A DNA stretch of 64,000 nucleotides, taken from Blautia sp. SC05B48. GTDB lineage: Bacteria > Bacillota > Clostridia > Lachnospirales > Lachnospiraceae. Both the position numbers and the translations under genes were made by a program. Under the pieces are notes generated by a model. The model had not been told where the DNA came from, searched no databases, and worked only from the letters and a program-made list of their open reading frames with translations. Below are positions 1 through 64,000 of this stretch, piece after piece. The stretch lies in contig NZ_CP040518.1 of NCBI RefSeq assembly GCF_005848555.1, positions 2,355,001 through 2,419,000 on the forward strand. The letters are read 5' to 3'. Numbering within the stretch: position 1 is the first letter of the stretch; each line of letters begins with the position of its first letter.

Positions 1-564
1 AAATCCACACTGATCAAGCTTCTGATGAAAGAACTGGATTCTACCAGCGGAACGATCACAGTCAGCGGGGAACGTCTGGAGAAGATGAAACACAGACGCG
101 TTGCCAAGTATCGCAGAAAGCTTGGGGTAGTATTTCAGGATTTCCGTCTTTTAAAAGACCGTAATGTATATGAGAATGTAGCATTTGCGCAGCGTGTCAT
201 AGGAAGACCTACCCGTGTGATACGCAAACGTGTGCCGGAGGTTCTCCAGGAGGTAGGACTTGCAGGAAAGTATAAGGCATACCCGGATGAGCTTTCCGGT
301 GGTGAGCAGCAGAGAGTTGCTCTTGCCAGAGCACTGGTAAACCGCCCTGACATCCTTCTGGCAGATGAGCCGACCGGAAACCTGGATCCGAAAACCTCTG
401 AAGAGATCATGGCTCTGATGGAGCAGATCAATGACAGAGGAACCACAGTTCTGGTAGTTACCCACAATAAGGACATCGTCAATGCCATGCGTAAGCGAGT
501 AGTCACCATGCACAACGGCAAGATCATCAGCGATGAGAAAGAGGGAGGATATCATGAGGCCTAG
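1..564 (+). CDS. ftsE: Cell division ATP-binding protein FtsE (5' end missing)
   Basis: ATPase half of the FtsEX ABC-type complex, which couples the division or elongation machinery to cell-wall hydrolases at the membrane. The reading frame is open from base 1 and starts inside Walker A (K-S-T at the first three codons), so the true start lies upstream of the window. Visible are the ABC signature LSGGEQQRVALARAL and Walker B with the D-loop (ILLADEPTGNLD), then the H-loop VTHNK. The stop codon overlaps the start of ftsX by 11 bases, the usual translationally coupled arrangement. Identification is firm because of the ftsX partner. Confidence 0.95.
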   Translation, partial: KSTLIKLLMKELDSTSGTITVSGERLEKMKHRRVAKYRRKLGVVFQDFRLLKDRNVYENVAFAQRVIGRPTRVIRKRVPEVLQEVGLAGKYKAYPDELSGGEQQRVALARALVNRPDILLADEPTGNLDPKTSEEIMALMEQINDRGTTVLVVTHNKDIVNAMRKRVVTMHNGKIISDEKEGGYHEA

Positions 565-1459
565 TACGATCTGGTATACCCTGAAGCAGGGCTTTAAGAA
601 TATAAAAAGAAACTGGATGTTTTCCCTGGCATGTATCATCACGATGGCAGCCTGCATTTTTCTGGTAGGCATTTTCTATTCCATCGTGAACAACGTCGGT
701 AATATTGCCCATAAGGTGGAAGAAGAAGTACCGATCACAGTATTCTTTGATGAGGGCACTTCAGAGGAAGAGATCCAGGCGATCGGCGATGCCATTCAGT
801 CCAGGCCGGAAGTGGCCAGGATGGACTATCAGTCCGCAGATCAGGCATGGGAAGAATACAAACAGAAATATTTTGGAGATGAAGATGCGGCAGATGGATT
901 TAAAGATGATAACCCTCTTGCCAATTCATCCAATTATCAGGTATATCTTAATGATATTACTAAGCAGACAGAACTGGTGAATTATATCCAGGGACTGGAA
1001 CATGTCCGGAAGGTAAATCAGTCTGAACAGGCATCCAGGACACTTGGTTCCATTAACAAGCTGGTTTCTTATGTGTCGATTGCCGTGATCGCAATCCTTT
1101 TGATCATTTCCATATTCCTGATCAGCAATACAGTATCTATGGGTATTTCTGTCCGCAAGGAAGAAATCGGAATTATGAAATACATAGGAGCTACAGATGC
1201 TTTTGTACGACTGCCATTCCTTCTGGAAGGTATGATCCTCGGTGTGATCGGTGCGGCGATACCGCTGATCTGCCTGTTTTTCCTGTATAATTCCGCTGTA
1301 GAGTTTATTCTGACAAAATTCAATGTATTGACAGGAATCGTGGATTTCATTCCAATCTGGCAGATTTATGAGGGTCTGGTTCCCATGGGACTTGGACTTG
1401 GTGTGGGAATCGGTCTTCTGGGAAGCTTTTTCACAACAAGAAAACATCTCAGAGTATAA
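554..1459 (+). CDS. ftsX: Cell division protein FtsX
   Basis: Membrane half of FtsEX. The 301-residue form starting at MRPSTIWY has a GAGGGAGG ribosome site just upstream (541-549) and overlaps the ftsE end; a start 21 bases earlier is possible but has no better site. Topology is the FtsX pattern: a short cytoplasmic N-terminus, TM1 around residues 22-45, an extracytoplasmic domain of about 110 residues, then three TM segments in the last 120 residues (FtsX/MacB permease fold). In Firmicutes this complex activates peptidoglycan hydrolases through the extracellular loop. An intrinsic terminator follows. Confidence 0.95.
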   Translation: MRPSTIWYTLKQGFKNIKRNWMFSLACIITMAACIFLVGIFYSIVNNVGNIAHKVEEEVPITVFFDEGTSEEEIQAIGDAIQSRPEVARMDYQSADQAWEEYKQKYFGDEDAADGFKDDNPLANSSNYQVYLNDITKQTELVNYIQGLEHVRKVNQSEQASRTLGSINKLVSYVSIAVIAILLIISIFLISNTVSMGISVRKEEIGIMKYIGATDAFVRLPFLLEGMILGVIGAAIPLICLFFLYNSAVEFILTKFNVLTGIVDFIPIWQIYEGLVPMGLGLGVGIGLLGSFFTTRKHLRV

Positions 1460-1513
1460 CCAAATAGCAGAGAATCTTATGTATCCGCATGATGTGTGAT
1501 CATAAGATATACA

Positions 1514-1542
1514 GCGGCTGTCGGAAAATCGGCAGCCGTTTT
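1514..1542 (+). terminator. Intrinsic terminator after ftsX
   Basis: GC-rich stem formed by CGGCTGTC and GGCAGCCG around a short A-rich loop, followed by TTTT. It lies 55 bases after the ftsX stop and before the ribosome site of the downstream protease gene. Confidence 0.7.
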
Positions 1543-1594
1543 CGGTATACAAAAACCGGACGGCGCACAGCGGGGGACAGAAGAAAGGAAAAAT

Positions 1595-2782
1595 ATGAAA
1601 AATAAAGAATTCAAAAAAGGTATAGCCATTGGAGTGGCAGCAACGCTGGTTGTGACAGGCGCTGTTTTTACCAGCTATCAGAAAGTACTGTTTCCGAAAG
1701 GCAATGCGCTTTCCGATGTGAAAACGGTTCAGAAGCTGAATTACCTGGAAGAACTGATCGATGAAGAATATCTGGATGAAAAAGACGAAAGCAGCCTGCG
1801 TGAGGGGCTTTATGCTGGCCTGCTTGCCGGCCTGAAGGATCCGTACTCCACCTATTACACAGCAGAACAGTATAAAGAGCTGAATACTTCCAATGAAGGC
1901 TCCTACGTAGGGATCGGTGCCGTTCTTCAGAAGGATGACACCGGAGGGGCAAAGATCATACAGCTTTATGAGGGTGGTCCTGGAGAACAGGCAGGACTGA
2001 AAAAGGGAGATGCGATCAAGGCAGTAGATGGAGCTGATGTTACAGACAAAGAAACTTCCGATATTGCTGCCATGGTCCGTGACAGTGAGAAAGCTTCCGT
2101 AATGCTGACCATACAGCGGGAAAACGAAGAGAAAACCCGGGATGTCAAAGTGGAGATCCGGGATGTGGAGATCCAGACCGTTTCCCATGAGATGCTTTCC
2201 GAAGACACCGGCTATATCCGGATCTCCGAATTTTCTGAGGTGACCAGCGAGCAGTATAAAAAAGCATTTGCAGATCTGAAGGATCAGGGAATGAAGAAGC
2301 TGGTTGTGGATCTCCGTGATAATCCGGGCGGTCTTCTTACTGCAGTCTGCGGCGTACTCCGCCAGATACTTCCGGAAGGACTGATCGTCTATACAGAGGA
2401 CAAAAATGGAAAGAAGGAAGAGGAAACCTGCGACGGAAAAAATGAACTGGACATGCCGCTGGCTGTTCTGGTAAACGGAAACAGTGCCAGTGCATCTGAG
2501 ATCTTTGCGGGGGCGGTGAAGGACTACGGGATTGGAACGATTGTAGGAACAACTACCTATGGAAAGGGAGTGGTGCAGACCATCCATTCTCTTACCGATG
2601 GCAGTGCGGTAAAGATCACTATCGCAAAATATTTTACGCCAAAGGGCAATGATATCAACAAAAAAGGAATCAATCCGGATGTGGAAGCAGGGCTTTCCGG
2701 AGACATCACAGACTGGACAGAACTTACACATAAAGAAGACACGCAGCTTCAGACAGCCCTGAAAGAGATTGGACAGAGCTGA
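1595..2782 (+). CDS. S41 family C-terminal processing protease (CtpA/CtpB type)
   Basis: Membrane-anchored serine protease of the carboxyl-terminal processing family. The 395-residue form starts at MKNKEFKKG behind AGAAAGGA; an in-frame ATG 99 bases upstream would lie across the ftsX terminator region and is rejected. An uncleaved signal anchor covers about residues 9-26. A PDZ domain follows (GIGAVLQ... to about residue 200), then the S41 catalytic domain. By comparison with E. coli Tsp, the nucleophile is Ser298 within SASASEIF and the general base is Lys323 in TYGKG. CtpB-type members act in sporulation signalling and CtpA-type ones in envelope protein turnover; the sequence alone does not decide. 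Its place after ftsEX is common in Clostridia. Confidence 0.9.
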   Translation: MKNKEFKKGIAIGVAATLVVTGAVFTSYQKVLFPKGNALSDVKTVQKLNYLEELIDEEYLDEKDESSLREGLYAGLLAGLKDPYSTYYTAEQYKELNTSNEGSYVGIGAVLQKDDTGGAKIIQLYEGGPGEQAGLKKGDAIKAVDGADVTDKETSDIAAMVRDSEKASVMLTIQRENEEKTRDVKVEIRDVEIQTVSHEMLSEDTGYIRISEFSEVTSEQYKKAFADLKDQGMKKLVVDLRDNPGGLLTAVCGVLRQILPEGLIVYTEDKNGKKEEETCDGKNELDMPLAVLVNGNSASASEIFAGAVKDYGIGTIVGTTTYGKGVVQTIHSLTDGSAVKITIAKYFTPKGNDINKKGINPDVEAGLSGDITDWTELTHKEDTQLQTALKEIGQS

Positions 2783-2975
2783 CGCGTCCGGAGGGGAGAA
2801 AGGATGGAAAACCCATTCTGCTTATCAGTCTGGTGGCAGTGATCGGAAATCCTGTCCTCATAATTGTAAAAACAGAATGAAAGTGATAGAATCAAATCAT
2901 ATGAGGGCAGAAGAACTACATCTGCTCATAGTGGAAAACATAGCACAGGAACATCAAAACAGGAGGATAGCATAA

Positions 2976-3623
2976 ATGGAACGACATGCTTTTGCAATGA
3001 AAGTAAAAGAAGGAAAAATGAATGATTACCGTAAGATCTTAGGCGAGATCTGGCCGGAGCTTACTGCATATCTTGACCGTAACGGCATCCATAATTTCAG
3101 CATCTGGAATGCGGCAGACCTTGTATTCGGATATTACGAAAATGCAGACGGAGCGGTGATCTCTCCGGAAGAGGAGAAAGTAAAGGCAGCATTGACTGAA
3201 AAGATAGGAAATACCTTTACCTGGATCTCTACTCCCGGAAAAGACATGCGCCTGATGTATCATAATTTTGGTGTTGTGCGAGAAAACAAAGAACTGATCC
3301 GCCACAGAATGTTCATGACAAAATTAAAAGACGGCTGTGAGGAAGAATATAAAGCCCGTCATGACGGACTTGTGGCACAAAGAGGCGAAACAATAGATCC
3401 GGGCCCGGACAGCAACTTCAGCATCTGGAGCGCAGGAGGATATATTTTTGGATATGATGAGATCGACATAACCATGGAAGTGGAAGAAACACCGGAAGCA
3501 AGAGCGGCAACCATCGCATGGGAGACACGCCAGCTCGGAATCATGGACTGGATCACCAACGATGTGGACTGGATGACAAAAGAAGTACATCCGTCAAGTG
3601 TACGTCTTGCATGGCATAATTAA
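2976..3623 (+). CDS. Tandem L-rhamnose mutarotase-like protein (two RhaM/DUF718 domains)
   Basis: Predicted cytosolic sugar mutarotase. Two copies of the small ferredoxin-like RhaM domain lie head to tail in 215 residues. Each half has the same pattern: an RH/ERH-A/MF-M-K-L/VK start (residues 2-13 and about 109-121), an NFSIW motif (HNFSIWNA and SNFSIWSA) and a G-Y-I/VFGY strand. Classical RhaM is about 104 residues and dimerises, so this looks like a covalently linked dimer. The ATG has AGGAGG nine bases upstream. No rhamnose catabolic gene is nearby, so the substrate is not established. The roughly 190 bases before it hold no convincing gene. Confidence 0.8.
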   Translation: MERHAFAMKVKEGKMNDYRKILGEIWPELTAYLDRNGIHNFSIWNAADLVFGYYENADGAVISPEEEKVKAALTEKIGNTFTWISTPGKDMRLMYHNFGVVRENKELIRHRMFMTKLKDGCEEEYKARHDGLVAQRGETIDPGPDSNFSIWSAGGYIFGYDEIDITMEVEETPEARAATIAWETRQLGIMDWITNDVDWMTKEVHPSSVRLAWHN

Positions 3624-3651
3624 AAAAATGGGAAATTAAAAAGGAAGGAGG

Positions 3652-3680
3652 CCGGGGCTTTGTTTGGAGGCAGCCCCGGC
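3652..3680 (+). terminator. Strong hairpin after the mutarotase gene
   Basis: GCCGGGGCT and AGCCCCGGC form a perfect nine-base stem around a 12-base loop, 28 bases after the stop codon. It lacks a clean T tract, so it may be a weak terminator or an mRNA-stabilising structure. The rest of the gap 3624-3948 holds only the promoter listed next and AT-rich sequence with the TTAACA-like words at about 3818-3835. Confidence 0.5.
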
Positions 3681-3846
3681 AGTATGAAAAAGAAAAAAGT
3701 GTTATCAAAGGTAGTACCCTTTGCACATCTAATAATATACTCATATTTTGTGGTCATTCTGTGACGTCATTCTGAAAAAAGTATGAACAAAAAAGAAAAA
3801 ATAACTGAACTCAAATCTTAACAATTCTTAAACTTTCCATATTTAG

Positions 3847-3875
3847 TTGAAACCATACGCCCCGACTGTTATACT
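3847..3875 (+). promoter_or_regulatory. Sigma-A type promoter for the phospholipid operon
   Basis: TTGAAA (3847-3852) and TATACT (3870-3875) are separated by 17 bases. The predicted start of transcription would give a leader of about 65 bases before the PAP2 gene. Confidence 0.7.
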
Positions 3876-3948
3876 GTGACTAGCAGATGTTAGCAGGAGA
3901 AGAATATGTTTTATTCCTGATATCAATAAAATAATGAGGCGTGAATTT

Positions 3949-4647
3949 ATGAAACGTTTTTGGAAATATGTAATAGGGATCGTACCTGCGTACGGGCTTT
4001 TTCCCCTTGTTTTTTCATTTGTATTTAACTGTCTTGTATATTCCGGTTCAAGGGCGATCGCAGGCGGTTGGTACCATCACAATATAGAAAGTAATCTTGA
4101 TCTGCGGCTCCCATTTGTGCCGCAGTTTTTGATTATCTATTTTGGCTGTTATGTATTCTGGGCAGTGAATTATATTCTAGCGGCAAGGCAGGAGCGGGAA
4201 CAGGTTTACCGTTTTTTTACTGCGGATATTATATCCCGTTGTGTGTGTCTGATCATATTTCTGGCATATCCCACTACCAATACAAGACCGATGATCGAAG
4301 GAAACGGAATCTGGGATCTGCTGGCCGGCTGGCTGTATTCCATTGATGCGGCAGATAACCTGTTTCCATCTATCCATTGTCTGGTAAGCTGGTTCTGTTT
4401 TCTGGGGATCAAAGATCAGAAAAGAATTCCGACATGGTATAAGGGGGTATCGTTTACACTGGCTGTGCTGGTTTTTCTGTCTACCATTTTTACCAAGCAG
4501 CATGTACTTGTGGATGTAGCAGGTGGTGTGATCCTGGCTCAGGTATGCTTTATTCTGGGACAGAAAACAGAACTCTGGCATATTTATGAACGGTTTGGAA
4601 CTAAAATTGAAAAGAAGATCAACAGATATACAGAAGGTGGCAAGTGA
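3949..4647 (+). CDS. PAP2-superfamily membrane phosphatase
   Basis: Integral membrane lipid phosphatase-like protein with about six TM segments. The PAP2 signature is present: the PSIH motif in NLFPSIHCLVSW near residue 139 and the third motif KQHVLVDVAGG near residue 183; the catalytic histidines are those in PSIH and in KQHVLVD. I use the ATG at 3949 because GAGG at 3936-3939 is correctly spaced for it; an in-frame ATG at 3934 lacks a site. It opens an operon with a membrane-lipid protein, pssA and psd, so a phosphatidate or phosphatidylglycerophosphate-type substrate is a reasonable inference, not shown. Confidence 0.82.
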   Translation: MKRFWKYVIGIVPAYGLFPLVFSFVFNCLVYSGSRAIAGGWYHHNIESNLDLRLPFVPQFLIIYFGCYVFWAVNYILAARQEREQVYRFFTADIISRCVCLIIFLAYPTTNTRPMIEGNGIWDLLAGWLYSIDAADNLFPSIHCLVSWFCFLGIKDQKRIPTWYKGVSFTLAVLVFLSTIFTKQHVLVDVAGGVILAQVCFILGQKTELWHIYERFGTKIEKKINRYTEGGK

Positions 4648-5669
4648 TGAAGAACAGAAAAAAGATCATATTTAACGGGGTGTTCCTGGCAGCAGTTTTT
4701 GCCCTGACCATCTACGGTGTTTTTCACGGAGAAGACCTGTCTTTCATGATGGATGCCATACACAGGGCAGATAAACGGTGGCTGCTTCCGGGAATTGCAC
4801 TGGTAGCATTTTTTATCTGGGGAGAATCCATCATTATCTGGTATATGATGCGTTCCAGTGGGATCCATCTGAAAAAAAGGACCTGTTTTCTGTTTTCGTC
4901 TGTAGGATTCTTTTTCAGCTGTATCACACCATCCGCCAGCGGCGGACAGCCCATGCAGATCTACTATATGAAAAAAGAGAAGATTTCCATTCCGGTGTCA
5001 ACGGTGATACTGATGATCGTGACGATCACCTATAAGCTAGTGCTTGTGGTGATCGGTATTGGAATCGCGATTTTCGGAAGAGGATTTCTTCACAGATATC
5101 TGGAAGGAATCCTGCCGGTGTTTTATCTGGGACTGATGCTGAATATCTTCTGTGTCACTTTTATGACCATTCTGGTATTTCATCCGCTTTTTGCAAAAGC
5201 GATCCTGGTGAAGGGAATGAAGCTTCTGGAACGGTTTCATCTGATGAGGAAAAAAGAGGGACGGCTGAAAAAACTGGAAGCTTCCATGGATACTTACCGA
5301 AATACTGCGGCGTATCTGAAGAATAATCCGTTGGTGATCGCTAAAGTAATAGGGATCACTTTTATCCAGCGTATGGCACTGTTTGCAGTAACCTGGTTTG
5401 TATATCAGGCTTTTGGACTCCATGGAACCGGTTTCTGGGATATCCTTTTTCTCCAGGCAGTGATATCGGTATCTGTGGATATGCTGCCGCTTCCGGGAGG
5501 AATGGGAATCAGTGAGACTTTATTCCTTACCATTTTCAGTTCGGTATTCGGTGGCCTGCTGCTTCCGGGAATGGTACTTAGCAGAGGACTGGGATATTAC
5601 GGAGAGCTGCTGATCAGTGCGGTGTTTACTGCGGTGGCTCAGCTCACTATCGGAAAAAAGGAATCCTGA
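4647..5669 (+). CDS. Lysylphosphatidylglycerol synthase TM-region family protein (UPF0104)
   Basis: Polytopic membrane protein of about 340 residues with seven to eight hydrophobic segments and the family pattern SVGFFFSCITPSASGGQP (about residues 80-97) and LPLPGGMGISE (about residue 280). The family comprises the flippase-like N-terminal half of MprF without the aminoacyl-transferase domain, and is often encoded next to lipid genes. The start codon overlaps the upstream TGA (TGATG), so translation is coupled to the PAP2 gene. Its substrate is unknown; a lipid-translocating role is inferred from the fold and from its neighbours. Confidence 0.82.
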   Translation: MKNRKKIIFNGVFLAAVFALTIYGVFHGEDLSFMMDAIHRADKRWLLPGIALVAFFIWGESIIIWYMMRSSGIHLKKRTCFLFSSVGFFFSCITPSASGGQPMQIYYMKKEKISIPVSTVILMIVTITYKLVLVVIGIGIAIFGRGFLHRYLEGILPVFYLGLMLNIFCVTFMTILVFHPLFAKAILVKGMKLLERFHLMRKKEGRLKKLEASMDTYRNTAAYLKNNPLVIAKVIGITFIQRMALFAVTWFVYQAFGLHGTGFWDILFLQAVISVSVDMLPLPGGMGISETLFLTIFSSVFGGLLLPGMVLSRGLGYYGELLISAVFTAVAQLTIGKKES

Positions 5670-5779
5670 AAAGATTTAATCGAATGCAGATCGCGGAGAT
5701 CTGCTTGACCCAGATCAGGTAAGTCTCCTGCGGGACTGTGAATATAGCCTGACATGAAAAAGAAAAAAGAGGTGTGCAA

Positions 5780-6463
5780 ATGATAGGATTTTATGATTAC
5801 ACGGTAATAATGACTTACATAAGCGTAGTTTCTTCCATGATCGGAATCTTCTGTGCTGTGACGGACCATATTTCAGCAGCGGTGTGCTGTCTTGCATTTT
5901 CCGGACTGTGCGATATGTTTGACGGAAAGATCGCAAGGACCAAGAAAAACAGAACGGATGAAGAGAAATGCTTCGGGATCCAGATCGATTCCCTTGCAGA
6001 TATCGTCTGTTTTGGAATCCTTCCCATTGTGCTGGGATTTAAGCTTGGAATGTGTCATGTTTACGGAATAGCTATTCTTTTATTTTATGGTCTGGCAGGC
6101 CTGATCCGTCTGGCATATTTCAACGTCATGGAGGAAAAACGCCAGAATGAAACCTCCGAAAACCGAAAATATTATCAGGGCCTTCCCATCACATCCATGT
6201 CTGTGGTCCTGCCGCTTCTGTTTGTGGTATCTCTGCTTTTTCCGGAGTATAAATGGTTTGTGGTGCTCCTTCACATTGCAATGCTGACGGTAGGACTTCT
6301 GTTTATCCTGGATTTTAAATTCCGTAAGCCGACCAACCGGGAACTGGTGATCATTGTTGCGGTAGTTGCGGTGGCAGTTCTTCTTGTACTTTTCTACAAC
6401 GAAGGATGGTGGAAGTTCAATTATCTCTACAAGTTTTCTATGGAGAGAGGCGGTAATCTATGA
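5780..6463 (+). CDS. pssA: CDP-diacylglycerol--serine O-phosphatidyltransferase
   Basis: Makes phosphatidylserine from CDP-diacylglycerol and serine in the membrane. The CDP-alcohol phosphotransferase signature D-G-x2-A-R-x8-12-G-x3-D-x3-D is seen from CDMFDGKIAR through GIQIDSLAD (about residues 45-72), followed by several TM segments. The ATG at 5780 sits seven bases after AGAGG. The 3' end overlaps psd by four bases (ATGA). The 110-base gap upstream contains a GCAGATC/GATCTGC hairpin without a T run, so the four lipid genes are probably one transcript. Confidence 0.92.
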   Translation: MIGFYDYTVIMTYISVVSSMIGIFCAVTDHISAAVCCLAFSGLCDMFDGKIARTKKNRTDEEKCFGIQIDSLADIVCFGILPIVLGFKLGMCHVYGIAILLFYGLAGLIRLAYFNVMEEKRQNETSENRKYYQGLPITSMSVVLPLLFVVSLLFPEYKWFVVLLHIAMLTVGLLFILDFKFRKPTNRELVIIVAVVAVAVLLVLFYNEGWWKFNYLYKFSMERGGNL

Positions 6464-7326
6464 TCCGGACAGCGGACAGAATGGGGCATATTACAGAGGA
6501 GGATTCCTTTCAGAACAATCTCCTGGAAAAAATTTACGGTTCTGTGGCCGGACGTATGATGATCCGGCCGCTGGTTACTCCCGTTGTTTCCATTGCCATG
6601 GGATGGCTTCTGGATTCCAGGCTTTCGGCAGCAGCGGTGAAACCCTTTATACGGTTCAATCATCTGGATATGAGTGATTATGAAAAGCGTAAATATACTT
6701 CCTACAATGATTTTTTCAAGCGGAAGATCCGGGAGGGTGCCCGCCATATTGATATGGAACCGGGACATTTTATCAGTCCCTGTGACTGCAGGGTGAGTGT
6801 GTATCCGGCAGATGAAAAAGCCCGTCTTCATATCAAACAGACCGAATATACCATAGAGGAGCTTCTCAGGAATCCTTCTCTTGGAAAAAGATATCAGGGT
6901 GGCTATGTGTGGGTGCTTCGTCTCTGCGTTCAGGATTATCACAGATATATTTATCCGGACAATGCGGCGGAGTCCGGACGCATCAGGATCCCAGGGATCC
7001 TGCATACAGTCAACCCCGTGGCCAACGATGCCTATCCGATCTACAAGGAAAACAGCAGAGAGTATTCTCTTTTGAAAACAGAGAATTTCCGTACCGTGCT
7101 GATGATGGAGGTAGGTGCTCTTTTTGTTGGAAGGATCGAAAACCGACCAAGGAAAGCATCTGTGAAACGGGGAGACGAAAAAGGAAATTTTGCTTTCGGC
7201 GGCTCCACCATTGTGCTGATCACTGAAAAAAATGCGGTAAAGCCGGATGAAGATATTTTGAACAATTCCCGTGAAGGAATTGAAACAAGAGTACTCATGG
7301 GAGAAAAGATCGGAGAATCCTTTTAG
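6460..7326 (+). CDS. psd: Phosphatidylserine decarboxylase proenzyme
   Basis: Converts phosphatidylserine to phosphatidylethanolamine. The 288-residue proenzyme carries the autocleavage motif GGST in FGGSTIVL (about residue 249), the serine of which becomes the pyruvoyl group, plus the conserved DCR (about 109), DYHRY (about 164) and LHTVNP (about 185) blocks seen in the clostridial Psd type. The start overlaps the pssA stop (ATGA). Together with pssA it completes a PE pathway. Confidence 0.93.
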   Translation: MIRTADRMGHITEEDSFQNNLLEKIYGSVAGRMMIRPLVTPVVSIAMGWLLDSRLSAAAVKPFIRFNHLDMSDYEKRKYTSYNDFFKRKIREGARHIDMEPGHFISPCDCRVSVYPADEKARLHIKQTEYTIEELLRNPSLGKRYQGGYVWVLRLCVQDYHRYIYPDNAAESGRIRIPGILHTVNPVANDAYPIYKENSREYSLLKTENFRTVLMMEVGALFVGRIENRPRKASVKRGDEKGNFAFGGSTIVLITEKNAVKPDEDILNNSREGIETRVLMGEKIGESF

Positions 7327-7342
7327 AGGGTTCTCCTTTTTT
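7312..7342 (+). terminator. Intrinsic terminator overlapping the psd stop codon
   Basis: GGAGAATCC and GGGTTCTCC pair (one G-U) and are followed by a T run. The left arm is inside the last codons of psd, so termination and the end of the coding sequence are superimposed. It closes the lipid operon. Confidence 0.8.
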
Positions 7343-7551
7343 GGCGGATAAAATAAAAAAAATGAAATTACGTTCACACACACAACACAAACCTGTGATA
7401 TATTATGAGCAGTAGCAAAGTGGAATGGAAATATCCGCTTTAGAATGAACCGGAAGTAAAAGCTCAGCTTTTTGTAAAGAGGGATAATACAGAGCATTTC
7501 GGGCTGTCAGCAGCTGGCCGGAACAGCGACTGAGAAACGGAGGAAGATAGA

Positions 7552-8232
7552 ATGGATGCATTAAAAATTCTTGTAGTAGATGATGAGAGCAGGATGAGAA
7601 AACTGGTAAAGGATTTTCTCACCAAAAAGAATTTCCAGGTACTGGAAGCAGGTGACGGTGAGGAGGCCATGGATATTTTTTATAAAGAAAAGGACATTGC
7701 GCTTTTGATCCTGGATGTGATGATGCCGAAGATGGATGGCTGGGAAGTATGTCGTGAGATCCGCAAAAATTCCAAGGTTCCCATCATTATGCTGACAGCA
7801 AGAGGAGATGAGCGTGATGAGCTTCTGGGATTTGAACTCGGGGTGGACGAATATATCTCCAAACCCTTCAGCCCCAAGATCCTGGTAGCACGTGTAGAAG
7901 CCATTCTTCGAAGAACGGGACAGAGCAACCCGGATGAGATACTTTCAGCAGGTGGGATTGTCATTGACAAGGCAGCGCATCAGGCAACGGTAGATGATAA
8001 ACCGATGGATCTGAGCTTCAAGGAATTTGAGCTTCTGACTTATTTTCTGGAGAATGAGGGAATCGCTCTTTCCAGAGAAAAGATCCTGAATTCTGTGTGG
8101 AATTATGATTATTTCGGAGATGCCAGAACCATTGATACTCATGTCAAAAAGCTGAGAAGTAAAATGGGCGATAAGGGAGAGTATATCAAGACAGTCTGGG
8201 GGATGGGCTACAAGTTTGAGGTAGGAGAATGA
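7552..8232 (+). CDS. OmpR/PhoB-family response regulator
   Basis: DNA-binding partner of the sensor kinase encoded immediately downstream. The receiver domain (residues 1-120) has the acidic pair DDE near residue 10, phospho-acceptor Asp in LILDVMMPKMDG (about residue 54), LTARGD and the lysine of ISKPFSP. The C-terminal winged helix (about 130-226) ends with the canonical RTIDTHVKKLRSKM and VWGMGYKFE motifs. The ATG is preceded by CGGAGGAAG. No target genes can be deduced. Confidence 0.95.
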   Translation: MDALKILVVDDESRMRKLVKDFLTKKNFQVLEAGDGEEAMDIFYKEKDIALLILDVMMPKMDGWEVCREIRKNSKVPIIMLTARGDERDELLGFELGVDEYISKPFSPKILVARVEAILRRTGQSNPDEILSAGGIVIDKAAHQATVDDKPMDLSFKEFELLTYFLENEGIALSREKILNSVWNYDYFGDARTIDTHVKKLRSKMGDKGEYIKTVWGMGYKFEVGE

Positions 8233-9746
8233 AAAAACCGAAGGAAAAAATAAAAAAGATCCATAGTCTCCGCCATCAGATCACAGCATACTTTATCGGT
8301 CTGCTGTTTTTATCCATTCTGACTATTACCGTGATCAACGGAGCCTTTCTTGAAAAATACTATGTGACAAAAAAGATCGATGTACTTCTGGATCTCCGAA
8401 CAACTCTGGAAAATACAGATATTGACAAGATGATGAACAGCAACAGCTCGAAAGGTTCTGAGAGTATTCCCGATGAGATCCAGAGAGCCTGCTCCAGAAA
8501 CAATCTTTCCTGGGTTATCATTGACAGCAGCAATACCAGCTGGCTTTCCTGGGGTGAAAATGAAAAAATGCTTCAGAGCAAGCTGTTCGGATATGTCTAC
8601 GGTCTGGATGAGGACGGGGATAAGAGCCGGACCTTGAAGCAGGGTGACAATTATACCATCCAGCAGTCGCATGACCGTTTTGCGGGAATGGATTATGTGG
8701 AATGCTGGGGACAGCTGGATGATGAACATTATTTTATCATAAGGACACCCCTTGAGAGCATCAGGGAGAGCGCTGATATTTCCAATAAGTTTTACTTTGC
8801 GGTAGGTCTGATGATCATAATCCTAAGTGGTCTGATCATTATGGTCGTGACCAGGAGGATCACCCGTCCCATCAGTGAGCTTACGGAACTTTCCAGAAAA
8901 ATGTCAGATTTGGATTTTGAAGCAAAATACGAGAGCAAAGTCGGCAATGAGATCGATGTTCTGGGAGATAATTTCAACCGGATGTCTTCACAGCTTGAGA
9001 CTACCATCAGTGAACTGAAATCCGCAAATAATGAACTGCAGCGCGACATTGAGGACAAGATCAAGATCGACAAGATGCGGAAGGAATTTCTGGATAACGT
9101 ATCTCATGAGCTGAAAACTCCGATCGCCCTGATCCAGGGCTATGCAGAAGGCCTGAAAGAAAATATTTCCGATGATTCTGAGAGCAGAGAGTTCTATTGC
9201 GATGTCATCATGGATGAAGCCTCCAGGATGAATAAACTGGTAAAAAATCTTCTCACACTGAATCAGCTGGAATCCGGCAAAGATGCAGTTGTAATGGAGC
9301 GTTTTGATATCGTATCCCTGATTCGCGGCGTGCTTCAGACTATGAATATCATGATCGGACAGAAGGATGCAAAAGTGATCTTTGAGGCGGAGAAGCCGGT
9401 TTATGTATGGGCCGATGAGTTTAAGATCGAAGAGGTTGTGACAAACTATGTAAGCAATGCCCTGAACCATCTGGAGGGAGAGAAAGAAATCGAGATCAAG
9501 CTGCAGGATGAGGATAACCATGTGAAGATCAGTGTGTTTAACACAGGGACCCCGATCCCTGAGGCAGATGTACCTAATCTTTGGAATAAATTTTATAAAG
9601 TTGATAAAGCGAGAACCAGGGAATACGGCGGAAGCGGTATCGGTTTATCTATTGTAAAGGCCATCATGGAAAGTATGAACCAGGAATATGGTGTGCAGAA
9701 CTTTGATAATGGCGTGGAATTCTGGTTTACACTGGACCGGAAATAA
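8229..9746 (+). CDS. Sensor histidine kinase (HAMP-HisKA-HATPase)
   Basis: 505-residue membrane kinase. TM1 is at about residues 20-40, an extracellular sensor region of about 150 residues follows, TM2 at about 190-210, HAMP at about 210-262, a short coiled coil, then HisKA with the phospho-acceptor in NVSHELKTP (about residue 296) and the ATPase with N, G1 and G2 boxes (NYVSNALNH, TGTPIPE, GGSGIGLSIVK). Its ATG overlaps the regulator stop (ATGA), so the two are co-translated. The signal sensed is not apparent. A GGCGGCAGC/GCAACCGCC imperfect hairpin with a T run follows the stop. Confidence 0.95.
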   Translation: MKKPKEKIKKIHSLRHQITAYFIGLLFLSILTITVINGAFLEKYYVTKKIDVLLDLRTTLENTDIDKMMNSNSSKGSESIPDEIQRACSRNNLSWVIIDSSNTSWLSWGENEKMLQSKLFGYVYGLDEDGDKSRTLKQGDNYTIQQSHDRFAGMDYVECWGQLDDEHYFIIRTPLESIRESADISNKFYFAVGLMIIILSGLIIMVVTRRITRPISELTELSRKMSDLDFEAKYESKVGNEIDVLGDNFNRMSSQLETTISELKSANNELQRDIEDKIKIDKMRKEFLDNVSHELKTPIALIQGYAEGLKENISDDSESREFYCDVIMDEASRMNKLVKNLLTLNQLESGKDAVVMERFDIVSLIRGVLQTMNIMIGQKDAKVIFEAEKPVYVWADEFKIEEVVTNYVSNALNHLEGEKEIEIKLQDEDNHVKISVFNTGTPIPEADVPNLWNKFYKVDKARTREYGGSGIGLSIVKAIMESMNQEYGVQNFDNGVEFWFTLDRK

Positions 9747-9798
9747 TAAAACTTTACCGTGATAATGTGAAAAAATGGGCGGCAGCAGAGAAAAGTCT

Positions 9799-9826
9799 TT
9801 GCAACCGCCTGTTTTTGCGTTATACT
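9799..9826 (+). promoter_or_regulatory. Promoter for hisH-hisF
   Basis: TTGCAA (9799-9804) and TATACT (9821-9826) with a 16-base spacer, overlapping the right arm of the presumed kinase terminator. Confidence 0.6.
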
Positions 9827-9892
9827 AAAGCAATGTAAATCGAAGGTGAGAGAGGAATATCGAGATACAAAAGAGCAGGAGGAAGCATTATT

Positions 9893-10525
9893 ATGATAGG
9901 AATCATTGACTACGATGCGGGAAACATCAAAAGTGTGGAAAAAGCACTTCAGTATCTGGGACAGGAGACTGTCGTCTCAAGAGATCCCCAGGTGCTTCTG
10001 AAAGCAGATAAAGTAATCCTTCCGGGAGTTGGAAGCTTTGGTGATGCTATGGAAAATCTCAAAAAATACGGACTTGTTCCGGTAATACATGAGATCGTGG
10101 AAAAGGGAACGCCCTTTCTTGGAATCTGCCTTGGACTGCAGCTGCTTTTTGAGAGCAGTGATGAGACACCGGGAGTGAAAGGTCTTGGGATCCTGAAGGG
10201 AAAAATCCTGCGCATTCCGCCAAGTCCGGGACTGAAGATCCCGCATATGGGATGGAATTCCCTGCATATTCAGAACAGCGGAAGATTATTTAAGGATATT
10301 CCGGAAAACACATACGTTTACTTTGTACATTCCTATTATCTTCAGGCGGAGGAGAAAGAGATCGTGAAAGCGACTACTCAGTACAGCACATGCATCCATG
10401 CGTCGGTGGAGAAGGGAAATGTATTTGCATGTCAGTTCCATCCGGAAAAAAGCAGCCGGTGGGGCTTGAAGATCCTTGAGAATTTTGCGGCACTTGAGGC
10501 AGGTACCGGAAAGGAGGAGGCATGA
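9893..10525 (+). CDS. hisH: Imidazole glycerol phosphate synthase, glutamine amidotransferase subunit
   Basis: Class I glutaminase that feeds ammonia to HisF in the fifth step of histidine synthesis. The catalytic cysteine is in [13 protein letters not shown] (about residue 80), and His and Glu are in CQFHPEKS (about residue 184); the start [11 protein letters not shown] is typical. AGGAGGA lies upstream. It overlaps hisF by four bases. Only these two his genes are here, with hisJ 20 kb away, so the rest of the pathway must be elsewhere. Confidence 0.95.
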
Positions 10526-11286
10526 TCATGTTTACAAAAAGAATCATTCCATGTCTTGATGTAAATAAGGGACGTGTGGTAAAAGGCGTGAATTTTGTTG
10601 ATCTTAAGGATGCCGGAGATCCGGTGGAAATTGCCAAAGCTTATGATGCCGCCGGTGCGGACGAGCTTGTTTTTCTTGATATCACTGCCTCCTGTGAGGA
10701 GCGTGATACCGTGGTGGATATGGTAAGAGCTGTTGCAGCCAACGTATTTATCCCGTTTACCGTAGGCGGAGGAATCCGTACCGTAGATGATTTCCGGAAA
10801 CTTCTCCGTGAAGGTGCGGATAAGATTTCTGTAAATTCCGCAGCTATCGACCGTCCGGAGCTGATCCATGAGGCTGCACAGAAATTCGGAAGCCAGTGTG
10901 TAGTAGTTGCCATTGATGCCAAGAGAAGACCGGATGGCGGCTGGAATATCTACAAACATGGCGGAAGACTGGATACCGGTATTGACGCTCTTGAATGGGC
11001 AAAGAAGGTGGAAGAACTTGGCGCAGGTGAGATCCTTCTTACCAGCATGGATTGTGACGGAACCAAGGCAGGGTATGATATTGAACTTACAAGAGCCGTT
11101 GCAGATGCGGTTTCCATCCCGGTGATCGCCTCCGGTGGTGCCGGAACCCTGGAGCATTTTTATGATGCACTGACAGAAGGCGGAGCAGATGCGGCACTGG
11201 CAGCATCTCTGTTCCACTACAAAGAGCTGGAGATCTGGGAAGTGAAGGATTACCTTGCGGAAAAAGGAATTTCCGTGAGAAGATAA
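10522..11286 (+). CDS. hisF: Imidazole glycerol phosphate synthase, cyclase subunit
   Basis: (beta/alpha)8 barrel that uses ammonia from HisH to make IGP and AICAR. The catalytic aspartates are seen in [14 protein letters not shown] (about residue 13) and [15 protein letters not shown] (about residue 132); phosphate-binding motifs are TVGGGIRT and ASGGAG. Length (254) is normal. ATG at 10522 overlaps the hisH stop; a second ATG two codons later is an equally possible start. Confidence 0.96.
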
Positions 11287-11307
11287 GTTGGATGAGAGGT
11301 GATAGAT

Positions 11308-11982
11308 ATGGCTCCTATAGCAGGAGACTGGCAGGAGGCACTGAAAGGTGAATTTCATCAGCCCTACTATGCCAAACTTTATAAAACCGTGATGACAGAA
11401 TACAGAACAAGAAAGATTTTTCCGCCGCCGGAAGATATGTTTAATGCGTTTCATTTTACGCCTCTGCATCAGGTAAAGGTTGTGATCCTGGGACAGGACC
11501 CTTATCACAATGACGGACAGGCCCATGGGCTTTGCTTTTCTGTAAAAAAAGGTGTGGAAACACCGCCATCTCTGGTGAATATTTATAAGGAACTTGAGGA
11601 TGATATGGGATGTTATATCCCAAATAACGGTAATCTGGAAAAATGGGCAAAGCAGGGCGTGCTTCTTTTGAACACAGTGCTGACTGTACGTGCACATCAG
11701 GCCAATTCCCACAGAGGGATCGGCTGGGAGCAGTTTACCGATGCGGCCATCCGGATCCTGGACCAGGAGGATCGCCCGATCGTGTTTCTTCTCTGGGGGC
11801 GGCCTGCTCAGATGAAGGCATCCATGCTTCATAATCCGAAGCATCTGGTCCTGGAAGCACCACATCCAAGTCCCCTTTCTGCCTACCGGGGATTTTTCGG
11901 ATGCAGGCATTTCAGCAAGGCTAATGAATTTTTGAAAGCCAATGGGGTAGAACCCATTGACTGGCAGATTGAGAATATTTAA
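11308..11982 (+). CDS. ung: Uracil-DNA glycosylase
   Basis: Family 1 UDG removing uracil from DNA. Motif A GQDPYHNDGQAHGL carries the catalytic aspartate (about residue 62) and motif B HPSPLSAYRGF carries the histidine (about residue 185). The ATG at 11308 follows GAGAGG; a GTG nine bases upstream is inside that site. It is 21 bases after hisF and 15 bases before the flippase gene, so all four are probably cotranscribed. Confidence 0.95.
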   Translation: MAPIAGDWQEALKGEFHQPYYAKLYKTVMTEYRTRKIFPPPEDMFNAFHFTPLHQVKVVILGQDPYHNDGQAHGLCFSVKKGVETPPSLVNIYKELEDDMGCYIPNNGNLEKWAKQGVLLLNTVLTVRAHQANSHRGIGWEQFTDAAIRILDQEDRPIVFLLWGRPAQMKASMLHNPKHLVLEAPHPSPLSAYRGFFGCRHFSKANEFLKANGVEPIDWQIENI

Positions 11983-11997
11983 GTTAGGGAAAGTAAA

Positions 11998-13623
11998 ATG
12001 GGTAAAAAAAATGATAACACACTTGTGAAAAACGCATCTTTTCTTATGGTTGCGGCGCTGATCTCCAAGATCATCGGAATGCTGTATAAGAGTCCGCTTT
12101 CAACCACACTGGGAAGTCAGAGCTTTGCACTTTTTCAGTTTGCACAGAATGTATATTTTATTCTGCTGATGATTGCGTCCTTCAGTATTCCTCAGGCTGT
12201 ATCCAAGATCATGGCGGAGAAGATTGCTTTTCACAGATATAAGGATGCACAGAAGGTATTTTACGGCGCACTGATCTATGCGGCAGTTGCCGGCGGTATC
12301 GTGGCGCTGATCTGTGTATTTGGTGCAGGGATCCTGGTTCCTGACAGTATGGCGAACGCCCGTCTGGCACTGCAGATGCTTGCGCCCACAATTTTCATGT
12401 CCGGTCTTTGCGGTGTATTCCGTGGATATTTCCAGGCATACCGCAATATGATGCCTACATCGATCTCGCAGATCATTGAGCAGATCTTTGTGGCAACCTT
12501 TGCGCTTCTGATGTCACATGTATTTATCCAGCATTTTTCTGCAACAGGAGATATGGATCTGGTTCATCGCTGGGGTGCAGCAGGAGCTACTATGGGTACC
12601 GGAGCAGGTGTGGCTTCCGCGCTGATCTTTATGCTGATCGTTTATGGGATAAATCGTAAGATCATCCGGAAAAGGATCGTCAATGACCGCCATTCTGTAA
12701 ATGAGAGTATGGGTCATGTAATGAGCAATATCGTGCTCATCATCATGCCGATCATTCTCAGTGCTTTTATTTATAATGTAAACGGATATATCAACAGCTA
12801 TATGTATTCCGGTATCATGGATATCAAGGGTGCTGCCAAGGACGTGATCCAGACCTTGTATTCCGAGTACGGATATTATATGACGCTGATCAATATCCCG
12901 CTTACCCTGGCGAGTACAGCACCAACATCTATGATCCCTGAGGTTTCCGCTCATTATGCAATGCACGATATTGAAGGTGCAAATATGAAGACGGACCGTG
13001 CCACATGGATCAGTATGCTGATCTCTATTCCTGCGGCAGTAGGTCTTGCAGTTCTTTCCGGACCGATCACGAGACTGATCTTCCCGGGAACCAACGGTGT
13101 AGGCGGACAGCTTCTGATCCTGGGAGGAATCACCATTATCCTGAATGGCAACTCCAATATCACCAACGGTGTACTTCAGGGGATCGGCAGGCCGAAGCTC
13201 CCGATGATCCATGCAGCCATTGCTCTGGTGGCAGATGTGATAGCCATGGCACTGCTTCTGGTATTTACCAATCTTGGTGTTTATACCATTGTCATCGCCC
13301 AGATCGTTTATGCGGTTGTGATGTGTCTTCTCAATGACCGTTCCATCAAGAAATATATGGGCTATAAGAATCCGTGGAGAAGTGCTTATTTAAGCCCGTT
13401 CCTGGCATCTATCCCGATGGGGGTTGTTGCGGGAGTGGTGTATTACGGTCTGTATGCGCTGATCCATTCCAATGTGATCTGCCTGGGTATTTCCGTGATG
13501 CTGGCAGCAGTTGTATACTTTATTGTATATCTGTTTGTAAGCAAGCCTGGTGAAGAAGAGCTGGGTATGATGCCTGGTGGAAGATATATGAAGAAGCTGG
13601 CGAGAATGATGAAGATCATCTGA
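11998..13623 (+). CDS. MOP-superfamily flippase (polysaccharide biosynthesis / SpoVB-MurJ-like)
   Basis: 541-residue protein with 14 predicted TM segments and the oligosaccharidyl-lipid flippase family start (LVKNASFLMVAALISKIIGMLYK). Members include SpoVB and MurJ-like lipid II or polysaccharide-lipid exporters. A second, shorter member lies at 22980-24314; this longer one, in a housekeeping operon, is the better candidate for a general cell-wall precursor flippase, but that is inference. GGGAAAG lies upstream. Confidence 0.82.
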   Translation: MGKKNDNTLVKNASFLMVAALISKIIGMLYKSPLSTTLGSQSFALFQFAQNVYFILLMIASFSIPQAVSKIMAEKIAFHRYKDAQKVFYGALIYAAVAGGIVALICVFGAGILVPDSMANARLALQMLAPTIFMSGLCGVFRGYFQAYRNMMPTSISQIIEQIFVATFALLMSHVFIQHFSATGDMDLVHRWGAAGATMGTGAGVASALIFMLIVYGINRKIIRKRIVNDRHSVNESMGHVMSNIVLIIMPIILSAFIYNVNGYINSYMYSGIMDIKGAAKDVIQTLYSEYGYYMTLINIPLTLASTAPTSMIPEVSAHYAMHDIEGANMKTDRATWISMLISIPAAVGLAVLSGPITRLIFPGTNGVGGQLLILGGITIILNGNSNITNGVLQGIGRPKLPMIHAAIALVADVIAMALLLVFTNLGVYTIVIAQIVYAVVMCLLNDRSIKKYMGYKNPWRSAYLSPFLASIPMGVVAGVVYYGLYALIHSNVICLGISVMLAAVVYFIVYLFVSKPGEEELGMMPGGRYMKKLARMMKII

Positions 13624-13654
13624 TTTTGAGAGTTTTACAGGATAATAAAAAAAT

Positions 13655-13708
13655 ACCCGCAGATTTATTCCGGCGAATGATGGACCGGATGATCTGCGGG
13701 TGTTTTTT
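13655..13708 (+). terminator. Intrinsic terminator after the flippase gene
   Basis: ACCCGCAGAT and ATCTGCGGGT form a ten-base perfect stem with an internal CCGG/CCGG helix, followed by six Ts. It closes the hisH operon and faces the convergent pepT gene. Confidence 0.88.
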
Positions 13709-13756
13709 ACATTATCTCAGATTACTGGTAATGCAGGTTTTGAAAAAAGTTTCTTT

Positions 13757-14983
13757 TCAGTATTCCCTCTGGGAAAACAGCTTTATGATCTCCAGGGTAA
13801 CTTCTACAGCGGCATCCATTCCTTCCACTGTGATGTGCTCATAAGGCCCGTGATAGGCATGTCCGCCGGTTCCGAGATTCGGGCAGGGCAGTCCCATGAA
13901 GCTTAGCTGTGCACCATCTGTGCCGCCGCGGATAGGCAGGATGAGAGGTGCGACATCACAGTTACGGCAGGCTTCCTCTGCCAGGATGATCAGCCACGGG
14001 CAGGTATCGATGACCTCTTTCATATTGCGGTACTGCTGGGTGATGGTAAGAGTTACGGTGCCTTTGCCCCATTTTTCATTGAGGATTTCTGCGATATGTG
14101 AGAGCGTTTTCTGGCGTACTTCAAAAGAAGCGGCATCGTGATCACGGACAATATACTGAAGTTCAGCCTGGGAAACATCTCCTTTCATGGAGCAAAGATG
14201 GAAAAATCCTTCATAGTCCGCTGTGTTCCTTGGAGTATCCGCAGATGGAAGCATGGAATTAAACTCCATGGCAACGAGAGCAGCGTTGATCATGGTATTT
14301 TTGGAAGAACCGGGATGTACATTAACTCCTTGGAAGGTTACTTTTGCACTGCAGGCGTTAAAGTTTTCGTACTGGATCTCGCCTTCCGTATCACCGTCCA
14401 GGGTATATGCATAATCCGCACCGAATTTTTTTACATCAAAGTGGGCCGGTCCCATGCCGATTTCTTCATCCGGAGTAAAAGCGACGCAGAGAGGTCCGTG
14501 AGGTATTTTTTCCGTAAGGATATGCTCCAGCGCAGTGATGATCTCTGCAATGCCGGCCTTGTCGTCTGCGCCCAGGATCGTGGTTCCGTCTGAGGTGATC
14601 AGGGTACGCCCGGCAAGTGAAGCAAGATGCGGGAACATTTCCGGGGAAAGGGTTCTGCCGCTTGTGCCGAGAGGGAGCTCTTTTCCATCGTAATCTTCTG
14701 TGACCACCGGTGTGACTACATGGTCACAGAAATCGGAAACCGTATCCATATGAGCGATAAAGCCCAGTGCTTTGCAGTGCTCCAGGCCTTTTGTAGCAGG
14801 AAGATGTGCATAAACGTAACAGTGTTCATCCAGAGACACATCGGAGATCCCAAGATCTTTCAGTTCCTCCACAAGAAGCCGGGCCAGGTCAAACTGGCAC
14901 TGGGAAGAGGGGGAAGAAGCACTTTCTTCATTGCTGGGGGTGGATATTTTTACATAGGATAGAAGTCGCTGGTATGCTTTCAT
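13757..14983 (-). CDS. pepT: Peptidase T (tripeptide aminopeptidase)
   Basis: M20B zinc aminopeptidase that releases N-terminal residues from tripeptides in the cytosol. 408 residues, matching the family. Metal ligands are visible in GFIAHMDTVSD (about residue 81), GADDKAG (about 142) and the catalytic Glu in TPDEEIGMG (about 176); the last His is in GTGGHAYHGPYE. The start is MKAYQRLLSYV, served by AGAAAGGA on the minus strand; a longer upstream frame is not needed. It is divergent from uraA. Confidence 0.95.
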   Translation of the reverse strand: MKAYQRLLSYVKISTPSNEESASSPSSQCQFDLARLLVEELKDLGISDVSLDEHCYVYAHLPATKGLEHCKALGFIAHMDTVSDFCDHVVTPVVTEDYDGKELPLGTSGRTLSPEMFPHLASLAGRTLITSDGTTILGADDKAGIAEIITALEHILTEKIPHGPLCVAFTPDEEIGMGPAHFDVKKFGADYAYTLDGDTEGEIQYENFNACSAKVTFQGVNVHPGSSKNTMINAALVAMEFNSMLPSADTPRNTADYEGFFHLCSMKGDVSQAELQYIVRDHDAASFEVRQKTLSHIAEILNEKWGKGTVTLTITQQYRNMKEVIDTCPWLIILAEEACRNCDVAPLILPIRGGTDGAQLSFMGLPCPNLGTGGHAYHGPYEHITVEGMDAAVEVTLEIIKLFSQREY

Positions 14984-15171
14984 AGAAAAATAGTCCTTTC
15001 TGAAAAATTCCTTCCGGAACAGACGGCAGCTGTATTTATGGAATATGTCTGTTTTTCCGGAGATAATAACAGTATAACACACAGTATCTGCATATTTGTG
15101 TAAAAAATCTCCCACGATGTGAAAACCTGTGCTATAATCTGTGAGATAATAAAAAACAGGAGGATTTGAGA

Positions 15172-16422
15172 GTGGAAAAAAGAATCATACAGGTCGAAGA
15201 AAAAGTACCTGCAAAGATGCTGATACCGTTAAGTATCCAGCACATGTTCGCCATGTTCGGAGCATCCGTGCTGGTGCCATTCCTTTTTGGTATCAGTCCG
15301 GCTATTGTGCTTCTGATGAATGGTGTGGGAACACTCCTTTTTATTTTCATCACAAAAGGAAAGGCACCGGCTTATTTAGGTTCCAGTTTTGCCTTCCTTT
15401 CACCGGCTCTTCTGGTGATCAGCAAGTATGGATATGAGTATGCCCTTGGTGGTTTCGTTGTTCTGGGTATTGCTGGTATGTGTGTGGCATTGATTGTCCG
15501 CCAGTGCGGAACAGACTGGATCGATATCGTGCTTCCTACAGCGGCAATGGGACCGGTAGTGGCACTGATCGGTCTGGAGCTTGCGGGAAATGCGGCAAGT
15601 ACGGCAGGACTTCTGGACGATAAGGTAGATCCGAAGAATGTGATCGTATTTCTGGTCACACTTGGAGTTGCGGTATTCGGGCAGATCCTGTTCCGAGGCT
15701 TCCTTTCTGTTATTCCGATCCTGATTGCGATCATTGCGGGATATGTGGCAGCAGGTGCATGCGGGCTTCTGGATTTTACACAGGTAAGGGAAGCGGCATT
15801 TTTTGCTCTTCCCAACTTTACATCTCCGAAATTTAATTTTGAGGCCATTATGACGATCTTTCCGGCACTGCTTCTGGTAACCTCCGAGCATATCGGCCAT
15901 CAGATCGTAACCGGAAAGATTGTTGGAAGAAATCTTCTGAAAGATCCGGGGCTTCACAGATCCCTGTTTGCAGATTTCTTCTCTACCACAGTTTCCGGAT
16001 GCCTTGGTTCTGTGCCGACAACTACTTACGGTGAGAACATCGGTGTCATGGCGGTGACAAAGGTTTACAGTGTACAGGTGATCGGTGGTGCGGCAGTGCT
16101 TTCTATCTGCTGTTCCTTCCTTGGTAAACTGGCAGCCCTGATCAGTACCATTCCCGGTCCGGTGATCGGTGGGATTTCCTTCCTTCTTTACGGAATGATC
16201 GGAACATCCGGACTTCGCATGCTGGTTGACAATCACGTGGATTACAGCAAGTCCAGAAATCTGACGCTGACAAGCGTTGTCTTTGTTGTAGGTCTTTCCG
16301 GAATTGCCCTGAAGCTTGGAAATGTTGAGCTTACCGGTATGGTGCTGGCATGTGTGGTTGCCATGGCGTTAAGCCTTGTATTCTATATTCTGGACAAACT
16401 GAAGCTGACCAACGATCAGTAA
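15172..16422 (+). CDS. uraA: Uracil permease (NCS2 family)
   Basis: Nucleobase:cation symporter with about 12-14 TM segments. The family hallmark is the TM10 stretch with SVPTTTYGENIGVMA (about residues 278-292), and the substrate-binding Glu in VTSEHIGHQ (about residue 241). The start is GTG at 15172, with AGGAGG at 15158-15163 eight bases upstream; a TTG two codons earlier is too close to that site. A TATAAT at 15133-15138 gives a leader of only about 30 bases, so there is no room for a PyrR attenuator. Confidence 0.92.
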   Translation: MEKRIIQVEEKVPAKMLIPLSIQHMFAMFGASVLVPFLFGISPAIVLLMNGVGTLLFIFITKGKAPAYLGSSFAFLSPALLVISKYGYEYALGGFVVLGIAGMCVALIVRQCGTDWIDIVLPTAAMGPVVALIGLELAGNAASTAGLLDDKVDPKNVIVFLVTLGVAVFGQILFRGFLSVIPILIAIIAGYVAAGACGLLDFTQVREAAFFALPNFTSPKFNFEAIMTIFPALLLVTSEHIGHQIVTGKIVGRNLLKDPGLHRSLFADFFSTTVSGCLGSVPTTTYGENIGVMAVTKVYSVQVIGGAAVLSICCSFLGKLAALISTIPGPVIGGISFLLYGMIGTSGLRMLVDNHVDYSKSRNLTLTSVVFVVGLSGIALKLGNVELTGMVLACVVAMALSLVFYILDKLKLTNDQ

Positions 16423-16440
16423 CAGGAAATGTATTGCATA

Positions 16441-16480
16441 AAAAGCAGATGAAGAGGGAAATCTTTTTATCTGCTTTTTT
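16441..16480 (+). terminator. Intrinsic terminator after uraA
   Basis: AAAGCAGAT and ATCTGCTTT pair around an 18-base loop and run into six Ts, 18 bases after the uraA stop. Confidence 0.8.
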
Positions 16481-16578
16481 GTATTCAGAGAGGAAAAAGA
16501 AATCATGTATGGGAAGCCTTTTGTCGGATTTTTAGAGATCCTGTCAACAAAAAAACAGAGGGATTTTCAAGTATCTTA

Positions 16579-16607
16579 TTGACAATCATTCCGTTTTATA
16601 ATACTAT
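16579..16607 (+). promoter_or_regulatory. recA promoter
   Basis: TTGACA at 16579-16584 and TACTAT at 16602-16607 with 17 bases between; an overlapping TATAAT at 16597 is spaced too closely to that -35. The LexA box lies just downstream of the expected transcription start. Confidence 0.6.
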
Positions 16608-16622
16608 GTAATACAGAAAACA

Positions 16623-16636
16623 CGAACAAAGGTTCG
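16623..16636 (+). promoter_or_regulatory. LexA (SOS) box upstream of recA
   Basis: CGAAC-AAAG-GTTCG is a perfect five-base inverted repeat with a four-base spacer and matches the Gram-positive LexA operator (core GAAC-N4-GTTC). Its position 51 bases before the recA start and just after the promoter implies LexA repression released by DNA damage. Confidence 0.85.
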
Positions 16637-16686
16637 GATTGCAGGAAACCTGATTAGAAAGAGAATAAAGAATAGGAGATTACATA

Positions 16687-17739
16687 ATGATCAGTGAAGA
16701 GAAGCAGAAGGCGTTGGAAGCGGCCCTTGGAAATATTGAGAAACAGTTCGGTAAAGGCTCTGTCATGAAGCTTGGAGATTCCAGCTCCCATATGCAGGTG
16801 GAGGCAGTTCCCACAGGATGCTTAAGCCTGGATATCGCCCTTGGTGTAGGTGGTGTTCCCAAGGGACGTATCGTGGAGATCTACGGACCGGAGTCCAGTG
16901 GTAAGACAACGGTAGCCTTACATATGGTCGCTGAGGTGCAGAAGAGAGGCGGAATCGCAGGATTTATCGATGCGGAGCATGCTCTTGATCCTGTTTATGC
17001 CAAGAGTATAGGTGTTGATATCGACAACCTTTATATTTCACAGCCGGATAACGGAGAGCAGGCGCTGGAGATCACAGAGACTATGGTACGTTCCGGTGCT
17101 GTGGATATCGTGATTGTGGATTCTGTTGCAGCTCTGGTTCCCAAGGCAGAGATCGAAGGAGATATGGGAGACAGCCATGTAGGTCTGCAGGCCCGTCTGA
17201 TGTCACAGGCACTCCGTAAACTGACGGCTGTTATCAGCAAGTCCAATTGCGTGGTGATCTTTATCAACCAGCTTCGTGAGAAGGTTGGAGTGATGTTTGG
17301 CAATCCGGAAACTACAACCGGTGGACGTGCGCTGAAATTCTATGCATCTGTCCGTATGGATGTACGTCGTGTGGAAACCTTGAAGCAGGGTGGTGAGATG
17401 GTCGGAAACCACACCCGTGTGAAAGTAGTTAAGAACAAGGTCGCTCCGCCATTTAAGCAGGCAGAGTTTGATATCATGTTCGGAACCGGTATTTCCAGAG
17501 AGGGAGATATCCTGGATCTGGCTGCAGAATGCTCCATCGTAAACAAGAGCGGAGCCTGGTATGCATATGAAGGGGATAAGATCGGACAGGGACGTGAGAA
17601 TGCCAAATTATTCCTGAGAGAGCATCCGGAGATCCGCGATGAGATTGAGAAGAAGGTTCGTGTACATTATCATCTGGATCCGGCAGATGAGACAGCAGAA
17701 GCAGCAGTACAGGCAGATGATACAGAGAAGGAAGAGTAG
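16687..17739 (+). CDS. recA: Recombinase A
   Basis: ATP-dependent strand-exchange protein and SOS co-protease. 350 residues with Walker [10 protein letters not shown] (about residue 67), the catalytic Glu in AEHALDP, Walker [10 protein letters not shown] (about 140), loop L1 and L2 ([19 protein letters not shown]) and the acidic C-terminus ending EKEE. AGGAG lies ten bases before the ATG. Three bases separate it from recX. Confidence 0.98.
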
Positions 17740-17742
17740 TCC

Positions 17743-18231
17743 ATGCTGGATCTGGAAGAACGAAACCGTGCAAGAAAGAAAGCCATGCGGCTTCTGGAAC
17801 ATATGGACCGCACAGAGAAAGGCCTGACGGATAAACTCCGTCAGGCTGAATTTTCACCGGAGGCAGTAGAAGATGCCATTGCTTATGTGAAGTCCTATGG
17901 GTATATCAACGATGCCCGTTATGCCAGAACCTATATCTCCTTCCGCATGGAAACCAGGAGCCGTCAGAAGATACTCTCGGAACTTCAGTTAAAGGGCGTG
18001 GACCGTCAGATTGCCCTGGATGCCTGGAATGAGATGGAAGAGCTTATGGAACCGGACGAGCGGGAGATATTACGCAGGACGATCGAGAAGAAATATGCAC
18101 CGGACACAGAGCTTGATGAAGGACAGATGAGAAGGCTGTATGGATACCTGGCCAGAAGGGCGTTCCGGTATGAAGATATTTCCCATACCCTGGAAGAAAT
18201 GAACATCCGGGTGAAACATGATATAGAATAA
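17743..18231 (+). CDS. recX: Regulatory protein RecX
   Basis: Helical-repeat modulator that binds RecA filaments. 162 residues with the RecX pattern: LLEHMDRTEKGLTDKLRQ, an AIAYVKSYGYINDARYARTY block (about residues 45-65) and RRLYGYLARRAFRYEDI near the end. It starts three bases after the recA stop, so it shares the SOS-controlled transcript. Confidence 0.93.
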   Translation: MLDLEERNRARKKAMRLLEHMDRTEKGLTDKLRQAEFSPEAVEDAIAYVKSYGYINDARYARTYISFRMETRSRQKILSELQLKGVDRQIALDAWNEMEELMEPDEREILRRTIEKKYAPDTELDEGQMRRLYGYLARRAFRYEDISHTLEEMNIRVKHDIE

Positions 18232-18328
18232 CTCTGAAAACACCTCGCGGAATATTCCCAGTGAATAGTAACGAGAAAAGAGCCAGTTCACATATGCTAA
18301 CCAAAATCTGCTTTTTCATGAGAAAAAC

Positions 18329-18357
18329 TTGACATAAATGTGAAAAACAGCTAAACT
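18329..18357 (+). promoter_or_regulatory. rny promoter
   Basis: TTGACA (18329-18334) and TAAACT (18352-18357) with a 17-base spacer in the 173-base gap after recX. Confidence 0.65.
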
Positions 18358-18404
18358 TGTATTGTTGTATTTGTACAATGAAAACTAAATAAGGAGGTGC
18401 TCCT

Positions 18405-19964
18405 GTGGCAGGCACAATTATCGGTGTTATTGTCGCTGTGGTAGTCACGCTACTTATTGCAGTTCCTGTTACTTGCAAGGTTGCTGTTGACAAGAAAGTA
18501 CGCAAGGATGCGGAAATCATAGGTACAGCAGAGGATAAGGCAAGGAATATTCTTGATGAAGCATTGAAAGCAGCAGAGACCAAGAAACGAGAAACTTTAC
18601 TTGAAGTAAAGGAAGAATCTCTGCGAACTAAAAATGAACTGGAAAGGGAAACCAAGGAACGGAGAAACGAGCTGCAGAGATATGAGAAGCGAGTTTTGTC
18701 AAAAGAGGAATCTGTTGACAAAAAAGCGAATGCGGTGGAGAAGCGTGAGCTGGAATGTACAGCGAAATTTAACGAGTTACAAGAAAAAGAAAAACGAGTA
18801 AATGAACTTGAGGAAAAAGGAGTACAGGAACTGGAACGAGTTTCAGGTCTTACCTCCGAACAGGCAAAAGAAGAATTACTGAAATCTGTAGAAGATGACG
18901 TAAAGGTGGATGTTGCAAGACTCTATAAAGAGCTTGAGAACAGAGCCAAGGAAGATGCCAATAAGAAAGCCAGGGAATATGTAGTCAATGCTATTCAGAA
19001 ATGTGCAGTGGATCATGTTTCCGAGACAACGATTTCTGTGGTACAGCTTCCAAGTGATGAAATGAAGGGAAGGATTATCGGTCGTGAAGGCCGTAACATC
19101 CGTACACTTGAGACACTTACCGGTGTGGATCTGATCATTGATGATACACCGGAGGCAGTGGTACTTTCCGCATTTGATCCGATCAGGAGAGAGATTGCCA
19201 GAGTGGCTCTTGAGAAACTGATCGTGGATGGACGTATCCATCCGGCAAGAATTGAAGAGATGGTAGAGAAAGCCCAGAAAGAAGTGGAAGCACAGATCCG
19301 GGAAGACGGTGAGAATGCTGCCATGGATGTAGGGGTACATGGAATCCATCCGGAACTTCTGAAGCTTCTTGGACGTATGAAATTCCGTTCAAGCTATGGA
19401 CAGAATGCTCTGAGACATTCAATTGAGGTTGCACAGCTTTCCGGACTTCTTGCAGGAGAAGTTGGTGTGGATGTGCGTATGGCCAAGCGTGCCGGACTTC
19501 TTCATGACATTGGTAAATCCATTGACCATGAGGTAGAAGGTTCTCATATTCAGATCGGTGTGGATCTCTGCAAGAAATACAAGGAGTCCCCGATCGTTAT
19601 CAACACGGTTGCGTCTCATCATGGTGATGTGGAGCCGGAATCTCTGATCGCGTGTATTGTACAGGCTGCTGATGCAATTTCCGCAGCAAGACCTGGAGCA
19701 AGACGTGAGACCCTGGAAACCTATACTAATCGTCTGAAACAGCTTGAGGATATCACCAATGAATTCAAGGGTGTAGAGAAATCTTTTGCTATTCAGGCAG
19801 GAAGAGAAATTCGTGTTATGGTCGTGCCGGATCATGTAAGTGATGCAGATATGGTTCTCCTTGCAAGAGATATTGCAAAGCAGATCGAAGCAGAGCTTGA
19901 GTATCCTGGACAGATCAAAGTTAATGTGATCCGTGAAAGCAGAGCGGTTGACTACGCAAAATAA
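18405..19964 (+). CDS. rny: Ribonuclease Y
   Basis: Membrane-anchored endoribonuclease that initiates mRNA decay. 519 residues: N-terminal TM anchor (about residues 3-22), a long charged coiled coil to about residue 190, a KH domain with the motif [12 protein letters not shown] (about 220), and an HD domain with the metal-binding pair in [12 protein letters not shown] (about 365). The start is GTG at 18405, six bases after AAGGAGGTG; no ATG is available nearby. The recA-recX-rny order is typical of Clostridia. Confidence 0.95.
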
Positions 19965-19995
19965 GCTTTCAATGGAAGAAAGTTCTGGAAATATC

Positions 19996-20031
19996 AAAGG
20001 CCGGACAGCTTTTTAGCTGGCCGGCCTTTTT
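19996..20031 (+). terminator. Intrinsic terminator after rny
   Basis: AAGGCCGG and CCGGCCTT pair with an inner CAGCT/AGCTG helix and end in a T run, about 32 bases after the stop codon. Confidence 0.85.
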
Positions 20032-20093
20032 GTCATGTGGAAAAACGGTCATATTACCGGAAAAACAGGCGTAAACTGGTACAGGGTGAGTAA

Positions 20094-20702
20094 ATGGAGA
20101 GTAAGACAGAGAACCGGAAGTGGAAAAATGCCGGACGTTTTCCGGCGGAGCTTCTTTTTATGACCGGAGTTTTTGCGGGAAATGTGTTGCCGAATCTGAT
20201 CTGGAAAATGGAGTGGAAGCAGAAAACCCTGGCTTCTTTTTATCTGATCCGCAGCTTTGCAGGAAAAGATATTTCCGGCGGAGCTTATTTCCTGGAAGTG
20301 CTGCGACGAAGAGGCGTTTTTTTTCTTCTGTTGTTTTTATGCGGATTTACAATATTCGGAGTGCCTTTGACGGTCGCATATATGCTGTTTTTGGGAATGG
20401 AGACAGGAATGATCCTGGCATTATCGGTTCTGGAATTTGGTATTTATGGCGGTGTGGCCGGCGCCGGACTTCTGATGCCGCAGTATCTGGTCTATATTCC
20501 GGCGTATTTTTATCTTGCAGGTATCGTATACAGACAATCGTATGGGATCTGGAAAAATTATGGACTTGTGCCGCAGAAAACAGGGGCTTATTTTCGGCAG
20601 GGGATCACAGTTTTTCTGCTGTATACAGGAGGAATCCTTGCAGAAAGTTTTCTGAATCCCTGGATCGTAGAAAAAGTTATAAAGGGCCTGAAATTTTTTT
20701 GA
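20094..20702 (+). CDS. spoIIM: Stage II sporulation protein M-like membrane protein
   Basis: 202 residues with four to five TM segments. The SpoIIM/DUF95 pattern is recognisable: AELLFMTGVFAGNVLP near the start, the FLCGFTIFGVPLT segment and a LAESFLNPWI end. In B. subtilis SpoIIM works with SpoIID and SpoIIP in engulfment, and it lies beside the xerD homologue ripX as here, which supports the call. GGGTGAG is the ribosome site. Sequence similarity by eye is moderate. Confidence 0.78.
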   Translation: MESKTENRKWKNAGRFPAELLFMTGVFAGNVLPNLIWKMEWKQKTLASFYLIRSFAGKDISGGAYFLEVLRRRGVFFLLLFLCGFTIFGVPLTVAYMLFLGMETGMILALSVLEFGIYGGVAGAGLLMPQYLVYIPAYFYLAGIVYRQSYGIWKNYGLVPQKTGAYFRQGITVFLLYTGGILAESFLNPWIVEKVIKGLKFF

Positions 20703-20881
20703 GGAAAATTTCCACAATATCTAGTGATGGTTTCCATAAAATCTGCGATATTTGGTAGTTTGTGCCGGAAAGTGTTGAAATTGTGCGGTTTTACGATGAA
20801 AAACTGTTTGATTTTATGTAAAATTCACAGTATAATTCAGTCATAAACGAGTATGATTTTAGAGAAACGGGATGCAGAGAA

Positions 20882-21766
20882 ATGGACATAGAGATACGGG
20901 AATTTATTACATATTTACATAATAGAAAAAGGACGTCACATAATACAGAAGTATCTTACCAGAGAGACCTGAAGAAGATGGCAGTGTATTTTGCAGATCG
21001 TGGGATCTATGATATCCGAGATGTAGGAGAACTGGAGCTAGAAGGCTATCTCAGCTATATGGAGAGAGGACAGTTCGCTTCCTCAACGATCTCCAGAAAT
21101 GTAGCATCTATCCGTGCCTTGTTTCAGTATCTTTATCAGGAGAACAGGATCGAGAGGGATCCGTCTCTGGAACTGAAGCCGCCCAAGGTTGAGAAGCGGA
21201 TGCCGGAGATCCTTACTGTGGATGAGGTAGACCGCCTTTTGAAACAGCCGGATCTGAATACACCGAAGGGAATCCGGGACAGTGCCATGCTGGAGCTTTT
21301 GTATGCTACAGGAATGCGTGTCAGTGAACTTTTGCGGCTGAATCTGGAGGATCTCAATCTGCGGCTTGGTTATGTAGTCTGTCACGATGAGGATAAGGAA
21401 CGGGTGATCCCGATAGGAAATGTATGCAAAACAGCCATGGAGAAATATCTGAAGGAAGCCCGTGGAAAATTTGTGAAAGAAAATGAGACGGAGAGTCTTT
21501 TTACCAACTGTTCAGGAAAATCCATGAGCAGACAGGGATTCTGGAAGGTTCTGAAGGGATATGCAGAGGAAGCCGGGATCCAGCATGATATCACGCCGCA
21601 TACACTGAGACATTCTTTTGCCGCACATATGCTGCAGAATGGAGCGGACGTGAAGAGTGTGCAGGAAATGCTTGGACATTCGGATATTTCCACCACACAG
21701 GTCTATCTGAATTTTGGCGCTGCGAAAATGCGAGACGTATATATGAAAGCACATCCGAGGCATTGA
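20882..21766 (+). CDS. xerD: Tyrosine recombinase XerD
   Basis: Chromosome-dimer resolution recombinase. 294 residues: N-terminal SAM-like core-binding domain (1-90) and catalytic domain with Arg in ATGMRVSELLRLN (about 147), His-x-x-Arg in HTLRHSFA (about 240), His in LGHSDISTTQ (about 267) and the tyrosine in TQVYLNF (about 276). The ATG has AGAG upstream. It is a housekeeping gene, not a phage integrase, given the spoIIM partner. Confidence 0.9.
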   Translation: MDIEIREFITYLHNRKRTSHNTEVSYQRDLKKMAVYFADRGIYDIRDVGELELEGYLSYMERGQFASSTISRNVASIRALFQYLYQENRIERDPSLELKPPKVEKRMPEILTVDEVDRLLKQPDLNTPKGIRDSAMLELLYATGMRVSELLRLNLEDLNLRLGYVVCHDEDKERVIPIGNVCKTAMEKYLKEARGKFVKENETESLFTNCSGKSMSRQGFWKVLKGYAEEAGIQHDITPHTLRHSFAAHMLQNGADVKSVQEMLGHSDISTTQVYLNFGAAKMRDVYMKAHPRH

Positions 21767-21793
21767 TCTGTAAGAAATAATATAAAAAACGCG

Positions 21794-21850
21794 TTCAAAA
21801 AAGAACCGGCAGCTTCCAAAATGGGAGAATGTCGGTTCTTTTTTTGAACA
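21794..21850 (+). terminator. Intrinsic terminator between xerD and the convergent DAHP synthase gene
   Basis: GTTCAAAAAAGAACCGGC pairs with GTCGGTTCTTTTTTTGAAC; the long A/T flanks mean it can terminate transcription from both sides. Confidence 0.8.
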
Positions 21851-21905
21851 TAAATTGTAGAATGATCACAAATGTCTGTTCCCTGAAGTGCAGATCAGAC
21901 AGAAC

Positions 21906-22937
21906 TTAGCAATTTTCAGCGATCGTGTAAAGCAGCTTCTCAGACTCATCCCAACCAAGGCAGGCATCTGTGATGGATTTTCCGTAGATGTGATCTCCAC
22001 CGATCTTCTGGTTGCCTGGTTCGATATAGCTCTCGATCATGAGACCCTTTACCATGGAGTGAAGCTCAGGATCTACCTGACGGCTGTGAAGAACCTCACT
22101 TGCGATACGAACCTGCTGCTCGTAATGCTTGTTGGAGTTGGAGTGGTTGGTATCCACGATCACTGCCGGGTTGGCAAGGTTCTTTGCATGGTATTTGTCA
22201 TAGAGAAGACGAAGATCCTCGTAATGGTAGTTCGGGATCGCTTCCCCATGCTTGTTTACTGCACCGCGAAGGATTGCGTGAGAGAGTGGGTTGCCGGTGG
22301 TCTCAACCTCCCAGCTTCTGTAAATAAAACGATGAGCGCCCTGTGCTGCAACAATGGAGTTCAGCATAACGCTGTAGTCACCACTGGTAGGGTTCTTCAT
22401 ACCAGCCGGAACATCCATGCCGCTGACAGTGAGTCTGTGCTGCTGATCTTCAACAGAACGTGCGCCTACAGCAACGTAGGAAAGCACATCCGAGAGATAA
22501 CGGTAGTTCTCCGGGTAAAGCATCTCATCTGCACAGGTGAAGCCACTTTCGCGGATAGCACGCATGTGCATCTTGCGGATCGCGATCAGTCCGGCAAGAA
22601 GGTTCGGTTTTTTCTCAGGATCCGGCTGATGGACCATTCCCTTGTATCCTTCACCGGTTGTACGTGGCTTGTTTGTGTAAACACGCGGGATGATAAGGAC
22701 TTTATCCTCGATCTTTTCCTGAACTTTGCGAAGTCTTAAAAGATAATCGCATACGGCATCTTCGTTATCTGCAGAACATGGTCCGATGATAGCGAGGAAT
22801 TTATCGGATTTTCCGGTGAAAACGTCGCGAATCTCAGCATCGCGTTTCTCCTTGAGCGCCTGAAGTTCAGCATCGAGCGGATACTGATTGCGGATTTCCT
22901 CAGGAGTTGGCAGTTTTTTTATGAATTCAAAACTCAT
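21906..22937 (-). CDS. aroF: 3-deoxy-7-phosphoheptulonate synthase (class I)
   Basis: First step of the shikimate pathway, condensing PEP and erythrose 4-phosphate. 343 residues of the AroFGH (class I alpha) type, with the PEP-binding IGPCSADN (about residue 50), YTNKPRTTGEGYKG (about 87), the KNPTSGD block (about 180), the metal-binding histidine of DTNHSNSNK (about 262) and SYIEPGNQ (about 300). Which aromatic amino acid inhibits it cannot be read off. The symbol denotes the family, not the specific isozyme. Confidence 0.92.
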   Translation of the reverse strand: MSFEFIKKLPTPEEIRNQYPLDAELQALKEKRDAEIRDVFTGKSDKFLAIIGPCSADNEDAVCDYLLRLRKVQEKIEDKVLIIPRVYTNKPRTTGEGYKGMVHQPDPEKKPNLLAGLIAIRKMHMRAIRESGFTCADEMLYPENYRYLSDVLSYVAVGARSVEDQQHRLTVSGMDVPAGMKNPTSGDYSVMLNSIVAAQGAHRFIYRSWEVETTGNPLSHAILRGAVNKHGEAIPNYHYEDLRLLYDKYHAKNLANPAVIVDTNHSNSNKHYEQQVRIASEVLHSRQVDPELHSMVKGLMIESYIEPGNQKIGGDHIYGKSITDACLGWDESEKLLYTIAENC

Positions 22938-22979
22938 AGTACTTTATTCCTCCATAACTATAGACATTTCGATTATTTA

Positions 22980-24314
22980 TTATAAACGATTATTGGTCGA
23001 TTGTCGATAGGGAAATTTTAGCGCTTTCACGTGTAGAAGAGTAAGCAGCAGCTCACCCAGAAAAATTCCGTAAAAATAGCCTCGGATCCCCGTTGCCGGA
23101 ATTATAAAAACAACGGAGAAAATACGGATGAGAATGCCGGCAATACTGTGGATCAGACAGAGCCCCGGTTTTCCAAGTCCCTGCAGGATGCTGGTGAGCA
23201 TGGTGTTTGTATAAAGAAAAGGACAGATAAAAGACAGATACCGTATGTAGGTTCCGGCAGTCTGGCTGTGAAAAAGCAATGTTCCGAGGAATGGGCCAAA
23301 AAGAAAGAATCCGCTTCCGCATAGAAATCCCAGGAACATGCACAGAAAAAAGGTCTGATCTGTGACACGGCGGATCTGCTTCTGCTTTCCCAGTGCATCA
23401 AGCTGTGCGATGGAAGGCATCAGCATTACAGCGGCGGAAGACGTAAGTGTGGAAGGAAACAGGAGCAGGGGCAGTGCCATTCCTGTAAAGATCCCATAGA
23501 TCTTCAGTGAGTCTGAGGCTGTCATGCCGGAACGCAGAAGCATCTGTGGGATCAGGACCGCTTCTATGCTGCCGAGAAGTGTCAGAAGAATCCTGTTCAG
23601 GGAAATGGGAAAAGACAGTGTGAAAAGGTCCTTTATCAGCGGAAAGATCCTGACGGGAGTCTTTTCGTGTACAGGGTGATTTCCGAAATGAAAGGAAACT
23701 ACCAGCAGCGACACCAGCGAAGCGGCAGTCTCTCCGGCAAGGGAACCTCCCGCTGCGATCAATGCAGTGATCGGACGTCCTTCGGAAAGAAAGATCAGAT
23801 ACAGGATATAGGTAGTGCCGATCCGTGCAGACTGCTCCGAAAGCTGCACGACTGCCGGAACAGAGGCTTTTTTCCGGGCATAATAATAGCTGTCAATGCA
23901 GGAATGAATGGCACAGAGAGGAATACTGACAGCTGTTAGGCGAAGAAGACCGGCAGTCTGCGGTGTTTTCAGAATTGTGGAAGCAAAAAAATATGCGTGC
24001 TGAAAAAGCAGAAAACCGGCTGCAGCAGAAAAAAAGACAGCCATAAGTGTTCCTGTGACCAGCGAAAAACGTGCCTCCTTTTTCTCCTGAAGGGCAAGTC
24101 TGGATGCGATCAGGCGTGAAAGGGCAGACTGGATCCCTGTATAGGATAAAGCGGCCATAAGTCCCTGGAGAGGAAGAACCAGCTGATACAAACCAAGACC
24201 TTCCGCACCAATGGCATGGGAGAGGAATATTCTATAAAAGAAACCTGCGATACGGCTGATAAGGCCTGTGCAGGCAAGAATCAGGGTTCCTTTGAGAAAT
24301 ATTTTTTTTGACAT
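22980..24314 (-). CDS. spoVB: Stage V sporulation protein B-like flippase
   Basis: 444-residue MOP-superfamily membrane protein with about 12-14 TM segments, starting MSKKIFLKGTLILACTGLI, the SpoVB-like opening followed by FYRIFLSHAIGAEGLGLYQL. SpoVB is needed for spore cortex peptidoglycan synthesis. I use the ATG at 24314; an in-frame ATG 144 bases upstream would read through the divergent iscR promoter region and is rejected. It is the second flippase of this superfamily in the window; the SpoVB assignment rests on this N-terminal pattern. Confidence 0.78.
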   Translation of the reverse strand: MSKKIFLKGTLILACTGLISRIAGFFYRIFLSHAIGAEGLGLYQLVLPLQGLMAALSYTGIQSALSRLIASRLALQEKKEARFSLVTGTLMAVFFSAAAGFLLFQHAYFFASTILKTPQTAGLLRLTAVSIPLCAIHSCIDSYYYARKKASVPAVVQLSEQSARIGTTYILYLIFLSEGRPITALIAAGGSLAGETAASLVSLLVVSFHFGNHPVHEKTPVRIFPLIKDLFTLSFPISLNRILLTLLGSIEAVLIPQMLLRSGMTASDSLKIYGIFTGMALPLLLFPSTLTSSAAVMLMPSIAQLDALGKQKQIRRVTDQTFFLCMFLGFLCGSGFFLFGPFLGTLLFHSQTAGTYIRYLSFICPFLYTNTMLTSILQGLGKPGLCLIHSIAGILIRIFSVVFIIPATGIRGYFYGIFLGELLLTLLHVKALKFPYRQSTNNRL

Positions 24315-24358
24315 GGATAACCTTGAGTCTTTTTTGTCAGTATATGAAGAAGTTAGTC

Positions 24359-24387
24359 TTGACAGAACCATATGTTTCTGATAGAGT
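24359..24387 (+). promoter_or_regulatory. Promoter of the Rrf2-nifS-nifU operon
   Basis: TTGACA (24359-24364) and TAGAGT (24382-24387), spacer 17. It lies between the divergent spoVB-like and iscR-like genes, so Rrf2 autoregulation here is plausible. Confidence 0.6.
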
Positions 24388-24436
24388 AAACATGAAATCC
24401 GAGGAAAACACTGGGAATTGAAAAAGAGGTGAGCGG

Positions 24437-24865
24437 ATGAAACTGTCAACAAGAGCAAAATACGGACTTAAGGCTTTGATAGACCTTGGTCTTTACAGTG
24501 AAAAAGAAGCGGTCTCGCTTCAGAGTATTGCGGGCCGTCAGAATATATCAGTCAGCTATCTGGAGCAGCTGATGGCACTTTTGAAGAAAGCGGGCCTTGT
24601 GAAGAGTGTCCGCGGTGCAGCCGGAGGATACTTCCTTGGAAGACCGGCAGAAGAGATTTCAGTGGGAGATATCCTTCGTGTCCTGGAGGGTGGCCTGGAG
24701 GCTGCAACATGTCCGGGAACAGAAGGTGACGGTGGCTGCCAGGGTTCTGATCTCTGCGTGGCTAAATTAGTGTGGAAGAGGATCAACGACAGCATCACAG
24801 ATGCAGTGGATACCCTGATGCTCAGTGAGCTGATCGAAGAAAGTCGGAGAATACACGAAAAATAA
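24437..24865 (+). CDS. Rrf2-family transcriptional regulator, IscR/CymR-like
   Basis: 142-residue winged-helix regulator. The Rrf2 start MKLSTRAKYGLKALIDLGLY and the DNA-binding SYLEQLMALLKKAGLVKS are clear. Three cysteines lie in the loop CPGTEGDGGCQGSDLC (about residues 95-110), the IscR arrangement that holds a [2Fe-2S] cluster, so it probably senses iron-sulfur status. It is the first gene of the nifS-nifU transcription unit, as IscR is in isc operons. Confidence 0.9.
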   Translation: MKLSTRAKYGLKALIDLGLYSEKEAVSLQSIAGRQNISVSYLEQLMALLKKAGLVKSVRGAAGGYFLGRPAEEISVGDILRVLEGGLEAATCPGTEGDGGCQGSDLCVAKLVWKRINDSITDAVDTLMLSELIEESRRIHEK

Positions 24866-24890
24866 TTATCCTGAACAGGAGGAAAAGAAA

Positions 24891-26078
24891 ATGGGAAAAA
24901 TGATATATCTGGACAATGCGGCTACCACAAAGACCGCACCGGAAGTTGTGGAGGCTATGCTGCCGTATTTTACAGAGTTTTATGGAAATGCTTCAACCGT
25001 TTATGATTTTGCGGCAAACAGCAAGGCTGCCATCGCAAAGGCAAGACAGCAGATCGCAGATGTGATCGGAGCCAAAAAAGAGGAGATCTATTTTACAGCA
25101 GGTGGTTCCGAGTCTGATAACTGGGCTCTGAAAGCGACCTTTGAGGCATATAAAAATAAAGGAAACCATATCATCACAACAAAGATCGAGCATCATGCCA
25201 TCCTTCATACCTGCGAGTACCTTGAAAAAGAACGTGGTGCCAAGGTCACATACCTGGATGTAGATGAGAATGGTTTCATTGACCTGGATGAGCTTCAGAA
25301 AGCCATCACACCGGAGACCATCCTGATCTCTGTTATGGCTGCAAACAATGAGATCGGTACTCTTGAGCCGCTGAAAGAGATCGGCCAGATCGCACATGAG
25401 CATGGAATCCTGTTCCATACAGATGCTGTTCAGGCATTCGGCCAGATCCCGATCAATGTAGATGAGTTCAATATTGATATGCTCAGCTCCAGCGGACATA
25501 AGATCAACGGACCGAAGGGAATCGGCTTCCTTTATATCCGTAAGGGCGTTAAGATCCGCTCATTCGTACATGGCGGAGCACAGGAGAGAAAACGTCGTGC
25601 AGGTACAGAGAACGTTCCTGGTATCGTAGGATACGGTCTTGCAGCAGAGCGTGCAAACAAGTCCATGAAAGAGCGTACTGCAAAAGAAATCGAGATCAGA
25701 GATCATATGATCAGCAGGATCCTCACAGAGATCCCGTACGTACGTCTCAATGGAGATAAAGTAAAACGTCTTCCGAACAACGTAAATGTAAGCATCCAGT
25801 TCATCGAGGGAGAGTCACTTCTTCTGATGCTTGATAATTTCGGAATCTGTGCATCCAGCGGTTCCGCATGTACATCCGGTTCTCTGGATCCGTCACACGT
25901 TCTGTTAGCTATCGGTCTTCCTCATGAGATCGCACACGGATCTCTCCGTATGACCTTAAGCGAGGAGACGACAATGGAGGATGTTGATTTTGTAGTAGAT
26001 AAGCTGAAAGATATTACTGCAAACTTAAGAAGCATGTCTCCATTATATGAAGATTTTATTAAAAAGCAGAAAAAATAA
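24891..26078 (+). CDS. nifS: Cysteine desulfurase NifS/IscS family
   Basis: PLP enzyme that takes sulfur from cysteine for Fe-S cluster assembly. 395 residues with the PLP lysine in SSSGHKINGPKG (about residue 204), HTDAVQAFGQ (about 180) and the catalytic cysteine loop SGSACTSGSLDPSHVL (about 325-340), i.e. the class I long-loop type. AGGAGG lies upstream. Followed 28 bases later by its scaffold gene. Confidence 0.95.
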   Translation: MGKMIYLDNAATTKTAPEVVEAMLPYFTEFYGNASTVYDFAANSKAAIAKARQQIADVIGAKKEEIYFTAGGSESDNWALKATFEAYKNKGNHIITTKIEHHAILHTCEYLEKERGAKVTYLDVDENGFIDLDELQKAITPETILISVMAANNEIGTLEPLKEIGQIAHEHGILFHTDAVQAFGQIPINVDEFNIDMLSSSGHKINGPKGIGFLYIRKGVKIRSFVHGGAQERKRRAGTENVPGIVGYGLAAERANKSMKERTAKEIEIRDHMISRILTEIPYVRLNGDKVKRLPNNVNVSIQFIEGESLLLMLDNFGICASSGSACTSGSLDPSHVLLAIGLPHEIAHGSLRMTLSEETTMEDVDFVVDKLKDITANLRSMSPLYEDFIKKQKK

Positions 26079-26106
26079 TAAAAATACTTGCCAGGAGGAA
26101 AAAATA

Positions 26107-26553
26107 ATGTATAGTGAAAAAGTAATGGATCATTTTCAGCATCCACGTAATGTCGGTGAGATCGAAAACGCAAGTGGCGTGGGTACTGTAGGAAATGCAA
26201 AATGCGGTGATATTATGAGAATATTCCTTGATATCGATGACGAAACTCATATTATCAAAGACTGCAAATTTAAAACATTTGGATGCGGTGCAGCAGTTGC
26301 AACAAGCAGCATGGCAACAGAACTTGTAATGGGCAAGACCATTGAGGAAGCTATGGAAGTAACCAACAAGGCCGTTATGGAGGCTCTGGACGGACTTCCG
26401 CCGGTAAAGATCCACTGTTCCCTGCTTGCTGAGGAAGCAATTCATGCAGCTCTCTGGGATTATGCAGAGAAACATCACATTAAGATCGAGGGGCTTTCCA
26501 AACCGAAGTCTGATATCCACGAGGGTGAAGAGGATACAGAAGAGGAGTATTGA
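26107..26553 (+). CDS. nifU: Fe-S cluster assembly scaffold NifU/IscU
   Basis: 148-residue scaffold on which NifS-derived sulfur and iron assemble. Cluster ligands are Cys in GNAKCGDIM (about residue 37), CGAA in FGCGAAVATSS (about 62) and Cys in IHCSLLAEE (about 106). I use the ATG at 26107 because AGGAGG is nine bases before it; an in-frame ATG 60 bases upstream overlaps nifS. The C-terminal tail (HEGEEDTEEEY) is acidic. Confidence 0.94.
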   Translation: MYSEKVMDHFQHPRNVGEIENASGVGTVGNAKCGDIMRIFLDIDDETHIIKDCKFKTFGCGAAVATSSMATELVMGKTIEEAMEVTNKAVMEALDGLPPVKIHCSLLAEEAIHAALWDYAEKHHIKIEGLSKPKSDIHEGEEDTEEEY

Positions 26554-26642
26554 TCCCTTTTATTTACGATCATAACCGGGGCATGAGCAAGCTTCAGTTG
26601 AACAGAACCGTAAGCCATTGAAAGGACAGGTAAGTAAGAAGC

Positions 26643-29201
26643 ATGACAGGACTTACGAACGAAGAAGTTCAGGAAAGAATTGCGCAGGGCCAGGTAAATA
26701 ATAACGAAAACCCCAACACCAGGACATATAAGCAGATCATTCTGGAGAATACGTTGACATTCTTCAATTTTCTGAACCTGGTGCTGCTGGTTCTCGTACT
26801 GCTGGTTGGTTCCTACAAAAACTCCATGTTTGTAGGAATCATTTTTATTAATACCGTGATCGGGATCATTCAGGAGGTCCGTGCTAAGAAGACGATTGAC
26901 AAGCTGGCCATCCTGACAGAATCCAAGACGGTTGTTCTGCGTGAAGGAAAAAAATGGAAAATTTCTACAGAGAAGCTGGTTGTCGATGATCTGATATTTC
27001 TGAAGGCCGGAGAACAGGTTCCGGCAGATGCGAAGATCCTGGAGGGAAGCCTTGAGGTCAATGAATCCCTGCTTACCGGTGAGGCAGACAATCTTCCGAA
27101 GAATCCGGGAGATGAGCTTTTTTCTGGAAGTTTTGTGACGGCGGGACAGGCCTGCTGCCAGATCATCCATGTGGGAAGTGACAACTATGCGTCAAGGATC
27201 ACCAGCGAGGCCAAGGAATTCAAACGCCATAGTTCAGAGCTTAGAAATTCCCTGAATGCCATTCTGAAGGTGATCAGTATCATTATCGTACCAATGGGTG
27301 CGCTGCTTTTTTATAAACAGTATTATTTTGTGGGAGACAATATCCGGGATTCTGTTGTCAATATGGTTGCAGCGGTCCTGGGAATGATCCCGGAGGGGCT
27401 GGTCCTTCTTACCAGTGTGGCACTGACTCTGGGTGCGCTGAAGCTGGCCCAGAAGAAGACGCTGGTGCAGGAGCTGTACTGTATAGAAACTCTTGCACGC
27501 GTGGATACGCTCTGCCTGGATAAGACAGGAACTATCACAGAGGGTACCATGTGTGTGGAGGCGGTGGAGAGCTATCCGCCGGTGTATGATGAGATTTCAG
27601 AGAAAATATCCGGGAAAGATCCTGAATCCGGCGAAGGTGACGGCAATGGAACTGAGAGTTCTGCGACTTCTGCAGTTTCAGCAACAGATGCGATCGCAAA
27701 GGAGGATGGAAGCGCGAATCTCGTATTACAGGAAAAGTCAGAAGCTGACCCGGAGAAACATAGTCAGGAAGATCCGAAGAAGATCCGGGAGATCGAGCAT
27801 ATCATGGGAAATCTGCTTTCTGTGCTGAAGGATCAGAATGCCACTGCCGATGCACTCAGGGCAAGATTTAAAGTATCTCAGGATATGGAGCTGGATCATG
27901 TGATCCCGTTTTCTTCTGACAGGAAGTACAGCGGAGCTGCATTTACAGATACAGGTACTTATCTGATGGGGGCAGCGCAGTTTCTTTTTCCGGAAGGGAA
28001 CCCGGAGTTGATGGAGTATTGTGGCAGATTTGCAGAGGAAGGTCTTCGTGTGCTGGTTCTTGCCCATAGTGTAAATGTGAGTGAGGGAGCGGAGCTTCCG
28101 GAGGGACTGGAACCTGTCGGACTTTTGCTTATTACCGATGTGATCCGTGCAGAGGCACCGGATACACTGGCATATTTCGAAAGTCAGGGTGTTGATCTGA
28201 AAGTGATCTCCGGTGATGATCCGGTGACGGTTTCTGCAATTGCCAGACGTGCAGGCCTTAAAAATGCAGAGCATTATATAGATGCGACAACGATCACAAC
28301 CCAGGAACAGATGGACGAGGCAGTTGCAGAATATAGTGTGTTCGGACGTGTAACACCTCAGCAGAAGCAGGCAATGGTGAAGTCTTTACAGGCTCAGAAG
28401 CATACGGTTGCCATGACCGGTGATGGTGTCAATGATGTTCTGGCGCTTAAAGAGGCGGACTGCAGTATTGCCATGGCTGAGGGCAGTGATGCTGCCAAGA
28501 ATATTGCCAATGTGGTATTGCTGGATTCTAATTTTGCAGCAATGCCGGAAATAGTGAATCAGGGACGCCGGGTTGTAAATAATATCCGTACTGCGGCATC
28601 TATGTTTCTGATCAAAACGATTTTTTCCGTGCTGTTGTCACTGATCACGATCTTCTTCGGGGATTCTTATCCCTTTGAGCCGATCCAAATGTCTTTGATC
28701 AGTGCCTGTGCTGTTGGTATTCCTACGTTCCTTCTGGCACAGGAGAATAATTATGAGAAGATCGACCATACATTTTTGCGTCATGTGTTTATGAATGCAT
28801 TTCCGGCTGCTGTGACCATCACGGGCTGTGTGTTCAGTGTGATGCTGGTATGCCAGAATGTATACCATTCCAATGCCATGCTGAATACAGCCTGTGTGCT
28901 TGTAACAGGATGGAATTATATGGCGGCACTTAAGACGGTTTATGCGCCTTTGAATACCTATCGAAAGGTGATCATTTACAGTATGCAGGTGATCTTTTTC
29001 GGTGCGGCGGTGGTTCTGCAGAATCTTCTGACACTGGGATCTCTGGAATTCGGAATGATCATTCTGGTGTTCCTTTTGATGACATTTTCTCCGATCCTGA
29101 TCGATGTGATCACGGCCTGGCTCAGAAATATTTACAGTCGTTCGCTGGATAGTGGGGAACAGGGGAAATTTGCCGCATTTATTGATAAGCTGAGAAAATA
29201 A
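26643..29201 (+). CDS. Cation-transporting P-type ATPase
   Basis: 852-residue E1-E2 ATPase. The actuator motif is LLTGEADN (TGEA in place of TGES, about residue 145), the phosphorylated Asp is D293 in LDKTGT, and the hinge TGDGVNDVLALKEAD is at about residue 600; ten TM segments are expected. This short form without a metal-binding N-terminus resembles the Gram-positive Ca2+/Mn2+ exporter group (CaxP/MgtA-like), but the ion is not certain. Odd: the N-domain contains a low-complexity acidic insertion, about residues 315-380 (27585-27785), rich in S, A, E, D and G. Confidence 0.85.
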   Translation: MTGLTNEEVQERIAQGQVNNNENPNTRTYKQIILENTLTFFNFLNLVLLVLVLLVGSYKNSMFVGIIFINTVIGIIQEVRAKKTIDKLAILTESKTVVLREGKKWKISTEKLVVDDLIFLKAGEQVPADAKILEGSLEVNESLLTGEADNLPKNPGDELFSGSFVTAGQACCQIIHVGSDNYASRITSEAKEFKRHSSELRNSLNAILKVISIIIVPMGALLFYKQYYFVGDNIRDSVVNMVAAVLGMIPEGLVLLTSVALTLGALKLAQKKTLVQELYCIETLARVDTLCLDKTGTITEGTMCVEAVESYPPVYDEISEKISGKDPESGEGDGNGTESSATSAVSATDAIAKEDGSANLVLQEKSEADPEKHSQEDPKKIREIEHIMGNLLSVLKDQNATADALRARFKVSQDMELDHVIPFSSDRKYSGAAFTDTGTYLMGAAQFLFPEGNPELMEYCGRFAEEGLRVLVLAHSVNVSEGAELPEGLEPVGLLLITDVIRAEAPDTLAYFESQGVDLKVISGDDPVTVSAIARRAGLKNAEHYIDATTITTQEQMDEAVAEYSVFGRVTPQQKQAMVKSLQAQKHTVAMTGDGVNDVLALKEADCSIAMAEGSDAAKNIANVVLLDSNFAAMPEIVNQGRRVVNNIRTAASMFLIKTIFSVLLSLITIFFGDSYPFEPIQMSLISACAVGIPTFLLAQENNYEKIDHTFLRHVFMNAFPAAVTITGCVFSVMLVCQNVYHSNAMLNTACVLVTGWNYMAALKTVYAPLNTYRKVIIYSMQVIFFGAAVVLQNLLTLGSLEFGMIILVFLLMTFSPILIDVITAWLRNIYSRSLDSGEQGKFAAFIDKLRK

Positions 29202-29214
29202 TAATATGAGAAAT

Positions 29215-29256
29215 AAAAAAGGACACTGCCCGTTGAAAATGGCAGTGTCCTTTTTT
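29215..29256 (+). terminator. Bidirectional terminator after the ATPase gene
   Basis: AAAAAAGGACACTGCC and GGCAGTGTCCTTTTTT are perfect complements with a ten-base loop, serving the ATPase and the convergent gene at 29339. Confidence 0.9.
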
Positions 29257-29338
29257 GGAGAGAATAAACTGTGGAGAAGTTATCCGGTGCAGATCTGTGT
29301 AGAGAATGCAGATTGTGGATATCCGCCTGACGAAGTTA

Positions 29339-31423
29339 TTATTTCGTGTGCATAAGCCAGATAAATCCGAAGGCCGGGATCTCTACAGCCTGTGCGTCTC
29401 TCTGAACTCCTGTGAGAAGATCTGTGTAAGTACCGTCCTGTTCGTTGATCCAGGCTACCTTATCCTGATCGCTGAAATTGTAGATGCAGATCAGCTTTTC
29501 TTCAGAAGTTTCTCTTACCAGGGCAAGGAGAGCCCTTTCCCATGTTTCCACCGTATGTGCAGGAACTTCAGGTGCAAATACCGGATGGCTGGCGCGGATG
29601 GATTCCAGCTGCTCAAGGCTGTTGAAAATGCGTCCCTGAATCGTTTCGGCATCGGCTCTGTTCCTGGCAAGTGCCCAGTTGAAACGTCCGTTGTGGAGCC
29701 AGCGGGGATCAGATGCTTTGGAAATGTCTGCTTTATAGGTGTAGTCATTCAGCTGTCCGACCTCGTCACCGCTTCGAAGTACCGGAATTCCGGGGAGGGA
29801 AAGAAGCAATGCATGAAGTGTTACGTCATAGCGGATTCCCCGGCTGACACCCTCCATATTTCCTTCATAATCAAAACGCTCAATTCCTGCAAGAGATGCG
29901 GTTGTTCCGCAGAGCTCAGATTCCTCGTTTTCCGGATTTACATAAATTTCACCCCGGGCAAAGGAATCAGGGAAAATACCTGCCAGGAATTCATTCAGAT
30001 AATCTCTGTGAGGTCCTTCTGTGATAAAGCTTCCTTTCAGGAAATCATAGTCTAGGTTCCAACGTACAGTGTTGCGGTTACGGAGGTAATTCTGGAATAC
30101 CGGTGCCTGCGGAAGGTCTGCAGCTCTGTCAATTCCCCGGCGGAGAAGGGCAGTGTCCTTTGTGGCAACGGTATGCCAGAGATCGGACATCAGCCGGGTG
30201 CTGTTTACAATGTGAAGTTCCGGCATATCGGAAGTTCCTCCGAATGCAGCAGCCTCTGCAGGTGGGCGGTCTGTTTCGCCAAGGAGAAGAATTCCGGGGC
30301 ATACGATCTCACACACCATTCTGGTCATACGTAGCAGAGAGTGAAGCTTCCAGAGATTTTCTTCCGGCATCATCGGAAGGACACCAAGGCTGAATACAGA
30401 AGCACCCTCATTTGCAAGTTCCAGGATCTGAAGAAGCATTGCATTGAAATAAGCCGGAGTCTGGAGCACACACGGCGCACCGGACTGTGGGTCATCCACA
30501 GAAAGACTTAACGGGATCTCAAGAGCCAGGCGGATACCTGCTTTCCTACAGTTAGCTGCAAGTGTGTACAGATTTTCGGAGGTTCCGATCTCCGGGATAA
30601 TGTAAAGGGAGCAATTGGAGGTTGCCTGGAAAAGATCTGTCAGGTACAGAGTGTCTGCTTTGCATTCGCTGATATAGTCCAGTTTATCAGATAGACCGGA
30701 AAGAGTATCTGCGAAGTCAGCAGGATTTACAGCCATTCCGGTGAAAGTAGTCTTACGGAACCAGTCAGGATCAGCAACGCAGGTCTGGTCAGCTTCCTTC
30801 ATGGAAAGAGAGCGCTCACGGTAAATCTCTTTCATCTTTTTTGTGAGGCTTGAGAATGTGCCGGCAACTTCCGGATGATCGCGGAACAGTTCACAGTAGA
30901 GCCATTTCAGATCATTGTAGTAGTGTTTCAGACGTTTCTCGTAGAGGGCATCGTAAGCTGTGTCCTCCTTGGAAGTTTCGACTTTCAGAGGCTCGGTCTT
31001 GGAAGTAGTAACTTTCGCCGGCTCAGTCTTGGAAGTCTCGACCTTGATCGGTTCGGTCTTGGAAGTCTCGACCTTGATCGGTTCGGTTTTGGAAGTCTCA
31101 ACCTTGATCGGTTCGGTCTTGGAAGTCTCGACCTTGATCGGTTCGGTTTTGGAAGTCTCAACCTTGATCGGTTCGGTCTTGGAAGTCTCAACCTTGATCG
31201 GCTCGGTCTTGGAAGTCTCGACCTTGATCGGTTCGGTTTTGGAGGTTTCGACTTTAAGCGTTTCCTTCTTTACGGTTTCAAGTTTTTTCACTTCGGCTTT
31301 AGCATTTTCAACAGATTTGGCAACACTGGAACTGGTGCCGGCAGCAGAGGTATTTTTTTTCAGCTGCTTTTCTTTTTTTGCCTGCATGGCAACTTTCTTT
31401 TTCTGGAGTCTTTTTGTTGACAT
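29339..31423 (-). CDS. Amylosucrase-like GH13 protein with lost catalytic residues and an N-terminal decapeptide repeat
   Basis: 694 residues. Residues 1-54 are basic, 55-152 are decapeptide repeats (VETSKTEPIK), and the rest follows the GH13 subfamily 4 (amylosucrase) fold: SFARG near residue 490, LLLSLPGIPVLRSGDEVGQL near 560, DPRWLHNGRFNW near 590. Of the catalytic triad, only the Glu in LLLGETDRPP (about residue 382) is seen. The nucleophile block, normally RLDA, reads SLGV (about 346), and the HDD block reads RNT in YLRNRNTVRW. The first GH13 motif DxxxNH is also absent. I infer a non-hydrolytic carbohydrate-binding or scaffold protein; its function is unknown. GAGGAAC precedes the ATG on the minus strand. 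Confidence 0.75.
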   Translation of the reverse strand: MSTKRLQKKKVAMQAKKEKQLKKNTSAAGTSSSVAKSVENAKAEVKKLETVKKETLKVETSKTEPIKVETSKTEPIKVETSKTEPIKVETSKTEPIKVETSKTEPIKVETSKTEPIKVETSKTEPIKVETSKTEPAKVTTSKTEPLKVETSKEDTAYDALYEKRLKHYYNDLKWLYCELFRDHPEVAGTFSSLTKKMKEIYRERSLSMKEADQTCVADPDWFRKTTFTGMAVNPADFADTLSGLSDKLDYISECKADTLYLTDLFQATSNCSLYIIPEIGTSENLYTLAANCRKAGIRLALEIPLSLSVDDPQSGAPCVLQTPAYFNAMLLQILELANEGASVFSLGVLPMMPEENLWKLHSLLRMTRMVCEIVCPGILLLGETDRPPAEAAAFGGTSDMPELHIVNSTRLMSDLWHTVATKDTALLRRGIDRAADLPQAPVFQNYLRNRNTVRWNLDYDFLKGSFITEGPHRDYLNEFLAGIFPDSFARGEIYVNPENEESELCGTTASLAGIERFDYEGNMEGVSRGIRYDVTLHALLLSLPGIPVLRSGDEVGQLNDYTYKADISKASDPRWLHNGRFNWALARNRADAETIQGRIFNSLEQLESIRASHPVFAPEVPAHTVETWERALLALVRETSEEKLICIYNFSDQDKVAWINEQDGTYTDLLTGVQRDAQAVEIPAFGFIWLMHTK
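30969..31258 (-). repeat. 30-bp tandem repeats encoding a decapeptide
   Basis: About 9.7 head-to-tail 30-base units inside the GH13-like gene. Seven encode VETSKTEPIK, followed in the protein by VETSKTEPAK, VTTSKTEPLK and a partial VETSKEDT. Synonymous variants alternate (GGTTC/GGCTC, CTCG/CTCA), which suggests expansion by slippage with later drift and probable length variation between strains. Confidence 0.95.
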
Positions 31424-31498
31424 ATAGAGTTCCTCCTTAGATAAAATGATATTTTCGGTATAAAAATGTAAACTCTCTCACCGGAGAGAGAAACAGAG

Positions 31499-32317
31499 CT
31501 ACAGCTTATGAAAAACAGGACGGCGGTTTTTAAATACAGTATAATAGGAAAAACCACATTCACGGAGAACATCAGCCGCCTTGTCAAAAGCATAGCCGAT
31601 CTTATCCGGAGTATGGGCATCTGCACCGATGGTGATGATCTCACCGCCAAGCTCACGGTAACGTCGGATAATATTGACACATGGATTCGGTTCACCAAGC
31701 CCGTAGTGATAACCGCCTGTGTTCAGCTCGATTCCCACATTTTTGCGGATCAATGTCCGCAGGATCTCGTCCAGGATCTCCTTATATCTTCCATAAGAAT
31801 ACTGACGGTTCTGATTTGGACCATAACGTACTACATAGTCGATATGTCCGTACACATCCATCTCGTCAAAAGCAGCGATATTTTCTAGGATGGATTCAAA
31901 ATATTCCATGTAGCATGCGGATTCCTTACGGCCCTCAAAATAAGAAGGATAATAAGGATCGTATCCGTGCACCACATGGGAGGAACCAATAACGAAATCA
32001 AAGGGAACTTCTTTCAGAAGATCGGAAAAAGATTCTGCAAGCTGAGGCTGAAGTCCAAGCTCGATCCCGAAGTTAACCTGGATCTGGTCTTTAAAAGCAT
32101 CCGCAAGACTCTCAAGTTTCTGGCGGTATACAGGGATGTTCAGGGAAAAATCAAGATTTTCCGGAGTATCGGGATAATCCGGATCAAAATGTTCAGTAAA
32201 ACAGATTCCCGTGAGACACTGGTCTGCGGCAGTCTGGATCATTTCTTCCATCGGTGTATCGGAATCTGCGGAAAAAGAGGAGTGCATATGGCAGTCCCAT
32301 AAAATTTTCTGGTCCAT
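31499..32317 (-). CDS. hisJ: Histidinol-phosphatase, PHP family (HisJ/HisK)
   Basis: Hydrolyses histidinol phosphate in histidine synthesis. 272 residues with the PHP metal-binding motifs DCHMHSSFSAD (about residue 8), CFTEHFD (about 39), IGSSHVVHG (about 111) and GADAHTPD (about 236). The ATG is preceded by ATGGAGG on the minus strand. Related PHP enzymes exist, but the motif set and the presence of hisHF elsewhere in the window fit HisJ. The AT-rich gap 32318-32621 upstream holds a TATAAT on the minus strand near 32460 and the gap promoter on the plus strand; I see no T-box. Confidence 0.88.
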   Translation of the reverse strand: MDQKILWDCHMHSSFSADSDTPMEEMIQTAADQCLTGICFTEHFDPDYPDTPENLDFSLNIPVYRQKLESLADAFKDQIQVNFGIELGLQPQLAESFSDLLKEVPFDFVIGSSHVVHGYDPYYPSYFEGRKESACYMEYFESILENIAAFDEMDVYGHIDYVVRYGPNQNRQYSYGRYKEILDEILRTLIRKNVGIELNTGGYHYGLGEPNPCVNIIRRYRELGGEIITIGADAHTPDKIGYAFDKAADVLRECGFSYYTVFKNRRPVFHKL

Positions 32318-32521
32318 TTTGTACCTCCATATTCAAGCCTTTATATTCTGTGACAATGATCGTATCTGCCTGTTATGAATCCGGGAAAGTCAAACTCCCA
32401 GCGGGAATATAGATATCCGTTTTGGGAATCAGCAGGACAGAACTTTCTATCAAAGAATTATAGCACATTTTTCAGAAATTTTCTTAATATTTATTTTAAT
32501 GTTCTTTTTTATAAATAGCTC

Positions 32522-32550
32522 TTGAATTTTTGTTTGGAATTAGGTACAAT
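32522..32550 (+). promoter_or_regulatory. gap promoter
   Basis: TTGAAT (32522-32527) and TACAAT (32545-32550) spaced by 17 bases, within very AT-rich DNA; leader of about 65 bases. Confidence 0.7.
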
Positions 32551-32621
32551 ATGAAACAGGTTGATGTTTCTTTAACAAAGGAACGATTTAATCACCATTC
32601 AATTCATAGGAGGAATTTATC

Positions 32622-33641
32622 ATGGCAGTAAAAGTTGCAATTAATGGTTTTGGACGTATCGGTCGTCTTGCATTCCGTCAGATGTTTGGAGCAGAGGGAT
32701 TCGAGGTTGTAGCAATCAATGACCTTACATCTCCTAAAATGCTTGCTCACTTATTAAAATATGATTCTACACAGGGAAGATATGCTCTTGCTGATACAGT
32801 TAAAGCAGGAGAGGATTCCATCACAGTAGACGGAAAAGAGATCAAAATCTATGCTAAGGCTAACGCTGCAGAGCTTCCATGGGGAGAGATCGGTGTAGAC
32901 GTAGTTCTTGAGTGCACAGGTTTCTACACATCTAAAGATAAAGCTCAGGCTCATATCGATGCAGGTGCTAAGCACGTAGTTATTTCCGCTCCGGCTGGAA
33001 ACGACCTTAAGACAATCGTTTACAACGTAAACCATCAGGGTCTTACAAACGAGGACAAGATCATCTCCGCAGCTTCCTGTACAACAAACTGCCTTGCACC
33101 AATGGCTAAGGCTCTTAACGATCTTGCACCGATCAAATCCGGTATCATGTGCACAATCCACGCTTACACAGGCGATCAGATGACACTTGACGGACCGCAG
33201 AGAAAAGGCGATCTGAGAAGATCCCGTGCAGCTGCAGTTAATATCGTTCCGAACAGCACAGGTGCTGCTAAAGCTATCGGACTTGTTATCCCAGAGCTTA
33301 ACGGCAAACTTATCGGTTCTGCACAGCGTGTTCCTACCCCAACAGGTTCTACAACAATCCTTACAGCAGTAGTTGAAGGAAATGTTACAAAAGAGCAGAT
33401 CAACGCAGCTATGAAAGCAGCTTCTAACGAGTCCTTCGGATACAACGAGGATGAGATCGTATCCAGCGATATCGTTGGTATGAGATTTGGTTCCCTCTTC
33501 GATGCTACTCAGACAATGGTACTTCCACTTGAGAATGGCACAACAGAGGTTCAGGTAGTTTCCTGGTATGACAACGAGAACTCCTACACAAGCCAGATGG
33601 TTCGTACAATCAAGCACTTCGGAAGCCTTCTGAACGCTTAA
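32622..33641 (+). CDS. gap: Glyceraldehyde-3-phosphate dehydrogenase (type I)
   Basis: NAD-dependent glycolytic enzyme. 339 residues with the Rossmann motif [12 protein letters not shown], the catalytic cysteine in [12 protein letters not shown] (about residue 155), the catalytic histidine about 27 residues later ([10 protein letters not shown]) and the S-loop [26 protein letters not shown] lies upstream. Codon use is highly biased, as expected for an abundant enzyme. A terminator separates it from pgk. Confidence 0.98.
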
Positions 33642-33675
33642 TTTTCAGCGAACGAGTGTAGAAGAATAGACTCAG

Positions 33676-33712
33676 AAAGGGTCCGGTCTGAAGAGGACCG
33701 GGCCCTTTTTTT
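33676..33712 (+). terminator. Intrinsic terminator after gap
   Basis: AAAGGGTCCGGTC and GACCGGGCCCTTT form a long GC-rich stem followed by seven Ts. Confidence 0.88.
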
Positions 33713-33828
33713 CCAAAAGATCAAACAAAAGAATATCTGAGGAAATGACTGTTGACAGAGCGGACAACAATACCGCTCGCCCTTATTGATCTGCTTCCGG
33801 CAGAAATAAAAGTTAAGGAGATATAGAA

Positions 33829-35025
33829 ATGCTGAACAAAAAAAGTGTTGATGATATCAATGTAAAAGGACAGAGAGTACTTGTAAGATGTGACTTTAAC
33901 GTTCCGCTTCAGGATGGAAAGATCACAGACGAGAATCGTCTTGTGGCTGCTCTTCCTACAATCAAGAAACTGATCGCAGACGGCGGAAAGGTTATCCTCT
34001 GCTCCCACCTCGGAAAACCGAAGGGAGAGCCGAAACCGGAGCTTTCTCTTGCACCTGTAGCTGTTCGTCTTTCTGAGCTTCTTGGACAGGAAGTGAAATT
34101 TGCAGCAGATCCTGAGGTAGTAGGACCAAACGCAAAAGCTGCTGTTGCTGAGATGAAAGATGGCGATGTAATTCTTCTTGAGAATACACGTTACCGTGCA
34201 GAAGAGACAAAGAACGAAGATAAGTTCAGCGAAGACCTTGCTTCTCTTTGCGATGTATTCGTAAACGATGCATTCGGAACCGCTCACAGAGCTCACTGCT
34301 CCAACGTAGGTGTTACCAAATATGTTAAGACAGCAGTTGTAGGATATCTGATGCAGAAAGAGATCGATTTCCTCGGAAACGCTGTAAATAATCCAGAGAG
34401 ACCATTCGTTGCAATTCTTGGCGGTGCTAAGGTTTCCAGCAAGATCTCTGTAATCAACAACCTTCTTGATAAGGTAGATACACTGATCATCGGTGGTGGT
34501 ATGTCCTATACATTCTCCAAAGCTATGGGCGGACATATCGGAAAATCTCTCTGCGAGGATGACTATCTTCAGTATGCACTTGACATGATGAAGAAAGCAG
34601 AGGAGAAAGGCGTTAAGCTTCTTCTTCCTGTAGATAACAGAATCGGTGATGACTTCTCCAACGACTGCAACATCCAGATCGTTAAACGTGGTGAAATTCC
34701 GGACGGATGGGAAGGAATGGACATCGGAACAGAGACAGAGAAGATTTTTGCAGATGCTGTTAAAGATGCTAAGACAGTTGTATGGAACGGACCGATGGGA
34801 TGCTTCGAGATGCCGAACTTCGCACATGGTACAGAGGCAGTTGCCAAAGCTCTTGCAGAGACAGACGCAACAACGATCATCGGTGGCGGTGATTCCGCAG
34901 CAGCTGTAAATATCCTTGGATATGGCGACAAGATGACACACATCTCCACAGGTGGCGGTGCGTCTCTTGAGTTCCTTGAGGGAAAAGAGCTTCCGGGTGT
35001 AGCAGCAGCTAACGATAAAGACTGA
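33829..35025 (+). CDS. pgk: Phosphoglycerate kinase
   Basis: Transfers phosphate from 1,3-bisphosphoglycerate to ADP. 398 residues with [10 protein letters not shown] (about residue 20), [10 protein letters not shown] (about 63), [11 protein letters not shown] (about 112), [13 protein letters not shown] and the nucleotide-binding GGGDSAAAV near 355. AAGGAG precedes the ATG. 44 bases separate it from tpiA, so they are probably cotranscribed. Confidence 0.98.
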
Positions 35026-35069
35026 TAAAAAATAAAGTGTTCCAAGAACACAAAAAAGGAGATAAAACC

Positions 35070-35819
35070 ATGGCAAGAAAGAAAATCATTGCTGGAAACT
35101 GGAAAATGAACATGACACCAAGCGAGGCTGTAAAGCTCGTTGAGACTTTAAAACCGCTTGTTGTTAACGACGAAGTTGACGTAGTATTCTGCGTACCGGC
35201 TATCGACATCATCCCTGTTGTTGAGGCAGCTAAAGGAACAAACATCCAGGTTGGTGCTGAGAACATGTACTTTGAGGAGAAAGGTGCTTACACAGGTGAG
35301 ATCGCTCCGGCTATGCTCGTAGATGCAGGCGTTAAGTATGTAGTACTTGGACATTCCGAGAGAAGAGAGTATTTCGGTGAGACAAACGAAGACGTTAACA
35401 AAAAAATGCTCAAAGCTTTCGAGCATGGCATCACACCGATCATGTGCTGCGGTGAGACACTTACTCAGAGAGAGCAGGGCGTGACTATGGACTTCATCCG
35501 TCAGCAGGTTAAGGTTGGATTCCAGGGTGTTACAGCTGATCAGGCTAAGACAGCAGTTATCGCTTACGAGCCGATCTGGGCTATCGGAACAGGTAAGACA
35601 GCTACAACAGAGCAGGCTCAGGAGGTTTGCGCTGATATCCGTAAATGCATCGCTGAGATCTATGATGATGCTACAGCAGCAGAGATCCGTATCCAGTACG
35701 GCGGATCTGTAAACGCTGCAACAGCTCCTGACTTATTCGCTCAGGCTGACATCGACGGCGGTCTTGTAGGCGGTGCTTCCCTGAAACCAGATTTCGGAAA
35801 GATCGTAAACTACAAATAA
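35070..35819 (+). CDS. tpiA: Triosephosphate isomerase
   Basis: Interconverts dihydroxyacetone phosphate and glyceraldehyde 3-phosphate. 249 residues: GNWKMNMT with the catalytic Lys, the catalytic His in [10 protein letters not shown] (about residue 96), the Glu in [15 protein letters not shown] (about 168) and GGSVNAATA. The start is the MARKKI ATG, with AAAGGAG upstream; an in-frame ATG eleven codons earlier lies over that site. Confidence 0.98.
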
Positions 35820-35828
35820 GATCCACTT

Positions 35829-35854
35829 AAAAAGGGGCTTCGGCCCCTTTTTTT
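35829..35854 (+). terminator. Intrinsic terminator after tpiA
   Basis: AAAAGGGGC-TTCG-GCCCCTTTT: a perfect stem closed by a stable UUCG-type tetraloop and followed by a T run. Confidence 0.92.
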
Positions 35855-35934
35855 ATATCTTCTTATAGAAAAAACCAGAAAAACTCTCCCTGACACGGAT
35901 AGCACAGCCAACAAAAAGCTGCATCTGATCACAG

Positions 35935-36213
35935 TCAGAGAGAGTTTTTCTTATCTTCAGAGTAAGGATTGTTTTTCACTGAAGCTTTTTCTGTATGTTC
36001 GTTCCTTTCGTCAGGCTCGGGAACATGTTCCACAATGTCCTCGATCTCGCAGTGGAGAATGGAACACAACCTGTCTATGGTATAAATTTCAACATTTTTA
36101 TTTTTTCGAAGTCTGTCCAGAAGTGAACGGGTGATCTGGTAATGTTCATAAAGATCATACTGAGTGATCCCACGCTCCTTCATCGTGACCCAAAATCTGT
36201 CATATTTTATCAT
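35935..36213 (-). CDS. Small XRE-family transcriptional regulator
   Basis: 92-residue Cro/CI-type protein: ITQYDLYEHYQITRSLLDRLRKNKNV is the helix-turn-helix, and IDRLCSILHCEIEDIVEHVPE is the usual end of the fold, followed by a polar tail. It is divergent from the small membrane protein gene at 36315, with an inverted repeat in between, which suggests that it controls itself and that gene. AAGGATATATAT lies upstream on the minus strand, a weak ribosome site. Confidence 0.85.
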   Translation of the reverse strand: MIKYDRFWVTMKERGITQYDLYEHYQITRSLLDRLRKNKNVEIYTIDRLCSILHCEIEDIVEHVPEPDERNEHTEKASVKNNPYSEDKKNSL

Positions 36214-36278
36214 ATATATATCCTGTCCGATTCATCCTTGAATTAATCTTATTATGAAGGTAAAATTGGAATCACAAC

Positions 36279-36298
36279 AGTGTCCTTATATCGACACT
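36279..36298. promoter_or_regulatory. Inverted repeat, possible operator
   Basis: AGTGTC-CTTATATC-GACACT is a perfect six-base inverted repeat in the short gap between the divergent XRE gene and the membrane-protein gene, directly before the AGAAAGGAG ribosome site of the latter. Confidence 0.5.
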
Positions 36299-36314
36299 AC
36301 AGAAAGGAGAAGCA

Positions 36315-36536
36315 ATGAGGAAGTTTTTTAAAATCTTAATTTCAGTGGTGATCACACTGTATTTTTCAGCTACCATGTTCTACTGCTTTGTGGCAGGAAC
36401 ACCGGATGGTGGAAAAGGGGCAGTGATCTATATGATGTCAGCAGCAGGCCTGTCGATACTGTTTCCGGCTTTTACCTGCGGCTGCATTCATTACATCCTT
36501 TATCTCAGAAAAAAAATGGATGAAAGGCGCAAATGA
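36315..36536 (+). CDS. Small membrane protein, unknown function
   Basis: 73 residues with two TM segments (about 7-28 and 37-64), cysteines in MFYCFVAG and FTCGCIHY, and a positively charged C-terminus (RKKMDERRK). A strong AGAAAGGAG site nine bases before the ATG supports expression. I do not recognise the family. Its divergent XRE neighbour and the inverted repeat suggest regulated expression. The stretch 36537-36719 after it holds no gene. Confidence 0.7.
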   Translation: MRKFFKILISVVITLYFSATMFYCFVAGTPDGGKGAVIYMMSAAGLSILFPAFTCGCIHYILYLRKKMDERRK

Positions 36537-36719
36537 TCAGGATTTATGGTATGATAACAATAAATATCTGGCAGGGTATGTCGTTTCAGAAAACGGTTAT
36601 CTGATAACGGCAGAAACGCATCAGATGGCTGTGCTGTGATGCAGCCGTTACGTATTATAATAGAAAGAAAGCCTGCAGCTGTGCGTAAGACGCTTATATG
36701 ATCATTTGTGGAGGATTTT

Positions 36720-37838
36720 ATGGGGAATATTCTGGATTATCTTGACTGGAGAGGAGATATTACCTTTGAGCAGTCACCCTTTAATGAAGTTGACAATCTG
36801 ATACTGGCGTGTTTTTCCTATCTTGATCTGGATGAGATGGCAGAAGTAAAAAACGGAAATACTCTTTCTGTAGAAGAACTCTTTGCGGCTTTTTCCAGAC
36901 GGGAAATAAAGAAGGATATGAAAGCAGAAAGTGCATTTCTGCAGAATACACCGGTGCTCCTTGAAAAAATGGCCTGTGCGGAGAGGTTCCGGAAATGTAC
37001 AGTAGGAGGCTTTGTCAATGAAATCCTTTCCCGTCAGGCTCAGCAGTTTGCGGCAGTGACTATAGGACTGGATGATGGAACCACATATATTTCATTTCGT
37101 GGAACCGATGATACCATTGTGGGGTGGAAGGAGGATTTTAATTTAAGCAACGGAGTTGTTCCTTCGCACAGAAAAGCGTTGGAATATCTGGAAACGCATG
37201 GAACTTATATACAGTCCATGCTTCGGATCGGCGGTCATTCCAAAGGAGGAAATCTGGCTATGTATACAGCGATGCAGTGCAGTGACATCCTGCAGGAAAA
37301 GATTCTTTCTGTCTATGATAATGATGGTCCGGGTTTTCCGGAAGGATTTTTCAGTCACGGAAGAGTGGAAAGGGTTTTGCCAAAAGTCACTCGTATCATT
37401 CCCGAGGCATCTGTGATCGGGATGCTGCTCAGCCACCAGAAAGATCCGCTGATCGTAGCCAGTACACAGAAGGGAATCCTGCAGCATGACGCTTTTACCT
37501 GGGAGGTAATGGGGCCATCCTTTATAGAGAAAGAAAGTTTGACAAGAAGAGCTGCGGCGTCAGATCGAAGTCTTCACAAATGGATCGACCATATGGATGA
37601 AAAGCAGAGAGAGCATCTCATCGGGGAACTTTTTTCTGTGCTGGAAGCAACCGGAGCAGATACCATTTCCCAAATCCAGGAAGGCGGTCTGAAAAGTCTG
37701 GCTGCCATGGTGCGCCAGCTGGATAAACTGGAACCACAGTCAAAAGCTATGGTGCAGGAGCTGATCACCGGACTTTTTGGCAGCTGGCTGGAATTGCTTC
37801 CTCTGCCGGAACTTGACAAAAAGCGTTTTCTGCCATAA
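36720..37838 (+). CDS. DUF2974 (Mbeg1-like) alpha/beta hydrolase
   Basis: 372-residue cytosolic protein of the DUF2974 group. Lipase-like features are YISFRGTDDTIVGWKEDFN (about residues 122-140) and the nucleophile elbow GGHSKGGNLA (Ser at about 173), then YDNDGPGF with a likely acid residue. The ATG at 36720 lies behind GGAGG; the GTG four codons upstream overlaps that site. Substrate unknown; the family is common in Firmicutes. Confidence 0.8.
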   Translation: MGNILDYLDWRGDITFEQSPFNEVDNLILACFSYLDLDEMAEVKNGNTLSVEELFAAFSRREIKKDMKAESAFLQNTPVLLEKMACAERFRKCTVGGFVNEILSRQAQQFAAVTIGLDDGTTYISFRGTDDTIVGWKEDFNLSNGVVPSHRKALEYLETHGTYIQSMLRIGGHSKGGNLAMYTAMQCSDILQEKILSVYDNDGPGFPEGFFSHGRVERVLPKVTRIIPEASVIGMLLSHQKDPLIVASTQKGILQHDAFTWEVMGPSFIEKESLTRRAAASDRSLHKWIDHMDEKQREHLIGELFSVLEATGADTISQIQEGGLKSLAAMVRQLDKLEPQSKAMVQELITGLFGSWLELLPLPELDKKRFLP

Positions 37839-37890
37839 CATAGGAGTTACTCTGATAAAATTGGAAAAAACGGAAAGGGGACATCAGAAA

Positions 37891-39186
37891 ATGAACGAAA
37901 AAGTCGTAAATGCGGCCCTTCTTGGTCTCGGAACAGTAGGGACCGGTGTATATAAAGTGATCAAAAGCCAGGAGCAGGAAATGACAGCTAAGCTTGGATG
38001 CCAGGTAAAGATCACAAAGATCCTGGTGCGTAACCTTGGGAAAGCATCCGGGAAGGTAGATGATCCTTCTGTTCTTACAACGGACTGGGCAGATATTGAG
38101 GGAGATCCTTCCATTGATATTGTGATCGAGCTGATCGGTGGGATCGAGCCGGCACGTACTTATATCCTTGCAGCACTGAAAGCCGGCAAGAACGTTGTAA
38201 CTGCAAATAAGGATCTGATCGCAGTCCACGGAAAAGAGATCCTGGAAACTGCCAGGGCAGCACAGAAGGATTTTCTGTTTGAGGCAGCAGTTGCCGGAGG
38301 AATCCCGATCATCAGCCCGTTGAAGAACAGTCTTGAGGCCAACCATGTAACGGAAGTTATGGGGATCGTAAACGGAACTACGAACTTTATCCTTACCAAG
38401 ATGTCCCAGGAAGGAATGGAATTTTCAGATGCACTTGCGCTTGCTACAGAGCTTGGATATGCAGAGGCAGATCCTACCGCAGATATCGAAGGAATTGATG
38501 CAGGAAGAAAGGTTGCCATCCTTGCATCAGTTGCCTTTAATTCCAGAGTTACCCTTGATAATGTTCATATAGAAGGAATCACAAAGATCACAGCAAAGGA
38601 TATCCGTTACGCAAAAGAAATGGGCTGTGAGATCAAGCTTCTGGGTGTTGCACGCTGTCAGGAGGACGGCGTTGAGGCCTATGTCTGCCCGATGCTGATT
38701 CCGGCAGAGCATCCCCTTGCATCCGTCAATGATTCTTATAATGCGGTTTTTGTACACGGAGATGCAGTAGGAGATACCATGTTCTATGGACGTGGAGCAG
38801 GTGAGCTTCCTACAGCAAGTGCGGTTGCCGGTGATGTATTTGAGGTAGTTCGTAATATGAAGGCAGATTGCTGCGGAAGAGTAGGCTGCACCTGCTATAA
38901 GACACTTCCGGTAAAAGATATGGCAGATACCCATAACCGCTATTTTCTCCGCCTGCAGGTAGAGGACCGCTGCGGTGTGCTGGCTGAGATCCTGGAGCAT
39001 TTTGCAAAATATCAGGCAAGCGTGGCACAGATCATGCAGAAAGAAAGCAAGAGACCGGATACTGCAGAGGTTGTTGTGATCACTAAACTTGTAAGTGAGG
39101 GCGCTTTCTTTAAGGTTAAGGAAGAGCTGGAAAATAGCGCATCTGTAAGAAAGATTTCTTCTATGATCCGTGTATACCAGAAATAA
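37891..39186 (+). CDS. hom: Homoserine dehydrogenase
   Basis: NAD(P)-dependent reduction of aspartate semialdehyde on the way to threonine and methionine. 431 residues: Rossmann GLGTVGTGVYK (about residue 12), the catalytic-domain signature ADPTADIEGIDAGRK (about residue 194) and a C-terminal ACT domain (about 350-430, LRLQVEDRCGVLAEI) for threonine feedback. The start at 37891 has AAAGGGG upstream; a longer in-frame start would overlap the hydrolase gene. Confidence 0.96.
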   Translation: MNEKVVNAALLGLGTVGTGVYKVIKSQEQEMTAKLGCQVKITKILVRNLGKASGKVDDPSVLTTDWADIEGDPSIDIVIELIGGIEPARTYILAALKAGKNVVTANKDLIAVHGKEILETARAAQKDFLFEAAVAGGIPIISPLKNSLEANHVTEVMGIVNGTTNFILTKMSQEGMEFSDALALATELGYAEADPTADIEGIDAGRKVAILASVAFNSRVTLDNVHIEGITKITAKDIRYAKEMGCEIKLLGVARCQEDGVEAYVCPMLIPAEHPLASVNDSYNAVFVHGDAVGDTMFYGRGAGELPTASAVAGDVFEVVRNMKADCCGRVGCTCYKTLPVKDMADTHNRYFLRLQVEDRCGVLAEILEHFAKYQASVAQIMQKESKRPDTAEVVVITKLVSEGAFFKVKEELENSASVRKISSMIRVYQK

Positions 39187-39397
39187 TATCTTTCGCGTAA
39201 ATTTACAGATCAGCCGCATCAGTTGTCAGGAAATTGGAAACAGACAAATTTTTGTCAAAGAAAACGTTGCAAAATTTCTGGATTTTGGTACTATATAAAA
39301 TGGAAAACAAAAGAATCCTGAATGGTACAGAGAGTTTCAGAATCATTGAAGAGCTGTGCCGGACAGATTTTCGATCAAAGATAAGAAGGGGAAAATT

Positions 39398-40939
39398 ATG
39401 AGCAAAAAACCAACAGTTTTAATGATCCTTGATGGATACGGACTCAATGACAGACATGACGGAAATGCTGTATATGAGGCAAAAACACCGGTTATGGACG
39501 GACTTATGAAAGATTATCCGTTTGTAAAAGGCAATGCCAGCGGTCTTGCGGTAGGTCTTCCGGACGGACAGATGGGTAACTCCGAGGTTGGTCATATGAA
39601 CATGGGCGCAGGCCGTATCGTATACCAGGAGCTTACAAGAATCACAAAAGAGATCCAGGACGGCGATTTCTTCAAGAATGAGGCACTTCTTACTGCTATG
39701 AAGAACGCAAAAGACAATGATTCCGCGATCCATTTTATGGGACTTCTTTCTGACGGTGGCGTACACAGCCACAATACACATCTCTATGGACTTCTTGAGA
39801 TGGCAAAGAGAGAGGGACTCAAGAAAGTTTACGTACACTGCTTCCTGGATGGACGTGACACACCGCCTGCATCCGGTAAAGAGTTTGTAGAGCAGCTGGA
39901 AGCCAAAATGAAAGAGATCGGCGTTGGTGAGATCGGTGTGATCTCCGGACGTTATTATGCAATGGATCGTGATAACCGCTGGAATCGTGTTGAGCTTGCA
40001 TATAAAGCTCTTACACAGGGCGAAGGCGTAAAGGGAACAGATGCTGCAGCAGCAGTTCAGGCTTCCTATGATGCTGACAAGACAGATGAATTTGTGCTTC
40101 CGACTGTTATCGAGAAAGACGGCAAACCGGTTGCAACTATTTCCGATAAGGATTCCGTTGTATTCTTCAACTTCCGTCCGGACCGTGCAAGAGAGATCAC
40201 AAGAGCTTTCTGTGATGACGATTTTAAGGGCTTTGAGAGAGCAAAGAGACTGGATACCACATTCGTATGCTTCACAGAGTATGATGATACCATCCAGAAT
40301 AAGCTGGTAGCATTCCACAAGGTTCTTCTTCACAATACCTTCGGTGAGTACCTTGCAGCTCACGATATGACACAGGCACGTATCGCCGAGACAGAGAAAT
40401 ATGCACATGTTACATTCTTCTTCAACGGTGGTGTTGAGGAGCCAAACAAAGGAGAGGACAGAATCCTTGTAAAATCCCCGAAGGTTCCGACCTACGATAT
40501 GCAGCCGGAGATGAGCGCACCGGAGGTTTGTGAAAAGCTTGTAGAGGCGATTAAGTCTGACAAGTATGATGTGATCATCATCAACTTTGCTAACCCGGAT
40601 ATGGTTGGCCATACAGGTGTTGAGGCAGCTGCGATCAAGGCTGTTGAGACTGTTGATGCGTGTGTCGGTAAGGCTGTAGAGGCGATCAAAGAGGTTGACG
40701 GACAGCTCTTTATCTGCGCTGACCATGGTAACGCAGAGCAGCTTGTAAACTATGAAACAGGTGAGCCATGGACAGCTCATACAACTAACCCGGTACCGTT
40801 TATCCTTGTAAACGCAGATTCGAAATACACACTTCGTGAGAACGGATGTCTTGCAGATATCGTTCCGACTCTGATCCAGCTTATGGGTATGGAGCAGCCG
40901 AAGGAAATGACAGGAGAGTCTCTTCTTGTTGAGAAATAA
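39398..40939 (+). CDS. gpmI: 2,3-bisphosphoglycerate-independent phosphoglycerate mutase
   Basis: Manganese-dependent mutase interconverting 3- and 2-phosphoglycerate. 513 residues with the metal site LDGYG at the start, the phosphoserine in GNSEVGHMNMGAG (about residue 62), HGRDTPP-like FLDGRDTPPASG (about 150), FNFRPDRARE (about 260) and DHGNAEQ (about 444). AAGGGG precedes the ATG at 39398. Its 3' end is the apparent attachment site of the Tn7-like element, which starts 12 bases after the stop codon and separates the gene from its original terminator at 57927. Confidence 0.97.
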   Translation: MSKKPTVLMILDGYGLNDRHDGNAVYEAKTPVMDGLMKDYPFVKGNASGLAVGLPDGQMGNSEVGHMNMGAGRIVYQELTRITKEIQDGDFFKNEALLTAMKNAKDNDSAIHFMGLLSDGGVHSHNTHLYGLLEMAKREGLKKVYVHCFLDGRDTPPASGKEFVEQLEAKMKEIGVGEIGVISGRYYAMDRDNRWNRVELAYKALTQGEGVKGTDAAAAVQASYDADKTDEFVLPTVIEKDGKPVATISDKDSVVFFNFRPDRAREITRAFCDDDFKGFERAKRLDTTFVCFTEYDDTIQNKLVAFHKVLLHNTFGEYLAAHDMTQARIAETEKYAHVTFFFNGGVEEPNKGEDRILVKSPKVPTYDMQPEMSAPEVCEKLVEAIKSDKYDVIIINFANPDMVGHTGVEAAAIKAVETVDACVGKAVEAIKEVDGQLFICADHGNAEQLVNYETGEPWTAHTTNPVPFILVNADSKYTLRENGCLADIVPTLIQLMGMEQPKEMTGESLLVEK

Positions 40940-40946
40940 ATAAGTT

Positions 40947-40951
40947 TCACG
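40947..40951. repeat. Target site duplication, left copy
   Basis: TCACG directly before the TGT of the element; the same five bases follow the ACA at the other end (57917-57921). A five-base duplication is the Tn7-family hallmark. Confidence 0.9.
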
Positions 40952-41226
40952 TGTAAAGGGCAAACTTCATTATCCTGAAAAAGGTAAAAATGATTAGCGT
41001 CCAGCTGAAAAAATTAAACCTTGAGATATGGGAATTTTACTCATATCCCAAGGTTTTTTAATTTTCCCACATAGTAAAAACCCCGAAAACACGGTGATTT
41101 TCAAATAAAATATTGATTTTATTTAGTTTCCCGATTGCTGAAATCAGCAAAGGGAGCAGATTTGAGAAAAATGAATAAGGATAATTTGAATTGTCCTTTC
41201 GAGGATAGTCAACTTTTTCAAAAACA
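40952..41226 (+). repeat. 275-bp TGT...ACA end unit, left copy
   Basis: Identical over its whole length to 57642-57916. It starts with the left-type end and stops with a right-type end (ACA at 41224-41226), so it looks like a complete miniature transposon. Motifs of the form TTATCCT (40971 on plus; two on minus within the last 60 bases) are candidate TnsB-binding sites. It is followed by TAGAG, not TCACG, so this copy has no duplication of its own. A short open frame on its minus strand continues into different sequence beyond each copy and is not a gene. Confidence 0.9.
41019..41059 (+). terminator. Intrinsic terminator inside the left end unit
   Basis: CCTTGAGATATG and CATATCCCAAGG pair (one mismatch) and lead into TTTTTT. 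It lies between gpmI and tnsA and would stop gpmI transcription, taking over from the gpmI terminator that now lies beyond the element. Confidence 0.75.
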
Positions 41227-41235
41227 TAGAGAAAT

Positions 41236-41367
41236 TTCCCAAGTTCATTTTTGGGAAGCTCAAAATCCTTGAAAAATGGCACTTTTCTACAAATCCATTT
41301 CCCGAAAACAACTCCCAAATTCATTTTTGGGACTCCAAATCTTACTTTTGGGAAAATTTTTGGGAAC
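41236..41367 (+). promoter_or_regulatory. TTTTGGGA repeat cluster upstream of tnsA
   Basis: Two inverted repeats, TTCCCAA-N7-TTTGGGAA (41236-41257) and TCCCAAA-N6-TTTGGGA (41313-41332), plus two direct TTTTGGGA words (41345-41367), all within 160 bases before the tnsA start. They are candidate operator or transposase-binding sites for autoregulation of the tns operon. No clear -35/-10 pair is visible. Confidence 0.5.
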
Positions 41368-41395
41368 TAAGTAAAATCGGGAAAGGTGGGAGAAA

Positions 41396-41740
41396 ATGCG
41401 GAAAAAATCATTCAAAGGACGTTGCGAAAAACGTATGCTTTCCAAGTGCAGCAGCATATGTCGTACTTATGATCCAATCCAAACTAGCTATGCGGAAATC
41501 CTTGAAAACGATCCCGACATAGTAGAAATTCAATGTAATGTCATTTTGGAAGATTTAGAAGACGGAGTGTACATGTCTGACTTCCTATGTACAAAAACCA
41601 ATAACGAAAAAATGGTAAGAGAGTGTGTGCAAAGAAAACACTTAATGAAGCCATTAACAGTGAAATTACTGGATATATCAAGAGACTATTGGTTAGAACA
41701 GGGTATTGAGGATTGGGGGTTAGTAATCAATGAAGAATAA
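41396..41740 (+). CDS. tnsA: TnsA-like endonuclease subunit (minimal)
   Basis: Partner of TnsB that cuts the 5' ends of the transposon in Tn7-type cut-and-paste. Only 114 residues, against about 270 for Tn7 TnsA, so only the PD-(D/E)XK core remains and the C-terminal winged helix that contacts TnsC is missing. Candidate active-site residues are Glu34 (SYAEILENDPDI), Asp62 (YMSDF) and Glu76 in VRECVQRK; the third position is E-C-V rather than (Q/E)-x-K, with a lysine five residues later. The ATG follows GGTGGGAG. The end overlaps tnsB by 11 bases. Confidence 0.8.
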   Translation: MRKKSFKGRCEKRMLSKCSSICRTYDPIQTSYAEILENDPDIVEIQCNVILEDLEDGVYMSDFLCTKTNNEKMVRECVQRKHLMKPLTVKLLDISRDYWLEQGIEDWGLVINEE

Positions 41741-43547
41741 TTGCCTTTTAAGAAACGACAACAACATCATAAGAATACTGGATCAGCAGCCAGATAAAAA
41801 ACTGATAATTGACTGCATAAAACAGACAATGCCAAAATGGGTAAAAACCGAAAACATCAGCTCATTTTTGCTTTGTACAGAACAAGAATTACTCAGTATC
41901 ACAAATAAAAATATCAAATCTATGGAATCGTTTGATGCGGATAGTCGAAAATTCATTCATGCGCATTTTTCTTTGATTGCCGGAATTCTGCCATTCATTG
42001 CAGATAACGCAAAGAGAAATCAGATGATTGAGAATATTTCTGAAGAAATGCATGTAAGCAAACAAACGATACGTCATTATTTATGTCTGTATTTAATATA
42101 CCAGGACATATCTGTATTAGCACCCAAACAGAAAAAAGAAAAAGAGCTTTCCAAAGATGAGAAAAACATGAGGTGGGCACTTAACAAATTCTTCTATACT
42201 AGAAATAAAAATAGCTTACAGACAGCATATACCCTAATGCTGAAGCAGAAGTATTGTGAGGCGAATGGAGAACTGCTGCCAGAATATCCGACCTTCAATC
42301 AATTCAGATATTTTTACAGAAAAACAAAAAGTATGCAGACCTATTATATTTCAAGGGATGGGCTGAAAAGCTATCAAAGGAACAACCGCCCATTAACCGG
42401 CGATGGTGTACAGCAGTTTGCGCCGAATGTCGGAGTGGGTATGTTGGATGCAACCATTTGTGACATTTATCTTGTGGATGATGCCGGAAATCTTGTAGGA
42501 AGACCAGTGTTTACAACTTGCATAGATGCTTATAGCAGCTTGTGTTGCGGTTATTCATTGACATGGGAAGGTGGCATGTACAGTTTAAGAAATCTGATGA
42601 TAAATGTTGTCACAGACAAGGTGGAATGGTGCAAAAAACATGGAATCATCATAGATAAAAACGAGTGGAATAATAGCCAACTTCCGGGTGTATTGGTTAC
42701 GGATATGGGATCGGAATATAAATCAGAGAACTTTGAACAATTGGCAGAGTTGGGAGTTACAATAACGAATCTTCCACCATACCGACCAGAATTAAAAGGA
42801 TCAGTGGAGAAATTCTTTGATTTGGTGCAAGGATATTATAAAAAGCATCTCAAAGGAAAAGGCGTTATAAACCCGGATTTCAGGGAAAGAGGATCGCACG
42901 ATTATAGAAAAGATGCATGTTTGACTATAAAAGATTTTGAGCGTGTAATATTGCGTTGCATCATCTTTTACAATTCCAAACGTATTATAGAGAATTTCCC
43001 ATATACAGATCAGATGATTGAAGAAAATATATTGCCGTATGCGAATCGTATATTTGAATGGGGGAAAAATCAACCTGGTGCAAATATGATTTCCGTTAAA
43101 AAGAACGAGGTTATTTATTCTCTGCTGCCTAGAACAATCGGTAAGTTTACCAGGTACGGTCTGAAGGTCAATAAAATGAGATATCATTGTGAAGGATATA
43201 CAGAAGAATATTTGAGCGGTGGCGAAATCAATGTAGCATATAATCCTGATGATGTAACAACAGTGTGGGCATTGATTGGCGGTCAGTATGTGACGTTTGA
43301 CCTTGTAGAAAGGCGATATAACGGCAAAAATATAGAAGAAGCACAAATACTCAGGGGCAGTCAGAAAACGCTTATATCGGGCGAAAATAGAAAGAGTACG
43401 CAAGCCCAGATTGACCTTGCACGCTATATAGAAACCATTGCAAATAATGTGTGCTATAAGTCAGACGTAAAAGTGAAGGATGTTCGCCAAACACGAAAAT
43501 ATGAGACACAGAGAGCGCATATAAACTTTGTAAAGGACGGTGAATAA
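41730..43547 (+). CDS. tnsB: TnsB-like DDE transposase
   Basis: RNase H-fold transposase that binds the ends and cuts and joins the 3' strands. 605 residues. The catalytic triad is D240 (GMLDATICD), D325 (VTDMGSEYKS) and E360 (GSVEKFFD), giving the DD35E spacing of the Tn7/Mu/TniA group; an N-terminal helix-turn-helix region includes MHVSKQTIRHYLCLY (about residue 110), and a beta-barrel domain follows the catalytic core. It overlaps tnsA, and a single base separates it from tnsC. Confidence 0.92.
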   Translation: MKNNCLLRNDNNIIRILDQQPDKKLIIDCIKQTMPKWVKTENISSFLLCTEQELLSITNKNIKSMESFDADSRKFIHAHFSLIAGILPFIADNAKRNQMIENISEEMHVSKQTIRHYLCLYLIYQDISVLAPKQKKEKELSKDEKNMRWALNKFFYTRNKNSLQTAYTLMLKQKYCEANGELLPEYPTFNQFRYFYRKTKSMQTYYISRDGLKSYQRNNRPLTGDGVQQFAPNVGVGMLDATICDIYLVDDAGNLVGRPVFTTCIDAYSSLCCGYSLTWEGGMYSLRNLMINVVTDKVEWCKKHGIIIDKNEWNNSQLPGVLVTDMGSEYKSENFEQLAELGVTITNLPPYRPELKGSVEKFFDLVQGYYKKHLKGKGVINPDFRERGSHDYRKDACLTIKDFERVILRCIIFYNSKRIIENFPYTDQMIEENILPYANRIFEWGKNQPGANMISVKKNEVIYSLLPRTIGKFTRYGLKVNKMRYHCEGYTEEYLSGGEINVAYNPDDVTTVWALIGGQYVTFDLVERRYNGKNIEEAQILRGSQKTLISGENRKSTQAQIDLARYIETIANNVCYKSDVKVKDVRQTRKYETQRAHINFVKDGE

Positions 43548-43548
43548 G

Positions 43549-44793
43549 ATGAGAAAAATTGAAGATATCACAGACAATTTACCGCCGATGTTATCGGGAA
43601 AAGAGCTAATATCCGCTTTAAGTGTTCTGCCAGAGTATAATCCAGAGATTGTAAATGCAAGTGCAGCAGAGCGGTTAATGGCACTATCTGATATATATAG
43701 AATCTATGTTCCGTCAAAGATGTCGCAGGAAATATACAGTAAATTGTACCTTGCTTTAATACGATCACTGCAGAAAAAATGCACAAGTGCCGTTATGCAA
43801 CAGCAAAGAGAAAATTTCAAGGCAATGCAGCATAAATCCTATAACGGTGGGATTATCGGCGGTTCAGATTCATTTTCGATTATTGGAAGTTCCGGGATAG
43901 GGAAAAGTGCATCTGTTTTCCGGGCGATTCAGGTAACGACAGATAGCGAAGTAATAGAAACGGAAAATCCATATGCAAAGATTATTCCTGTTTTGGTCGT
44001 GCAAACTCCGTTTGATGCATCCACAAAAGGGTTAATGCTGGAAATTTTGAGAAGAGTTGATGAGATTCTGGGATCGAAATACTATGAAAACGCACATAGA
44101 AAGAAATCAACAACAGATACTTTGATTGGTTGTGTGAGCCAGATTGCGTTGAATAATATCGGTTTATTGATACTTGATGAAATACAGAATGTATGCAATT
44201 CAAAAAATGGAAGAAATTTGGTTGGAAGTATTACACAGTTAGTCAATAATTCCGGCATTAGTATTTGTTTTGTCGGCACGCCGGAATGTAAAGAGTTCTT
44301 TTCTAAGGCGATGCATCTTGCTAGAAGAACAATGGGGCTGCAATATGGCTCTATGGAATATGGAATAGAGTTTATTGCATTCTGTAAGATAATCTTTCAG
44401 TATCAGTACATGGAAAGACATGTAGAAATCACAGATAAGATTATTGAATGGCTGTATGAACATTCAAACGGCAATGTATCTATGGTGGTAGCGATTTTGC
44501 ATGATGCACAGGAAATCGGCATTCTTGCAAGTGAGAAAGAGTTGACATTGGATTTATTGGAAAAGGCATATAACAATCGTATGGAGCTACTGCATGATTA
44601 TGTAGAATTCGCAACGATACAGAAGCCTCAGAAAACAACCAGAAAGAAAAAGAATAAGCAACAATCAAACGGCGATTTCTCCGTAAACAATAACATCAAA
44701 ATCGCAGATCTTGTTAAAGAAGCAAAAGAGAGTGGAGCAGATATAGTTGAACTGCTAAAGAAAAATTTGACAGTTGTGGAGGTGTCCGTATGA
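43549..44793 (+). CDS. tnsC: TnsC-like AAA+ transposition regulator
   Basis: ATPase that joins the target selector to the TnsAB transposase. 414 residues: Walker A GSSGIGKS at 113-120, Walker B GLLILDEIQN near 205, sensor SICFVGTPE near 242, and a basic KKKNKQQ linker before the C-terminal tail. I use the ATG at 43549; a GTG three codons upstream overlaps tnsB. The stop overlaps the tniQ start (ATGA). Confidence 0.92.
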   Translation: MRKIEDITDNLPPMLSGKELISALSVLPEYNPEIVNASAAERLMALSDIYRIYVPSKMSQEIYSKLYLALIRSLQKKCTSAVMQQQRENFKAMQHKSYNGGIIGGSDSFSIIGSSGIGKSASVFRAIQVTTDSEVIETENPYAKIIPVLVVQTPFDASTKGLMLEILRRVDEILGSKYYENAHRKKSTTDTLIGCVSQIALNNIGLLILDEIQNVCNSKNGRNLVGSITQLVNNSGISICFVGTPECKEFFSKAMHLARRTMGLQYGSMEYGIEFIAFCKIIFQYQYMERHVEITDKIIEWLYEHSNGNVSMVVAILHDAQEIGILASEKELTLDLLEKAYNNRMELLHDYVEFATIQKPQKTTRKKKNKQQSNGDFSVNNNIKIADLVKEAKESGADIVELLKKNLTVVEVSV

Positions 44794-46420
44794 TCTTATA
44801 TTTGCCGGAAATATATGAAGACGAAACAATGTTCAGTTATCTTTCAAGGGCATATGAAAAAGGCGGTTATATATCACAGATTCAGGCGTTGGGAGAATTT
44901 CTAAAAATCCGAATGAGAGAAGACTGGAATTTGTATTTTGCAATAATCTGTCTACAGAGATTATTGATTATCTGACAAAAAATTGTAAGTGGGAAACCTT
45001 TTTACGGAATCATACGTTGTGTAATTATTATGGGCGATACTTAAAAATTGCAAAAAGAAGGGAAGCAATGCAAGCACTTACGCTTCTAAAGGGGAATTAT
45101 GTTAATTTATTTTCGATTACCCCTATTCGGGACAGAACGGAATATTTGAAGTATTGTCCGATGTGTGTCAAGGAGCATAGAGAAAAATATGGAGAGACAT
45201 ACTGGAATCGGATTCATCAAGTGCCGGAAATCAAAGTATGTCCAAAACATAAATGCAGATTACTTAATAGTACGGTTATATATGATAGGCATAAAGTGTC
45301 TGGTTTTGTAACGGCTGAATCTGAAATCACAAATTTAGAATCAGAGAAAGGAACAGAATTAGAATCAAAACTTGCAGAGTATATTGAGGCAATGGTTCGC
45401 ACACCTGTAAAAATATATGCTAATTTGCAGCCGGGCGAATTTCTTGTGTCGCAAATGAATAATACGCCGTATTTATCGAATAGAGGGCAAGTTATAAATA
45501 TAACGATTCTATATGAAAAGATGATGGAATTTTATGAAAGTCTGGATAACGGGATTTCTATGAAGTGGCAGATTTCAAAGGTGTTACATGGAGAGAGAAT
45601 AAATCCGTATGAGATAATTCAAATAGGAGTATTTCTGGGCATTCCGGTAAAAGAGCTAATGGAATGCAGATTGCCATTTAAAAAGCCGGAAGAGGATTTT
45701 GACGATAGAGTTATTGAAATGCTTCGTAGTGATATAAGCGCATATCAAATATCAAGAGATTTAGGGGTGTCTAATGCACTTATCAATTTAATTAGGAGCA
45801 AACACGGAGTTCCGAATTATAAAGATGATAGATATGTCACAAACAAACGGAACAACAAAGAACAGAAAGTAACTGAATTAAGAAAAATATGGATCAAGAC
45901 AATGGCACAATATCCAGGATATACATATACACAAATATGTAATATGTCAGAATACAAATCAGAGTTACACTGGTTGAGAAGGAATGATTATGAATGGACG
46001 GAGAGATTTTATCCGAAAGCAAAAGAGAGTCGGGTAAAAATCGAACGGATTAAAAAATTGGATAATGAGTATTATCCCAAAATGGAAACTATCATTTCTG
46101 AATATAGGGAAAAGGATGGAGAGATGCCAAAGCGGATCACGTTAGGAGCAATAAATAGGGCAGCAGGGTTGAATAATCGGGATTTATATAACATGAAAAA
46201 ATGCAGAAAAATAGTTGAAAAGTATGAAGAAACTCAAGAAGGATTTTGGGCGAGAAAAATATTCTGGGCAATTTCTATTATTGAAAAAGAGGGAAAGGCG
46301 TTGACTTGGAATCATATACATAAAAAAACACATATAAGTGCATCAAATTTTCAAGCTCATGATAAATATTTCAGAGAAAAATTAGGTGATGAAGTTATTG
46401 ACGCAATCAGTCCGAGGTAG
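44790..46420 (+). CDS. tnsD: TniQ/TnsD-family target selector, interrupted by a -1 frameshift
   Basis: DNA-binding subunit that picks the insertion site. Read through, it is about 543 residues: a TniQ start (LPEIYEDETMFSYLSRAYE), the zinc finger YCPMCVKEH...VCPKHKCRL (CxxC...CxxH), then helix-turn-helix segments such as AYQISRDLGVSNALINLIR. The first 61 codons lie in one frame and stop at 44975; the rest is open in the -1 frame. Joining them at CTA-AAA-AAT (44901-44908) gives FLKNPNERRLEFVF; the run has five As where six are needed. It may be a mutation, a sequencing slip or programmed frameshifting on A-AAA. By analogy with Tn7 TnsD, it probably recognises the gpmI 3' end. Confidence 0.85.
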
Positions 46421-46480
46421 AGAAATATTTTAAAAAGTATCAAAACAGAAGAGAATCATAGTATAGCTTCTGTTATCCTG

Positions 46481-46489
46481 TGCTATAAT
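46481..46489 (+). promoter_or_regulatory. Extended -10 promoter for the DUF4238 gene
   Basis: TGCTATAAT, a TGn-TATAAT extended -10 element, about 60 bases before the start codon and without a good -35 box. Confidence 0.55.
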
Positions 46490-46546
46490 AAAACAATAGT
46501 TACCAGCACGACAAAGAATTTTGCCAAATGGCATAGGAGGGATTGG

Positions 46547-47650
46547 ATGAAAGCACATAAAGTTCCAGCAACATATTTTTCTTCATGGAAAACGCCGGGA
46601 ACAAAACACAGTTTTTATGTTTTTTATAAATCTGATGTAAATAAAAAAGGAAATAGTAAAAGTTACAAAGATGTTGATAACATAACTCAGGAGCACGCCT
46701 ACTTTATGGAAGAAGATTTCTATTATTTAGATATAAAAAAAGTTCCTGGATTATTGTATAAACTATCAGATGAAATCAATGATTTTTTGCAAGAGCGAGA
46801 TTATAAGATCGAATGCCCGGATTTTCTGGCAGAAGATAAGGAAGCAGAGGCAGAGTACCCAATTATTGAAATAAAAAATTATGATGACCTTATGCGTTGT
46901 TGGAGAGATATAGATAAATGGATGATTAAAGATACGGATGGTAAAGCTATTGAAAATGATATGTTTTCAAGGGACTTACATGATTATCTATTTGAAAAAA
47001 TTGGGATAATTGTTGAAGAAACGTATTTTGCAAATAATTTAGAACCCAAATGGAATAACATCAAGAAAGAAATAGAAAAACAAAGAAAATTAGGTGATGA
47101 TTTTTGCTTAAGTAATAAAGCGGATTTCCTAGAATTTTTTGTTATTCAATATCTTAGAGTGAATGATTTTATGACGGATGATATTGAACCTGTAGTAAAC
47201 ATGTTTAAAGAGGTATTTTCTTCTATGGGGTTTGAGAATCCTGAATTAGAGGAAATGAAAGAAGATGGGTTGTTAGCGTCGGAATCCTTTTTTTATGGAA
47301 CATTATTGGATGTTGCAAGGGGAGAGAAACAACGACTTCAGAAGTATATAGATTCGATAGAACAAAATTATGTTATGGATTTGCTTAAAGCAGAAGACGG
47401 CGTTTCTTTTATAACATCTACATCACCGTGTGTAGTTATGAAAATGATTGGAAAGTTTAAAGTTGAAATGGTTTTTCCAGTATCGCCAAAATATTGTATT
47501 CGATTTATCGGAAAGTCCAGTGTGAATAATAGAAGTGGAAAATTTTTTGAAGCTACATCGGATGAGGTTAAATGTATAAATCGAAAAATTATTTCTGAAT
47601 CAAAAAATATTGTCATAAGTGAATCAGAAAATATATCTGATAGAATCTAA
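46547..47650 (+). CDS. DUF4238 domain protein
   Basis: 367-residue soluble protein, the first cargo gene after the tns genes. The N-terminus MKAHKVPATYFSSWKTPG matches the DUF4238 pattern (HxVP..YL..W), and FITSTSPCVVMK near residue 288 and FPVSPKYCIRF near 308 fit its C-terminal part. The biochemical function of DUF4238 is not established. TAGGAGGG precedes the ATG. It has its own promoter, and its AT-rich codon use matches the rest of the element. Confidence 0.75.
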   Translation: MKAHKVPATYFSSWKTPGTKHSFYVFYKSDVNKKGNSKSYKDVDNITQEHAYFMEEDFYYLDIKKVPGLLYKLSDEINDFLQERDYKIECPDFLAEDKEAEAEYPIIEIKNYDDLMRCWRDIDKWMIKDTDGKAIENDMFSRDLHDYLFEKIGIIVEETYFANNLEPKWNNIKKEIEKQRKLGDDFCLSNKADFLEFFVIQYLRVNDFMTDDIEPVVNMFKEVFSSMGFENPELEEMKEDGLLASESFFYGTLLDVARGEKQRLQKYIDSIEQNYVMDLLKAEDGVSFITSTSPCVVMKMIGKFKVEMVFPVSPKYCIRFIGKSSVNNRSGKFFEATSDEVKCINRKIISESKNIVISESENISDRI

Positions 47651-47720
47651 AGCGAGAACATTTTTAGGTGGTTTAAGCGTCTAAGTGATAAGGGCTGAAT
47701 TTGACTAAGTTAATAAAGGT

Positions 47721-47760
47721 AAAAATAAGGCTGCAGATTTTGTTCTACAGCCTTATTAAA
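47721..47760. terminator. Bidirectional terminator between DUF4238 and HTH genes
   Basis: AATAAGGCTG and CAGCCTTATT with a 14-base loop, flanked by A and T runs, between convergent genes. Confidence 0.75.
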
Positions 47761-47771
47761 GTGAAGTATAA

Positions 47772-48296
47772 TCATTGACTTACATGTGAGTTTGTAACGG
47801 AGATAAGAACATTCAACTCTTTTTGTAATCTGTGTTGCAGTAAAATTTCGGCACTTTTTGATAAAGTGGGTTGTTTCATTAGCTGGTCGGCAGCAGCTTG
47901 TGCGTTAGTACCATAGATAATCGTTTCACCGAAATTCGGACTGGGGATTTTTATAACATCCTCTTCAGCTTTTATTGCAATTTGCTCTAATTTATTGTTT
48001 CGTTCTTCACTGGCAGGAAAGTACACCTTCCGATTGTGAGGAATGAATTCTACGGAATATCCTAAAAGTTCTGCAATTTCGACTACCTCTGAAAATTTTA
48101 TTGTTTCTCTGGCAAGTTTATTTGTTATGTTTTGGGCTGTAGTAGGAGTATCTGGGTGGTTTGTATTCATCTTTTCCACAACCTCTTTTAAAGTATATCC
48201 ATTCATGGCAAGGAAAGATTTGAAAAAGCGGGAGGGAAAGAGATGTGTATAGTGTATGGATATTGCAGGGTAAGCCGAGCTAAACAGAAGGTTCAA
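47772..48296 (-). CDS. Helix-turn-helix DNA-binding protein
   Basis: Up to 174 residues. The HTH lies in FKSFLAMNGYTLKEVVEKMN through AQNITNKLARETIKFSEVVEIAELLGYSVEFI, a Cro/CI-like arrangement related to DUF6471-type proteins. The start is uncertain: the ATG at 48296 keeps the first helix but overlaps the resolvase gene by 54 bases, while the ATG at 48203 would cut off helix one. Neither has a strong ribosome site. It probably regulates the divergent resolvase or the element; no other function is apparent. Confidence 0.65.
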   Translation of the reverse strand: MNLLFSSAYPAISIHYTHLFPSRFFKSFLAMNGYTLKEVVEKMNTNHPDTPTTAQNITNKLARETIKFSEVVEIAELLGYSVEFIPHNRKVYFPASEERNNKLEQIAIKAEEDVIKIPSPNFGETIIYGTNAQAAADQLMKQPTLSKSAEILLQHRLQKELNVLISVTNSHVSQ

Positions 48297-48920
48297 AGAC
48301 AGATAGATAATATTAAAGCATATAATCCTGATGCTGTAATTATAGCAGAAGCATTTACGGGAACTAAGATGGATCGTCCAAAATGGAGTAATCTTTATAG
48401 AAAAGTAAAGTGCAATGATACTATTATATTTGATGAAGTAAGTCGAATGTCAAGAGACGCAGAAGAAGGATTCAAAGTATATAAAGAATTGTATGAACGT
48501 GGAGTAAACCTAATATTTTTGAAAGAATCAACATTAAATACAGAAAATTTCCGAAAAACAACGCAGATTGCAATGACTGATACCGATGTAGATTTGATAT
48601 TAGAAGGCGTTAATAAATATTTGATGAAACTTGCTGAAAATCAAATCAAATCGGCGTTTGAGACTGCACAGCACGAAGTGGATTTTTTACACAAGCGAAC
48701 GTCAGAAGGTGTGCAACGTGCAATTGCAGAAGGAAAGAGAGTTGGAATTGAAAAAGGACGAAAGCTCGTAACCAAGAAAAGTATTGAAAAGAAAGAAATC
48801 ATAAGAAAACATTGTAGGGATTTTGGTGGATCACTTAATGACAATGAGTGCATGGTAATGACGGGGTTGTCAAGAAATACCTATTACAAATACAAAAGGG
48901 AATTGAAAGGGCAAGGATAA
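48243..48920 (+). CDS. Serine recombinase (resolvase type)
   Basis: 225 residues with the resolvase N-terminal domain: nucleophile Ser in YGYCRVSRAKQ (about residue 10), QRQID, FDEVSRMSRDAEEG (about 60-75) with conserved Arg residues, then the long E helix and a C-terminal HTH (NECMVMTGLSRNTYYKYKREL). Too short for a large serine integrase, so resolution of cointegrates or multimers, or inversion, is the likely role. GGGAGGG lies upstream. The start region overlaps the 5' end of the divergent HTH gene. Confidence 0.88.
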   Translation: MCIVYGYCRVSRAKQKVQRQIDNIKAYNPDAVIIAEAFTGTKMDRPKWSNLYRKVKCNDTIIFDEVSRMSRDAEEGFKVYKELYERGVNLIFLKESTLNTENFRKTTQIAMTDTDVDLILEGVNKYLMKLAENQIKSAFETAQHEVDFLHKRTSEGVQRAIAEGKRVGIEKGRKLVTKKSIEKKEIIRKHCRDFGGSLNDNECMVMTGLSRNTYYKYKRELKGQG

Positions 48921-48938
48921 AACAACCTTGCCTTTTCT
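48910..48938 (+). terminator. Intrinsic terminator overlapping the resolvase stop
   Basis: GGCAAGG and CCTTGCC with a nine-base loop, followed by TTTTCT; the left arm contains the last codons. Confidence 0.7.
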
Positions 48939-49049
48939 ATCTCTTATATCGGGGGATATAATTACATTTTTGCAGTGCATCTAGGCGTGAACAATCTGCT
49001 ACGAGGTCTATCTTAGTCTACTATATAAAATTTTGATCTCGAACAATTT

Positions 49050-49898
49050 TTATTCTTGAATTGCAGTTACAAGTCCATCTTCCAGATATATGTATTTAGT
49101 TTTAGAGGATGAGCGATATACCCATTGCTCTCTGACACCGTATTTGGTTGTGGTTTTATTTATATCGGAAGGATCACCCCAAGTGGAATTTTTTACTTCG
49201 GCAGCGGTCATTCCGATTTCGGGATCACGCTTTGGCTCTTCTGTGGTAGTCGCTTTTTCATTGGATTCATTATTTTTAGGCTTAGATTTGTCAAACTGTT
49301 CTTGTTTCTCTGTATTCCAAGCTATACCGGCTCCGTTTCTAAGTAATCTGAAGGCATAATCGCTTTTTCCTTGATAATTGGTTATACCGTCTGACACGGG
49401 AATAGCTTCACCGAATAGCTCTTCTAATTTATTACTTATATTAGAATACTCATCGCCCTGAATATATTCGTTATCATCAAGAGAAAGAGTAATATTAGTG
49501 ATTGTTGAATTATCCCATCCGAGGAAAATGGAAACAGTTCCAGTATTGTTATATAAAGAACTTTTTCCAACACCTTGAATAAATGATTTAGAATCCCATT
49601 GGGTTAAATCTAGTCCGATTTCAGAAATATTTTGACCAATGTATTTCGTACATTCAATAAAATCATCTGGTAAATCAGGAATGGTGAGTTCTACTTCGGG
49701 ATCGGCAGTAGGTTCAGAAGATGCAATCATTTCATTTTTACTTTCGGTGGCAGTTGTGTCGGCTGTAGATTCTGAAAAAGTTTCGCTTACAGAAGTAGCA
49801 ACATCTGTTGGTGTTGAATCTGCATCAGAAGTGCCACATCCAGACAAAGAAATGATTATACAAAATATAAAAAAATAAAGAAAAGATTTTTTGTGCAT
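49050..49898 (-). CDS. Lipoprotein with a C-terminal BamE-like domain
   Basis: 282 residues. A signal peptide ends in the lipobox LSGC (Cys at about residue 21), followed by a Ser/Thr/Glu-rich linker to about residue 70, a middle domain, and a last 55 residues resembling the small BamE/SmpA-type fold: PEIGMTAAEVKNSTWGDP...EQWVYRSSSKTKYIYLEDG. It would be anchored on the outside of the membrane. Function unknown; similar lipoproteins are common in Firmicutes. It lies downstream of the HNH gene on the same strand, 76 bases away. Confidence 0.75.
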   Translation of the reverse strand: MHKKSFLYFFIFCIIISLSGCGTSDADSTPTDVATSVSETFSESTADTTATESKNEMIASSEPTADPEVELTIPDLPDDFIECTKYIGQNISEIGLDLTQWDSKSFIQGVGKSSLYNNTGTVSIFLGWDNSTITNITLSLDDNEYIQGDEYSNISNKLEELFGEAIPVSDGITNYQGKSDYAFRLLRNGAGIAWNTEKQEQFDKSKPKNNESNEKATTTEEPKRDPEIGMTAAEVKNSTWGDPSDINKTTTKYGVREQWVYRSSSKTKYIYLEDGLVTAIQE

Positions 49899-49974
49899 GT
49901 TATTATTTACCTCATTAGTATATACTCGTGTTTGTACGGATTACTTTCTAAGTTATAAGAAAAAAGCGTACATT

Positions 49975-51399
49975 TTATAAATTATTGTATTTAGATAAAT
50001 GCAGATCGGTTATAATCGCAAGTTTATCTGAATCATTAGCAAGATATAAGCAATCATTTTCTTTTTGCAGCTTATAATTTCCACCTTTATTCCAATGTAA
50101 ATATCTATGATGATTCGGACACACAACAATCATGTTTCCTGGACGGTCTAAAGAGCCTTCTTCGTCCACACCTTCGGAATTAGGGATTATGTGATGAACT
50201 TCTACATAATATCCGTCTAAGGTTTCTATGTTAAAGTAATTATTTTTTTGACAGAGCTGGCAGCGAAAACCATATTCTTTTTTTAGGCGTGAAATGATTT
50301 GCTGATTTCTTGTGTAGTGTTCTTGTGTAACTGTTGCCTTATCACGTTCTTTCTCGTAGATCTGCGATATTTCTTCAAATATGTCTGGCTTTTTAAGTGT
50401 ATGACGATTTTGCTGGAACTGAAATTCAGGATATTCAAAAGCTCTTACCCATATTTCGTAAGATTTTTTGATTCGATTTATTTTGTCTCTCAGGTTACGA
50501 GGGGATAAATCGGGATCTTTTAGCAACAGCTTTGTAGTTAAATCATTATATAAAAAAGATTCTTTATCGTTTACAGAGTGAATTAAATGGAATAAACCAC
50601 TATCACGGAGTTTATCAGCAGTTAAGGTCTTCTTTTTTCCGCTCTTTTTTTCATATTCGTTGCAAAATTCTTTTATCTTATGTATTACATGTCCAAAACG
50701 TAAGGGTTCATTATAAATATTATTTTTTACTGTACCAATTCTTCGACGAATAACATAATCATTATCACAAAGTGGTTCATGGCAGACTTGACCATTACTT
50801 TTGGAAAGAATATATTCTGTTTGCTCAGAACAATATTTACATAATTCTAATACTTTGTCGTTAGCAGAATATTTTAAACCTGGATATATTGCACTAAATA
50901 TAATGTGGTTTTCATAATCAACCATTTCTTTTTTTAATTGTACAATTTCTTCATTTTCTAATCCTAAATAACACAGACGTATGATTAACTCTTTGGATGC
51001 CGCAACTGTTTTTTCGGAGCTATCAATTCCCTCGTAAACAATATTGAGCATGTCATCTAATTCATTTCCATTTAATAAATATTTTTCACGGAATATAGTT
51101 CTTTTATCTATGTCATAAGAATGAATCCGATCTATATAATTGATGCTAAAAATGGTTTTTCCATTGGAAATACACCAATTTATATATGTCTTTAATAAAC
51201 TTTTATCAGAAGCAATATCGTTTGTACCTGTTTTCTGGGCAAAAAAATCAATGAGTTCTTCTTTATTAAAGTCACAGATATCCTTTTGATAATAATTCTC
51301 TAAGGATTCAGAAGCATTGAAAATTCTTTGCGTTGACCTTTGAGAATTAAAATTTGATATTTCTGATAAATATAGTTCTTTTTGAAATTGATTATACAT
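49975..51399 (-). CDS. MrpR/integrase-like protein fused to an HNH endonuclease
   Basis: 474 residues. Residues 1 to about 200 match the pattern of the SPbeta repressor MrpR (an integrase fold without recombinase activity): a QRSTQRIFNASESLENYYQKD core-binding part, TYINWCISNGKT, and a region aligned with the recombinase core. The C-terminal 110 residues are an HNH nuclease: zinc-type CQLCQKN near residue 378, VEVHHIIPNSEG near 398, and the GNMIVVCPNHHRYLHW finish near 430. The join of these two parts is unusual. It may be a DNA-recognising nuclease with a defence or element-maintenance role; that is inference. The start lies behind AGGGAA on the minus strand. Confidence 0.75.
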   Translation of the reverse strand: MYNQFQKELYLSEISNFNSQRSTQRIFNASESLENYYQKDICDFNKEELIDFFAQKTGTNDIASDKSLLKTYINWCISNGKTIFSINYIDRIHSYDIDKRTIFREKYLLNGNELDDMLNIVYEGIDSSEKTVAASKELIIRLCYLGLENEEIVQLKKEMVDYENHIIFSAIYPGLKYSANDKVLELCKYCSEQTEYILSKSNGQVCHEPLCDNDYVIRRRIGTVKNNIYNEPLRFGHVIHKIKEFCNEYEKKSGKKKTLTADKLRDSGLFHLIHSVNDKESFLYNDLTTKLLLKDPDLSPRNLRDKINRIKKSYEIWVRAFEYPEFQFQQNRHTLKKPDIFEEISQIYEKERDKATVTQEHYTRNQQIISRLKKEYGFRCQLCQKNNYFNIETLDGYYVEVHHIIPNSEGVDEEGSLDRPGNMIVVCPNHHRYLHWNKGGNYKLQKENDCLYLANDSDKLAIITDLHLSKYNNL

Positions 51400-51559
51400 T
51401 TCCCTGTTTTCCCCTACATATTTGTGCTGATAGCTTAGTAATCTATCTTGCCTAAAAAGTGCGTATGTTAGAACAATGGTGCTTATGTCTGTACTATTTA
51501 ATTCTAATCTGGTGATAAACTTAAGTCAACATGTTAGTCCAAGATCTTTGAACTAAATA

Positions 51560-51577
51560 ATAAATATTAGTATTTAT
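51560..51577. promoter_or_regulatory. Palindromic operator candidate
   Basis: ATAAATA-TTAG-TATTTAT is a perfect seven-base inverted repeat 18 bases before the XRE start codon and just before its AAAGGAGG ribosome site, well placed for autorepression. Confidence 0.5.
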
Positions 51578-51595
51578 CGGAAAGGAGGTAAGAGG

Positions 51596-51904
51596 ATGAC
51601 TTTTAATCAATGTGGCTTTCAGGAGCGCATCAGATTATTAAGAAAGCAAAAAGGCTACACACAGCAGCAGTTGGCTGATATATTCCATCTTTCCAAATCG
51701 AATATAAATTACTATGAAAAATCGACAAGAGCACCTTCGCCAGATACGTTTATAAAATATGCGGATGAATTTAATGTGACAATAGATTTTTTATTTGGTA
51801 GGGAAAAGTCACCAGACAATATGGTTGATGTAAGCGGATTAACAAAGCAGGAAATTTCTATAATTGAAAATATGATTGATACATTGCGGAAAAAGAATAA
51901 GTAA
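51596..51904 (+). CDS. XRE-family transcriptional regulator
   Basis: 102 residues: a standard Cro/CI HTH (RIRLLRKQKGYTQQQLADIFHLSKSNINYYEKSTRAPSPDTFIKYADEFNVTIDFLFGR, residues about 10-68) and a short helical dimerisation tail. AAAGGAGG lies upstream. It is divergent from the MrpR-HNH gene, and could control it and itself. A GAGTCTG/CAGGCTC hairpin with a T run (51911-51937) ends its transcript. Confidence 0.9.
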   Translation: MTFNQCGFQERIRLLRKQKGYTQQQLADIFHLSKSNINYYEKSTRAPSPDTFIKYADEFNVTIDFLFGREKSPDNMVDVSGLTKQEISIIENMIDTLRKKNK

Positions 51905-51950
51905 ATGATTAGAGTCTGTTTGTTCAGGCTCTTTTTTTATGGGAGAAGAT

Positions 51951-52306
51951 ATGATTGTAAGACAGGATTACGAAATTATATTAAAAAAAATTACTATTAT
52001 ATAGAAACGAAGGAAAGTAATGCTTGCCCCGATTGTAATGAAAAAATGAAAGTGCGAGATAGCAGGAAAAGAATAATTTTAGATGAATGCGGAGAAAAAT
52101 ATATTTTTAGTTTGAGGAGATTTTAATGTAGTACATGCAAAAGTATTCACTTAGAATTACCAGATTGCATAATTCCACGCAAAAGATATTCAAGAAATGC
52201 TATAAACATAGTTGTAAATGAAAAATGCGATTATTATATTATGGATCAAAGCACAATCTATCGTTGGACACACCCGTTCTGCAATGACAAGGAGATAGCA
52301 GATTGA
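51951..52306 (+). pseudogene. Broken DUF6431 gene (frameshift plus in-frame stop)
   Basis: A GGGAGAAG site precedes ATG at 51951, whose frame begins MIVRQDYEIILKK. A run of eight As at about 51984 is followed by a change of frame, after which the zinc-ribbon text continues: SNACPDCNEKMKVRDSRKR, then SLRRF. A TAA at 52124-52126 interrupts it, and the same frame resumes with CSTCKSIHLELPDCIIPRKRYSR, ending at TGA 52304-52306. CxxC...CxxC...HLELPDCIIP matches DUF6431, found in short proteins often linked to transposase genes. Two independent lesions make it a pseudogene; the remainder of the family's length is also missing. Confidence 0.7.
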
Positions 52307-52333
52307 TATGATATGAACCTGGGAGGTGTCATT

Positions 52334-52810
52334 GTGAAAAGAAAAAAATCTATCCTTATTATAGTTTGTTTTTTGTTACTACTGCTTTTTGCATTCATTT
52401 TTTTCTTTGGTCGGCAAGGAAAAATAGATAATCCTTTATTGCCAATTGATGAATTGGCAGAAAATTGGAAGGGAAATCAAGACTTACCGAGTAACGGGGA
52501 AAATAAAGAAATTGAAATTCCTGGATTTAAAACCCTTGTATTTTATGCAAATCAAACAACTCAAAAAGTTAACTTGTACAATCCAGAGAATAATGATTGC
52601 TTATTCAAGCTGAAACTTTATGCAGATGATAGCCAAATATGGGAGTCCGGTTACATTAAACCAAATGATGGTTATTATGATATTGAACTAAATGAGCCGT
52701 TGAATATTGGAGAATATGCCGGAAAACTCCTGTACCAATGTTACAAAGAGGATGGAACGCAGCTTAATAGCGCAGTAGTAAGTTTTAAATTAACAGTGAA
52801 GGAACAATAG
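52334..52810 (+). CDS. Membrane-anchored extracytoplasmic protein, unknown function
   Basis: 158 residues from a GTG at 52334, six bases after GGGAGGT; an in-frame ATG at 52313 is upstream of that site. A basic start (VKRKKS) and TM segment (about 6-25) anchor a beta-rich domain with IEIPGFKTLVFYANQTTQKVNLYNPE and a C-terminal VVSFKLTVKEQ strand, an immunoglobulin-like pattern common in small exported Firmicutes proteins. One base separates its stop from the next gene, so the two form a pair. I do not recognise a characterised homologue. Confidence 0.7.
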   Translation: MKRKKSILIIVCFLLLLLFAFIFFFGRQGKIDNPLLPIDELAENWKGNQDLPSNGENKEIEIPGFKTLVFYANQTTQKVNLYNPENNDCLFKLKLYADDSQIWESGYIKPNDGYYDIELNEPLNIGEYAGKLLYQCYKEDGTQLNSAVVSFKLTVKEQ

Positions 52811-52811
52811 C

Positions 52812-53297
52812 ATGAAAAAAGTTTTTACGGCAATACTTTGTATGGGTATGCTAGTGGTAGGATCGACTACAGCATATGCACAGGACATAGGTTCTTTTGG
52901 AGATGGAGGATTTGGCGATACAGCAACCTCTACAATGACTTACGATATCGACAGCACATATATAGTATCTATTCCAGCTACTATCAACATGAATCAAGAA
53001 AATAAGCTCACATCAAATATGATGGATATAAAATCAAATGAGCTTGTAGAAGTGTATACAGATCCAACAGTTCAAATGACGAATAAAAATAATATGGAAG
53101 CAGCACCGATGGATATGGAAATTGTAACGTCTAATACAGATCTTACTTATAACGGAAGTCCTATAGTTGCACAGTTTATGCAAGGAGCTATGGAAAGCAG
53201 CATGATATTCTGGGGAAAACGTCCAGATGCGCAGGGATCAGCAGGACATTATGAAGGAACTTGTGAATTCCATATTCGTATTCGAGAGATGAACTAA
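52812..53297 (+). CDS. Secreted protein, unknown function
   Basis: 161 residues with a Sec signal peptide (MKKVFTAILCMGMLVVGSTTAYA, cleavage likely after AYA at about 23), a short Gly-rich segment (GSFGDGGFGD) and a beta-rich domain containing STYIVSIPATINMNQ, a phrase seen in many Lachnospiraceae surface proteins of unknown role. AAGGAAC lies upstream, and it is coupled to the preceding anchored protein; they may assemble together at the surface. No sortase motif. Confidence 0.7.
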   Translation: MKKVFTAILCMGMLVVGSTTAYAQDIGSFGDGGFGDTATSTMTYDIDSTYIVSIPATINMNQENKLTSNMMDIKSNELVEVYTDPTVQMTNKNNMEAAPMDMEIVTSNTDLTYNGSPIVAQFMQGAMESSMIFWGKRPDAQGSAGHYEGTCEFHIRIREMN

Positions 53298-53324
53298 TTA
53301 TAAATAAATAGCATAATACAAGGG

Positions 53325-53353
53325 AGGGCGTGCCAGTGTTGGTATGCCCTTTT
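53325..53353 (+). terminator. Intrinsic terminator after the secreted protein gene
   Basis: AGGGCGTGCC and GGTATGCCCT pair with two G-U pairs, followed by TTTT. Confidence 0.7.
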
Positions 53354-53483
53354 AATGTTAGGAGCGAAAGGATAGGTATATTGAATGCTATAGCAAGGAT
53401 TTAGTAGAAAGGTATAGTTATTTATGTTACTATAAAATATATGCTAAAAACGAGAGTTTTGTATTTAAAAGGAAGTGACTAAT

Positions 53484-56400
53484 ATGTGGGAAATTAACTG
53501 GAAAAAGTTTGAAATAAAGAATCCAAAAGCAACAGAAGCATTTGAAACATTGTGTTATTTTTTGTTTTGCCGTAAATTTAATATTACAGAAGGAATTCGG
53601 ACAGACTTTAATCAAGTTGGTTTGGAAACAGAGCCGGTGAAAGATTCAAATGGAGAATACTGGGGCTTTCAATCAAAATTTTTTGATAAAAAAATAAATT
53701 ATAATAATATTGCTTCATCTATAGGGAAGGCATTGGAACACTATTCGGATTTGAAGCATATAATTATTTATTTAAATCAAGAGGCGCAAACATCCTGTAA
53801 AAATGCACAAGCTATAGAAAAAAGATGTTTGAAAGCTGGTGTATCTGTGGAATGGTTTTTGCCAGAGAATTTTAAAATCAGTTTAAATAATGTGAAAAAT
53901 CGAGATTTAGCAGAATTTTATTTTGGTGAGACAGATGCAATACGAGTATTATCTGATAGTAAAGATATAAGACTTAATACATTGTTGCAGTCTAAAGAGT
54001 ATGTTGAATTAAAATTGCAAAAGCAAACTAAAAGTATAAAAATAAGCGATTACAGCAATGAAATAATGAAGTCAGCATATAAATTGCACCTTTTTTCTGG
54101 GGCAGCAGGATCGGGAAAAAGTGTTTGTATGCGAAAATTATTTAATATTTATGGTGGATTTGAATGTGAAAAAGAAGAGGAACAGCAAAAAGTAATAAAT
54201 GAAACGGGTGCATTATGTATATTTGTTAGCCTTAACAAAACGTCGTTGGACTCACTAGAGAATATTATTTATGCATATAAAAATTTCTATTCACTTAATA
54301 ATCAATATAATAAATTTATATATTTGCTTGATGGATTAGATGAAGTTCCAAACAGTTCCATAACGGGAACAATATTATTTATCGAGGAACTTCTGGAAAA
54401 AGAATCAACCAAAAAGGTTATTATATCTAGCAGATTGTCGAGTAATAATAAGATTGTGTTAAAAACGACATTTTCGGATGTGTCAGAATATACAATTGAA
54501 AATCTGGAACAGAAAGAAATTGAGGAATATTTTAAAAATAAGAACGATGAAAAAAAGACAGAGAGATTGAAGGAGTTACATAAAAAAATTCCTCATTTGT
54601 ACGACAATGTAACCGATATATTGACGCTTGCGATGCTTTGGAAATATATTTTTCAAATAACAGATGCGAATGTTTTTCCCGAACTGATGGAATTAAGTGT
54701 GAATGCTACATTAGATGATATTCATCATAGAAAAAATTTAGATACATTAAATTTACCAAATCCAAAAGAAGCAGAAATTATAGAATTAAATAAAAAGTTG
54801 GCATTTTATTTGTTTGAGAACGATCAATTTAGCTTTAATCAACAGCAATTGAATAAAGTAATAGGTGAAACATTTCCAAGGTGTGATTATAAATCAGTAA
54901 ATGAAATTGCTGGATATTTGGCAGATAATTTTTTTGATTCGTCAATTACAGATAACATGCAGACATATGCATATCGTCATAGACGATTTTTGGAGTATTT
55001 CACTCTTTTGTCTATTGAAAATAAAATACAGAAGAATATGAATTACTTGCGAGAAAAAAAGATTATAATAAATCAGGATTTATTTGATAATATGTTGATC
55101 CCATATTTGCACAGTAAGGCGATAAAAAATCAAGATTTACCCTTATCTTTTGAAGCAGGCTTATTTAATGTGTATATGGGAAATGATAAGGCATGGGGAG
55201 TAGAAAAGAATTTTTACTATTGGTCGATTTGGATTGTTTATGCGATTGCTGCATTACCAGATCACATTTTTCAAAATTTAGTAGAAGATAGTAGTCTTCC
55301 GATTTCTAATTTCTTTACTTTGATGCCAGAAAAGTTAATCTCTATCGCCAGAGAAAATGATAAACCAAAATACAATTCAGATTTCAACCAATATTATTTG
55401 AATTTTGTGCTTCTTATTTCATTACTACATAAGTTCCAAAAGAATGAATGGTTGAATAAAATGCTGGCGAAATATGATGAGTTTAAAGAAATTTGTATGG
55501 AAAAAGGAATTCTCTTCAACACTACATCAAATAAAGAAAATAATTTAGTGTGGGAAAGTATTTTTTATATAGAAACCGTTATCTATAGCGAGAGTATAGA
55601 TAAATATGCAGATTTCTTTATTGAGAATGTCAATGGGGAAATAGATTCAATCATGAAAGAATATGTAGGTACAGAAATACATGCTGCAAGAGGATTCTAT
55701 TATAATTTATTGCTTTTTCATCCAAAGAAATGTACGGAGATTATTTCACGAATGAGTATGAATCAAATAAGTTTATTCATATTTGCAGCAGTGAAAGCAG
55801 AGTGCTTACCTATAATTTATGAAAATTCTGAAATTGAAGAAGCTCTTACTAAAAAATTGAATTGCGTTATAGAAGGATCAGGGTTAGGAACAACATTATG
55901 TTTAAGCATGAAAAAAATGCTAGGAGGTACATTATCAGAGATTGAAAAAACGGAAGTGTCTTCTTATTTAAAAGAAAATCCTTTTAGGGAAACTTCCGTC
56001 TTTTGGAAGGAATGTTCTGATGCGACTGGATTTATTTTATCAATATTTGATGATCTAATAGATATTGTTCCGATCGATTCGAGTATGAGACAATATATTG
56101 AGGCGTATAAGAAATACATGAGTCTGTTGGAAAATAAGATTACAATTTCAGGATTTGTTAGTGCGGTAAGAGATTATTTGAATAGAAAATCGAATGCGAT
56201 TTATTGTATACGGATTTTATTAGGCAAAGCGTTAGCTGTATGCTCAGACGATGATCTTCTGATCAAAGGAACAATGGATTATTTAAATTATAATATGAAA
56301 AACGGTGGATTATATATAGTTTATCATATGATGAAGTTACATAATCTGAACAGATTTAAAAAATTAGCAACTAATTCTGTACTAAAGGTGTTGAATGATC

Positions 56401-57578
56401 CTGAAAACTATCGGGATATAGGCTACGAAAGCACAAGTGATGTAATGTTTATGTTAGCATTTATTATTTCTGAAATTGATGAGAAAGTTTCCTGTGAAAT
56501 ATTATTGCAAGGAATTTGCAATGGAATGCTACGTATGAATGAAAGAAAAGATACTATTGGAGATTACAAACTATTAGAAGGATTGGAGGAACTTCTTAAA
56601 AATAACTGGCTTTCGGAACAACAATTGAAAGAGTATTTAGATCGAATTGTTTTAATTGCAAATAAAATGGATATATATCATATAGATAATGATGTTCATG
56701 GACAACTTATAGAAATGCTCTTAAAATATGATTTTGAAATGGCTGAATATTATTATAGAGAAATAGAAGGAAAGATAGGGATTTATAATGAAATCCATTT
56801 TCGATTTGCTGAAGGATTGGCATATAGAGGTAGAAAAATAGAAGATATTGAGAATGTTCTCTATAATATGGTAGATTCTTATGACAATTATTTTGGTAAA
56901 TTAGGAAAAGAAGGAAATGACTACAAAATAAGAATATATCTTTATCTTGCAACGTGTGATTTTTATTCGGAAAATGAAAAAAATGAATGTTTTAAAAAGG
57001 TGTGTGAAGAATTAGAACATTTAGAGGAGAAAGGATGGGAGAAAGAACTAGGTTCTGCGGAATATGAAATTTATGTAGATTTGTGTAATAAATATGATAT
57101 GGAAAATGATGTACACAAGGCTAAAGAATATAGTTTTGATTCTGTAGAAAAAAGAAATGAACTGAACAGCTTGAATGAGATCAAAAAGGTAAAATCCATT
57201 GATGAATTAAAAGCGTTTATAGAAAAAATGAATCAAGAAATCAGAGTTGACAATTTAGAAAGCAATCAGATGCTTGTACAAAAATGCATTGATTTAAACG
57301 GAAATATAAATGATATTTTGAACCTGATGAAAAAGCAATATTATCCTAGTTCTATAAATGGTTCAGCAAATGGCATGAATTTTTGGATGACGGTTGTGGC
57401 AGCATTACAAAATCCGAAAGCAAAAGGAAGTATGATGAGATATCTTCTGGAGCAGGGAGGTGGTCATGATGGCTTTAGTGAACTAATTAAGGTATTTGGA
57501 GAAATGAAAAATAAGAACATATGCATAAGAACATTTAATATAATGCTTAATTGTGTGGAATTTTTGCTGTATGATTAA
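53484..57578 (+). CDS. Nuclease-NACHT STAND protein, probable antiphage effector
   Basis: 1364 residues. Residues 1-150: restriction-endonuclease-like domain with Glu21 (AFETLCYFLF), GLETEP (Glu48/Glu50) and GFQSK (Gln63-x-Lys65), the E...E...QxK form of PD-(D/E)XK seen on Avs and bNACHT proteins. Residues about 200-350: NACHT-type ATPase with Walker A GAAGSGKS at 206-213, Walker B FIYLLDGLDEVP at 278-289 and sensor IISSR at 313-317. The remaining 900 or so residues are leucine/aromatic-rich and look helical, the probable ligand-sensing region. Known relatives sense phage proteins, oligomerise and degrade DNA. The ATG at 53484 follows AAAGGAAG. It is monocistronic and the last cargo gene before the right end. 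Function is inferred from architecture. Confidence 0.85.
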   Translation: MWEINWKKFEIKNPKATEAFETLCYFLFCRKFNITEGIRTDFNQVGLETEPVKDSNGEYWGFQSKFFDKKINYNNIASSIGKALEHYSDLKHIIIYLNQEAQTSCKNAQAIEKRCLKAGVSVEWFLPENFKISLNNVKNRDLAEFYFGETDAIRVLSDSKDIRLNTLLQSKEYVELKLQKQTKSIKISDYSNEIMKSAYKLHLFSGAAGSGKSVCMRKLFNIYGGFECEKEEEQQKVINETGALCIFVSLNKTSLDSLENIIYAYKNFYSLNNQYNKFIYLLDGLDEVPNSSITGTILFIEELLEKESTKKVIISSRLSSNNKIVLKTTFSDVSEYTIENLEQKEIEEYFKNKNDEKKTERLKELHKKIPHLYDNVTDILTLAMLWKYIFQITDANVFPELMELSVNATLDDIHHRKNLDTLNLPNPKEAEIIELNKKLAFYLFENDQFSFNQQQLNKVIGETFPRCDYKSVNEIAGYLADNFFDSSITDNMQTYAYRHRRFLEYFTLLSIENKIQKNMNYLREKKIIINQDLFDNMLIPYLHSKAIKNQDLPLSFEAGLFNVYMGNDKAWGVEKNFYYWSIWIVYAIAALPDHIFQNLVEDSSLPISNFFTLMPEKLISIARENDKPKYNSDFNQYYLNFVLLISLLHKFQKNEWLNKMLAKYDEFKEICMEKGILFNTTSNKENNLVWESIFYIETVIYSESIDKYADFFIENVNGEIDSIMKEYVGTEIHAARGFYYNLLLFHPKKCTEIISRMSMNQISLFIFAAVKAECLPIIYENSEIEEALTKKLNCVIEGSGLGTTLCLSMKKMLGGTLSEIEKTEVSSYLKENPFRETSVFWKECSDATGFILSIFDDLIDIVPIDSSMRQYIEAYKKYMSLLENKITISGFVSAVRDYLNRKSNAIYCIRILLGKALAVCSDDDLLIKGTMDYLNYNMKNGGLYIVYHMMKLHNLNRFKKLATNSVLKVLNDPENYRDIGYESTSDVMFMLAFIISEIDEKVSCEILLQGICNGMLRMNERKDTIGDYKLLEGLEELLKNNWLSEQQLKEYLDRIVLIANKMDIYHIDNDVHGQLIEMLLKYDFEMAEYYYREIEGKIGIYNEIHFRFAEGLAYRGRKIEDIENVLYNMVDSYDNYFGKLGKEGNDYKIRIYLYLATCDFYSENEKNECFKKVCEELEHLEEKGWEKELGSAEYEIYVDLCNKYDMENDVHKAKEYSFDSVEKRNELNSLNEIKKVKSIDELKAFIEKMNQEIRVDNLESNQMLVQKCIDLNGNINDILNLMKKQYYPSSINGSANGMNFWMTVVAALQNPKAKGSMMRYLLEQGGGHDGFSELIKVFGEMKNKNICIRTFNIMLNCVEFLLYD

Positions 57579-57641
57579 AAGCGATAAAACATTGAAATTT
57601 GTATAAAAATTAGCTATAATATCATAGCAAGGTTTATACTA

Positions 57642-57916
57642 TGTAAAGGGCAAACTTCATTATCCTGAAAAAGGTAAAAATGATTAGCGTCCAGCTGAAA
57701 AAATTAAACCTTGAGATATGGGAATTTTACTCATATCCCAAGGTTTTTTAATTTTCCCACATAGTAAAAACCCCGAAAACACGGTGATTTTCAAATAAAA
57801 TATTGATTTTATTTAGTTTCCCGATTGCTGAAATCAGCAAAGGGAGCAGATTTGAGAAAAATGAATAAGGATAATTTGAATTGTCCTTTCGAGGATAGTC
57901 AACTTTTTCAAAAACA
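57642..57916 (+). repeat. 275-bp TGT...ACA end unit, right copy
   Basis: Same orientation and sequence as 40952-41226. Its ACA (57914-57916) is the outer right boundary of the element, followed by TCACG. It is preceded by TACTA, so it too lacks its own duplication. The stretch 57579-57641 before it shows no gene or terminator. Confidence 0.9.
57709..57749 (+). terminator. Intrinsic terminator inside the right end unit
   Basis: Second copy of the CCTTGAGATATG/CATATCCCAAGG hairpin with its T run; it would end transcription from the NACHT gene. Confidence 0.75.
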
Positions 57917-57921
57917 TCACG
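57917..57921. repeat. Target site duplication, right copy
   Basis: TCACG directly after the terminal ACA, matching 40947-40951. Confidence 0.9.
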
Positions 57922-57926
57922 GAATC

Positions 57927-57961
57927 CCGGCAGATTTTTACGGATCTGCCGGTTTTTTTTT
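57927..57961 (+). terminator. Original gpmI terminator, displaced by the transposon
   Basis: CCGGCAGAT and ATCTGCCGG form a perfect nine-base stem followed by eight to nine Ts. Without the element it would lie about 25 bases after the gpmI stop; it now sits 17 kb away. Confidence 0.88.
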
Positions 57962-58009
57962 ATCCGATTGTTTCTGTTTCCACACATGAAAAAAAATTTC
58001 AAAATCATC

Positions 58010-58038
58010 TTGTAAAATCATTCCATTTCAACTATAAT
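58010..58038 (+). promoter_or_regulatory. Promoter of the MATE gene at 58167
   Basis: TTGTAA (58010-58015) and TATAAT (58033-58038) with a 17-base spacer; leader of about 120 bases. Confidence 0.7.
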
Positions 58039-58074
58039 CCCTCTGATACATAAAAACAGGTAACTTTTGAGTAA

Positions 58075-58088
58075 CTGTAAAGTTACAG
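58075..58088. promoter_or_regulatory. Palindrome in the MATE leader
   Basis: CTGTAA-AG-TTACAG, a perfect six-base inverted repeat about 35 bases downstream of the expected transcription start, with another GTAACT word just before it. It is a possible operator for a MarR- or GntR-like repressor, or an mRNA hairpin. Confidence 0.4.
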
Positions 58089-58166
58089 AAAGAATAATAA
58101 AAAGAATAACAAAAAGCAGCACAAAGTTTATGAACGATCAAATTAAATGGGGGGAAGGAAGATTTC

Positions 58167-59519
58167 ATGAAAACAGACATGACGCAGGGAAAACCGGTAA
58201 AAGTGCTCCTGGGATTTACGATCCCGGTATTTATCGGTAATGTATTTCAGCAGTTCTACAATATGGTAGATGCGGTGGTTGTAGGAAAATTTGTAGGAAC
58301 AAAGGCACTGGCGGCAGTTGGCTCAACAGGAACTATCATCTTTTTGATCATAGGCTTTCTTCTGGGACTTACTGCCGGTTTTACCGTACTGACTGCACAG
58401 AAGTACGGTGCGGGAAAAATGGATGAGATGCGTCAGACCGTGGGAAATGCACTGATCCTGACAGCGCTGATCTCGGCAGTGATGACAGCAGTCAGCATGA
58501 CAGGTATGCATGCACTTCTGAAATTTATGCACACGCCGGATGATATTTTCAAGGATGCATATGCTTACGTTATGATCATCTGCGGAGGGATTTTTGCCCA
58601 GGCATTATATAATATCCTGGCCAGTATTCTTCGTGCACTGGGAAACAGTAAGGTACCACTGTATTTTCTGATCTTGTCTGCAATGCTGAATATTGTGCTT
58701 GACCTTGTATTTATCATCGTGTTTAAACTGGGAGCACCTGGAGCAGCCTGGGCTACCATTATTTCCCAGGGAGTTTCTGGAGTCTTATGTCTGGTATATA
58801 TCTGGAAGTTTGTGCCGGAGCTCCGTATGAAAAAAGAAGACTGGTATTTCAGACGTAACCTCGCAGCCAAACAGATCGGTGTGGGAATCCCAATGGGACT
58901 GCAGTATTCTATCACGGCGATCGGAACCATGATGGTACAGTCCGCCTTAAATATGCTTGGCTCCTATGCGGTGGCGGCGTTTACAGCAGGAAGTAAGATC
59001 GAGCAGATCTTCACCCAGGCATTTGTGGCACAGGGAACTGCCAGCGCTACCTACAATGCACAGAATATCGGAGCCGGAAAGCTTGAGAGAGTGCGGGAAG
59101 GTTTTCGAGCTTCGCATTTTATAGGAATTGTATATTCTGTTGTTGTTGGTGGTTTTCTGCTCTTTGCGGGAAAATATTTCGCATATCTGTTTATCTCAGA
59201 CAACATTGGAGAAGTACTTCCTATGGTAGCAATCTATGTAAAATGTGTGGCATTGTTTTTTATTCCTCTGTATTTTGTCAATGTGCTGCGAAACGGGATC
59301 CAGGGAATGGGCTATGGCCTTCTTCCTATGATGGCCGGTGTGGCTGAGCTTGCAGGAAGAGGGATCACCGCTACCATTGCGGCCGGAAAAAGCAGCTATA
59401 TCGGTACCTGTCTTGCAAGTCCGGTGGCCTGGATCTTTGCGACGGTGCTCCTTTGGGTAATGTACTTCTATGTTATGAAAGATATGGCGCGGAAGCTGTA
59501 CGGTACAAATAAGTTATAA
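58167..59519 (+). CDS. MATE-family efflux transporter
   Basis: 450 residues, 12 TM segments, of the NorM/DinF-related group: IPVFIGNVFQQFYNMVDAVVVGKFVG at the start is the typical TM1 text, and the same pattern recurs in the second half. It exports drugs or metabolites with Na+ or H+; the substrate is unknown. GGGGGGAAGGAAG lies upstream. It is the first host gene after the transposon. Confidence 0.9.
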   Translation: MKTDMTQGKPVKVLLGFTIPVFIGNVFQQFYNMVDAVVVGKFVGTKALAAVGSTGTIIFLIIGFLLGLTAGFTVLTAQKYGAGKMDEMRQTVGNALILTALISAVMTAVSMTGMHALLKFMHTPDDIFKDAYAYVMIICGGIFAQALYNILASILRALGNSKVPLYFLILSAMLNIVLDLVFIIVFKLGAPGAAWATIISQGVSGVLCLVYIWKFVPELRMKKEDWYFRRNLAAKQIGVGIPMGLQYSITAIGTMMVQSALNMLGSYAVAAFTAGSKIEQIFTQAFVAQGTASATYNAQNIGAGKLERVREGFRASHFIGIVYSVVVGGFLLFAGKYFAYLFISDNIGEVLPMVAIYVKCVALFFIPLYFVNVLRNGIQGMGYGLLPMMAGVAELAGRGITATIAAGKSSYIGTCLASPVAWIFATVLLWVMYFYVMKDMARKLYGTNKL

Positions 59520-59645
59520 AAAAAACATGAAATGAGATGCAATTTCTGGAAAGTATGATATAATGAAAAGGCTGGTGAGTAAGACCAGAAAGTATCAATG
59601 GAAAGGTGCCTTTTTGAAGGCACATGAACATAGAGGTGGATAAAT

Positions 59646-61280
59646 ATGAGCAACGATGAAAAGAGGGATATCGAGGACAGGATCAATGATGCCATGGCAA
59701 AGATCGTCAGTGATACTGTAGGAGAGCCTCATCCTGAAAATAAAAAAGACAGATCAGCTGCTCACAAGTCGGCAAGACCTTCGAAATCAGCAAGGCCAAG
59801 GAAAATCACCTACGTACCTATCGATGAATCTGAATTTGAACCTATCGTTATACCCGAAAAGAAAAAGCATAAGGCACTGAAGGTGACCGGAATGATCGCT
59901 GCCATGGTTTTTGTAGTGGTGGGCTGTGCATATGCAGGATTATCCTATTATTACACCAGTCATTTCTTTGAGGGCACAACGATCAACGGGATTGACAGCT
60001 CCAACAGGACTGCATATGAGGTGGAGCAGGAAATCGCAAAAAAAATGGAAGGCTATTCCATCCAGGTAAAGGCCAGAAATCAGGATACGCAGACCATAGA
60101 GGGAGCGGATATTGATTATCGTTATATATCCAGTGGTGAAGTTCTGAAGCTTCTGAAAGAGCAGAAGCCCTACGAATGGGTGAAAGGATTTTTTGAAAAG
60201 ACGACTTACACGGCCAGTGAGCAGACTGCTTTTGACAAGTTAAAGCTGGAGACAGAAGTGAAAGGACTGAATTGTGCCCGGAAAGAGAATCAGGTAGCAC
60301 CGGAGAACGCGTACGTAAGCTTTAATGATTCCGAATTTACGATCGTGCCGGATACAGAGGGAAGTCAGCTGAAGGTAAAAGAAGCCTATCAGATGATCAG
60401 TGATGCTATCAGCAGCGATGAAGGTGAAGTAGATCTTGGCAGTAACCCGGATGCTTATGTGAAGGCAGATGTGACCAGTGACAATGCAGATCTGCAGGCA
60501 ACGGTGGATGCATATAATAACTTTGCGAGGGCAAGCATCACCTACACATTTGGAGATGAGACAGTAACACTTGATGGAAGCACCATCAAAAACTGGCTGC
60601 AGTTTGGCGAAAAGGGGCAGCTGATCCAGGATGATGCATCCTTCAAACAGCATATCGTGGATTATGTGGCACAGCTTGCTGCGGATCATGATACAGTAGG
60701 TACAGAGCGTCAGTTCCAGACAACAAGCGGAAGAACTGTTTCGGTTTCCGGTTCTGCATATGGCTGGAAAATCGATCAGGACGGAGAGGTGGCACAGCTT
60801 ACCCAGGAGATCCAGTCCGGGGCTCAGACGACCAGAGAGCCGGTTTATTCCATGAGAGCCAATTCTTATGGTGTGAATGATCTGGGAAATACCTACATTG
60901 AAGTGGACCTTACAGAACAGTATATGTGGTATTATCAGGATGGAAATGTGATCTTTGAATCAGATATCGTATCCGGACTTGCAAGTGATCCGGAGAGAAA
61001 AACACCTCCTGGAATCTTCACCTTGTACTATAAGAAGAGCCCGGATGTGCTCCGTGGCACCAAGAAAGCAGACGGAACCTATTCCTATGAACAGCCGGTA
61101 ACCTACTGGATGCCGTTTAACGGAGGCATTGGATTCCATGATGCAGACTGGCAGCCGTATTTTGGAGGCGACCGGTATCTGACCGGAGGTTCCCACGGCT
61201 GTATCAATATGCCACCGGATAAAGCGGGAGAGCTTTACAACATTATCCAGTATAATGTACCGATCGTCTGTTTCTATTGA
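59646..61280 (+). CDS. L,D-transpeptidase (YkuD) with N-terminal anchor
   Basis: Cell-wall cross-linking enzyme making 3-3 links or processing peptidoglycan outside the membrane. 544 residues: a cytoplasmic basic N-terminus of about 75 residues (KSARPSKSARPRK), TM anchor at about 79-101, two tandem peptidoglycan-binding-like domains (about 110-400; TINGIDSSNRTAYEVEQEI and its relative), and the YkuD domain with catalytic Cys in GSHGCINMP (about residue 519). AGAGGTGG lies upstream. The architecture is common in Clostridia. Confidence 0.92.
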   Translation: MSNDEKRDIEDRINDAMAKIVSDTVGEPHPENKKDRSAAHKSARPSKSARPRKITYVPIDESEFEPIVIPEKKKHKALKVTGMIAAMVFVVVGCAYAGLSYYYTSHFFEGTTINGIDSSNRTAYEVEQEIAKKMEGYSIQVKARNQDTQTIEGADIDYRYISSGEVLKLLKEQKPYEWVKGFFEKTTYTASEQTAFDKLKLETEVKGLNCARKENQVAPENAYVSFNDSEFTIVPDTEGSQLKVKEAYQMISDAISSDEGEVDLGSNPDAYVKADVTSDNADLQATVDAYNNFARASITYTFGDETVTLDGSTIKNWLQFGEKGQLIQDDASFKQHIVDYVAQLAADHDTVGTERQFQTTSGRTVSVSGSAYGWKIDQDGEVAQLTQEIQSGAQTTREPVYSMRANSYGVNDLGNTYIEVDLTEQYMWYYQDGNVIFESDIVSGLASDPERKTPPGIFTLYYKKSPDVLRGTKKADGTYSYEQPVTYWMPFNGGIGFHDADWQPYFGGDRYLTGGSHGCINMPPDKAGELYNIIQYNVPIVCFY

Positions 61281-61302
61281 TCGGATCTGTAATCAAAAAA
61301 CA

Positions 61303-61344
61303 AACAGGAGCCAGCCGGTGATCCGGTGTGTGGCTCCTGTTCTT
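61303..61344 (+). terminator. Intrinsic terminator after the transpeptidase gene
   Basis: AACAGGAGCCA and TGGCTCCTGTT pair with an inner CCGG/CCGG helix and a short T run. Confidence 0.85.
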
Positions 61345-61362
61345 TAGCAGGAGGAAAATATT

Positions 61363-61662
61363 ATGTTTGATCAGTCATTCAGCTTTATACTTACAATCGC
61401 AGCACTGGTAGTAGGCTTTATGCTTTTTACCGGACACGGTTCCATTTTTATGAAAGGCGGAAACACACAGGCCAGAAACCAGAAGTATGATGAGAAAAAA
61501 ATGGAAAAGGCTTCAGGAATCTGTCTGATACTTATCGGAGTGGCTACAGGAGTTGACGCATTCACCACAAGTGTAGCAGCAAAGATCGCCTATGTAGTAA
61601 TTCTGTTTGTGATACTTGTGGTATTTCTGTTTGTACTCAGAACAAAATGTATCAAAAAATGA
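61363..61662 (+). CDS. DUF3784-like small membrane protein
   Basis: 99 residues with three TM segments (about 8-24, 50-66, 72-92). The FMLFTGHGSIFMKGGNTQARNQKYDEKKMEKASG stretch, split here by position about 19-52, fits the DUF3784 pattern of a TM helix, a GKGS-like turn and a charged loop. No function is known. AGGAGG lies upstream; it has its own ribosome site after the transpeptidase terminator. Confidence 0.7.
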   Translation: MFDQSFSFILTIAALVVGFMLFTGHGSIFMKGGNTQARNQKYDEKKMEKASGICLILIGVATGVDAFTTSVAAKIAYVVILFVILVVFLFVLRTKCIKK

Positions 61663-61676
61663 TCAAAAATATCAGA

Positions 61677-61743
61677 ACTCCCCGTGAAACGGTAACCTGT
61701 CTGATCAGGCTCCGGTATTTGCGGGGAGTTTTTCTGTCTGTAT
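61677..61743. terminator. Terminator between convergent genes
   Basis: AACTCCCCG and CGGGGAGTT pair across a 47-base interior that has its own hairpin potential, followed by TTT; it faces the MATE gene on the minus strand. Confidence 0.7.
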
Positions 61744-63108
61744 TTATTTTAATTTCGTTCGGCTGGTCTGTCGGAATGTCAGAGTAAAGATGATTCCCTT
61801 TACGATGGAAGTAAGGGAAAGTGCCCACCAGATACCATTAAGTCCCATTCCTGCATGAGTCAGCAGCATGGCAAGCGGGATTCTGGCCCCTGTCAGGATA
61901 ATACTGATGATACTGCAGAGCTTGGTCATACCAAGGCCGGACAGTGCACCGATGGTCATCAGCTCAATGGCCATGAAAGCCTCACAGAAGCCGATGATGA
62001 TCAGGTAATTTACAGAAATCCCAAGGGATTCCGGATCATGGAAAAATAAACCGGAGATCGGGCGTGGGAGCAGCACAAAGGCTGCAGTTATGATAAGGCC
62101 CCAGATTGTCAGGATACCAAAGGAAATACGGTAGCCATGGCGGATGCGGTCGTATTTTTTTGCACCGAAATTCTGTGCGGTAAAAGCATTTAAGGCAGAG
62201 GCAAAGCCGTCCGCGGTGTTCCAGGAAACGGATTCGATCTGTCCGCCCACACGCTGGACAGCAATGGCAGCAGCACCGAAGGCGGAAACCATTCTGGTCA
62301 GTACCATGGAGATCATACAGTAGATCATGCTCTGGATAGCGGTTGGAAAACCAATGCGGAAGATATTTTTATAAAATTTTCCCGGAAAACGTGAAAAAAG
62401 ATGAAGTTCACGAAGTACATTTGGTTCCAGCCCGGAAGTAAAGATCCGGAAAAACAGCACTGCAAAAACCAGGAACTGTGCAGTTACTGTGGCAATGGCA
62501 GCACCTACCGTTTCAAGCCGTGGAAAAGGTCCAATGCCAAGGATCAGGAGCGGATCCAGGAACATATTTCCCACAAGTCCAAGAAAATTGGCCATCAGCG
62601 GAGACCTGGAGTCTCCCTGGGCTGTAAAAAGTCCGGTGAGAGTCAGGTTCAGGAAGGAAAAAATGATCAGTCCGCAGGTGATCAGCATATAAGATCTGGC
62701 AGAAGAATATGCTTCCGGGTCTGTCAGATTAAAAAATCCGATCAGAGGATCAAGAAATATAATACTTGCTGCAGCAAATAAAAGACCGAACAGAATGGTC
62801 ATCTGCAGGGCACTGGCCGCGTAGGAACGTGCCTCTTTATAATCCTTCCGGCCGCAGGACTGTGCTGTGTTTACCTGTCCGCCCATTCGCGGAAGGGCTA
62901 CCAGTCCCTGGGAAAGCCACACATACATGCCGCCCACACCGACACCGGCAACTGCCTTGGAGCCCAGAAGTCCGATCCAGGCCATATCTGTGATATTATA
63001 GGCAGTTCCAAGAAGGGAAGATGCCATGATTGGCAGAGCAAGCTCTGAAAGCGTTTTCAAGATCGGACCGGAAGTAAGGTCTATGGATTTTGATCTTTTC
63101 ATACTCAT
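61744..63108 (-). CDS. MATE-family efflux transporter (second)
   Basis: 454 residues, 12 TM segments; LSELALPIMASSLLGTAYNITDMAWIG is the MATE TM1 region and GMYVWLSQGLVALPRMGGQVNTAQSCG the following one. I use the ATG at 63108, which overlaps the stop of the HAD gene (ATGA) and has GGAG nine bases before it; an ATG two codons earlier is too close to that site. It differs clearly from the MATE at 58167. It is translationally coupled to the phosphatase gene. Confidence 0.88.
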   Translation of the reverse strand: MSMKRSKSIDLTSGPILKTLSELALPIMASSLLGTAYNITDMAWIGLLGSKAVAGVGVGGMYVWLSQGLVALPRMGGQVNTAQSCGRKDYKEARSYAASALQMTILFGLLFAAASIIFLDPLIGFFNLTDPEAYSSARSYMLITCGLIIFSFLNLTLTGLFTAQGDSRSPLMANFLGLVGNMFLDPLLILGIGPFPRLETVGAAIATVTAQFLVFAVLFFRIFTSGLEPNVLRELHLFSRFPGKFYKNIFRIGFPTAIQSMIYCMISMVLTRMVSAFGAAAIAVQRVGGQIESVSWNTADGFASALNAFTAQNFGAKKYDRIRHGYRISFGILTIWGLIITAAFVLLPRPISGLFFHDPESLGISVNYLIIIGFCEAFMAIELMTIGALSGLGMTKLCSIISIILTGARIPLAMLLTHAGMGLNGIWWALSLTSIVKGIIFTLTFRQTSRTKLK

Positions 63109-63725
63109 CTGCATATCTCCGTAAGGTCAAAAGGCCTGGTGATCCGGTAATCCGGTTTATCCACCTGCCCGAAACCGTATTCGGCAAAGATAAAAGGAAC
63201 TCCTGCTTTCCGGCAGGCATTAAAGTCTCCTAAGGTATCACCGATATAAACCGGATCGGATAGATTATTGTCCTCGCGGATCTTCATGATATTTTCCGCT
63301 TTGGCCATGCCGGTGTCACCGGGACAGAGATGGCCCTTGAAATAGTGTCCGAAGCCTGTGGATTTCAGGAACACTTCAATATATCCGGCCTGGCAGTTAC
63401 TGACGATAAAAAGAGGAAAACGGCTGGAAAGAATCTTCAGTGTTTCCTCAAGATCCGGATACAGCGGAGCACATTTGCGAAGCAGTGCCTCGTGCTCTGC
63501 CTGGCAGCAGCCGTCGATGATACGAAGCTGTTCTGCTTCCGGAAGCTCAGGGAAAAGAGCCCTTGCGATATCCGGCAGCAGCTGGCCAAAAAGCCCCATC
63601 AGTCGTTTGGCGCTTACATCGGTATCCATGTGCTCCGTATGGATAAGGTAATCGCTCCAGGCCTCAGCTACGATCCCAGTGGAATCCCAGAGCGTACCGT
63701 CAACATCAAAAATAATACTGTCCAT
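63105..63725 (-). CDS. HAD-family phosphatase (phosphoglycolate phosphatase-like)
   Basis: 206-residue soluble hydrolase. Motif I FDVDGTLWDS (nucleophile Asp at about residue 6, general acid two later), motif II IVSNC (about 112), Lys in GMAKAENI (about 146) and motif IV YIGDTLGDFNA (about 165), with a helical cap (C1). The start MDSIIF follows GGGGAGG on the minus strand; a longer frame upstream is rejected. Substrate unknown. Confidence 0.88.
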   Translation of the reverse strand: MDSIIFDVDGTLWDSTGIVAEAWSDYLIHTEHMDTDVSAKRLMGLFGQLLPDIARALFPELPEAEQLRIIDGCCQAEHEALLRKCAPLYPDLEETLKILSSRFPLFIVSNCQAGYIEVFLKSTGFGHYFKGHLCPGDTGMAKAENIMKIREDNNLSDPVYIGDTLGDFNACRKAGVPFIFAEYGFGQVDKPDYRITRPFDLTEICR

Positions 63726-63912
63726 CAGAAAAACCTCCCCAAAAACTATGATATGTAAAAAATGCAACCCTTTGTACCGGACATAGTACAAAAACAAGTT
63801 ACTGTTCATTCCATTCTCAGTAACATCAAAACAATTCTATATGAGAAAAGAAAAAAAAGCAACTGCGCTTTTGAAGATTTTATGTTATAGTAAAGGTTAC
63901 GAGGGAAAAACT

Positions 63913-64000
63913 ATGAATTATAAGAATACGATCAGAGGTATATTCAAAGACAGACCTAACCGTTTTATCGCTCATGTGCAGATCGGGGATCAGCTGGAAA
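63913..64000 (+). CDS. sfsA: SfsA-family DNA-binding/sugar fermentation stimulation protein (3' end missing)
   Basis: The first 29 residues, MNYKNTIRGIFKDRPNRFIA and onwards to HVQIGDQLE, match the SfsA start (an OB-like N-terminal domain before a restriction-endonuclease-like fold). GAGGGA precedes the ATG. The gene runs off the end of the window, so the catalytic part cannot be checked. Confidence 0.75.
   Translation, partial: MNYKNTIRGIFKDRPNRFIAHVQIGDQLE

What the first reader, a model, noticed from the sequence alone, without database searches (positions are those of the whole stretch)
49975..51399. MrpR/integrase-like repressor domain fused to an HNH nuclease
The first 200 or so residues follow the pattern of SPbeta MrpR, a phage repressor built from an inactive tyrosine-recombinase fold; the last 110 form an intact-looking HNH nuclease. 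A sequence-specific DNA-recognition module linked to a nuclease could cut particular phage or competitor sites, or regulate the element. It is divergent from an XRE regulator with a palindromic operator candidate.
Basis: inference. Interest (0 to 1): 0.6.

Follow-up and report, generated by a model that had tools for sequence, protein, structure and literature searches.

The report
Phage-repressor fold fused to HNH nuclease
A bacterial transposon carries a gene that joins the DNA-binding body of a phage repressor (a dead recombinase) to a DNA-cutting domain, and two related fusions with a different cutter turned up, which points to an aimed nuclease that attacks phages or other mobile DNA, though no activity has been shown.

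Summary
Confirmed and extended. ORF 49975-51399 (-), 474 aa, is a full MrpR-type repressor: core-binding plus catalytic-fold domain, about residues 1-325, not only the first 200. It is fused to an intact-looking McrA-like HNH domain (about 363-468). Support: Pfam MrpR_N_CB 5.7e-16, phrog_5830 2.5e-29, an independently built MrpR profile matching both halves, and a predicted fold closest to solved MrpR/YopR and phi3T SroF. The recombinase site is dead by alignment (Tyr to Lys306, His to Asp262). The gene is cargo of a 16,965-bp Tn7-like transposon (40952-57916; duplication TCACG; empty site in a sister species) beside an Avs4-like defence gene. A sister copy of the transposon at the same site lacks it but keeps the XRE gene, so XRE is not a dedicated partner. 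No close relative was found in 85,000 species genomes or the viral set. Two other MrpR proteins carry a different predicted nuclease (NOV_C/DUF3883), one as Tn7-like cargo downstream of glmS; both reading frames are broken. Most likely: an anti-phage or anti-element nuclease aimed by a repressor fold, perhaps at repeated phage operators. Target and activity untested. New variant of a known kind.

The parts
49975..51399 (-). MrpR-HNH fusion gene, 474 aa
51148..51399 (-). MrpR core-binding (CB) domain, residues 1-84
   Evidence: PF22822 residues 1-77 E 5.7e-16; model pLDDT about 85
50425..51102 (-). recombinase-type catalytic-fold domain, recombinase-dead, about residues 100-325
   Evidence: phrog_5830 to residue 281; family profile 42 bits; VIA Z 19.1 to SroF over model 1-322; MrpR Tyr304 aligns with Lys306 and Asn254 with Asp262
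49996..50313 (-). HNH nuclease domain, about residues 363-468; C380, C383, H402, H403, N422, C427, H430, H431, H435 present
   Evidence: invariant with two plasmid HNH proteins
51534..51556 (.). imperfect palindrome TTAGTCCAA-N5-TTGAACTAA between the divergent genes; candidate operator
   Evidence: significance modest
51596..51904 (+). XRE/RstR-CapH-like repressor gene
   Evidence: HTH_3 1.8e-16, RstR 1.6e-17, under its cut-off, capH 7.6e-15; 45% identical homologue in sister element
40952..57916 (.). Tn7-like transposon carrying the gene; TGT...ACA ends
   Evidence: 5-bp duplication TCACG at 40947-40951 and 57917-57921; empty site in G004; GC 33% against 45% in flanks
41396..44793 (+). tnsA-like (41396-41740), tnsB-like (41730-43547), tnsC/tniB (43540-44793)
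44790..46420 (+). tniQ/tnsD, split by a frameshift in this copy; intact 542 aa in the sister element
48243..48920 (+). serine recombinase cargo
   Evidence: Resolvase 7.4e-22
53475..57578 (+). Avs4-like defence gene next to the fusion, N-terminal region match only
   Evidence: PADLOC Avs4 6.3e-36 residues 4-224; NCBIfam Avs4 7.1e-35, below its cut-off

Best explanation
A single-chain aimed nuclease that protects the host or its transposon from phages or rival mobile elements. The MrpR-type module (shown by sequence and predicted fold) has lost the recombinase active site and binds DNA at a specific sequence (inferred from MrpR). The attached HNH domain (intact by sequence) nicks or cuts the bound DNA (inferred). 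The likeliest targets are operator repeats of the kind that MrpR-type repressors bind in SPbeta-like phages and their relatives; such a site recurs in a phage genome and can be rare in the host, so no protecting methylase would be needed (inferred).
For: MrpR homology over both domains; closest solved folds MrpR/YopR and DNA-bound SroF. MrpR binds a 15-bp repeated phage element and is recombinase-dead (PMC10516654). HNH motif residues all present. The gene is variable cargo of a Tn7-like transposon next to an Avs4-like defence gene. Two other MrpR proteins in genomes of the same phylum carry a different predicted nuclease, NOV_C/DUF3883, called a novel REase domain in PMC3710099 and found in the defence models PDC-S36 (1e-40) and PD-T4-1 (1.6e-15); one of them is Tn7-like cargo downstream of glmS, near an ABC-3C/Lamassu-like system. 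The three fusions lack the DGQHR (DndB-like) gene that directly precedes many phage MrpR genes (window gene order).
Against: No activity, target or phenotype is known. No close relative exists to test for selection. The two NOV_C fusions are broken by frameshifts. The HNH half was not modelled with confidence. MrpR also binds other DNA weakly, so specificity of the fusion is not assured.
Confidence: 0.5

Rival explanations
1. Modification-dependent (type IV, McrA-like) restriction enzyme: the MrpR module reads modified or unusual DNA instead of an operator sequence and the HNH domain cuts it.
For: HNH domain nearest to EcoKMcrA and to the PADLOC type IV model; no methylase gene among the ORFs scanned in the element.
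Against: No SRA, EVE, SBD or winged-helix reader domain was found in the protein; MrpR itself is a sequence-specific repressor.
Confidence: 0.15
2. A transcriptional regulator of the transposon or of its cargo, with an HNH domain that is not used for cutting.
For: MrpR and SroF are repressors; the gene is divergent from an XRE regulator with palindromes between them.
Against: Metal-binding and catalytic HNH residues are all kept; the sister transposon does without the gene and keeps the XRE.
Confidence: 0.15
3. A homing-endonuclease-like gene that spreads itself by cutting an allelic site.
For: HNH plus DNA-binding domain is a common layout of homing endonucleases (general knowledge).
Against: It sits in a mobile transposon with an exact 5-bp duplication and in no interrupted gene; close relatives, expected for a spreading gene, were not found.
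Confidence: 0.08
4. Decaying cargo without present function.
For: tniQ in the same element is frameshifted; both NOV_C relatives have broken frames.
Against: The 474-codon frame is open, with start and both domains intact.
Confidence: 0.12

Closest known systems
MrpR (YopR) of Bacillus phage SPbeta, PDB 8A0A/8BJ6, and SroF of phage phi3T, PDB 9RD5/9RGL
   Same: Both domains homologous (MrpR about 25% identity), same predicted fold (Z 16.6-19.1); MrpR is recombinase-dead too
   Different: They are about 320-325 aa repressors without a nuclease, in phages, MrpR next to a DGQHR gene; here an HNH domain is added and the gene is Tn7-like cargo
EcoKMcrA and other McrA-like HNH type IV restriction enzymes
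   Same: C-terminal HNH domain behind a DNA-binding module, in one chain
   Different: Recognition module is an MrpR-type recombinase fold; HNH has CxxC...CxxH where McrA has CxxC...CxxC
MrpR-NOV_C (DUF3883) fusions in G787 and G224 (found here)
   Same: MrpR module plus C-terminal predicted nuclease; one in a Tn7-like element with other defence genes
   Different: Another, unrelated nuclease domain; frames interrupted
HNH proteins of Pontibacillus (WP_207530663.1) and Klebsiella (QXW42330.1) plasmids
   Same: Closest HNH subfamily by sequence (39% and 36%)
   Different: 630 and 726 aa proteins; no MrpR family was reported for their N-termini

Membership tests
MrpR family | Core-binding domain PF22822 | tested here: met
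   E 5.7e-16, 59.4 bits against cut-off 27
MrpR family | Catalytic-fold domain of MrpR (PF22823 or equivalent) | tested here: met
   PF22823 itself did not reach E 1, but phrog_5830 spans residues 1-281, the held-out family profile gives 42 bits on residues 91-345 and the model matches SroF/MrpR over 1-322
MrpR family | Loss of recombinase catalytic residues | tested here: met
   By alignment to Table 3 of PMC10516654: Tyr304 to Lys306, Asn254 (His in Cre) to Asp262, first Arg absent; one Arg (R265) lies near the second Arg position
MrpR family | Phage repressor that binds a repeated operator | not testable with these tools
   binding needs an experiment; the gene lies in a transposon, not a phage
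HNH nuclease superfamily | CxxC zinc ligands, HH-N-H motif | tested here: met
   C380, C383, H402, H403, N422, C427, H430, H431, H435
Type IV (McrA-like) restriction enzymes | HNH domain of the McrA kind | tested here: met
   PADLOC mREase_IV 1.7e-8, 6ghc 2.8e-7
Type IV (McrA-like) restriction enzymes | Reader domain for modified bases | tested here: not met
   no such domain among Pfam matches to E 1; residues 1-325 are MrpR-type
Classical restriction-modification system | Cognate DNA methyltransferase | tested here: not met
   no methyltransferase among the ORFs of the element that were scanned
Tn7-like transposon (the carrier) | TnsA, TnsB, TnsC, TniQ genes, TGT...ACA ends, 5-bp duplication | tested here: met
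   TnsA match (2.5e-4) is under Pfam's cut-off, tniQ is frameshifted

The most novel reading that the evidence does not exclude
A class of immune effectors in which a captured phage repressor, itself a dead recombinase, is turned against phages by fusing it to interchangeable nucleases (HNH, NOV_C): it cuts the phage's own operators, sites that cannot easily be mutated without losing lysogeny control. Tn7-like transposons spread them.
Probability: 0.25. Interest if true: 0.8.

Novelty: new variant of a known kind. Interest (0 to 1): 0.52.

Why it matters
Nucleases aimed by a fused DNA-reading domain are known, but none of the library models, papers or solved structures searched here shows one aimed by a recombinase-fold phage repressor. 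If it cuts operators, a phage would face a choice between losing its repressor sites and being cut. The recognition fold is that of Cre and lambda integrase, so it would also be a natural example of a recombinase body used to aim a nuclease.

Tried and rejected
Close relatives of the fusion: none in genome contigs, viral contigs, phages or plasmids; the transposon is absent from the plasmid set. A back-translated scan from an HNH alignment gave 591 pattern matches and no confirmed relative. An alignment of distant MrpR proteins was too diverse to scan with. First structure model was poor (pLDDT 50); the second, with more diverse rows, is good for about residues 1-220 only, and the HNH half is unmodelled. 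PF22822 matches in G175 and G1242 were set aside: the first is a plain XerD-like integrase, the second lies in rsmB/rlmN-like genes. Weak long-frame matches in L066, L068 and L069 are uvrB-like and ispH/rpsA-like proteins by eye, not fusions. An RNA gene in the 276-nt repeat: no Rfam family and no tRNA. No paper on SroF was held; no paper found describes MrpR-nuclease fusions. Four scans failed for wrong coordinates or frame.

Full report
What is there. The ORF at 49975-51399 (minus strand, 474 aa) is real. Its first part is an MrpR-type protein. Pfam MrpR_N_CB matches residues 1-77 at E 5.7e-16, and PHROG 5830 ('integrase') matches residues 1-281 at E 2.5e-29. The nearest phage proteins, at about 25% identity, include YopR/MrpR of SPbeta. 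To test the second domain apart from the first, I built a profile from 19 other MrpR proteins: it scores residues 1-90 at 59 bits and residues 91-345 at 42 bits, while the best of 1000 shuffles of that stretch scores 12.5. The MrpR part therefore covers both domains, about residues 1-325.

Structure. A first AlphaFold2 model with seven aligned rows was poor. A second with nine more diverse rows reached pLDDT around 80 for residues 1-220. Its best Foldseek matches are YopR/MrpR (8bj6, E 9.1e-12; 8a0a) and the phi3T repressor SroF bound to DNA (9rd5). VIA-align 2 gives Z 19.1 to 9rd5_H with 300 residues aligned, rmsd 8.4, model 1-322; the best recombinases outside this family stand near Z 12. 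The rmsd is large, probably because the two domains are set differently. The alignment rows were MrpR proteins, so this supports but does not independently prove the relation. The HNH half was not modelled with confidence.

Active sites. MrpR keeps only three of seven recombinase residues and has lost recombinase function (PMC10516654). Here the nucleophile position (MrpR Tyr304, 'MQDYIN') aligns with Lys306 ('LRDKIN'), Asn254 with Asp262, and the first arginine is missing. The protein is thus very likely recombinase-dead, by alignment only. The HNH domain in contrast keeps C380, C383, H402, H403, N422, C427, H430, H431 and H435, invariant with two plasmid HNH proteins. It matches HNH_2 and HNH, a type IV restriction model and EcoKMcrA.

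Carrier. The gene lies in a Tn7-like transposon, 40952-57916, inserted just behind a phosphoglycerate mutase gene (named from its sequence). The 5-bp duplication TCACG flanks it, and a sister species (G004) has the uninterrupted site, 98% identical over 1034 bases through the joint. GC is 33% inside against 45% outside. It holds tnsA-, tnsB-, tnsC- and tniQ-like genes; tniQ is frameshifted. Next to the fusion is a 1367-aa gene whose first 220 residues match Avs4. Another species (G023) has a sister copy at the same site, 79% identical over tnsA-tniQ, with other cargo: no MrpR match and no DNA similarity over the fusion or the Avs4-like gene, but a homologous XRE gene, 45% identical. So the fusion is exchangeable cargo and the XRE gene belongs to the element, not to the fusion alone.

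Relatives. No close relative was found in 85,000 species genomes or in the viral collection, nor one covering both parts in phage or plasmid records. PF22822 was searched in roughly 1,500 genomes of the phylum in overlapping draws. About 16 carry an MrpR-type gene by my reading; most are plain repressors, several in phage-like surroundings. Two others bear a C-terminal NOV_C (DUF3883) domain: G224 (E 1.8e-17; MrpR frame and NOV_C frame separated by a frameshift at a T5 run) and G787 (E 4e-10 when read through; frame broken at a TA repeat). NOV_C is called a novel REase domain in PMC3710099 and occurs in the defence models PDC-S36 and PD-T4-1. The G787 gene is the first gene behind tnsD of a Tn7-like element downstream of glmS, with an ABC-3C/Lamassu-like system further on; I did not determine that element's right end. 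Many phage MrpR genes directly follow a DGQHR gene; none of the three fusions does.

How it most likely works. Shown: the domain make-up, the dead recombinase site by alignment, the intact HNH motif, the mobile defence-type carrier, and the recurrence of MrpR plus nuclease. Inferred: binding to a defined site, cutting there, and protection against phages or other elements. Operators of SPbeta-like phages are the natural guess because MrpR binds a repeated 15-bp element, but no target was identified. Rivals are a type IV enzyme, a regulator with an unused HNH, a homing-type nuclease and decaying cargo; each is scored above.

Novelty. Fused reader-plus-HNH nucleases are a known kind (for example PMC11037411 and PMC7461809, listed); an MrpR-type reader appears new in the libraries and papers searched, which miss subscription literature. 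I rate it a new variant of a known kind. The interest rests on the unusual reader and its recurrence with another nuclease; it is limited by the lack of any functional evidence and of close relatives.

Noticed in passing
window 40952-41227 and 57642-57917: The Tn7-like element is bounded by two identical direct repeats of 276 nt, and each repeat itself runs from TGT to ACA, like an empty mini-element at each end. Recombination between them would delete all cargo and transposition genes and leave one unit.
   Followed up: partly
window 44790-46420: tniQ/tnsD is split by a frameshift here but intact (542 aa) in the sister element of G023, so this copy may no longer select its target.
   Followed up: yes
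L070 9870-10010 (G787) and L032 4170-4300 (G224): Both MrpR-NOV_C genes are out of frame at simple repeats (TA repeat; T5 run): phase variation, decay or sequencing error.
   Followed up: partly
window 53475-57578: Avs4-like 1367-aa NACHT-type protein: strong match only in the first 220 residues, far under the NCBIfam Avs4 cut-off; probably a divergent Avs relative.
   Followed up: no
L015, L017, L019, L029, L030, L053, L087: Phage MrpR genes often directly follow a DGQHR (DndB-like) gene, a pairing whose role is unknown to me.
   Followed up: partly
window 46547-47650: DUF4238 protein as transposon cargo (1.9e-14), no defence model matched.
   Followed up: no
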